From positions 1 to 32,823 of the IMG/VR virus record IMGVR_UViG_3300045742_000170: a stretch of DNA of 32,823 nucleotides; one strand, written 5' to 3'. The notes under the pieces are model-generated. The model was not told the DNA's origin. It searched no databases and saw nothing but the letters and a program-made list of their open reading frames with translations. Shown one piece after another: positions 1 through 32,823 of the stretch; within the stretch, counting starts at the first letter, position 1, and every line of letters begins with the position of its first letter. This DNA comes from a virus. The position numbers and the translations under genes were made by a program.

Positions 1-368
1 AAACAATTAATCTATACGATAAAGTAGAACGCGTTGTGGATAGTTGGTGTAAAAAGGTAGTGCTTTCTGCAGATGATAAAGAAGAAATTAGAAAAGTGCA
101 AAGAGAAAGAATCCTTACTTATTTTAAAAGCCAACAATCTGATTTATACAACTTCTTATACATGTTCTTTAAAACTTCAATAGATGATTATATCGCTACA
201 GGAAACAAAGAAACTTTTGAAGCTATTTTAAACGATGCAGCAATTAATCATCCTTATCAAGATGGTAATGGAAATTATATTGTGCGTTTAACATTATTAC
301 AAGAAGTACCAAGACAATCTGGAGGAACAACAACCGTATTAAATGGAATTTTAGATGAGTTGGTATGA
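1..368 (+). CDS. Unrecognised phage protein, 5'-truncated by the window edge
   Basis: The reading frame is open from base 3 with no stop before the window edge, so the gene starts outside; a GTG at 36 is an in-frame codon, not a convincing start. The visible 121 residues are soluble and charged, first half mostly helical, second half probably beta (HPYQDGNGNYIVRLTLLQEV), ending LDELV. I do not recognise the family. The stop overlaps the next ATG (ATGA at 365-368), so it is translationally coupled to a row of genes that includes holin and lysis-enzyme candidates. A small structural or lysis-associated role is possible, but nothing in the sequence proves it. Confidence 0.6.
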   Translation, partial: TINLYDKVERVVDSWCKKVVLSADDKEEIRKVQRERILTYFKSQQSDLYNFLYMFFKTSIDDYIATGNKETFEAILNDAAINHPYQDGNGNYIVRLTLLQEVPRQSGGTTTVLNGILDELV

Positions 369-796
369 TAAAAAATAAATACATATATCAAATTCCTGCA
401 AACAAATGGCAAGAAGGTAAAATGTTTATGCTTCAAGAAGTAGCACATTTAGGAAATGCGCATCCAATAAGATTGCTTTTAAATAAAGCAATTGCAGATT
501 TTGAAGCAGGAAAATTTTCATATGATGGTGCAACATTTGTTCGTGAGCGTTCAACATCATTATTTGAAGTTGCTGCATTCATTCACGATTGGAGAAATGC
601 AATGGGTTATGTCTCTTATAAAGTAGATAAAGAATTAATTGAAATAATGATTGTATTAGCGTATGATCCAATTTTAATTTTTTGGCGTTTCTTTTTAACC
701 AGATTCACATTTTTAAATGTTTTAAGACACAAAATAATGCACACGTTTGTAGCATCAGTTCCAAATGATTTATTTATAAAACAGGAATTAATTTAA
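365..796 (+). CDS. Phage protein with a DUF1353-like HDW segment (weak)
   Basis: This 143-residue protein overlaps the preceding gene by 4 bases. Its centre (about residues 66-95) reads FEVAAFIHDWRNAMGYVS followed by KVDKELIEIMI, which recalls the 'AAVLHDYLY...AD..F...M' signature of DUF1353 phage proteins often encoded near lysis genes; the similarity is by eye and weak. Residues about 92-116 are hydrophobic (IEIMIVLAYDPILIFWRFFL) and could be membrane-associated, so an accessory holin-like role is an alternative. There is no signal peptide. The coding call is firm from the overlap with both operon context and upstream stop; the function is not. Confidence 0.6.
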   Translation: MIKNKYIYQIPANKWQEGKMFMLQEVAHLGNAHPIRLLLNKAIADFEAGKFSYDGATFVRERSTSLFEVAAFIHDWRNAMGYVSYKVDKELIEIMIVLAYDPILIFWRFFLTRFTFLNVLRHKIMHTFVASVPNDLFIKQELI

Positions 797-807
797 ATAC
801 AAAAAAA

Positions 808-1482
808 ATGTTGGAATTGTTTAAAGTGTTTAATCCTGTGATTATTTCTGTTGTTTCTGTTTTTGGGGGTGCTGCAATTAAATTTTATTTTGATGCAAAA
901 ACAATTAAAAAGAAATATGATTTTGAGAAATTAGAAAATATTACATTGAAAGATGAAATCCAGGATAAAAGTTTATCAATACAAATGGAATTGCAGATGT
1001 TGAATGATATAAAAGAAATTGTTGAAAGTGTATTATATAAAACTAATGCAGATAGATTTTTAATATTATCCGCAACAAACGGCAGAACTAATTTAAGATT
1101 TGCAACAGCAATCTATGAACAGCATAAAAACACATCTTCTGTTGTTTTGTCTATTGGTGCGACAGGAAAATATGTGAAATTTGAATTTGATTCTGAATAT
1201 AAAAAAATGCTGAAAGATTGTGAATTAAATTCCTGTGTTGAACTTGATGTTGAAAAAATGCCGCCTTCAGATTTGAGATATATTTACGAATCTGAAAAAA
1301 TAAATTTTTCAAATGTATATTTTTTAATGCGTGGAAAAATTGATGAATTAAATGATAGGTTGTTTTATTGTTCGGTTTCAACACATGATAAAAGAAAATT
1401 TGATAAAAAGGAATCTTTGATTATTAAAGTTGCAATAGATAAATTGAAAAGTAAATTTTTAGAATATGAAAAAAATAATTGA
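808..1482 (+). CDS. Membrane-anchored protein with possible GAF-like domain
   Basis: 224 residues. Residues about 8-28 (FNPVIISVVSVFGGAAIKFYF) form one hydrophobic segment, followed by a charged helix or coiled coil (about 33-75, KKKYDFEKLEN onward), then a mixed alpha/beta region. The stretch NADRFLILSATNGRTNLRFA (about 79-98), followed by strands around SVVLSIGATG, looks like the start of a GAF-type sensor fold, a single-membrane-pass architecture I associate with Bacteroidota phage and chromosomal proteins; the GAF assignment is inference. It sits just before the holin candidate and overlaps it by 17 bases. It could regulate lysis or sense an intracellular state, but no ligand residues can be named. 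Start ATG follows an A8 run, typical of SD-less initiation here. Confidence 0.55.
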   Translation: MLELFKVFNPVIISVVSVFGGAAIKFYFDAKTIKKKYDFEKLENITLKDEIQDKSLSIQMELQMLNDIKEIVESVLYKTNADRFLILSATNGRTNLRFATAIYEQHKNTSSVVLSIGATGKYVKFEFDSEYKKMLKDCELNSCVELDVEKMPPSDLRYIYESEKINFSNVYFLMRGKIDELNDRLFYCSVSTHDKRKFDKKESLIIKVAIDKLKSKFLEYEKNN

Positions 1483-1732
1483 TGATACATTGAAATCACC
1501 AAATGGCAAATGGAGTAGGAAAAGTTTAACAATGTTTGTTTCTTTTATGGTGTGCATTGCTTTGGGTGCTTATATAGTAGTTTCTAACTACATAACAGAA
1601 ACACCTGTTTCAAATAATGCAATTGATGTTTTTAATGGTTTTTTATTGCTTGTTGGTGCTTTGTCAGGGATAACTGTTTGGGATAAACAATCTCTTGCTA
1701 AAAACAATACTAATTCTAATACCGAGGAATAA
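1466..1732 (+). CDS. Holin candidate, two transmembrane segments
   Basis: An 88-residue protein with hydrophobic helices at about 21-41 (LTMFVSFMVCIALGAYIVVS) and 54-72 (DVFNGFLLLVGALSGITVW), a short hydrophilic turn between them, a basic N-terminus and a polar tail rich in N and E. Size, two-helix topology and position directly before a peptidoglycan-active enzyme fit a phage holin; the opening 'SPNGKWSRKSL' is the kind seen in Bacteroidota phage holin-like proteins (recalled, not searched). The start lies inside the previous gene (17-base overlap) and the stop overlaps the next start (TAATG at 1730-1734), so expression is tightly coupled. Membrane pore formation is inferred. Confidence 0.65.
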   Translation: MKKIIDDTLKSPNGKWSRKSLTMFVSFMVCIALGAYIVVSNYITETPVSNNAIDVFNGFLLLVGALSGITVWDKQSLAKNNTNSNTEE

Positions 1733-2325
1733 TGGCTAAAACAATCACAATACCAAACAAGCCACAAGTAAAAAAATCTGTAATAGATAAAATCTTGAAA
1801 GAAAAAGGAATTGATGTTAAAAAATATCCAAATCTTATTATTGGGATTAGAGGTTACTTTTTAAATACTCAAGGTAAAAGAGGAGAAAATGACAGGGGCA
1901 TATATGACGATGCTCTTATTATTTACACACCTTCTGTTTATGCTACATTTAACGGAAACGTAGATCCAAGTGTTCAATATAAAAAAGGTAGAGCCGTTCT
2001 TAAAAAAGGATTCTACTTAGCACATAAATTTGATATTCATGGAGGTAGAACATCTCAATACCCTGCCATTTGCCAGAGATTAGGAAAAGTAACTGTTATT
2101 CGTGATGGCCAAGGAGAAGATACCGGAAACTTTGGAATAAACATACATAAAGGAGGTAATACTACAACAAGTTCAGAAGGTTGTCAAACATTACCACCAA
2201 GTCAATGGACTGCATTTTACGAATTAGCTAAAATGGAATGGAAAAGAATCTATGGAGATAATTGGAATAAAACAATTGTTCCGTATTTATTGTTAGATAA
2301 TTTAAGTGATAATTTAGGAATTTAA
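1732..2325 (+). CDS. L,D-transpeptidase-like (YkuD-fold) protein, probable lysis enzyme
   Basis: 197 residues, no signal peptide. The segment around residues 135-155, INIHKGGNTTTSSEGCQTL, carries the histidine, serine and cysteine order of the YkuD catalytic motif (HxG...[ST]xGC): H139, S148, C151. The usual arginine after the cysteine is replaced by glutamine (Q152). Upstream, GIRGYFLNTQGKR...IYDDALIIYTP and GFYLAHKFDIHGG form the beta-rich front part. Cellular relatives crosslink peptidoglycan; phage versions next to a holin are best read as peptidoglycan-cleaving or -remodelling lysis proteins that reach the wall after holin opening. It is coupled to the holin candidate by TAATG and followed 10 bases later by a spanin candidate. 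The substrate bond cannot be told from sequence. Confidence 0.65.
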   Translation: MAKTITIPNKPQVKKSVIDKILKEKGIDVKKYPNLIIGIRGYFLNTQGKRGENDRGIYDDALIIYTPSVYATFNGNVDPSVQYKKGRAVLKKGFYLAHKFDIHGGRTSQYPAICQRLGKVTVIRDGQGEDTGNFGINIHKGGNTTTSSEGCQTLPPSQWTAFYELAKMEWKRIYGDNWNKTIVPYLLLDNLSDNLGI

Positions 2326-2335
2326 TTTTTTAATC

Positions 2336-3010
2336 ATGAATCAAATAAACTTACATACAATCGATTGGAAAAGAGTTCTAATATTTATTTTGACAATTTT
2401 TATCCTGTTATTAGTGTCTTTGAATTTTACTCAATGCGAAAATAACAAAACCTCATTAGCTAATATTGATGCTTTAAATTCTCAAATATCAACCTACAAG
2501 TTGAAAAACGGACAATTAGTAGCAATTTCAAAATCTCTTGTTTTAAATCAAAAGCAATTAGAAGATTTGGTATTGTCTAAAGATGCTGAAATGGAAGAAA
2601 TGGCAAAGCATTTTTCAAAAGTAAAAACAGTAACCAAAATTGTAACAAATACAATTATAGACAGCATTCCAATTCCTTATGAAGTAGAAGCTCCATGTGT
2701 ATTTGAGAAAACAGGAATTGTTGAAAATAAAAATTATAATTTAAAGTATTTCAGCAACCAAAAAGGGATTAGGATTGATTCATTGAATGTTCCAAACACA
2801 ATGACTTATGTTTCCGGAGTAAAGCGTAAGTGGTTTTGGGGAAAAGAAACCAACACAATAGATATTACAGCTTCAAATCCATTGGTAAAAATAGACAGCA
2901 TTCAACACATAGAAATTCAAGAACCAAAGAAATGGTATCAAACAAATGGTGCTAAAATGGGTGGTGCTGTGATAATTTTTGAAGTTTTAAAAGCAGTTTT
3001 AGTAAAGTAG
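2336..3010 (+). CDS. Membrane-anchored coiled-coil protein, spanin candidate
   Basis: 224 residues. The N-terminus has a cytoplasmic basic stretch, then one transmembrane helix (about 13-31, RVLIFILTIFILLLVSLNF), then a long polar coiled coil (about 35-100) with heptad-like Q/K/L/E spacing, a beta-rich middle (about 105-200) and a hydrophobic C-terminus (about 206-222, MGGAVIIFEVLKAVLV). Inner-membrane anchor plus periplasmic coiled coil right after holin and lysis-enzyme candidates fits an i-spanin or one-piece spanin that joins the membranes at lysis. The FTQC at 31-34 is not a proper lipobox. The hydrophobic tail is unusual for Rz proteins and could reach the outer membrane. Last gene of the lysis row; 45 noncoding bases follow. 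Confidence 0.5.
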   Translation: MNQINLHTIDWKRVLIFILTIFILLLVSLNFTQCENNKTSLANIDALNSQISTYKLKNGQLVAISKSLVLNQKQLEDLVLSKDAEMEEMAKHFSKVKTVTKIVTNTIIDSIPIPYEVEAPCVFEKTGIVENKNYNLKYFSNQKGIRIDSLNVPNTMTYVSGVKRKWFWGKETNTIDITASNPLVKIDSIQHIEIQEPKKWYQTNGAKMGGAVIIFEVLKAVLVK

Positions 3011-3022
3011 TTTTTTATTTAA

Positions 3023-3051
3023 TTTAATATAAATTTTTACATAAAATATAA
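3023..3051 (+). promoter_or_regulatory. AT-rich leader with half-site of the phage dyad (weak promoter candidate)
   Basis: The gap before the GroES-like gene holds TTTAATATAAATT (3023-3035), identical to 6230-6242 in the portal promoter region, and TTACATAAAATATAA (3037-3051), a 15-mer identical to 14006-14020 at the start of the connector promoter region. Only the left arm of the dyad is present and no TAnnTTTG box is seen, so this may be a weaker or degenerate control site. Confidence 0.3.
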
Positions 3052-3055
3052 AATC

Positions 3056-3661
3056 ATGAAGGGAATGCACGATTACATAGTTGAGGTAAAAGAAGCTTAC
3101 AACGAAAGTTTTAAAACAGAAAGCGGAGTTGAAATTTTTGCAGATAAAAGATTTAGTGCTGATAGATTAGCAAATAGATTAGCTAAGGTTATTAATGTTC
3201 CGGCTTTGCAAAATTCAATAATCAAAGAAGGATATGAAGTAATGGTTGATCCAACTATTTTCCTAAAGCAGAAATATGAAAAACATGCTGAAAACGATAA
3301 TGTTTTTTTACAAGATGCTAAAAAAGGGTGGTACAAAATACAACCTTCAATGATTGTTTTGTATAGAGAAAATTCAGAATCAGAATGGAAAGCTTTTGGT
3401 CAAAACTTATTGGTTGAGTTCATTAAAGAAATTGTTGATGAAAAAAAGATAGGAAGTATTGTTACTCAGTTACAGAAAAGCAAATATGTAGAAGGAGTTG
3501 CTAAGTTAGTTTTCTTAAATGAAGAAATGGAAGAAGATGGAGCAAAAATTAATGATACAATAGCCATTAAAAAAGGTTTTGGAGTTTCATTTTGGATAGA
3601 TGGTAAAGAGTTTTTCTGGATTAGAAACAGAGATGTTTTAGTAATTATTAACCAAAACTAA
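3056..3661 (+). CDS. Tandem GroES-like co-chaperonin candidate
   Basis: 201 residues that read as two divergent GroES (cpn10) folds in a row. Domain 1 (about 6-104): DYIVEVKEA strand, a mobile-loop-like TESGVEIFADK, AKVINVP, KEGYEVMVDPTIF matching the 'vkvGDkVlf' strand, and WYKIQPSMIVLYRE matching the closing 'eyliv.e.dIlavi'. Domain 2 (about 114-200): QNLLVEF, mobile-loop-like EKKIGSIVTQL, VEGVAKLVF, INDTIAIKKGFG, and IDGKEFFWIRNRDVLVII, a clear cpn10 ending. The order repeats in both halves. Normal GroES is about 95 residues, so this is double length, like plastid Cpn20. It would cap host GroEL and help fold phage head proteins, as T4 gp31 does; location before terminase, portal and capsid genes fits. 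Assignment is by motif, not search. A start at M4 is also possible. Confidence 0.6.
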   Translation: MKGMHDYIVEVKEAYNESFKTESGVEIFADKRFSADRLANRLAKVINVPALQNSIIKEGYEVMVDPTIFLKQKYEKHAENDNVFLQDAKKGWYKIQPSMIVLYRENSESEWKAFGQNLLVEFIKEIVDEKKIGSIVTQLQKSKYVEGVAKLVFLNEEMEEDGAKINDTIAIKKGFGVSFWIDGKEFFWIRNRDVLVIINQN

Positions 3662-3665
3662 GAGT

Positions 3666-3980
3666 ATGGAAAGTAATCAAAAACAAAGCTATTACAAAGA
3701 GAATCTGCCAAACCTTATAGATAGGCTAAAAAATTCAGTTGAAAAAACACTTGATATTATTGATAAGGATATAGCTGATGATTTAAGTGATGATAAATAC
3801 CTAAATGTTTTAAAAGCAAGAAGACAAGCTTCTGAAGATGTTATTTGGACATTAAAACGAATTGATGAATTAGAGAATGAATTATTGGGTATTGATGAAG
3901 TTGTAAACGAAGAAATTAAACAATTAGAACCTATAAATCCAACAAAGAAATTCGCAAGAAAAAAAGTTACAACTGAATGA
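3666..3980 (+). CDS. Small helical protein, small-terminase candidate
   Basis: 104 residues, charged and almost wholly helical (NLIDRLKNSVEKTLDIIDKD; ASEDVIWTLKRIDELENELL), with a basic C-terminal tail KKFARKKVTTE. The stop overlaps the large terminase start by 4 bases (ATGA at 3977-3980), the position in which phages usually encode the DNA-recognising small terminase. No helix-turn-helix is obvious, so the role rests on location and size only. It follows the GroES-like gene by 4 bases and belongs to that operon. Alternative: a terminase-associated helical cofactor. Confidence 0.4.
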   Translation: MESNQKQSYYKENLPNLIDRLKNSVEKTLDIIDKDIADDLSDDKYLNVLKARRQASEDVIWTLKRIDELENELLGIDEVVNEEIKQLEPINPTKKFARKKVTTE

Positions 3981-6208
3981 TATTCTATTTAGGAGATAAA
4001 GTTGAAGTCGAAGTTGAAGACAAAATACGTTTAGCTAAAAATAAAGCTAAATCGTGGGCCTATGGCTATAATGAAGCGATTGACACCGTTATAATCTCAA
4101 GAGATGGAACATTAGGAGAGGTTTATAGTATTTGTGGAATAAATATTGGTTTACCAGAAAAACCTAAACATGAAGATATAATAAACCATAATAAAACACC
4201 TCGTAATCAAAAATGGACTAGGCAAGATTTACCAGAAGGACTGAATGAAAATACAATGTACGATGCAAAGTATTCAGAATACATTGAAAGGGAGTTTGAG
4301 AGACGTGAAAAAGGCTTGTGGATTTATATAAATTCTCATCCAATTTGGATTCCAGGAACTTATTACTATGGTATTCAATGGGTAAAAGAAACTACTGAAT
4401 ATTCTAATTTTAGAAATATTCAGAATGAATTAATGATATTTTGGGAAGCTTGTAAGGCAGATGATAGATGTTTTGGAATGCAATATGTTAAAAACAGACG
4501 TATTGGAGCTTCATATCTAGCGATTATTGAACTTTTAGAATCTGGAACAATTAACGAAGATAAAATTTTAGGTATTATTTCTAAAAAAGGAGATGATAGT
4601 AAAAAGATTTTTAATCGTTTAATTAAAGGATTTAAGCGTTTACCTTGTTTCTTTCAACCTTTATGGGATGGAACAAATACACCTAAAAAAGAACTAATTC
4701 TCGATGTACCTACTAAAAGAAGAGCTAAGAATGAAATCATTAGGGATGATGGTTTAGGTTCAAGTATCTCATGGCACAATACCGAGATTAATGCAATGGA
4801 TGGTGATGCAATATTTCGTTCTCTTTTGGATGAGAGTGGTAAATACCCCCCAGATGTTCCTTTTGATAAATATTGGTACATTGTAAAAACATCACACACT
4901 AAAGGTGTTCGTATTACAGGGAAATCAATGGTAGTATCTACTGTAAATGCAAAAAAGAAAGGTGGAGCTGGTTATGAATCAATTTGGAATGATAGTGATG
5001 TAGAAGTTAGAGATGGTAATGGCCAAACTAAATCTGGATTGTATAGAATATTTATTGCTGCAGAATATTGTTTAGAAGGTATGTTTGATGAATTTGGATT
5101 TACAATTATAGAAGATCCAAAAGTATCAATAAAAACAGATGAAGGGAAACTTACCAAAATAGGTTCAAAAACTTGGTTAAAAAATAAAGCAGAATCATTA
5201 AAAGATGATCCGGAAGGATTAAACGAATTTAAAAGACAGTTTCCAGACACTATTCGTGATGCTTTTCGTGATGAAAGTGGTGAATGTGCTTTTAACTTAG
5301 TTAAGATTTTAGAACAAATAGACCATAATGAGTTTGAATTAAACGAAACTATTTATGGAAATGACTTAGTTGAAAGAGGTAATTTTTCATGGTTAGATGG
5401 AGAAATTGATACAGTTGTTAAATGGAATCCCGATCCTGCAAATGGAAGATTTTGGATAGCTAAAGATTGCCACCCACCTAAAGAACTACGAAATTTAAAA
5501 ACTAAAAAACTTATTAACGGAGTATTGGCTTTTGCACCGGTAAACGAACATATAGGCTGTTTTGGTGTTGATCCATATAATAGAAGTAAAACAGTTGATA
5601 GTCGTGGTTCTAAAGGCTCAATACACTTATCAACTAAATTCAATACAGGTCCGTTTCCAAATAACGCTTTTATATTAGAATACATTGATAGACCTGCAAA
5701 AGTTGAATTGTTTTTTGAAGATGTTTTAATGGCAATGGTTTACTATTCAATGCCAATGTTAGCAGAGCTTTCCAATGAAAAATTCTTATCAATGATTAGA
5801 GATAGAGGATATAGACACTTCTCATTAAATAATCCTTTTAAAAGCTATAAAGATTTAAGTGCTACTGAAAAGGAATACGGAGGAATGCCACCACAAGATA
5901 CGAAAATTGGAGAACAACAATTCTTTGCAATGGAAAGTTATATTCAAGACCATATTGGAATTGCAAGAGATAATTCAGAGAGAGAAGAAGGAACTATTGG
6001 TTTCATGCCATTTAACAGAACACTAATGCAACTAAAGGAAGTTGATCCAAACAATAGAACTAAGTTCGATGCCTACATTAGTGCTAGTTTATCAAGACTA
6101 GGAAATCAAAAAAAGATTAAAGAAGTAGTTGAAAAAACACCTATAAAACTAACAAGTATTTTTGGAACTTTTGACAATAGTGGAAATGTTTCTGTACCAA
6201 TAAGATAA
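3977..6208 (+). CDS. Large terminase (DNA-packaging ATPase and nuclease)
   Basis: 743 residues, long for TerL but usual for crAss-like and related Bacteroidota phages. The ATPase half has a Walker A-like loop at about 172-180 (KNRRIGASY, R/K-x-x-G-x-S type), Walker B with the catalytic acid at about 282-287 (SLLDES, D285 E286), and a coupling-motif candidate SMVVSTVN (317-324). The C-terminal RNase-H-like nuclease begins at CFGVDPYN (D532 likely metal ligand) and ends with KFDAYISASLSRLG, whose aspartate is the probable last metal ligand. It pumps DNA through the portal into the prohead and cuts concatemers. The protein starts inside the small upstream gene and is followed by a promoter region before the portal. 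Confidence 0.9.
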   Translation: MIFYLGDKVEVEVEDKIRLAKNKAKSWAYGYNEAIDTVIISRDGTLGEVYSICGINIGLPEKPKHEDIINHNKTPRNQKWTRQDLPEGLNENTMYDAKYSEYIEREFERREKGLWIYINSHPIWIPGTYYYGIQWVKETTEYSNFRNIQNELMIFWEACKADDRCFGMQYVKNRRIGASYLAIIELLESGTINEDKILGIISKKGDDSKKIFNRLIKGFKRLPCFFQPLWDGTNTPKKELILDVPTKRRAKNEIIRDDGLGSSISWHNTEINAMDGDAIFRSLLDESGKYPPDVPFDKYWYIVKTSHTKGVRITGKSMVVSTVNAKKKGGAGYESIWNDSDVEVRDGNGQTKSGLYRIFIAAEYCLEGMFDEFGFTIIEDPKVSIKTDEGKLTKIGSKTWLKNKAESLKDDPEGLNEFKRQFPDTIRDAFRDESGECAFNLVKILEQIDHNEFELNETIYGNDLVERGNFSWLDGEIDTVVKWNPDPANGRFWIAKDCHPPKELRNLKTKKLINGVLAFAPVNEHIGCFGVDPYNRSKTVDSRGSKGSIHLSTKFNTGPFPNNAFILEYIDRPAKVELFFEDVLMAMVYYSMPMLAELSNEKFLSMIRDRGYRHFSLNNPFKSYKDLSATEKEYGGMPPQDTKIGEQQFFAMESYIQDHIGIARDNSEREEGTIGFMPFNRTLMQLKEVDPNNRTKFDAYISASLSRLGNQKKIKEVVEKTPIKLTSIFGTFDNSGNVSVPIR

Positions 6209-6209
6209 T

Positions 6210-6254
6210 ATTTTATATAAGCAATTATATTTAATATAAATTATTATATATTTG
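6210..6254 (+). promoter_or_regulatory. Portal operon promoter with 11-4-11 dyad
   Basis: The 77-base gap before the portal carries ATTTTATATAA (6210-6220), GCAA, then TTATATTTAAT (6225-6235): an imperfect dyad (9 of 11 pairs) with the same arm length and 4-base spacer as the sites at 14010 and 21461. A Bacteroidota -7 box TATATTTG follows at 6247-6254, 32 bases before the ATG. The leader ends in ATTTTTTGATATGA (6276-6289), identical to 14088-14101. No TTG -33 box is present, so the dyad lies where the -33 element would be. Confidence 0.55.
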
Positions 6255-6285
6255 TTGTATATATTCTTTATTAAAATTTTTTGAT

Positions 6286-8694
6286 ATGACAATGATTAAA
6301 TCTGTAAAAGGGAATCCAAACCCACTCGCTACTTTTGAAGAGAAAAAAAGTGATGAGTATGGTTTAAAAATTGCACAATTAATTAGTTCAGAATGGTTTA
6401 ATGGAAGTTTTGCAACATCTAAAAACTGTAATTTCTTAACAAGAAGGGATTATGTTAGAAACAAAAGACTTTTTGTAAGAGGTGAGCAAAGTATTGATGG
6501 TTATAAAACACATCAAGCTAGAGGTGATAACGACTTATCTTTTTTAAATTTAGATTGGACCAATATAAATTTAGTTGAGAAATTTTGTAGAATTGTATCT
6601 AATGGAATTTCAGATGAAAATTATAGACTAGATATTCGTGCTACTGATAGAATCACTTTAAAACTAAAAGAAGACAAAAAAGACCAATATCGTAAAGACT
6701 TAGCTTCTATGCCAATGCTTAAAAAAGCAAAAGAAGCACTTGGTATAGATTTGATGCCACAAGGTTTTGTTCCAGAAGACGAAGAGGAAATGCGTTTATT
6801 TTTAGAGATAAAAGACAGGCCTAAAGTTGAAATAGCAGAAGAAATATTGATTCAATACATAAAATCTTCTAATAATTGGGATTTTATTGAAAAGCAAAAT
6901 AATAAAAACTTAGTCGATTTAGGATTAGCAGGTATTCGAATTTTTACAGATAAAAATGATGGTGTTAAATTAGATTATGTTGATCCGGAACATTATGTTC
7001 ATAGTTATGTTAAGCGTAATGACTTTTCAGATAAATACTATGAAGGAGTTGTAGATACAATTACTTTGTCAGACTTAAAAAGAGAAAGTGATTTTACAGA
7101 TGTTCAATTACGACAAATTGCAAAAACATATAGCACCACAAATAACCTTTCTTTAGATTATAATAATTGCCCTATTGAATCAATTATTGATATTAAGGTA
7201 GATGTTTTAAGATTTGCATGGAAAACATCTAAAACAACTGTATTTAAACAAAAACTAAGAAAAGGTGAGGTTGTAAAGGTTTCAAAAAAGAATGAATTAT
7301 TTGAAGCACCAGATAGAGCAGATGTAGGGGTTTTATCTAAAACACTTGATACTTGGTTTGAAGGTAATTTTGTAGTTGGAACAAATGCAATTTATGGCTA
7401 CCAAGAATGCGAAAACTTAGCTAGAGATATAATGAATAAAGCTATGTCTCCATTTGTTTTCATGGCAACTGATATTTACGAAAACAAACCACAATCATTC
7501 TTAACTAAAATTGAACCTATTGCAAATCAAATGCAAAACATAGCTCTTAAACTTCAAAGTTTCTTAGCTGAATTAAAAGGTGATATTACAGAAATTGACT
7601 TAGATTTATTAGCAGAACTTGATGATGGTAAAGGTGGTGGAAAAAAAGAAGTTTGGCAAACAGCTTTAAAATTACTACAAGTTAAAGGAATTGTATTTAA
7701 GAAGCGTGTTGATATGGGAGAAATGGGAGTTAAAGAAGCTTCTGCAGTAAAAACATATCCTTCTGGAACAGGTGGACACATATCTTCTTTATTAAATGCT
7801 TGGGCGTTTAAGTATAATCTTATTAGAGATATTACAGGTGTAAATCCTGCTGCTGATGGTTCATTATCACAAGATGCTTTACTTGGTGTTAGTCAAATGG
7901 CAAAATTAGCTACTAATACAGCTACAAAACACATTGTAGATACTGCTGTAATGATCAACAAAAAGACTTGCGAAACTATATCTACTAGAATACATAGTAT
8001 TTATAAATTAAAAGAAGCAAAACACATACAAGAAATATATAATAACGTAGTTGGAAAACACTTATTAGATGCTCTTGATGTTCTAAAAGATAGACACTTA
8101 CATGAGTTTGGTTTTACTTTTGAAATGAAACCTACTACACAAGAATTGCAAGAGTTTAATGCAGATTTACAAATGGCATTGCAAGAAGGCAATATTAACC
8201 CAGAGGTTAAAATTGAAGCTTCAAGAATAGCTAAAGTAAATATTAAGTTAGCTACTGAGTATTTAATGTACCATAGAAGAAAACGCATTAAACAAATGCA
8301 AGAAGAGCAAATGGCACTTGCTCAAAATAAAAGCCAAAATGATGCAATGGCCGCACAAGCTAAAACACAAGCTGAATCTCAAAAATATCAAGAAAAATTA
8401 CAAGCTGATTTAGCATTTAAACAGCAATTAGTTCAAATAGAACTTCAAAAAGAAGCTGCTTTATTGGAATTAAAAAAACCTTATGAAGAAGAGAAGTTTA
8501 ACAGAGAACTTTATTTAGAACAAGTAAGAGGTGCAGGTAAGGTAGATATGGAAACATTTAAGGAAAACCGTAAAGATGAGCGTACAAAACTACAAGCATC
8601 TCAACAAAGTAAGATATTGGAGCAACGCAATAAAGATGGAGAGCCAATAGACTTTAAAAATGAAAATAACTTTCAAGATTTATTAAACACTTAA
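6286..8694 (+). CDS. Portal protein (crAss-like type)
   Basis: 802 residues. The segment DNDLSFLNLDWTNINLVEKFCRIVSNGISDENY (about 75-108) is the kind of 'fLNlDW..i.iv.kf.riv.g' block that I associate with portals of crAss-like and related Bacteroidota phages. The middle is alpha/beta with ENLARDIMNKAMSPFVFMATDIYENKPQSF around the stem and crown transition. The C-terminal 130 residues (from about 665) are a Q/K/E/A-rich coiled coil (QMALAQNKSQNDAMAAQAKT and on), longer than a minimal portal. It forms the dodecameric DNA gate at one head vertex and nucleates assembly. MTM start; the first ATG follows the conserved TTTTTTGAT leader. First gene of its own operon, right after terminase. Confidence 0.85.
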   Translation: MTMIKSVKGNPNPLATFEEKKSDEYGLKIAQLISSEWFNGSFATSKNCNFLTRRDYVRNKRLFVRGEQSIDGYKTHQARGDNDLSFLNLDWTNINLVEKFCRIVSNGISDENYRLDIRATDRITLKLKEDKKDQYRKDLASMPMLKKAKEALGIDLMPQGFVPEDEEEMRLFLEIKDRPKVEIAEEILIQYIKSSNNWDFIEKQNNKNLVDLGLAGIRIFTDKNDGVKLDYVDPEHYVHSYVKRNDFSDKYYEGVVDTITLSDLKRESDFTDVQLRQIAKTYSTTNNLSLDYNNCPIESIIDIKVDVLRFAWKTSKTTVFKQKLRKGEVVKVSKKNELFEAPDRADVGVLSKTLDTWFEGNFVVGTNAIYGYQECENLARDIMNKAMSPFVFMATDIYENKPQSFLTKIEPIANQMQNIALKLQSFLAELKGDITEIDLDLLAELDDGKGGGKKEVWQTALKLLQVKGIVFKKRVDMGEMGVKEASAVKTYPSGTGGHISSLLNAWAFKYNLIRDITGVNPAADGSLSQDALLGVSQMAKLATNTATKHIVDTAVMINKKTCETISTRIHSIYKLKEAKHIQEIYNNVVGKHLLDALDVLKDRHLHEFGFTFEMKPTTQELQEFNADLQMALQEGNINPEVKIEASRIAKVNIKLATEYLMYHRRKRIKQMQEEQMALAQNKSQNDAMAAQAKTQAESQKYQEKLQADLAFKQQLVQIELQKEAALLELKKPYEEEKFNRELYLEQVRGAGKVDMETFKENRKDERTKLQASQQSKILEQRNKDGEPIDFKNENNFQDLLNT

Positions 8695-8705
8695 TATTTA
8701 TAAAA

Positions 8706-9122
8706 ATGACTGATCCAGAAGAATTAAAAAAATCAAAAGCAGAACAAGACAGAAATAGTAAAGTTACTGCACTTTCTAAAACTGAATCTTACAAAGAAGA
8801 AGCAGAAGAAAAAAAGAGACTAAAGCTTGACGATAATGGTAAAGCTAGACCTATTATTCAAAGAAGGAAAATACAAATAGCCAAAAAAGGAAGTGGTAAG
8901 AAAACACGAATTTTTGGAGAAGATGGAAAAGTACTTTATGAAGCTACACCTGGAACTGCTAAAGAAAGGGAAATGTTAAGAAGACATAGAAACCAAGAAG
9001 CAAATACAAACAATTCAAGACAGAAGAATGCGGATGTTATGAATTACCAAACAGGAGATGAAAAGGGTAATAGAGTATATGAAGAAAGAATAGCTATTCA
9101 AAAAAGAAGAGATGCTAATTAG
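8706..9122 (+). CDS. Small charged phage protein of unknown function
   Basis: 138 residues, about half of them K, R, E, D, Q or N and nearly free of aromatic residues: MTDPEELKKSKAEQDRNSK, EEKKRLKLDDNGKARPI, then a short likely beta hairpin RKIQIAKKGSGKKTRIFGEDGKVLYEATPG (about 52-82) and a charged tail. It follows the portal by 11 bases and is co-transcribed. Not recognised. Low-complexity charge suggests a disordered head-assembly or nucleic-acid-contacting protein, but that is a guess. The last codons (RDAN, stop) lie inside a 32-nt perfect palindrome, so the convergent minus-strand gene ends with the same four residues. Confidence 0.6.
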   Translation: MTDPEELKKSKAEQDRNSKVTALSKTESYKEEAEEKKRLKLDDNGKARPIIQRRKIQIAKKGSGKKTRIFGEDGKVLYEATPGTAKEREMLRRHRNQEANTNNSRQKNADVMNYQTGDEKGNRVYEERIAIQKRRDAN

Positions 9123-9134
9123 CATCTCTTCTTT
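9103..9134. terminator. 32-nt perfect palindrome, bidirectional terminator candidate
   Basis: AAAGAAGAGATGCTAA (9103-9118) is followed directly by its exact reverse complement (9119-9134). In RNA it gives a GC-containing stem of up to about 14 bp with a run of U after it on either strand. It contains the stop codons of both convergent genes, each TAG. Location between convergent operons supports termination in both directions. Confidence 0.65.
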
Positions 9135-9495
9135 CATAAAATATAGTAGTTTCTTTTCTTTTATTATTTACTATCATTAAACCTCTATTTTTTTTATCCG
9201 TAAAGGTATAAGCTTGTTCTTCTTCACCATCCATCATGATTATATAGGTATCACTTTCATAGCCTGTATCTTCTGCTTTTAATGTTTTTATAATTTTACT
9301 TTTTGTCCAATCAATATCACTTTTAATATAAAAATAACCATTTTCTATATATATAGACATGTTTGTAGTTACATCCATAGAAGAATGAGTATCTTTTTTT
9401 TTATTCAATAAAGACATTACACTTACATCTTCTACTAAAATTTGAGAAATTCCAAAGAAAGGAATTAATAACAGGATAATAATTAATTTTTTCAT
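9115..9495 (-). CDS. Small secreted protein in the head gene cluster (moron-like)
   Basis: 126 residues on the opposite strand to the structural genes. The N-terminus MKKLIIILLLIPFFGISQI is a textbook Flavobacteria signal peptide (K-K, hydrophobic core, cleavage near GIS-Q). The mature part (about 107 residues) is beta-rich with DVTTNMSIYIENGYFYIKS and SDTYIIMMDGEEEQAYTFTD, no cysteines and no known motif. It is monocistronic, set between portal and scaffold operons, and shares a palindromic terminator with its convergent neighbour. That is the classic layout of a moron: a host-altering gene expressed apart from lytic genes, for example for envelope modification or exclusion. Function unknown. 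A weak minus-strand promoter may lie around 9522-9555 (TACTTTAG with TTG 15-23 bases upstream). Confidence 0.7.
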   Translation of the reverse strand: MKKLIIILLLIPFFGISQILVEDVSVMSLLNKKKDTHSSMDVTTNMSIYIENGYFYIKSDIDWTKSKIIKTLKAEDTGYESDTYIIMMDGEEEQAYTFTDKKNRGLMIVNNKRKETTIFYERRDAN

Positions 9496-9630
9496 TTTCA
9501 GTTATGTTTTAGATTATTTAACTAAAGTAATAAATAATAAAATACAATAAAACAACAATAAATAAATAGTATTGAAATTAATTTGCGATAAATAATTTTT
9601 ATACTAAATATAAAAAATTACATTAATTAT

Positions 9631-9662
9631 TTGTTTTTAATAGATAAAATCTATTACATTTG
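9631..9662 (+). promoter_or_regulatory. Scaffold/capsid operon promoter with its own dyad
   Basis: Within the 194-base gene-free gap 9496-9689 there is a TTG (9631-9633), 21 bases, then TACATTTG (9655-9662), matching the Bacteroidota TTG-N17-23-TAnnTTTG promoter, 27 bases before the scaffold ATG. Between the boxes TAATAGAT (9638-9645), AAA, ATCTATTA (9649-9656) forms an 8-bp perfect dyad touching the -7 box. This dyad differs from the one before the other three operons. The rest of the gap is A/T-rich with nothing else I can name. Confidence 0.6.
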
Positions 9663-9689
9663 TTATTATAATAATAAATACTTATAATT

Positions 9690-10901
9690 ATGGCATTCGG
9701 GGAAGAATTTTTACAGCAAGAACCTATTGAACAATCTACACAACAAAACACTCAAGGAATTAGTCAAGAGCAAGTTGTAAATAGCAATGTAGATATATCA
9801 AATCAAGCTACTACTGATTTTGTTCCAGAAGATCAAAATTTGCAAACACCAACAACTAATAATATTGATGATGAAGAAGGTTATTATCCTGCTGAATATA
9901 TTAATGATGATGCAAATTTCGATGAAAAGGATATAGATGAGACCATTGCATTTGAATATTTAAAAAAACATAGAGGTGTTGAATCTGATAATTTAGAAGA
10001 CTTTTTAAAGAAAAGAGACACTATAAAAGAGGTAAATCCTTATGATGGTGTTATTGATGATGAAGACAAGCAATACCTAGATTATAAAAAAGAAACAGGA
10101 AGATCAAGAAAAGATTTTGAGTTTTTAAACCAAGATATTGAATCAATTAGTCCTGTTGAACTAGCAAGACAAAGAATTGAAAAAGAAACAGGACTAAAAC
10201 TTAGTACTGAAAAAGCAATAGAGTATTTAGAAGAGAAATTTGATATTGATTTATCAGATAACGAATTATCAATCAAAGCTCAAATTGAATTAAATGGTTT
10301 TGTAAAACCTGTTAAAGAAGAATTAACTTCTTTAAAGGAAAAATACAGACAACCTATTGAACCTAAAGCACAACCAGAATCACAAAATTTTGATGATATG
10401 GTTAAGCTTCAAGATGGTTCAATGATGAAAAAAGAAGATTATCAAACATTAATGAATAATCATCAAAAACATATTGAAGCATCAATAGAATCTGTGAACG
10501 GAGTTGCAGAAACTAGCTTTAAAATTGCATTTGATGATAACGGAACGCAAAAGGATTTGGCTTTTAATTACGAATATTCTAACGAAGACAAGCAGAGTAT
10601 GGTGTCAACTGTTAAGAATGTAGATGAAACAATGCAAAAACGATACCGTTCCGAAAGTGGAGAGTTCAACCATAAACAATTCGCAGAGGATATGTTTTGG
10701 AGCGATCCTAAAAACAGGGAAAAAGCCATTGCTAATTTAATTCACAAAGCGAGAGCTGCTGCAATTGAAGAAGCTATGAAGCAGGACAATAATGTGAATT
10801 TTTCTAACCAAAGAATCCCTAACAGGGATAATAATGGTCAAAGAGTAGTTCCAATTGTACAATCAAACGGATTTGGGTTTCCAGAACATTTTAAACCCTA
10901 A
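9690..10901 (+). CDS. Head scaffold protein candidate
   Basis: 403 residues, lying between the portal unit and the major capsid gene, the standard position of a scaffold. The first 70 residues are Q/N/E-rich and disordered; residues about 75-250 are acidic and helical (DETIAFEYLKKHRGVESDNL, RQRIEKETGLKLSTEKAIEYLEEKFDIDLSDNELSIKAQI); the C-terminal third is basic helical (FWSDPKNREKAIANLIHKARAAAIEEAM, about 335-365) and ends GFGFPEHFKP. Acidic helical body plus basic C-terminal helix is the usual scaffold plan, the basic helix binding coat subunits. No protease motif is visible. Followed by the capsid gene after 13 bases in one operon. Confidence 0.6.
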   Translation: MAFGEEFLQQEPIEQSTQQNTQGISQEQVVNSNVDISNQATTDFVPEDQNLQTPTTNNIDDEEGYYPAEYINDDANFDEKDIDETIAFEYLKKHRGVESDNLEDFLKKRDTIKEVNPYDGVIDDEDKQYLDYKKETGRSRKDFEFLNQDIESISPVELARQRIEKETGLKLSTEKAIEYLEEKFDIDLSDNELSIKAQIELNGFVKPVKEELTSLKEKYRQPIEPKAQPESQNFDDMVKLQDGSMMKKEDYQTLMNNHQKHIEASIESVNGVAETSFKIAFDDNGTQKDLAFNYEYSNEDKQSMVSTVKNVDETMQKRYRSESGEFNHKQFAEDMFWSDPKNREKAIANLIHKARAAAIEEAMKQDNNVNFSNQRIPNRDNNGQRVVPIVQSNGFGFPEHFKP

Positions 10902-10914
10902 AAACTAAGAAATT

Positions 10915-12270
10915 ATGGCTTTTGATTTAAGAACCAACAATTTAACAGGAGTTGCACTTATCGACCAACCAGGTGGTGTTTCTGCAACTTCAGAGAATTT
11001 TATCTCAGCGTACACATACGCACAACAGTATCAGCCAGAATTAATCCCACAATTGCACTACGCAAATGGATTGGGTAAGATTACTGACTTTTTGAAAATG
11101 ACAAGTGTAGAAGACACTTATGCTTCTGACCAAGTTCAGCACATGGAGACTAATCGCCTTCACAACATCTTAAAAAATGTAGCAGTTACAGCTAGTACAT
11201 TTACTTCTCCAACAAATCACAATTTAAGAGTTGATGATGTTGTTTTGATTTCAGATGGTGTTATTGAAGCACAAGCTATTGTTTCAGCTATTACTTCTGC
11301 TACAATATTTGTGGTAGAGTATGATGATGCTACACCTTCTTTTGCAGGTAATGTAGATGTTTCTGCTGACTTCTCTAGTAGATTTAACAAAGGAACAAAC
11401 CCTTTTGAAACAGGAAAAAATTGGAATCCTACACCTTATGTGAATTACACTCACATTATCAAGGAAACTTATGATATTTCTGAAAGTAACATGGCTCACC
11501 AAAATTGGGTAATGACACCTAATGGACCACGTTGGTTTAACTTTGAAATGGAGCGTACAGGAACTTTATTTGACAATAAAGTTGAATTAACTATGCTTTT
11601 ACACCGTAGAGCTACTGATGCTTCTGCTTCTGCTGTTGCAGGTAAAGCACAAGGTATGAAAGGTGTTGTTCAGCAAATTGAAGAAAGAGGTAACTTAATC
11701 AATGATTATATTACTTCAGTAGATGATTTATCTGATATTGCTTTAAGAGCAAAACAACAAGGTAATTGTCGTGAATTTACTGTATGGGCTGACCACAAGC
11801 AAATGGCTTACTTTAGAGTATTGTCGGCAGGTGTGAACGCTTCTTTTGTGAATGGTGCTAATTATGGTATGTTCCAAAACAGTAAGGAAATGGCATTAAA
11901 ATTAGACTTCTCTTCTATATTAGTAGATGGAGTTACTTTCCACTTTACGCCTTGGAGATTATTAGATGATCCTACAATCTTAGGTTCTTCTAAATTCTTA
12001 TTAACTGCTCCTGCATTTATTATCATCCCAACAGGTATGACAGAAGTGTATGAAGAAGGAAATGCTAAATCTAAACCTTACTTATCTGCTCGTTACAGAA
12101 AAGATGGTAATGTAGATAGAAAAAGACAAGTTAAAATATTCGGTTTAGGTGGTACGCCACAAAAAGCGGATAAAATGACTGCTAACTTCTTATCTGAAAT
12201 GACAAACCAAGTAATTGGTGCTAATTGTTATTTCGTAGGTAGAAGAGGTGCTGCTTTCTATACAGCCTAA
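10915..12270 (+). CDS. Major capsid protein (HK97 fold, crAss-like type)
   Basis: 451 residues. An N-terminal arm (1-50), E-loop-like region (PQLHYANGLGKITDFLKMTS), a beta-rich insertion at about 91-152 (TSPTNHNLRVDDVVLISDGV...TIFVVEYD), then the P/A domains: MAHQNWVMTPNGPRWFNFEMERTGTLFDNKVELTMLLHR, FTVWADHKQMAYFRV, and a C-terminal SARYRKDGNVDRKRQVKIFGLGG...FLSEMTNQVIGANCYFVGRRG. The length, the place after the scaffold and before a strong terminator, and the balanced low-charge composition all fit a main coat protein of short-tailed Bacteroidota phages. It forms the icosahedral shell. No cleavage site or separate protease is evident, so maturation without proteolysis is possible. The insertion may be a surface decoration. 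Confidence 0.85.
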   Translation: MAFDLRTNNLTGVALIDQPGGVSATSENFISAYTYAQQYQPELIPQLHYANGLGKITDFLKMTSVEDTYASDQVQHMETNRLHNILKNVAVTASTFTSPTNHNLRVDDVVLISDGVIEAQAIVSAITSATIFVVEYDDATPSFAGNVDVSADFSSRFNKGTNPFETGKNWNPTPYVNYTHIIKETYDISESNMAHQNWVMTPNGPRWFNFEMERTGTLFDNKVELTMLLHRRATDASASAVAGKAQGMKGVVQQIEERGNLINDYITSVDDLSDIALRAKQQGNCREFTVWADHKQMAYFRVLSAGVNASFVNGANYGMFQNSKEMALKLDFSSILVDGVTFHFTPWRLLDDPTILGSSKFLLTAPAFIIIPTGMTEVYEEGNAKSKPYLSARYRKDGNVDRKRQVKIFGLGGTPQKADKMTANFLSEMTNQVIGANCYFVGRRGAAFYTA

Positions 12271-12277
12271 ATAAGAT

Positions 12278-12314
12278 AAAATAGCGAGGTTTTAAATAGA
12301 CCTCGCTATTTTTT
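12278..12314 (+). terminator. Strong rho-independent terminator after the capsid gene
   Basis: AAAATAGCGAGGT (12278-12290) pairs perfectly with ACCTCGCTATTTT (12300-12312) across a 9-base loop and continues into TT, a 13-bp stem with U-run. It lies 8 bases after the capsid stop and 25 bases before the next start. Placing a strong hairpin just after the coat gene would raise capsid mRNA over downstream genes by stabilising its 3' end and limiting read-through. Confidence 0.85.
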
Positions 12315-12338
12315 ATATTAATCTAATATTAAAACATC

Positions 12339-13373
12339 ATGAACAAAGGAATTATTTATCGCTTAAAAAACGGAAACAACAAACCAAACTCTTGGGGATT
12401 AAAACAACTTGAAGTTGGTATTAATGTGCCTGGGGAGGGTTTTAAATTTATCAACTATTTCCCTGGTTCGGATTCTATTTTTGTAGATGCAAAAACAAAT
12501 AAAGACCGAAAAGTTGGAAAAGTTACTTTTGAATACAATGGGTACGATGCTACTGAGTTAGTTGTACCGGTTGAAAATATCTTATTGAACAAATACCTAA
12601 AGGCACACCCTTGGTTTAATGTTCACTTTGAAATATTTAGTGAAGAAGAAAATGCTGAAAAACAATTAGCTTCTTTTGAACTAAAAGAAAAAGCCTTAAT
12701 GTTAGTTAAGGAATCAGATGATATTGCTTCTCAAGCAATTGCTATGGCTATTAATGGTATTCAATCATACGGTTGGACTGCTTTAAAAGCAAAAGCATGG
12801 TTAAAAGAGAAAGCATTTACAGAACCAGAATTAATTGTTTCTAAAATGGAAGCACATAATTATGAATCTAAATACTTATCTGCAATGTCTTTCTTTTCTG
12901 GAATTATCAAAGAAAACAACCAAAAAGACAGAGTTGTTTGGAATGATGAAAATGAAGGAATGATTATTCCTTTAGCAAAGGGAGAAAATGGTATTGATAA
13001 ACTTGGAGAGTTTTTAGCTGAATCTACGGATGAAAGCAGATTAGTTATCCAAGAAGTATCAAAGAGAATTAATGATTTAAAGCGTAATGTTTACGTTAAA
13101 GCAAACAAAGTAGCTGCTACTATTGATGTTGCTACAAAAGAGATCATTGATTCTAAAGATGCTAAAATTGCAGAATTGAAAGCCGCTTTATTAAAAAAAG
13201 AAGCGAAAGCTTTAAAGGTAGAAGAAGAGGTTGAAGAAGAACCTTCTACATCTGAAAATGAAAAAATAGCTCCTACATTAGATGAATTAAGAGCAGCTTA
13301 CTTGGAAAAGCATAAAAAAGACGTTCCACCTCGTTTTAAAAATGATGAAGAGTGGATTGCTAAAAATATTTAA
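12339..13373 (+). CDS. Capsid-associated structural protein candidate
   Basis: 344 residues directly after the coat gene and its terminator. N-terminal beta-rich part (about 1-85: NSWGLKQLEVGINVPGEGFKFINYFPGSDSIFVDA), a helical middle (about 100-190) with two alternating Ala-rich helices, and a coiled coil (about 240-295, RINDLKRNVYVKANK... AKIAELKAALLKKEAKALK). After an acidic linker the last 32 residues (TLDELRAAYLEKHKKDVPPRFKNDEEWI) form a separate mini-domain that looks like a short helix-loop-helix of LEM/HeH type. It could decorate the capsid or join head and tail; not identified. No TAnnTTTG box was seen between the terminator and ATG, so it probably depends on read-through. Confidence 0.5.
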   Translation: MNKGIIYRLKNGNNKPNSWGLKQLEVGINVPGEGFKFINYFPGSDSIFVDAKTNKDRKVGKVTFEYNGYDATELVVPVENILLNKYLKAHPWFNVHFEIFSEEENAEKQLASFELKEKALMLVKESDDIASQAIAMAINGIQSYGWTALKAKAWLKEKAFTEPELIVSKMEAHNYESKYLSAMSFFSGIIKENNQKDRVVWNDENEGMIIPLAKGENGIDKLGEFLAESTDESRLVIQEVSKRINDLKRNVYVKANKVAATIDVATKEIIDSKDAKIAELKAALLKKEAKALKVEEEVEEEPSTSENEKIAPTLDELRAAYLEKHKKDVPPRFKNDEEWIAKNI

Positions 13374-13415
13374 GAAACCATTTTCGTTTTGGTGCAGCTT
13401 TTCCCGAGTTGATGA

Positions 13416-13447
13416 AAGAAACCCTACTTTAATTAGTAGGGTTTCTT
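13416..13447. terminator. Bidirectional terminator between convergent genes
   Basis: AAGAAACCCTACT (13416-13428) pairs perfectly with AGTAGGGTTTCTT (13435-13447) over a 6-base loop, giving a 13-bp stem. U-rich tracts follow on the plus strand and, less cleanly, on the minus strand. It lies between the plus-strand capsid operon (ending 13373) and a minus-strand gene (ending 13451), so it can stop both. Confidence 0.85.
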
Positions 13448-13450
13448 GTT

Positions 13451-13765
13451 TTAATTTTCTATTGTTTCTAAAGATTCTACTAATGTAGAAATATCAATAT
13501 CATTTAATTCAGAGCAGTCTTGTATCATTTGGAATACTTTAGGTAAATCTTCTTTTCTAAAAGCAAATCTATCTAATCTGAAGCAATTATAAGGAAAGTG
13601 CATTGATAAATCTCTTTCAGCTATTTCTGCTCCTTGAATACCAGGTTGTTGAATTTGTTTAAATATATGCGTAATGTGGTATGTTTCATTCTTAACAATC
13701 CACTTATTTTGTGGTATTTGAATTGGTTTTTGTGTATCATCTACACACATACATTTAATTTTCAT
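13451..13765 (-). CDS. Small phage protein, 'MKIKC...IP..KW' type, unknown function
   Basis: 104 residues. Opening MKIKCMCVDDTQKPIQIPQNKWIVKNETYHITHI, then QQPGIQGAEIAERDLSMHFPYNCFRLDRFAF. This is a pattern I have seen in many small Bacteroidota phage proteins (short beta-barrel, possibly SH3-like), usually in early gene clusters, without known function. Three cysteines in the first half (C5, C7 and one near 60) could bind metal, but there is no full finger. It overlaps the gene upstream of it by 11 bases and so forms a two-gene minus-strand operon inside the plus-strand late region. Expression before late genes or in the lysogen is inferred from opposite orientation. Confidence 0.65.
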   Translation of the reverse strand: MKIKCMCVDDTQKPIQIPQNKWIVKNETYHITHIFKQIQQPGIQGAEIAERDLSMHFPYNCFRLDRFAFRKEDLPKVFQMIQDCSELNDIDISTLVESLETIEN

Positions 13766-13967
13766 TTTCTACTAATTCTTTAATTATTTGACTATTTAGG
13801 TAGTTGAAATAAAACATTCTTTCAAATACATTATAACCTACTTCTTTTGCTTTTTTATAACCTTTTTCTATTGCTAGTCGGTTTTGCTTTTTTCTTATTC
13901 TAAAACGCTGTACAGAATTTAATTCTTTGTAGGCTTTTGTATTCTCTATTTTGTTTTTGAATTGCAT
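13755..13967 (-). CDS. Small basic helical phage protein of unknown function
   Basis: 70 residues, strongly basic in the first 45 (KAYKELNSVQRFRIRKKQNRL, KGYKKAKEVGYNV) then aromatic (FERMFYFNYLN). It looks like two amphipathic helices, consistent with nucleic-acid or host-protein binding, but no named motif is present. First gene of the minus-strand pair; its ATG is 130 bases from the divergent connector gene, and the 14010-14035 dyad sits between them, so one regulator could act on both directions. I found no clear minus-strand TAnnTTTG box. Confidence 0.55.
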   Translation of the reverse strand: MQFKNKIENTKAYKELNSVQRFRIRKKQNRLAIEKGYKKAKEVGYNVFERMFYFNYLNSQIIKELVENEN

Positions 13968-14009
13968 AGGCTAAATATTTATTTTACAATATTAATGATT
14001 ATCAATTAC

Positions 14010-14048
14010 ATAAAATATAATTTATTATATTAAATATTTATATCTTTG
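14010..14048 (+). promoter_or_regulatory. Connector operon promoter with 11-4-11 dyad
   Basis: ATAAAATATAA (14010-14020), TTTA, TTATATTAAAT (14025-14035) forms an imperfect dyad (9 of 11 pairs), each arm one base different from the perfect site at 21461. TATCTTTG (14041-14048) is a Bacteroidota -7 box, 5 bases after the dyad (11 and 12 bases at the other two sites). The leader ends in the same ATTTTTTGATATGA seen before the portal. The region is also the divergent spacer to the minus-strand pair. Confidence 0.55.
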
Positions 14049-14097
14049 TTATATTAAATAGATTTTTTTTATAGTTTTAATGTAATTATTTTTTGAT

Positions 14098-14802
14098 ATG
14101 ATAAGTGTAGATAGGGTTTATAAAACATTATTGTTTTTTGCAAATAGCGACATAAGAGGTAATGTTACGCCTAGCGAACTTAGACTTGCATTAAATGATA
14201 CTGTTAATGAAATATATGAAGAGTATATTTTTGAGGTGAATAGAGCTGTAAATAGAGAAAACAGAGGATTGATTAATGGTGGCCTTGAAAACATATCAGA
14301 TAGAATACGAGAAAAGATTCAGTATTATTTACAAGATGCCACACTTACTTTTTTAACAACCACTTTTCAACTTCCAAGTGATTTACGATATTTTGATAGC
14401 ATGTTTTACAATGACATTACTGAAATAGAAATGTGTAAAAATGCTAAAGAGTTTAAGTTATTAGAAAACACATCTGATGCTTTACCAACAATTGATTACC
14501 CTGTTTATTTAAGACAAGGTGAAATTGTTAGAGTTTTACCAAGTACAATTCAGTCAGATGTTACTTTGTTTTATTTAAGAAAACCACTACTTGCTAATTG
14601 GACATACACTATTGTTTCTGGTGCAGAAACATTTAACCCATCAGCAGTAGGGTTTCAAGATATAGACATGCACCCAAGCGAGGAAAACAATATTGTTTTA
14701 AGAACATTAAATCGTTTTGGAATAAATCTTAAAGAGCAAGATTTACAAGCTACGACAACACAAAAAGAATCATCTGATTTTAACCAAGAAAACGCTAGTT
14801 AA
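14098..14802 (+). CDS. Head-tail connector / ring protein candidate
   Basis: 234 residues. N-terminal helical bundle (about 20-85: TPSELRLALNDTVNEIYEEYIFEVN, SDRIREKIQYYLQDATLTF) and a beta part starting FQLPSDLRYFDSMFYNDI with repeated strands around VYLRQGEIVRVLPS and DVTLFYLRKPL. 'LP.Dl.yf..m' and the ring-protein position (after head genes, directly before the next connector and the tail hub) match adaptor or tail-tube A proteins of podoviruses (T7 gp11-like role, crAss ring protein). It would sit under the portal. The last 25 residues are polar and flexible. First gene of the tail operon, 2 bases from the next. Confidence 0.6.
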   Translation: MISVDRVYKTLLFFANSDIRGNVTPSELRLALNDTVNEIYEEYIFEVNRAVNRENRGLINGGLENISDRIREKIQYYLQDATLTFLTTTFQLPSDLRYFDSMFYNDITEIEMCKNAKEFKLLENTSDALPTIDYPVYLRQGEIVRVLPSTIQSDVTLFYLRKPLLANWTYTIVSGAETFNPSAVGFQDIDMHPSEENNIVLRTLNRFGINLKEQDLQATTTQKESSDFNQENAS

Positions 14803-14804
14803 TT

Positions 14805-15653
14805 ATGGCTATTATAACACCAGAACAATATTATAACAATGAAGATGAGCATGGTAATTACCAATGGACTTCTTTAAAAGATATAATTGATGCTTTAGAA
14901 TTAGAAGCACAAGATGATGATAGTTTTTTAAAAAACACCAAACGATATAAAATGATTGCTTTGGCAAAACAAGCTATTCGTGAGGTTACTAAAAAAGCAG
15001 CAAATGATTTATTATCTATTGAATTTACTGTACCAGATAGTTTAGTTTTTACACTACCACAAGACTATGTTAATTATTTCATGGTTTCAGTAGTTACAGT
15101 TGATCCTACAACTGGAACTAAGAGATTACAACCATTAGACATTAATTCAAATATAAATATTTCAACAGGATTTTTACAAGATAATGATGCTAATATTTTA
15201 TTTGATGAAGATGGTAATATAATTACTTCAGATGGAGATAATGCTTATGGATTACCTTATGCTAAAGAGTGTTTTGGAGAAGGTGGTGGTAATTTTACAT
15301 TGGACACTTCCAAGCTTAGTCAGTATGGTGAATTTACTATTGATGAAAGAAGAGGTAAAATTTTGTTCAGTAGCGAATTATCAGACAAAGAGGTTGAGTT
15401 TAAGTACGTTTCTGATGGCTTACAAGCACAATTAACTGAATCTGAAATAACAGTTCATAAATATTTAAAAACGTGTTTAATTGATTGGATTTATTATGAG
15501 TGCATTGCTACAAAAAGAAATGTTCCTCAAAATGAAAAAGACAGAGCAAGAAGAAAAATGAAAAGCTCATTGCATCAAGCTAAAATGGATCGCTCAGATT
15601 TCAATTTACTTCAAATAGAGAGAACATTACGAACTAAATCAATGAATCTATAA
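14805..15653 (+). CDS. Tail ring / adaptor protein (crAss-like type)
   Basis: 282 residues. The opening EHGNYQWTSLKDIIDALELE, then RYKMIALAKQAIREVTKKAAND (helical), then SLVFTLPQDYVNYFMVSVV is a signature I recall from connector proteins of crAss-like and other Bacteroidota podoviruses ('YG.YqyisL.dii..f...y...d..l....R..v...A.ra...l..d.......e......sl...lP.DyV.Y'). A flexible D/N-rich loop (about 110-150) follows, then C-terminal helices (KYLKTCLIDWIYYECIATKRN, KMKSSLHQAKMDRSDFN). It should form a ring between portal and hub. It lies 2 bases from both neighbours, so translation is coupled. Confidence 0.7.
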   Translation: MAIITPEQYYNNEDEHGNYQWTSLKDIIDALELEAQDDDSFLKNTKRYKMIALAKQAIREVTKKAANDLLSIEFTVPDSLVFTLPQDYVNYFMVSVVTVDPTTGTKRLQPLDINSNINISTGFLQDNDANILFDEDGNIITSDGDNAYGLPYAKECFGEGGGNFTLDTSKLSQYGEFTIDERRGKILFSSELSDKEVEFKYVSDGLQAQLTESEITVHKYLKTCLIDWIYYECIATKRNVPQNEKDRARRKMKSSLHQAKMDRSDFNLLQIERTLRTKSMNL

Positions 15654-15655
15654 CT

Positions 15656-18600
15656 ATGCCTATTACAAGAAGAAATTTCCTAAAAGGGATAATGGACCAA
15701 GATACAGATGAAAGACTATTACCAGATGGTGTTTATAGAGAAGCAGAAAATGTTTTAATTGTAAATTCCGAAGGTTCTGATGTGGGTTCTATTGAAAATT
15801 CGTTGTCAAACAAACAACTTACTAATTTAGATTTAGGTGAAAACCCTAAGTGTTTACTTGGTTTTAATGATGGGTTTGAAGATAAGCTATATTGGTTTAT
15901 CAAATCTGATTCTGGATGTTTTTTATTAGAGTGGGATAATAAAAATGAAGTTGTTTCTATTGTTTTAAAAGACACAAGAACAGAAGACGTAGATAGGGTT
16001 TTAAATTTAAAAGAGGATAAACTTATCACAGGTATTCACAAGATTATAAATGAAGATCCAAAAAAGAATTTATTTTTATGGACAGATGATAATATTCAAC
16101 CTTGTTGTGTAAATATTGAAAGAGCAAAGGCGTATGGAGAAAATGGTTTTGATAAAGAGGACATCTATTTAATTAAAAAACCACCAAGATACGCTCCAAC
16201 AATAATTCCAATAACACTAAACGACCAAAGTAATAATATGGAGGACCGTTTTTTTACTTTTTCTTATAGATTTAAGTATTTAGATGGTGAATATTCTGCT
16301 TTGTCTGATTATACTAATTATGTTTTTACACCAAAAGAATTTCAGTTAGATTACCTTACTTTGGATAACTTAGGTATGGTAAATAATTTCAATGCTGTAA
16401 AATTGTTTTTTGAAACAGGAGATAAAAGAGTTACAGATATTCAGTTAGTTGTTAAGAATAGTAATTCTAATAATCTTTATGTAATTCAAAATTTCAATAA
16501 GTCAAAAGAAGGTTGGTTAGATAATGTTCAAAAGTCATATATATTCTCAAATAATAAAACATACGCTGTTTTACCAGGTAAAGAACTTTATAGAGCTTTT
16601 GATAATGTTCCTTTAAAGGCAAAAGCAATGACTTTTATAGGAAACAGGCCTATATTTGGTAATTATTTAGAAGGATATAACTTAATTGATCATAGTGGGA
16701 AAAAAATTAATATTGATTTTTCAGTTTCATTAATAAATGAAAACATTTCTACTTCATTTGATTTTGAAGCAATTGTTGTTTCTTTAAATACTTTAGAATT
16801 AGATAACACAGAAAATTATGAATTAACAACTGGTTCTACTATTAATTTAAATTTAAATATTCTTTTAGATTCAACAAATGATGTTTATAGTAACTCATTT
16901 TCTTTAATACTAGAAAATGATTATGCTTCATTAGTTGATTTTGGTAACTCAGAAGAGTTTCAAACATTTTTTGAAATTATACGTTCAGATTATGTAATAA
17001 ATTATAATTCTAATTCTGCTTACGATGTTCCAGATGGTTGGGTTGTAACTATTGAAACAGATTTAACCTATTCTATTGTTGGAGATAAAATAGTCATAAG
17101 TGTTACTGATGTAACTTTTGAAGATACTCTTGATGCAAATACAGAACATATAATAGCTGCATCATTTTCAGAACAAAGTTCTTTTGACATTAATTATAGT
17201 TCAAATTCTTCAAGTTGTAAAACAAATAGAGATTATGAAGTAGGTATTATTTATGAAGATGAATTTAATAGAAGAACAACAGTATTAACTTGCCCTTACA
17301 ATACTATTTACATACCTCAGAAGTATTCTATTTTTAAAAACAGAATAAAAGTTAATATTAATAATAAACCACCATATTGGGCCGATAGATATAAATTAGT
17401 ATTTAAAGCAAGTCCTTTACAATATGATACAATTTATATAAATGAATTTTACAATGAAGATTTCTATGTATGGTGTAGGCTTATTTCTGACAATAAAGAT
17501 AAGATAAAAATTGGCGATGATTTAATTGTAAAAAGAGCCGGAAATCAATTAATTAATGAGCCTATAAAAATAAAGGTTTTAGATATTGCAGAGAGAGATA
17601 AAGATTTTATTATTGACAATAAAGATTCTAAAGGACTTGATATAATAGAACCTAAAGGTGTTTATATGCAAATAAACCCAAATGGTTTTTCAATGGATTA
17701 TGAAGATTTTAAAGTATTTAAAGATAGTAAAAATGGAAAAGCAAGTAGAGGTAATTATCCTACTGTTTTTTTAGATTTATTTTCTGAAGAAACTTCACCA
17801 GATGTTTATGAAGATTTTGCATTGCCACAAGGAAGTTCAGTTATTATTGATTTAAATAGTTCATTTAAATATGATGTAGGTTGGAGAAATTTAGATTATA
17901 AAAAAGAATATTTTTGTAAAAGAGACTACGCTAATTTAGAAGAATTTTATAATGAAATTATCTTAAATAAAAACCTATACGCAACAGATAACCTATTTAA
18001 TGAGGTTAAAAACTATAAAGATAATGTAGAACTAATAAGAGGTTTCCCTGTTTTATTAAGCATAGGTGTTGGAGTGCAAGATAGAATTATTAATATAACC
18101 CCAGATCCATTAGGTAAATTATATTTAAAAGTAAAAGGACTTGAAAGTGGCGGTTCTGGTGGTAGATATGGTAGAGTATATGCAAAGATAACCGTTAGAA
18201 CGTCTATTGGTGTTTATGTTTTTGAGACTATACCAAATAATTCAAGTAATAATACTTACTATGAAACAGCACAAACTTTCGATATTGTAGATGGTCAACA
18301 TACTGGTAATTTACAAAATCAAGAATTAGATTCTTTTTTACCTGCAATTGTAGATTCTGATTTTTTCAACTGTTACACACAAGGAAATGGGGTTGAAAGC
18401 TATAAAATAAAAGATGGTTTTAATAAAAACTATTTAAATATAGATTTAAGGCCAAGTGCAACTTCAGTAGAAGAATATGCAGAAATAAGAAGGTTTGCGG
18501 ACCTTACTTATGGAGAACCATATAATGAAAGTTCAAATATTAATGGACTTAATGAATTTAACTTATCTACTGCTAATTTTAAGCAAATAGATAAGATTTA

Positions 18601-20314
18601 TGGAAGTATTCAGAAGTTACATAGTAGAGATAATGATATTCTTGTTTTACAAGAAGAGAAGGCTTCTAAGGTATTATTTGGAAAAGATGCTTTATATAAT
18701 GCAGATGGTAATTCTAACTTAACTTCATTACCAGAGGTTTTGGGAAGCCAAGTAACTTATTTAGGAGAAAATGGTATTTCAACAAATCCAGAATCTTTTG
18801 CAATAAATGATTATCAAATATTTTACACAAATGCTAGAAGAGGATTAGTTCATAGATTATCAATAGATGGAGTTACGCCTATTGTTAATTTTATGGGAGA
18901 CTTTTTTAGAGATTTATTTAGACAACAACCAAAATCTAAAAAAGTAGCCGCTTTTGATCCTTACCATAATCAATACATTTTATCTGTTGACGATGAACCT
19001 GCTACTATTTTAAGTTTAGGTTGTGATAATACTATATTTAAAAAAAACATTACAACTTCATTTACTTACAATTTAACTATAAATGATTTAGAGGGAGATA
19101 TAGTTTTAAATTATGATATATCATTGGGTAATGCAACAATAACAGCTTTATTTGATGGAGACATATTTGTAGAATCAAACGTAACCGGATTAGGAACTAT
19201 TACAATTCCTAGAGACAATTTAAGTGAAAATATAGTAGTTATAACAATTACACCTGTAACTGAAATTGTAGATTTTGAAATATCAAATGTTTGTCCTACT
19301 GGTATTCCAATGAAAGTAATAGAAATTGTACTAAGCGATTCTTTAGATTTAAACAAAACTATTACAAATAGATACAGATGGGGTAATTCAAATTTATTTA
19401 CTGAAAATGATGTATTAAGTGAAGGACCAATATCAAGATTTACTGAAAAAATAGGAATTGAAGGAGTTGGTAGTTTTCCTAAAGATGGTAGTGTAGTTAG
19501 AATTGATTCATTTAAATCAAATAGCGATACAGGAAGATTAAATATACCAGAACAATGTAATCGTTTAGGATATTTAATTACAAGTTCTGTTTATACTAAT
19601 TTAGATATTGAAACTATACTTGACCAAGCTACTTTTTTAGAAGTTACATCACAAACTATTTCATTAAATTCTTTTTTAGAATATGGTAGTTTCTTATTTG
19701 ATAGAGCAGTAGGAGATGAGAACTTATATTTAATTTGGGATTATACAAATAGAAAGCCAATAGCAGTTGATGATTATACAAGCACACCTAAAGGAACGTC
19801 TAAAAATATAGAAGTGCTATCTAACGATACTGATCCTTTATCACTTCCATTAACAATAACTATAATTTCTGGACCTACAAATGGTTTGGCTATAATTGAA
19901 GCAGATAACACTATAACATATACTCATAATGATACTGACACTTATACAGATGTTATAGTATATGAAATTTCAAATGGGATATGCTCAACACAAGCTACTA
20001 TATACATAGATATTGCAGTTGCATGTGATGGAAGTTTCTCATATACTGGTGCTGTTGGAATATTTAATCTTCCTATTTCTTACGGAACTGAAATAGGTAC
20101 TTGTGGTATTTCTTATGAAGCTTTTTCAATAGCGGATAAATTTGAAATTTATTGGGATGGAAACTTAGTCGCTACAACAGGAACAGAAGTTAGTGGTTCT
20201 GGAACTATTACTTTTGAAAAAACAGCAGCAACACCAACTCAAGCTACAATTGTAGTAACAGCAACAACAAGCGATACTAATTGGGAAATAACAGGTATTT
20301 GTCCTATACCATAA
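15656..20314 (+). CDS. Tail hub ('muzzle'/nozzle) protein with adhesin-like C-terminus
   Basis: 1552 residues, almost all beta. The start (RRNFLKGIMDQDTDERLLPDGVYREAENVLI) is the usual entry of podovirus nozzle proteins of T7 gp12/crAss muzzle type, followed by propeller-like repeats (FEDKLYWFIK, KKNLFLWTDD, SNNLYVIQNF). Residues about 1020-1110 (GSIQKLHSRDNDILVLQEEKASKVLFG and YQIFYTNARRG) continue the tail fold. Extra domains are added: a beta-sandwich (about 1121-1213, ending SNVCPTG), a cadherin/VCBS-like Ig domain (about 1366-1455: AVDDYTSTPKG, EVLSNDTDPLSLPLTI) and a second copy of the sandwich at the C-terminus (about 1456-1552, ending TGICPIP). It forms the tail channel; the added domains may bind the cell surface. 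The next gene appears to be its detached C-terminal partner. Confidence 0.75.
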   Translation: MPITRRNFLKGIMDQDTDERLLPDGVYREAENVLIVNSEGSDVGSIENSLSNKQLTNLDLGENPKCLLGFNDGFEDKLYWFIKSDSGCFLLEWDNKNEVVSIVLKDTRTEDVDRVLNLKEDKLITGIHKIINEDPKKNLFLWTDDNIQPCCVNIERAKAYGENGFDKEDIYLIKKPPRYAPTIIPITLNDQSNNMEDRFFTFSYRFKYLDGEYSALSDYTNYVFTPKEFQLDYLTLDNLGMVNNFNAVKLFFETGDKRVTDIQLVVKNSNSNNLYVIQNFNKSKEGWLDNVQKSYIFSNNKTYAVLPGKELYRAFDNVPLKAKAMTFIGNRPIFGNYLEGYNLIDHSGKKINIDFSVSLINENISTSFDFEAIVVSLNTLELDNTENYELTTGSTINLNLNILLDSTNDVYSNSFSLILENDYASLVDFGNSEEFQTFFEIIRSDYVINYNSNSAYDVPDGWVVTIETDLTYSIVGDKIVISVTDVTFEDTLDANTEHIIAASFSEQSSFDINYSSNSSSCKTNRDYEVGIIYEDEFNRRTTVLTCPYNTIYIPQKYSIFKNRIKVNINNKPPYWADRYKLVFKASPLQYDTIYINEFYNEDFYVWCRLISDNKDKIKIGDDLIVKRAGNQLINEPIKIKVLDIAERDKDFIIDNKDSKGLDIIEPKGVYMQINPNGFSMDYEDFKVFKDSKNGKASRGNYPTVFLDLFSEETSPDVYEDFALPQGSSVIIDLNSSFKYDVGWRNLDYKKEYFCKRDYANLEEFYNEIILNKNLYATDNLFNEVKNYKDNVELIRGFPVLLSIGVGVQDRIINITPDPLGKLYLKVKGLESGGSGGRYGRVYAKITVRTSIGVYVFETIPNNSSNNTYYETAQTFDIVDGQHTGNLQNQELDSFLPAIVDSDFFNCYTQGNGVESYKIKDGFNKNYLNIDLRPSATSVEEYAEIRRFADLTYGEPYNESSNINGLNEFNLSTANFKQIDKIYGSIQKLHSRDNDILVLQEEKASKVLFGKDALYNADGNSNLTSLPEVLGSQVTYLGENGISTNPESFAINDYQIFYTNARRGLVHRLSIDGVTPIVNFMGDFFRDLFRQQPKSKKVAAFDPYHNQYILSVDDEPATILSLGCDNTIFKKNITTSFTYNLTINDLEGDIVLNYDISLGNATITALFDGDIFVESNVTGLGTITIPRDNLSENIVVITITPVTEIVDFEISNVCPTGIPMKVIEIVLSDSLDLNKTITNRYRWGNSNLFTENDVLSEGPISRFTEKIGIEGVGSFPKDGSVVRIDSFKSNSDTGRLNIPEQCNRLGYLITSSVYTNLDIETILDQATFLEVTSQTISLNSFLEYGSFLFDRAVGDENLYLIWDYTNRKPIAVDDYTSTPKGTSKNIEVLSNDTDPLSLPLTITIISGPTNGLAIIEADNTITYTHNDTDTYTDVIVYEISNGICSTQATIYIDIAVACDGSFSYTGAVGIFNLPISYGTEIGTCGISYEAFSIADKFEIYWDGNLVATTGTEVSGSGTITFEKTAATPTQATIVVTATTSDTNWEITGICPIP

Positions 20315-20324
20315 TAAAAAAAAT

Positions 20325-21053
20325 ATGGCAAAAAAAACAATATCATATAGCGAAAAAGTAAAAGGGTGGACATCATTTCACTCTTTTATTCCAGATTGGG
20401 TTACATCATTAAATAATCGTTTTTTTTCTATAAAAGATGGTCAATTATGGTTACATAATGATAATGACAATCCTATAAGAAATAATTTTTATGGAGTTCA
20501 GTATAATTCAAAAATAACAACAATTTTAAATGTAGAGAGTTCTGAGGATAAGATTTTTAAAACTTTAGTTTTAGAAGGTAATAAATCTTGGGAAGCTTCA
20601 ATTGAAACAAATTTAGCAAACTCAACTATTAAAAAAGATGAGTTTAATAAAAGAGAGAGTCGTTTTTTTTCACATATTAGAAAGAATGAAAATGAAGAAG
20701 ATTTCCATGGAAATTCTGTTCAAGGAATTGGTGTTATTGTATCATCTTTATCAAATGTAATTACTTTTAATGAAGTTTCTGAAATGGTTTCAGTTGGAGA
20801 TAAATTGTATCAACTTAATGGTTCAGCAAATGAATTAATAGGAGAAATTACAGATATTAATGGCAATGAAGTTACAGTAGATAGCATTACAACAACCCCT
20901 GTAAATGGTTATTTTTCTTTTTCAACTAAAAATTCAAGAGTTGAAGGTTCTGAAATAAGAGGTTATTATGCAAAAGTAGTTTTAGAAAACAATGATACTG
21001 ATGCAGTTGAGTTGTTTGCAATAGAATCTAATGTAATTAAATCATTTGTATAA
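20325..21053 (+). CDS. Tail stump / hub C-terminal partner protein
   Basis: 242 residues. SYSEKVKGWTSFHSFIPDWVTSLNNRFFSIKDGQLWLHN, then RNNFYGVQYNSKITTILN, then FKTLVLEGNKSWEA, is a conserved block that I recall at the C-terminal part of large tail hub proteins in Bacteroidota phages and other podoviruses. RFFSHIRKNENEEDFHGNSVQGIG and EIRGYYAKVVLENNDTDAVELFAIES match the end of the same block. Here it is a separate gene, 10 bases after the 1552-residue protein, which has adhesin-like domains where this block would be expected. It probably assembles with the hub at the tail tip. Its stop overlaps the next start (TAATG). Confidence 0.7.
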   Translation: MAKKTISYSEKVKGWTSFHSFIPDWVTSLNNRFFSIKDGQLWLHNDNDNPIRNNFYGVQYNSKITTILNVESSEDKIFKTLVLEGNKSWEASIETNLANSTIKKDEFNKRESRFFSHIRKNENEEDFHGNSVQGIGVIVSSLSNVITFNEVSEMVSVGDKLYQLNGSANELIGEITDINGNEVTVDSITTTPVNGYFSFSTKNSRVEGSEIRGYYAKVVLENNDTDAVELFAIESNVIKSFV

Positions 21054-21457
21054 TGGGATTTGAAGCACGATTACTTAGCGATTCTGATTACGATAAATTA
21101 TGTTCTTGGTGGAAATGGTTTAGATTTCCTGCTCCACCAAAAGACTTTTTACCAGAAGATGGTAAAGGTGGTATAATGATTTCTAAAGATGGTATTGATA
21201 TTTGTGCAGGTTTTCTATTTTTAAACAATTCAAAAATTGCATGGTTGGAGTATGTGGTTTCTAATCCAGAATACAAGAATAAAGACCGAAAAGAAGCAGT
21301 AGTTGAACTAATTGTAACATTATGTGGTATTGCCAAAAAACAAGGTTATAAAGCTGTATTTAGTTCTCTTAAAAATGAAAATTTAGTAAAAAGATACGAA
21401 GAAGCAGGATTTACAAAAGGAATATCTAATACAACAGAAGTTGTAATTTCTTTGTAA
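21053..21457 (+). CDS. GNAT-like acetyltransferase protein in the tail operon
   Basis: 134 residues. The order of a small GNAT fold is visible: N-terminal helix (DSDYDKLCSWWKWFRFPAPP), strands GGIMISKDGIDICAGFLFLN and KIAWLEYVVSNPEYK, helix EAVVELIVTLCGIAKKQGY, strand KAVFSSL, then NENLVKRYEEAGFTKG, the usual 'N..l...Y...GF' ending. The acetyl-CoA loop [QR]xxGxG is not canonical (KNKDRKEAV, about 75-83), with no glycine, so cofactor binding is uncertain. Proteins of this type occur in late operons of several marine and Bacteroidota phages, acceptor unknown. Translation is coupled to the tail partner by TAATG. It may acetylate virion or host protein, or serve as a structural remnant. Confidence 0.65.
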   Translation: MGFEARLLSDSDYDKLCSWWKWFRFPAPPKDFLPEDGKGGIMISKDGIDICAGFLFLNNSKIAWLEYVVSNPEYKNKDRKEAVVELIVTLCGIAKKQGYKAVFSSLKNENLVKRYEEAGFTKGISNTTEVVISL

Positions 21458-21460
21458 TAA

Positions 21461-21506
21461 ATTAAATATAACAAATTATATTTAATGGAATTAATTTATA
21501 TCTTTG
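21461..21506 (+). promoter_or_regulatory. Internal-virion operon promoter with perfect 11-4-11 dyad
   Basis: ATTAAATATAA (21461-21471), CAAA, TTATATTTAAT (21476-21486) is a perfect 11-bp inverted repeat, the best copy of the motif also found at 6210 and 14010. TATCTTTG (21499-21506) is the -7 box, 12 bases on and 29 bases before the ATG. The dyad could also form a weak A/U hairpin at the end of the upstream transcript, but the absence of GC pairs and repeats of the motif before other operons favour an operator or activator site. The leader ends ATTTAAGTTATG, repeated at 23587-23598. Confidence 0.6.
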
Positions 21507-21535
21507 TAGTAAACAGATTGATTAAAATTTAAGTT

Positions 21536-22138
21536 ATGGCAGCTATAACAACGACAGCAATCGGCATTGGAATGTCTGGGTATCAAGCTTATAAAGGAGC
21601 AAAAGATAAGAAAGCAGGAGAACAAGCCTTAAACAACTACGAAAGACAGGATTTAAATAATGCGTTTGAAAACGTAAAAATAAGTACTATTGGTAGTGAT
21701 TTACTTAAAGAAGAAAGCCAAAGAACATCAGCTAACTTAGTTGATGCTTCTCGTAATGCAGGTGTTCGTGGTATTTTAGGTGGTATTCCTAAAATTCAAG
21801 AGTTTACCAATAACCAAAATCGTGAAGCACAAAAACTACTTGATGATCAAGTTCAGAAACGTGAATACGCTATTGCAGGTGATGAAACAAAATTAAGAGA
21901 AATTAAAGAAGATAGAGATAATGCTAACCTAAGTGCTATTTCTTCTCAAATTCAACAAGGAAATGCAGATATGTGGAATGGTATTACAGGTGTTGCAAAA
22001 GGTGCTATGTATGGTGCTAATAATATAAAATCTGCTGATGCAAAAACCACTACTGATTCATCTGGTAGTTTTAATCCAGGAGAACAAAGTTTTGATAATG
22101 GTATAAATTATAAGCCAAGCAACTACTTTAATTTTTAA
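21536..22138 (+). CDS. Internal virion protein, small (T7 gp14-like role)
   Basis: 200 residues. Starts with a short Gly/Ala/Ile-rich hydrophobic segment (MAAITTTAIGIGMSGYQAYKGA, about 1-22), then helical and Q/N/K-rich (KKAGEQALNNYERQDLNNAFENVKIST, ASRNAGVRGILGGIPKIQEF, AQKLLDDQVQKREYAIAGDETKL). The Gly-Ala start plus 'yqaykGakdkk..ea..n' and 'R.aGvRGilGg' is a pattern I associate with the smallest ejection protein in podoviruses of this group, the position of T7 gp14, which inserts in the outer membrane. First of three co-oriented internal virion genes; 3 bases before the next. Confidence 0.6.
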   Translation: MAAITTTAIGIGMSGYQAYKGAKDKKAGEQALNNYERQDLNNAFENVKISTIGSDLLKEESQRTSANLVDASRNAGVRGILGGIPKIQEFTNNQNREAQKLLDDQVQKREYAIAGDETKLREIKEDRDNANLSAISSQIQQGNADMWNGITGVAKGAMYGANNIKSADAKTTTDSSGSFNPGEQSFDNGINYKPSNYFNF

Positions 22139-22141
22139 GAA

Positions 22142-23587
22142 ATGGCAAAAGGAAATTATACAAACGCATACGCTACTACTAAGCCTGTTAGTCAAGATAT
22201 GGCAGGTTTTATTACCGACCAAGAAAATCAAGATTTTAAATATCGAAAAGAAGCTAAAGAAAAAGAAGATGCACAGGAAGAAGCTTTTCAAAAGAAACAA
22301 GAAAATCTAGCGAAGTATCAAGGAAAATTTAAGCCTTATGATACAGGTAGTGCAACGTATAATACAGCCATTGCAACAGCTTTAGAAGAAGCAAAATCTA
22401 AAGCTTTGGAATACTACAAAATTACAGCCGATAGAACCAAGTCTGATGCAGAAAGAATGGAAGCACAGGCTAATTTAAATGATTTAGAAAATTACCCTTC
22501 TTATTTAAAAAATATATCTGACCGATTTACAGAAGTAAATAGTGCATACGCTGAAGCAGTTAAAAATGGGGAAGCATGGGCCGATCCAGAGTGGGAAGCT
22601 AAATTTCAAAATCAATTTAAAGGAATGAAAGTAACAATGGGTGATAACAATAAACCTACAATGTTATTTTTAGACCAAAATGGAGATGGAGTTTCAGATT
22701 TTATGGAATATGAAGATATTGCTCAATTAGTTCCAGAAAACTTGATTAAGCCTAAAGTCAATATGTTTAAAATGGCTGAAACCTATGCAAAAGGGTTAAA
22801 GCCTAGAACGGATGAAGAGTATGATCCAAACAATCCATATAAAACAACTGAAACAAAAGGTGTTTCTTTTGAGGAACTTGAAGCAGGAGCAGAGCAATTA
22901 ATGACACCTCAAGCTTTAACAAGTTACAAAATAGAGTATGGAATTAAAGATAGGGATTTAACTGATACTGAGTTAAAAGACATAAAAATAAAGCTTATAG
23001 AATCAATGCTTCCATATACAGAAAGAGGGGTTAAATCAAAACTTGATATTAAATCTAAGAATGCTGATGAAAATGATGCAGCTAATAGAGCTTCAAGAGA
23101 GAGGATAGCAAAAATGAATGAAGCAGGAAGAAACAAAAGAAATGCTTCAAAAAAAGGTGATGGAAAAACAAATGCTTCAGTAGATGAGTTAATAAATTAT
23201 TCAGTATCAGTAAATCAAAAAGGTATTCCTAAAAATTCATTAGGTTATAATCCTAAAGGTGGAGCAATTATCTATCAACCTACCGAAGATTATACTGAAG
23301 AAATTGACAAATTTTATCTTACACCAGATAATGATGTAATTATTACAGGTACAAAAATTGAATTAGGAAAGGATGGTAAAACTAAAGTAAGAAAACCATT
23401 TTCATATAACTCTTCTAAACAAGCAGATGAAGTAGGTAAGAGATTATCTTTAATTACAAAATCAAATAGTGATGAAACTTTTGATTCAATTAGTGAGTTT
23501 AGGAATACACTACTTGAAAGAAAAAATGCTACATTAAAAAAGGGAGAAGACAACACAGAAGAAGAGTTTAATTGGGAAGAACAATAA
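22142..23587 (+). CDS. Internal virion protein, middle (T7 gp15-like role), with EF-hand loop
   Basis: 481 residues, hydrophilic, mostly helical: FKYRKEAKEKEDAQEEAFQKKQENL coiled coil (about 32-57), ALEEAKSKALEYYKITADRTKSDAERMEAQ helices (about 80-110), YAKGLKPRTDEEYDPNNPYK and a charged linker (about 315-345, NRASRERIAKMNEAGRNKRNASKKG), then a beta-rich C-terminal part (about 370-440). Residues 178-189 (DQNGDGVSDFME) fit the EF-hand calcium loop at positions 1, 3, 5, 9 and 12. It is placed between the 200- and 2504-residue genes, like T7 gp15, and likely travels in the head or tail lumen as cargo and is ejected. Family not named with certainty. Confidence 0.6.
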   Translation: MAKGNYTNAYATTKPVSQDMAGFITDQENQDFKYRKEAKEKEDAQEEAFQKKQENLAKYQGKFKPYDTGSATYNTAIATALEEAKSKALEYYKITADRTKSDAERMEAQANLNDLENYPSYLKNISDRFTEVNSAYAEAVKNGEAWADPEWEAKFQNQFKGMKVTMGDNNKPTMLFLDQNGDGVSDFMEYEDIAQLVPENLIKPKVNMFKMAETYAKGLKPRTDEEYDPNNPYKTTETKGVSFEELEAGAEQLMTPQALTSYKIEYGIKDRDLTDTELKDIKIKLIESMLPYTERGVKSKLDIKSKNADENDAANRASRERIAKMNEAGRNKRNASKKGDGKTNASVDELINYSVSVNQKGIPKNSLGYNPKGGAIIYQPTEDYTEEIDKFYLTPDNDVIITGTKIELGKDGKTKVRKPFSYNSSKQADEVGKRLSLITKSNSDETFDSISEFRNTLLERKNATLKKGEDNTEEEFNWEEQ

Positions 23588-23595
23588 TTTAAGTT

Positions 23596-26500
23596 ATGCA
23601 AGAAACAAATCCGGCACTAGAGAACGCTTATAAATTAGCGAAATCAAAAGGTTATAAGAAAGATATTACTGAGTTCACTACATTAATATCTTCAAATGAG
23701 GATGCTTTAAATAATATATATAAATCTGTACAGTCTAAAGGTTATAAAAAATCTATTGATGATTTTAAGCAACTTATTGGTATTTCTGACGTAAAAAAAA
23801 AAGAAAATTCATCTTCTTCTACGACAAACGAAAAATCGGTTTCGAAACCTCAAAATGGTTCTTCGGATGGAAAAGGATATGATGAAATTTCAGAAAAATA
23901 CAACTTTACCAATACTAAAACACCAGAGATAAAGGAAAGTAAACTTGAAAAACAAGGTGTAAAACACATAAATCAAGAAGATATTATAGCTCAAAAAGAA
24001 CAACCTTTAAAAACTCAAATAAAAAAGGATAACATTGAACTTGGTATTGGAGTTAAAACTGAAGAACAATTAGCAGAAGAAAAAACTAAAAAAGAAGCAT
24101 TAATAAATTCTTTTAACGAAAACACAATAGTTTCAGATGATTTTATAAGTGATATTTCTACTGATTTTGATGAGAAACTAAATCAAACAGGAGTTTGGAA
24201 TGGAATTAAAACAGGCCTAAAGTCAACTTGGAATAAAGTAATGCCTTATTTACCTGGAAGTCCTAATGATAAAGATGTTAGGAAAAATTTAGAATTTGAA
24301 TTAGATCCTTTGGCTGATGTAAAAAAAGAAGCTAAAAAAAACTTATTAGATAGTGGATTAAAGGAAGAAGATATTACAGAGCAAAAAATAAATGAAATTG
24401 CAAAGAAAATTTATGTAAACAAAGAGTTGTCGGATAAACGCATTTCATTGAGTAATGACTATTTAGAAGGAATATCTGATGATGATAGAAAGATATTAAA
24501 AGCAGATAAAAACCTTCAATTAGAAAGCATTTCTTTACAAGATAAAAAGCTTTTAAATACAATAACACTTATTGACAATAACCTTGAAAAAGATTATAGC
24601 GAATTAAGTGATTTAATTGAAATAAGTAAAAATGGCGGTTTGTCTCAAGAAGAGATAAAAAGAGTTACACAACTTCAAGATGTGTTAGAAAACAACTTAA
24701 AAAATCGTCAAGAAATTTATTCTAAATACTCAAACAACAGCAAAGAATTAGGTACAGTACAAGAGGAATATGATATTTTAAAAAGGAATTATGGCTCTTT
24801 AGAAAATTTTGGTCTAAAAATAGGTCTTGGAGTAGCTAAAATTACAACAGGTTTAGCACAAAGTTATAACATGGTTCTAGGTGATGATAAAGATAAAAAA
24901 GAAGTTGCTGATATTCAAAAGGCAATAGATGAGGTTTTACAAGAGGAGATTCAAAAAGAAACTCAAGAAGTAAGAAGCTTTAATGATGTAGTTGATTATG
25001 TGTCTGATTTAGTTGGAAATCAAGCACCAAACTTAGGTTTAATGTATTTAACAGGTGGTGGTTCTAGTATGGTAAAACCATTATCTAGTATTGCAGCGTA
25101 TTCCGTAGGTAATAAATACTCAGAATTAGAAAATGAAAACAACTATGGAGAAGGAAATTATACTAAATCAGAGATGTATGTAGCATCACTTGTTTCCGGA
25201 GGTGCTGAAGCTATTGAAATGAATACTTTAAGAATGCTTGGTGGTGGTAAAAGACTTGTACAAAGTACTTTATCTAGCACACCTACAAGAGAATTATTTA
25301 GAAAGAGTATTGGAAAGAAACTACAAAGTGCATCTTCTGAAACCTTTAAAAATGTTAAAGGAGAAATACTTGAAGAGGAATTAACTAATGTGGTTCAAAA
25401 TTTTTCTGACAGGTATATTCTTGGTGATAAATCTGTGGGTATTTTGGACAACTCAATTAAAGTGGCCAAAGATGCTGCTTCTATGTCTATCTTAATGACT
25501 TCTTTTCCTGCTGCTGCATCTGCAGTAATAAAGCCATTTGTACCAAAATCTTATGTTGAGGTTTTAGATAAAAACACAAAACGAATAGCTGAAATACAAG
25601 AAATTTTAAACAATCCTAATCTTAGTGAAGAGACTAGAAAAGAAGGGAATAAATTACTAAAAGAATCTATTGATAATAACAAAAGAGGTTTAAAAGAAAT
25701 AATATTAAATACATCAAAGTTAGACGATTCTTTTGTAGAAAAAGTTATAGAGTTAGAAACTAAAAGTTCTGAAATTAGAAATAAAGCAAATGCTATTTCT
25801 AATGACAAATCTATTTCAAAAAGTCAAAAAGAATTTTTACTAAAAGAACTTCAAACAGAATATAATTCAAGTGAAAATTTGCGTGAAAAAATTAATTCTG
25901 GAAAAGCTACAAAATTAGACTTGTTAGACGAAAAAGAAGTTTTAAAACTAAAAGACAAAGCCGGAAAGCAATTAATAAAAGAAGCTGAGGAAAGTGGTAA
26001 GAAAGAAGCATCATTTAACGATGAGCAAATTACTAAACGTGCTTTAGAAATTTATAATGAAACTAAACCTAAAAAAGAAATAAACGAACCCATTGTAGTT
26101 AATAAAACTACAACAGATACTAAAGAACAGGCAACAAAAGTTAAACCTGCTCCTAGTATTTCTTTAGATGAAAGTTTAAGCGAAAATAATAATCCAAATC
26201 AAATAACAAATGACCTTTCAAATAAATCTATTGAAGAATTAGAGAAAAGAAAGTTTGAATTAGATGAAAAAGGATTTAGAAGCTTAACAAAAGAAAGTGA
26301 TGAGTATAATAAAATTGATAAAGAATTAGAGAAAAAAGAATGGCAAAGTGTATTAGGAAGTCCTTTATCTGAAGTTGAAAAAGTTATTGATGACCTTATA
26401 GAAAAAGATAAAGAAATGCCTAATGGTTATGGTTCTTACATAGAGAAAAGAGATGCTAGAGAATCTAAGGAAATAGTCGCTAAATATAAAGGAGAAGTAA

Positions 26501-29500
26501 GTAAAAAAGAATCTATCAAAGATTTTAAAGATGCTTTTTTTGGAAACCCAGATACTTGGTATGCTGATGCTTTAAAAATGAGAGAATCAGTACGTTCATT
26601 TATTGAAAAAGGAGGAACATTTAAGGAATTACTTAAATCTGTTCAAAAAGAATTTGAGAGTGATGGATTTTCTGAACAAGATGCAGCAGGTGTAATAAAC
26701 AGCAAATTAAGTAAAATAGCTAAAACAAATGAAAGCACACAGACAGAAGATATTGTTACTGATGGAAACATTCAACCTAGAGTTGAACCAATGGGAGAGT
26801 TGGCAGAAAGTAAACCAACAACAACCAACGCTATTGAAGAAGAAAGTGTTTCCAATACCAATGAGCCTAAACCAAGTGAAGGAAAGCCTAAAGTAACAAC
26901 TAAAGAAGTTGTTGTTCCTGGATTTGCAAATAGAGAATCTACTTATGATGTAGATATGGACTATGATGGTAATATTACTGAAATTAGAAGTAAAAAAGAT
27001 GGTAGAGTTATTAATGAATTTGTAGAGTATACTTCTACAAAAATAGATAAAAAAACAAAACTAAAAGTTACAAAAAAAGGGATAAGAAAAAATGCTAATT
27101 ATGCTAAAATTGAATCTGCAGCGTTAGGTATTAAAACTGAAAACCAACAAAATATAAATAATAAAGAATTTATAAGTAACTTTGAACCTACTAATGAGTA
27201 TGATGCTGCTTTAAAATCACTTGCATCTGGTGATAAAGTTTCTCCAAAATCATTACAGTCAGAATTAGGTAATTCAGATAGTTCTTGGGCCACAAATAAA
27301 TCATCTAAGGAAACATTACCAAGCGTTGAAGCTTTAGCAGAACAAATTTGGGAATCTAATCCAAATTTTGATGTTCAAGAAGTTAGAAATGCTTTAATTG
27401 ATATTATTGGTTCACACGCAAACCTTAATAGCGTTAAAGAAAGTCTTTTAGATGCTCATAAAGAGAATGTTAAGAGAATTGAAGAACAAGAAATTAGTAC
27501 TTACTTAGGTAGTTTATCTGAGCAAGAATTAGCTATGTATGAGACTGTAAAAGCAGAGGATGATTACATTTCTGAACTTACAGATGATGAAGCACAAAGA
27601 TATTATGAACAAGAATATAGAAAAAACACAGGGAATTATGAAAACGAACAAGGAACAACCAAAAATGACGAGATCGGAATTACTAAAAGCGAAAGCGTTC
27701 AAGAAAGTAATGGAAGAGAAAAATCAGAACCAAGAGCAGTCGAAGAAAAAGTAGTTGAACAATCAATAGATAAAGTTTTTTCTAAAGAAACAGTTGAAAG
27801 TTTAGAGAAAGCAAACAAACCAGATGTACTTGATTTCTTAGACAGTTTAAAACTTGATCCAAACGATTTAAATGCTACACTTCCATTTTTACCACAAACT
27901 TGGAACTTATTTATTGATGCAATAAAACTAGCTTATAAAGGTGGTAAAACTATTGCAGAAGCTATTGAAATAGCAAAACAAAAACTTATAGATAAAGGAA
28001 TTTCTAACAAAGAAATTAATGCTGTAATTGAGTTCTTTAATAAGAAAGCTCAAAAAACAAACACATCTGATTTTAAAAGAAAACCAGGGCAACGCTCATT
28101 ACTTCAAAGACTACGAAATGGAGGTAATGAAGATATTGTAAACAGAGTTATTGATAGAATTGGATTGACTTATGAGAAAAACAATCAAGAGAAGACTTAT
28201 GCAGATGCGGTAAACTTTGTTGAAGAAGTTGGAATTGCAGAAGCGTATAATGCTATTAAAGAGGGTAAAATTAAAAATCCTGCTGCTGTTACTGTTATTT
28301 ACGCAGAATTAATAGAAAGACTTCCAAGAGAGATTGAAAATGCACTAAGCACAATTACAGATAATGATGCTTTACTTGAAGCTACAAAAGAGTTTGATGC
28401 TTATTTTGAAGACATAATTAATGAATATGCAACTAGAGCAACTGAATTTGGTCAAGCTAATTCTATACTTAACTACATTTACAATAAAGCACAAACTGTA
28501 AGATATTCTCTTTCTAAGCAAGTTGAAATTCATAAATCTATAAACGGAGGTAAAGTTGATCCAGAAACAATGGAAAAACTAAAAGAACTTGAAGCAAAAT
28601 ACAAAGAAGCAGTTGAAAATATTAAGCAATTAGAAGAGAAAAATGAAGCTATTATTGCTCAACAAGCTTTTGAAAGAATTATTGAAGAGCAAAAGCGTAA
28701 ATTAAACATTGGAAATAAAAGACCTAATTCAGCTCAAGCTAAAAAGGTAGCGGAAAGTGTAAGGAAATTAAAAATAAATAGACCTGGTGTTTTTAAATCA
28801 TCAACCGGAGCAGATTTAGTTTGGGATGGTGCAGTAGAAATTGTTGCTAAATCTATTGAAACTACTGGAAGAGTTGCAGATGCTATTAATGAGGGAATTG
28901 ATTTCATTAAAAAATCTAATTGGTATAAAGGATTAAACAACCAAGAAAAACAATTAGCAGAACAACAATTTGTTGAATCTTTTGAAGGTATTTCAGATAG
29001 TAATTCTCTTAATAATGAGATTGCCATTGATAAAAATGGAGATATTAAAGTTTCTGGAAAGGTTTTAACAGATTTTGTTAAAGATGGTGGAACGGATGTA
29101 AATAACTTGGTTGATATTATCAAAAAAGAAATTGAATCTGATTATCCTCATGTTTCAAAACGAGAAATTCGTGATGCTATTACAGGATATGGAAAGAGAG
29201 CAAATAAAAATAAATCTCAATTAAGAGAAGATATTTCTAGGCTTAAAAATTTAGGAAAACTTGAAAGTGAACTTGAAGATGTTCAAAAAGGTATTGCTAA
29301 AAACAAAGGAAGTAAAGCTTCTAAAAGAAAATTGTCTGACAAAGAAAATTTACTAAAAAAACAGATAAAAGGACTTCAAGATAAACTAGGTATTACTGAA
29401 AAAGAACGTACTGAGCGTTCTAAAGAATACACTAAAAAAAGAATTGAAGAAATTAAGAATAAAATTAAAAACGGTGATTTTTCTAAAAAGGAAATAAAAC

Positions 29501-31110
29501 CAATTACTGAAGATGCTGAACTTAAAAAATTAAGAACAGAAAAAAACAGAATTGAAGAGGATTTTGAAAAATTAAAACACATTAAGGAATTAGAACAAAG
29601 AAGTATTGGTGAAAGAATAAAGGACCATTTTTCTGATTTATGGGATTCTCAGCGTGTAACTAGAGCAACAGGTGAGTTATCATTTGTTGGAGCACAAGGA
29701 GGTTTTTATGTTGTAGATGGATTCTTTTCAAGAAAAACTTTTAAAAATTTAGCTAAAAACATAAAAGGAACAACTGCAAATGATTGGAAGCCTAGAAATA
29801 TCTTTGGAACTATTTCTAAAATAACTAAATCAGCACAATCAGTAAATGCAATTGCAGAGATGTTTGATAAAATGGCAACAAAAAATAATTATGATGATTT
29901 TGAAGCTATTCTAAAAGACCATCCTTATTATGATGTTTTCTTAAAATCTAAGTTGCGTATTCTAGGTGAAGATGCAAAAACACAAGTTAAAGATGAAATG
30001 TTTATTGGTAATGCTGTATTGTCAATTTTAAAACTTCCTGCTGCCGGATTAACTTATTTAGATAAAGGTAAGAAGAGAACAACAATTCATGGTTATTTTG
30101 AAAAACTGAGAACTGGAAAAGTTTCAGATAAGAATAAAAAATCAATTATTGAAATGACAGGACCATTAACGGTTACTGGTGCTTTAGAGAGAGGAAATAA
30201 TACTTTTATGAACATTGCAAGAATAGATCTTTTTATGAGAGGTGCTAAAATGCTTGAACTTCAAGGTAAAAACCCAATAGACCATATTGACGAGTATAAA
30301 AAATTAGCAAGTGCAGTAAATACAATTACTGGTAGTGCTAATCTATCACAAACATTAACAATGGCTGTTCCTATTTTAAATAAGTTAATTTTCTCAACTA
30401 GATATTGGGCGAGTTCATTAAATATGACACCTCCGGTATCATTATATTATTTATGGAAGTTAGGTAATTACGATAGTGTTTTATTAGGAAAACCAAGTAC
30501 TTGGAAAGGTGCTTTAGAAGTAAGTGTTGCACAAAAAACTTTTTTAAGAACCACTATAAAAGGAATGACTGCAATGTTTGGAGCTGCATCTTATATGCTT
30601 TATTTGGCAAATTCTGTAAAAGATGATGATGAAGAGAAAGCTTATATTGAATACGATCCAAGAAGTTCAGATTTTATGCAAGTTGTAGATGGTAAAAAAC
30701 GAACTGATTTCTTTGGGCCATATAGAAACAATATAGTTTTATTCTCTAAAATTTACACAAGAGAATCTAAGAAAAATGGAGAAATAAAAAGTAATGGTGA
30801 AGGTGTTTTTAGTAGGACTAATAAAGATATTTTCTTTGATTATATTTCAAACAAAGCCAATCCTTTTCCTGGAATGTTTTTAAGAAATATGGCAGGTAAG
30901 AAAAAAATGATTATAAATGAAGAAACAGGTATTGAAGAAGAGAAAGTAATGCTTTTTGAAGATGATGTTGCTATTGAAACTCAAATGGTAAACAATCTAT
31001 ATCCAATATTTGTAGATACTACAAATGAAATTATAGAAGAAGATCCAGAACTAGGAGAGGAGCTTTATATAATGTTAGCGTTTATAGGAAAACAAACATC
31101 AGTTTATTAA
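23596..31110 (+). CDS. Giant internal virion / polyvalent ejection protein
   Basis: 2504 residues, the largest gene. Two tandem repeats of about 30 residues open it (about 4-61): LENAYKLAKSKGYKKDITEF and LNNIYKSVQSKGYKKSIDDF. Residues about 472-560 (NQAPNLGLMYLTGGGSS, YVASLVSGGAEAIEM) and about 1610-1645 (ATEFGQANSILNYIYNKAQT) resemble blocks in large polyvalent virion proteins. Long coiled coils lie at about 700-770, 1640-1700 and 1870-2010. The C-terminus (about 2240-2504) has the polyvalent-protein ending: ITGSANLSQTL, NKLIFSTRYWASSL, a hydrophobic helix AMFGAASYMLYLANSV, YDPRSSDFMQVVDG and NPFPGMFLRNMAGKK. Position and size match T7 gp16 or crAss cargo proteins, which enter the cell with the DNA. 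No enzyme motif (for example lytic transglycosylase) could be assigned. A 12-bp stem terminator follows. Confidence 0.75.
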   Translation: MQETNPALENAYKLAKSKGYKKDITEFTTLISSNEDALNNIYKSVQSKGYKKSIDDFKQLIGISDVKKKENSSSSTTNEKSVSKPQNGSSDGKGYDEISEKYNFTNTKTPEIKESKLEKQGVKHINQEDIIAQKEQPLKTQIKKDNIELGIGVKTEEQLAEEKTKKEALINSFNENTIVSDDFISDISTDFDEKLNQTGVWNGIKTGLKSTWNKVMPYLPGSPNDKDVRKNLEFELDPLADVKKEAKKNLLDSGLKEEDITEQKINEIAKKIYVNKELSDKRISLSNDYLEGISDDDRKILKADKNLQLESISLQDKKLLNTITLIDNNLEKDYSELSDLIEISKNGGLSQEEIKRVTQLQDVLENNLKNRQEIYSKYSNNSKELGTVQEEYDILKRNYGSLENFGLKIGLGVAKITTGLAQSYNMVLGDDKDKKEVADIQKAIDEVLQEEIQKETQEVRSFNDVVDYVSDLVGNQAPNLGLMYLTGGGSSMVKPLSSIAAYSVGNKYSELENENNYGEGNYTKSEMYVASLVSGGAEAIEMNTLRMLGGGKRLVQSTLSSTPTRELFRKSIGKKLQSASSETFKNVKGEILEEELTNVVQNFSDRYILGDKSVGILDNSIKVAKDAASMSILMTSFPAAASAVIKPFVPKSYVEVLDKNTKRIAEIQEILNNPNLSEETRKEGNKLLKESIDNNKRGLKEIILNTSKLDDSFVEKVIELETKSSEIRNKANAISNDKSISKSQKEFLLKELQTEYNSSENLREKINSGKATKLDLLDEKEVLKLKDKAGKQLIKEAEESGKKEASFNDEQITKRALEIYNETKPKKEINEPIVVNKTTTDTKEQATKVKPAPSISLDESLSENNNPNQITNDLSNKSIEELEKRKFELDEKGFRSLTKESDEYNKIDKELEKKEWQSVLGSPLSEVEKVIDDLIEKDKEMPNGYGSYIEKRDARESKEIVAKYKGEVSKKESIKDFKDAFFGNPDTWYADALKMRESVRSFIEKGGTFKELLKSVQKEFESDGFSEQDAAGVINSKLSKIAKTNESTQTEDIVTDGNIQPRVEPMGELAESKPTTTNAIEEESVSNTNEPKPSEGKPKVTTKEVVVPGFANRESTYDVDMDYDGNITEIRSKKDGRVINEFVEYTSTKIDKKTKLKVTKKGIRKNANYAKIESAALGIKTENQQNINNKEFISNFEPTNEYDAALKSLASGDKVSPKSLQSELGNSDSSWATNKSSKETLPSVEALAEQIWESNPNFDVQEVRNALIDIIGSHANLNSVKESLLDAHKENVKRIEEQEISTYLGSLSEQELAMYETVKAEDDYISELTDDEAQRYYEQEYRKNTGNYENEQGTTKNDEIGITKSESVQESNGREKSEPRAVEEKVVEQSIDKVFSKETVESLEKANKPDVLDFLDSLKLDPNDLNATLPFLPQTWNLFIDAIKLAYKGGKTIAEAIEIAKQKLIDKGISNKEINAVIEFFNKKAQKTNTSDFKRKPGQRSLLQRLRNGGNEDIVNRVIDRIGLTYEKNNQEKTYADAVNFVEEVGIAEAYNAIKEGKIKNPAAVTVIYAELIERLPREIENALSTITDNDALLEATKEFDAYFEDIINEYATRATEFGQANSILNYIYNKAQTVRYSLSKQVEIHKSINGGKVDPETMEKLKELEAKYKEAVENIKQLEEKNEAIIAQQAFERIIEEQKRKLNIGNKRPNSAQAKKVAESVRKLKINRPGVFKSSTGADLVWDGAVEIVAKSIETTGRVADAINEGIDFIKKSNWYKGLNNQEKQLAEQQFVESFEGISDSNSLNNEIAIDKNGDIKVSGKVLTDFVKDGGTDVNNLVDIIKKEIESDYPHVSKREIRDAITGYGKRANKNKSQLREDISRLKNLGKLESELEDVQKGIAKNKGSKASKRKLSDKENLLKKQIKGLQDKLGITEKERTERSKEYTKKRIEEIKNKIKNGDFSKKEIKPITEDAELKKLRTEKNRIEEDFEKLKHIKELEQRSIGERIKDHFSDLWDSQRVTRATGELSFVGAQGGFYVVDGFFSRKTFKNLAKNIKGTTANDWKPRNIFGTISKITKSAQSVNAIAEMFDKMATKNNYDDFEAILKDHPYYDVFLKSKLRILGEDAKTQVKDEMFIGNAVLSILKLPAAGLTYLDKGKKRTTIHGYFEKLRTGKVSDKNKKSIIEMTGPLTVTGALERGNNTFMNIARIDLFMRGAKMLELQGKNPIDHIDEYKKLASAVNTITGSANLSQTLTMAVPILNKLIFSTRYWASSLNMTPPVSLYYLWKLGNYDSVLLGKPSTWKGALEVSVAQKTFLRTTIKGMTAMFGAASYMLYLANSVKDDDEEKAYIEYDPRSSDFMQVVDGKKRTDFFGPYRNNIVLFSKIYTRESKKNGEIKSNGEGVFSRTNKDIFFDYISNKANPFPGMFLRNMAGKKKMIINEETGIEEEKVMLFEDDVAIETQMVNNLYPIFVDTTNEIIEEDPELGEELYIMLAFIGKQTSVY

Positions 31111-31113
31111 AAC

Positions 31114-31143
31114 AAAAAAGCCACTAATTAAAGTGGCTTTTTT
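31114..31143. terminator. Bidirectional terminator between the phage operon and the NA37 gene
   Basis: AAAAAAGCCACT (31114-31125) pairs perfectly with AGTGGCTTTTTT (31132-31143) over the loop AATTAA, with T runs at the end on both strands. It fills almost all of the 37 bases between the convergent stops and serves the giant protein operon and the minus-strand gene alike. Confidence 0.9.
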
Positions 31144-31147
31144 TATG

Positions 31148-32224
31148 TTATTTATTTTCTTTGTTAAAGTAAATTAGGTAATAATACATTTGTCTTTCTT
31201 CATCCCAACCTTTTTCGATAAAGTTATCTGCACTTTCTTGGTTAATGAAGTCAAGCTTTATTTGCACGTTTGTATCAAGGTTAATTACACCTTTGTACTT
31301 TCTTCTTACTTCTGTAACTGCTGCATTTGCAATTGGGAAAGTAGTAACATCTTCAATACTATATTTAGCACCTTTATCTACTTTGAAATTTTTAAATTCT
31401 GGAAGCAGTTCCGGATTAAGTAATACTTCATTTAAGAAAGCAGTTTCTTCAAAGGTATCATTTTTAGCAAAGTGATTCATTGCTTTATTCATAAACATCA
31501 CCTCTTCTTTTTTATCTTCAGCAGGAAGTACAATTTCTTTAGCGAAATCTTGACAGAATTTAAGATACTTTTTAGTTAAGAAGTTTTCGTCTTGAAATAC
31601 ATCTATTGATAAAAAGTGTTCTAGCCAATAACGAGAATCATATCTATTACTATCAACTGTTAGAATTTTATAACCTTCTTCTTTTTTGTAATTGAAGATT
31701 AAACACCCTTTGTCTAATTTTTCAAGTGAAATGCCTTGATTTAAGACCATATCTAAATTAGAACCACTATCAATACCTTTTTCTTCTATTTGAAGGAAGT
31801 CGTGCTTAATTTCGCTTTTAAAGACACCAATCGCATCAACTATGTTGTTGTCAATTGAAACATTTGTAAAGTGAACTACATAAACTTCTCCATTTTTAAT
31901 ATGTGGATGATTTGATTGTTCAAATAAATGTTGTGTAATTTTCTTTGAAACTAAGTGTATTGCTTCTTCATTTCCAGAATAATTAAAAATGTCTTCAGCT
32001 AAATTGTACATTTCGTTGTATTCTAAATCAACTTCATGAGCAAATTGATAATAGTTTTCTTCTTTTTCTCTAAAAGGTTTTAGAAAAAACTCTTTTAGTA
32101 GAGGTATTATTTCATCTGAAACTTTAAATGGTTCATCAGATAAGAACATTTTTTCATTTCTACTTTTGTTCCCAATTTTATGAAGCGAAATAGCTTCAAT
32201 GTTCGCATTAAATAAGTTTATCAT
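31148..32224 (-). CDS. NA37-family nucleoid-associated protein (YejK/NdpA-like)
   Basis: 358 residues, full length for the Bacteroidota form of this family. Recognised from the near-continuous pattern: MINLFNANIEAISLHKIGNKSRNE, PLLKEFFLKPFREKEENYY, SGEVYVVHFTNV-like KNGEVYVVHFTN, DAIGVFKSEIKHDFLQ, LDKGCLIFNYKKEEGYKILTVD, YLKFCQDFAKEIVLPAEDKKEEVMFMNKAMNHFAKND, and the closing VQIKLDFINQESADNFIEKGWDEERQMYYYLIYFNK. It is a cytoplasmic protein; the E. coli relative associates with the nucleoid, and the exact role in Bacteroidota is unknown. It is on the opposite strand to the phage genes, separated by one shared terminator. It looks like an intact host gene, which suggests that the phage region ends here; carriage on the phage is the alternative. 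Confidence 0.85.
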   Translation of the reverse strand: MINLFNANIEAISLHKIGNKSRNEKMFLSDEPFKVSDEIIPLLKEFFLKPFREKEENYYQFAHEVDLEYNEMYNLAEDIFNYSGNEEAIHLVSKKITQHLFEQSNHPHIKNGEVYVVHFTNVSIDNNIVDAIGVFKSEIKHDFLQIEEKGIDSGSNLDMVLNQGISLEKLDKGCLIFNYKKEEGYKILTVDSNRYDSRYWLEHFLSIDVFQDENFLTKKYLKFCQDFAKEIVLPAEDKKEEVMFMNKAMNHFAKNDTFEETAFLNEVLLNPELLPEFKNFKVDKGAKYSIEDVTTFPIANAAVTEVRRKYKGVINLDTNVQIKLDFINQESADNFIEKGWDEERQMYYYLIYFNKENK

Positions 32225-32255
32225 ATTATTTGTTTTTAAATTTTTATTTAATTAA

Positions 32256-32300
32256 AGTTGTATATGCGCTACGTTGTAGCGGGTAGCCATTAGTTAGCAG
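32256..32300. other. GC-richer structured spacer between minus-strand genes (copy 1)
   Basis: In an otherwise A/T-rich context this spacer reads (plus strand) TTGTATATGCGCTAC, GTT, GTAGC, then GGGTAGCCATTA and GTTAGC (32293-32298), ending 5 bases before the stop of the 110-residue gene. GCTAC-GTT-GTAGC (32268-32280) is a small hairpin. A similar GTTAGC-ending spacer lies at 32673-32708. Bacteroidota chromosomes carry dispersed spacers of this look between small genes (recalled). Function unknown. Confidence 0.35.
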
Positions 32301-32305
32301 TAATA

Positions 32306-32638
32306 TTAAAGACGTTCCTTAATAAGATTTACACAATTTTTTACATTGTAACTCATTGCTTGTGTTTTTAATTCGCCTGTTTTTATATCATAAACTCCGA
32401 TACTATAACCATCATTTACACCTTGACAAATACTCATTGGATGCTCTAAATGTGCTGAAATTTTATCGAATAGTTTTTCAAATTGTTTAAAATCATCATC
32501 CGATAAAATACTACTGCTAACATCAGTTTGTAGCAATTGCAAGGCTTCTTTTCGTCTTTCTGCTTCTTGCTTTATTTGTTTTTTTAATAATGTAAAATCT
32601 TCGGTTGACATTATTTTTAATAATTTAGATATATGCAT
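32306..32638 (-). CDS. Unrecognised 110-residue protein, probably host
   Basis: The N-terminal half is helical and charged (SKLLKIMSTEDFTLLKKQIKQEAERRKEAL), the middle amphipathic (LSDDDFKQFEKLFDKISAHLEHP), and the C-terminus beta-like (GYSIGVYDIKTGELKTQAMSYNVKNCVNLI). No family recognised. The longer start (MHISKLLKIM) has an A-rich leader (ACACAAAAGAAA before ATG), so I keep it, but an internal ATG at residue 10 (MSTEDF) is possible. Same strand as the NA37 gene, separated from it by a GC-richer spacer, so the two look like units of a series rather than a tight operon. Confidence 0.5.
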   Translation of the reverse strand: MHISKLLKIMSTEDFTLLKKQIKQEAERRKEALQLLQTDVSSSILSDDDFKQFEKLFDKISAHLEHPMSICQGVNDGYSIGVYDIKTGELKTQAMSYNVKNCVNLIKERL

Positions 32639-32672
32639 TTTCTTTTGTGTTTGTTATTTTTAGTTATTATTA

Positions 32673-32708
32673 TTGCAACTACTACAAGCTGCGTGGCGTT
32701 AGCGGTAA
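32673..32708. other. GC-richer structured spacer between minus-strand genes (copy 2)
   Basis: Plus strand: TTGCAACTACTACAAGCTGC, GTGGC, then GTTAGC (32698-32703) and GGTAA. It begins after the A/T-rich leader of the 110-residue gene and runs into the stop codon of the next minus-strand gene. It shares the ending GTTAGC and a place between gene end and next leader with the spacer at 32256-32300, though the interiors differ. Confidence 0.3.
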
Positions 32709-32823
32709 TTTTTACCGAACCGTTCACGAAGTCTAATCATTCTTTGATTTAACATTACAAGCCTTTCGTTTTGTTGCTTAATTGCATTTAAGAAAGTTCT
32801 AATATCTTTTTTAGATGTGGTTT
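32699..32823 (-). CDS. Partial small helical protein, 5' end outside the window
   Basis: One minus-strand frame is open from the window edge (first full codon at 32819-32821) to a TAA at 32699-32701: 40 visible residues, SKKDIRTFLNAIKQQNERLV then MLNQRMIRLRERFGKNYR. Basic and helical, probably coiled coil. Too little to identify. A start at an internal ATG would leave about 18 residues, so a longer gene extending right is more likely. It ends inside the GC-richer spacer. Confidence 0.4.
   Translation of the reverse strand, partial: TTSKKDIRTFLNAIKQQNERLVMLNQRMIRLRERFGKNYR

Follow-up and report, generated by a model that had tools for sequence, protein, structure and literature searches.

A putative two-domain GroES-type co-chaperonin encoded ahead of the terminase gene in podoviruses related to Pachyviridae

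Introduction

Proteins that carry two cpn10 domains in one chain have been described from chloroplasts and apicoplasts, and how a two-domain subunit can serve a seven-fold ring is considered a puzzle (PMC5780408). The co-chaperonins of Chlamydomonas are active only as mixtures (PMC4242682), and in the structure 7ekq one Cpn11, one Cpn23 and two Cpn20 chains together provide seven domains. Arabidopsis Cpn20 is active as a tetramer, and GroEL also works in vitro with lids in which six or eight domains are linked (PMC5780408). Among phage proteins, T4 gp31 is a co-chaperonin without roof loops, which is thought to aid folding of the larger gp23 (PMC6318259).

Chaperonin genes have also been reported from phages related to the one analyzed here. 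A cpn10 chaperonin is reported to be a core gene of Pervagoviridae (PMC8776804), GroEL homologues are present in phi38:1-like marine genomes (PMC5332604), the GroEL of phi38:1 was detected in infected cells (PMC13288928), and phage Panino carries both GroEL and GroES (PMC11590407). Here we describe a phage protein that is predicted to consist of two cpn10 domains and is encoded upstream of the gene for the large terminase subunit (terL).

Results

The analyzed stretch of viral DNA (the window) is a 32.8-kb fragment that starts 3 kb upstream of the gene under study. This gene (positions 3056 to 3661, plus strand), referred to below as the tandem gene, starts with ATG and encodes a protein of 201 aa. 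A first-pass annotation had given exactly these coordinates and this length, and all the motifs that it quoted were found in the protein. Residues 1 to 198 matched the full-length profile of phrog_13932, "co-chaperonin GroES" (2.9e-51), and all 54 aligned homologues matched PHROG 13932 as well. The family is thus already named, as co-chaperonin GroES, in PHROG and in RefSeq. The Pfam model Cpn10 (PF00166) covered only residues 112 to 197 in the C half, with 19.6 bits, below its curated cut-off of 21.1. Some relatives scored above the cut-off, and 17 of 19 family members matched PF00166 at an E value of 0.1 or better. A phmmer search of the PDB with the single protein yielded chance matches only.

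The C half (residues 109 to 201; positions 3380 to 3661, plus strand) was readily connected to GroES by profile methods. Its profile matched GroES chains in the PDB (approximately 5e-6) and a GroES profile (P 4.5e-9). Together with the GroES matches of the full-length model described below, these data identify the C half as a cpn10 beta-barrel.

For the N half (residues 1 to 107; positions 3056 to 3376, plus strand), hmmsearch of its profiles against the PDB gave no cpn10 match, even with 54 sequences. Since the Pfam and PDB sequence searches detected the C half only, we considered an unrelated N-terminal domain, with cpn10 limited to the C half. Against this, the N-half profile scored 34.2 (P 1e-5) with a GroES profile built from the single GroES proteins of related phages and from cellular GroES, exceeding all of 150 column-shuffled versions (maximum, 17.9). 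The alignment was collinear, beginning at residue 1 and passing the loop and the next strand before reaching the GD-type strand. Furthermore, when the N half was predicted alone from the 54-sequence alignment (pLDDT 82.7), the top 20 PDB fold matches of the model were exclusively GroES/cpn10 structures, including T4 gp31. The best match had a modest E value (2e-3) and a probability of 1.00, and GroES-like domains of alcohol dehydrogenase-type enzymes came next. A different fold for the N half was rejected on the basis of this stand-alone prediction and its PDB matches. In addition, the match of the full-length model to Cpn20 (see below) extended across both halves, and we regard an unrelated N-terminal domain as extremely improbable. 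The predicted structure and the profile comparison give good support for a cpn10 barrel in the N half.

The AlphaFold2 model of the full-length protein, based on a 19-sequence alignment, had a pLDDT of 76 and a pTM of 0.73, with low-confidence stretches at residues 14 to 18, 28 to 38 and 75 to 78. Its best PDB match was 7ekq_R, the Cpn20 chain in the Chlamydomonas Clp complex (214 columns aligned with a chain of 194 residues; E 2.3e-5, TM 0.56/0.58, rmsd 7.1), followed by GroES. The model thus gives good support for a Cpn20-like architecture, in which two cpn10 domains are arranged head to tail in one chain. In line with this, the proposal of two fused GroES domains in the first-pass annotation agrees with both the profiles and the predicted structures, and the structure prediction it had suggested as a check returned a cpn10 fold for both halves, with a region resembling a flexible mobile loop. 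When the two halves were compared with each other, the score was 22.0, a value reached by 1 of 150 shuffled versions (maximum, 24.8). This comparison is weak, and a recent internal duplication is therefore unsupported. Each half is closer to single GroES than to the other half.

Both halves contain a stretch corresponding to the mobile loop of GroES. In the N-terminal domain it comprises residues 12 to 42 with the motif GVEIF (positions 3089 to 3181, plus strand), and the low pLDDT at residues 14 to 18 and 28 to 38 falls into it. In the C-terminal domain it comprises residues 124 to 147 with the motif GSIVT (positions 3425 to 3496, plus strand). The stretches are 31 and 24 residues long, respectively, versus 23 in E. 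coli GroES; among the 54 homologues, most have a shorter C loop, with a median linker of 18. The N-loop motif is kept in these homologues as a hydrophobic-acidic-hydrophobic pattern (V/I, D/E, F/L), and two to three hydrophobic residues are retained in the C loop (e.g., LILPDT in L006). The middle residue is V in the IVL motif of GroES but acidic (D/E) in the N loop of the tandem protein. With this acidic residue in the N motif and, in most relatives, a C loop below the length found in GroES, binding by one or both loops may be poor. Furthermore, the sequence KTESGLLLS in the single GroES of the phages resembles KTESGVEIF in the window protein. The segment corresponding to the roof of the GroES dome is shortened to 8 and 10 residues in the two halves, and the single GroES of the phages has a 9-residue gap in this segment compared to cellular GroES.

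The family is widespread: the tandem gene was found at no fewer than 584 IMG/VR loci, and homologues are present in Cellulophaga, Flavobacterium and Maribacter phages. Proteins of the same family and length are encoded at the same place before terL in the Cellulophaga phages phi18:3 (gp096) and phi38:1 (gp089), in the Flavobacterium elemo phages and in Maribacter phage Panino. The window protein is 36% identical to its phi18:3 homologue and represents a diverged member; otherwise, nothing essential differs. In RefSeq and PHROG, the annotations of the Cellulophaga, elemo and Panino relatives do not state the two-domain nature. The present analysis corrects these annotations, in that genes listed as plain GroES are predicted to encode two-domain proteins.

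A location just ahead of the terminase gene had been pointed out in the first-pass annotation, and it was borne out by the relatives: terL was downstream on the same strand in 112 of 112 tested loci, in 111 of them within 1 kb. In the window, the tandem gene is followed by a gene for a 104-aa protein (positions 3666 to 3980, plus strand; phrog_20415, 1.1e-22), whose place is held in phi18:3 by gp097. Then come terL (positions 3977 to 6208, plus strand; phrog_6681, 6.2e-209) and the portal protein gene (positions 6286 to 8694, plus strand; phrog_6547, 1.5e-194). The window TerL shares 60% identity with its counterpart in phi18:3 (Pachyviridae), and the source phage is a marine podovirus related to the Pachyviridae of flavobacteria. 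A virion protein of 451 aa, not unusually large, is encoded at positions 10915 to 12270 and is plausible as the likeliest capsid candidate. The large coat protein supposed in the first-pass annotation finds no support in this candidate. The phi18:3 annotation contains a mass spectrometry-based list of virion proteins, in which neighbors of the tandem gene are flagged and its own product is absent. This absence would be less expected of a virion part than of a chaperone.

Several other features of the region were observed. Directly upstream of the tandem gene, positions 2336 to 3010 encode a 224-aa protein matching Pfam DUF6549 (8.5e-8). The portal gene is followed by an open reading frame for 138 aa without matches (positions 8706 to 9122); in phi18:3, an annotated exonuclease follows the portal gene (L003, positions 17702 to 19195). 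Small open reading frames without family matches lie on the minus strand at positions 9115 to 9495 and 13451 to 13967, positioned like the minus-strand genes gp102 and gp106 to gp109 of phi18:3. Positions 15656 to 20314 and 23596 to 31110 code for two virion-type proteins of very large size, 1552 aa (phrog_14478) and 2504 aa (phrog_22602), respectively.

Six genome-contig matches to the tandem gene were located on contigs of metagenome-assembled genomes (MAGs), several of them from unlikely hosts. The contigs carrying the tandem genes L121 to L125 had been binned to Pseudomonadales, Aliivibrio and an unclassified bacterium, and in one Aliivibrio MAG tandem genes were present on three separate contigs. 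These MAG contigs probably are misbinned phage contigs rather than host or prophage DNA.

We then considered the partner genes in near-complete records, defined as those of at least 56 kb. This set of 19 records with a tandem gene comprised phi18:3, phi19:3, phi46:3, phi13:2, phi38:1, MW202828, elemoE and Panino, along with G003, G008, G011, G012, G017, G023, G024, G025, G028, G029 and G030. Records below 52 kb without a single GroES (G026, G027, G031, G033 and others) are fragments and were not scored as absent, and the MAG results L121 and L126 were left out of the count, as whole bacterial genomes had been searched there. A separate single-domain GroES was present in 19 of the 19 records, a count that overstates the number of independent events because several of the records are closely related. 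This co-occurrence of tandem and single genes in all near-complete relatives is a new observation. In the papers searched, which covered only a minority of subscription journals, we found no description of the two-domain nature or of the pairing; priority for these observations is not certain. A phage GroEL was encoded in 14 of the 19 records, usually adjoining the single GroES (e.g., L031 to L039, L127 to L136 and L141 to L149). The five records lacking GroEL were G003 and the four phages of the phi18:3 type, the closest near-complete relatives of the window. In the related Tenacibaculum phage Gundel, a tandem gene ahead of terL was missing, as was any Pfam match to the two chaperonin families, but as one negative control this phage carries little weight.

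Neither a single GroES nor a GroEL is encoded in the 32.8-kb window. In phi18:3, the single GroES gene, gp080, lies approximately 10 kb upstream of the tandem gene; because the window is a fragment, any single GroES of the source phage probably lies outside it.

Discussion

We infer with good support that the tandem protein functions as a co-chaperonin in the lid of GroEL. Our main reading, to which we assign a probability of about 80%, is that it is a two-domain GroES-type co-chaperonin that forms part of this lid, with three tandem chains and one single-domain GroES proposed per ring. Late in infection, the tandem protein would serve in the detachable lid of the GroEL ring. Each cpn10 half would contribute its own GroEL-binding loop, so that one chain could fill two neighboring positions of the seven-fold ring. 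We hypothesize that the full lid consists of three tandem chains and one single-domain GroES, the gene for which is located elsewhere in the genomes of the near-complete relatives; with seven domains, all ring positions would be filled. The first-pass annotation had noted that a ring of seven domains needs an odd count, and the separate GroES of every near-complete relative may meet this need. Since six- and eight-domain lids work in vitro, the 3+1 composition is not required. The shortened dome-roof segments in both tandem halves and in the single GroES could, as in T4 gp31, create an open-topped, roomier chamber. Virion proteins are suggested as clients by the place of the gene among head genes and by the gp31 precedent.

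The idea of a takeover of host GroEL, raised in the first-pass annotation, proved too narrow for the family, as 14 of the 19 relatives encode a GroEL of their own; it may apply to the closest relatives of the window, which have none. In window-type phages without GroEL, the host GroEL would be the partner, whereas for the phi38:1, elemo and marine types it is more likely the phage-encoded GroEL.

The composition of the lid could also differ. The single gene adjoins GroEL and the tandem gene lies next to terL, and these different locations would suit a lid of six or eight domains built from three or four tandem chains alone, with no single GroES in it. The phage would then have two distinct lids, of which one might, for example, be produced early alongside GroEL and the other late with the head genes. 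The activity of Arabidopsis Cpn20 tetramers and of six- and eight-domain lids (PMC5780408) is compatible with this arrangement, but the co-presence in 19 of 19 records and the need of the Chlamydomonas co-chaperonins for mixtures (PMC4242682) favor a mixed ring, leaving a lid of tandem chains possible but doubtful. We consider it unlikely that a cpn10-fold protein was recruited for a different task during head assembly or packaging and plays no part in a GroEL lid: the hydrophobic motifs of the mobile loops are conserved, the phi18:3 annotation does not mark the protein as part of the virion, and the tandem gene is always accompanied by a single GroES and usually by GroEL, while Gundel lacks all three. 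Such a task would nevertheless explain why the gene lies next to terL in all 112 loci, and it would fit the divergence of the loops and of the N half, which is too divergent for ordinary searches. The acidic middle residue of the N-loop motif and the short C loop of many relatives might even suggest a decoy or inhibitor that blocks host GroEL. This is very unlikely, since the GroEL encoded in 14 of 19 relatives and the canonical single GroES point to folding, and gp31 provides a precedent for assistance (PMC6318259).

Under the main reading, a co-chaperonin in a mixed GroEL lid, this widespread phage family would offer an independent and experimentally simple system for studying how seven positions are filled and what effects an asymmetric lid has. 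Cultured phage-host pairs are available for Cellulophaga phi18:3 and phi38:1.

Among known systems, E. coli GroES (1aon) shares the barrel, the strand order and the mobile loop with the tandem protein but is a single domain with a full roof hairpin and the canonical IVL motif. T4 gp31 (1g31) is likewise a phage co-chaperonin of cpn10 fold, was matched by the N half and lacks roof loops; unlike the tandem protein, it is a single-domain protein that forms a homo-heptamer. Plastid and apicoplast Cpn20 (e.g., 7ekq_R) also has two cpn10 domains per chain and single-domain partners, whereas the tandem protein is phage encoded, has shortened roof segments and is only approximately 14% identical to it. 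The tandem form in phages and in Cpn20 is probably convergent. The proposed 3+1 cap would be comparable to the CPN11/20/23 system of Chlamydomonas, and we tentatively suggest, at slightly less than even odds, that it evolved in a sizeable group of Bacteroidota podoviruses apart from plastids, as an asymmetric lid on an often phage-encoded GroEL.
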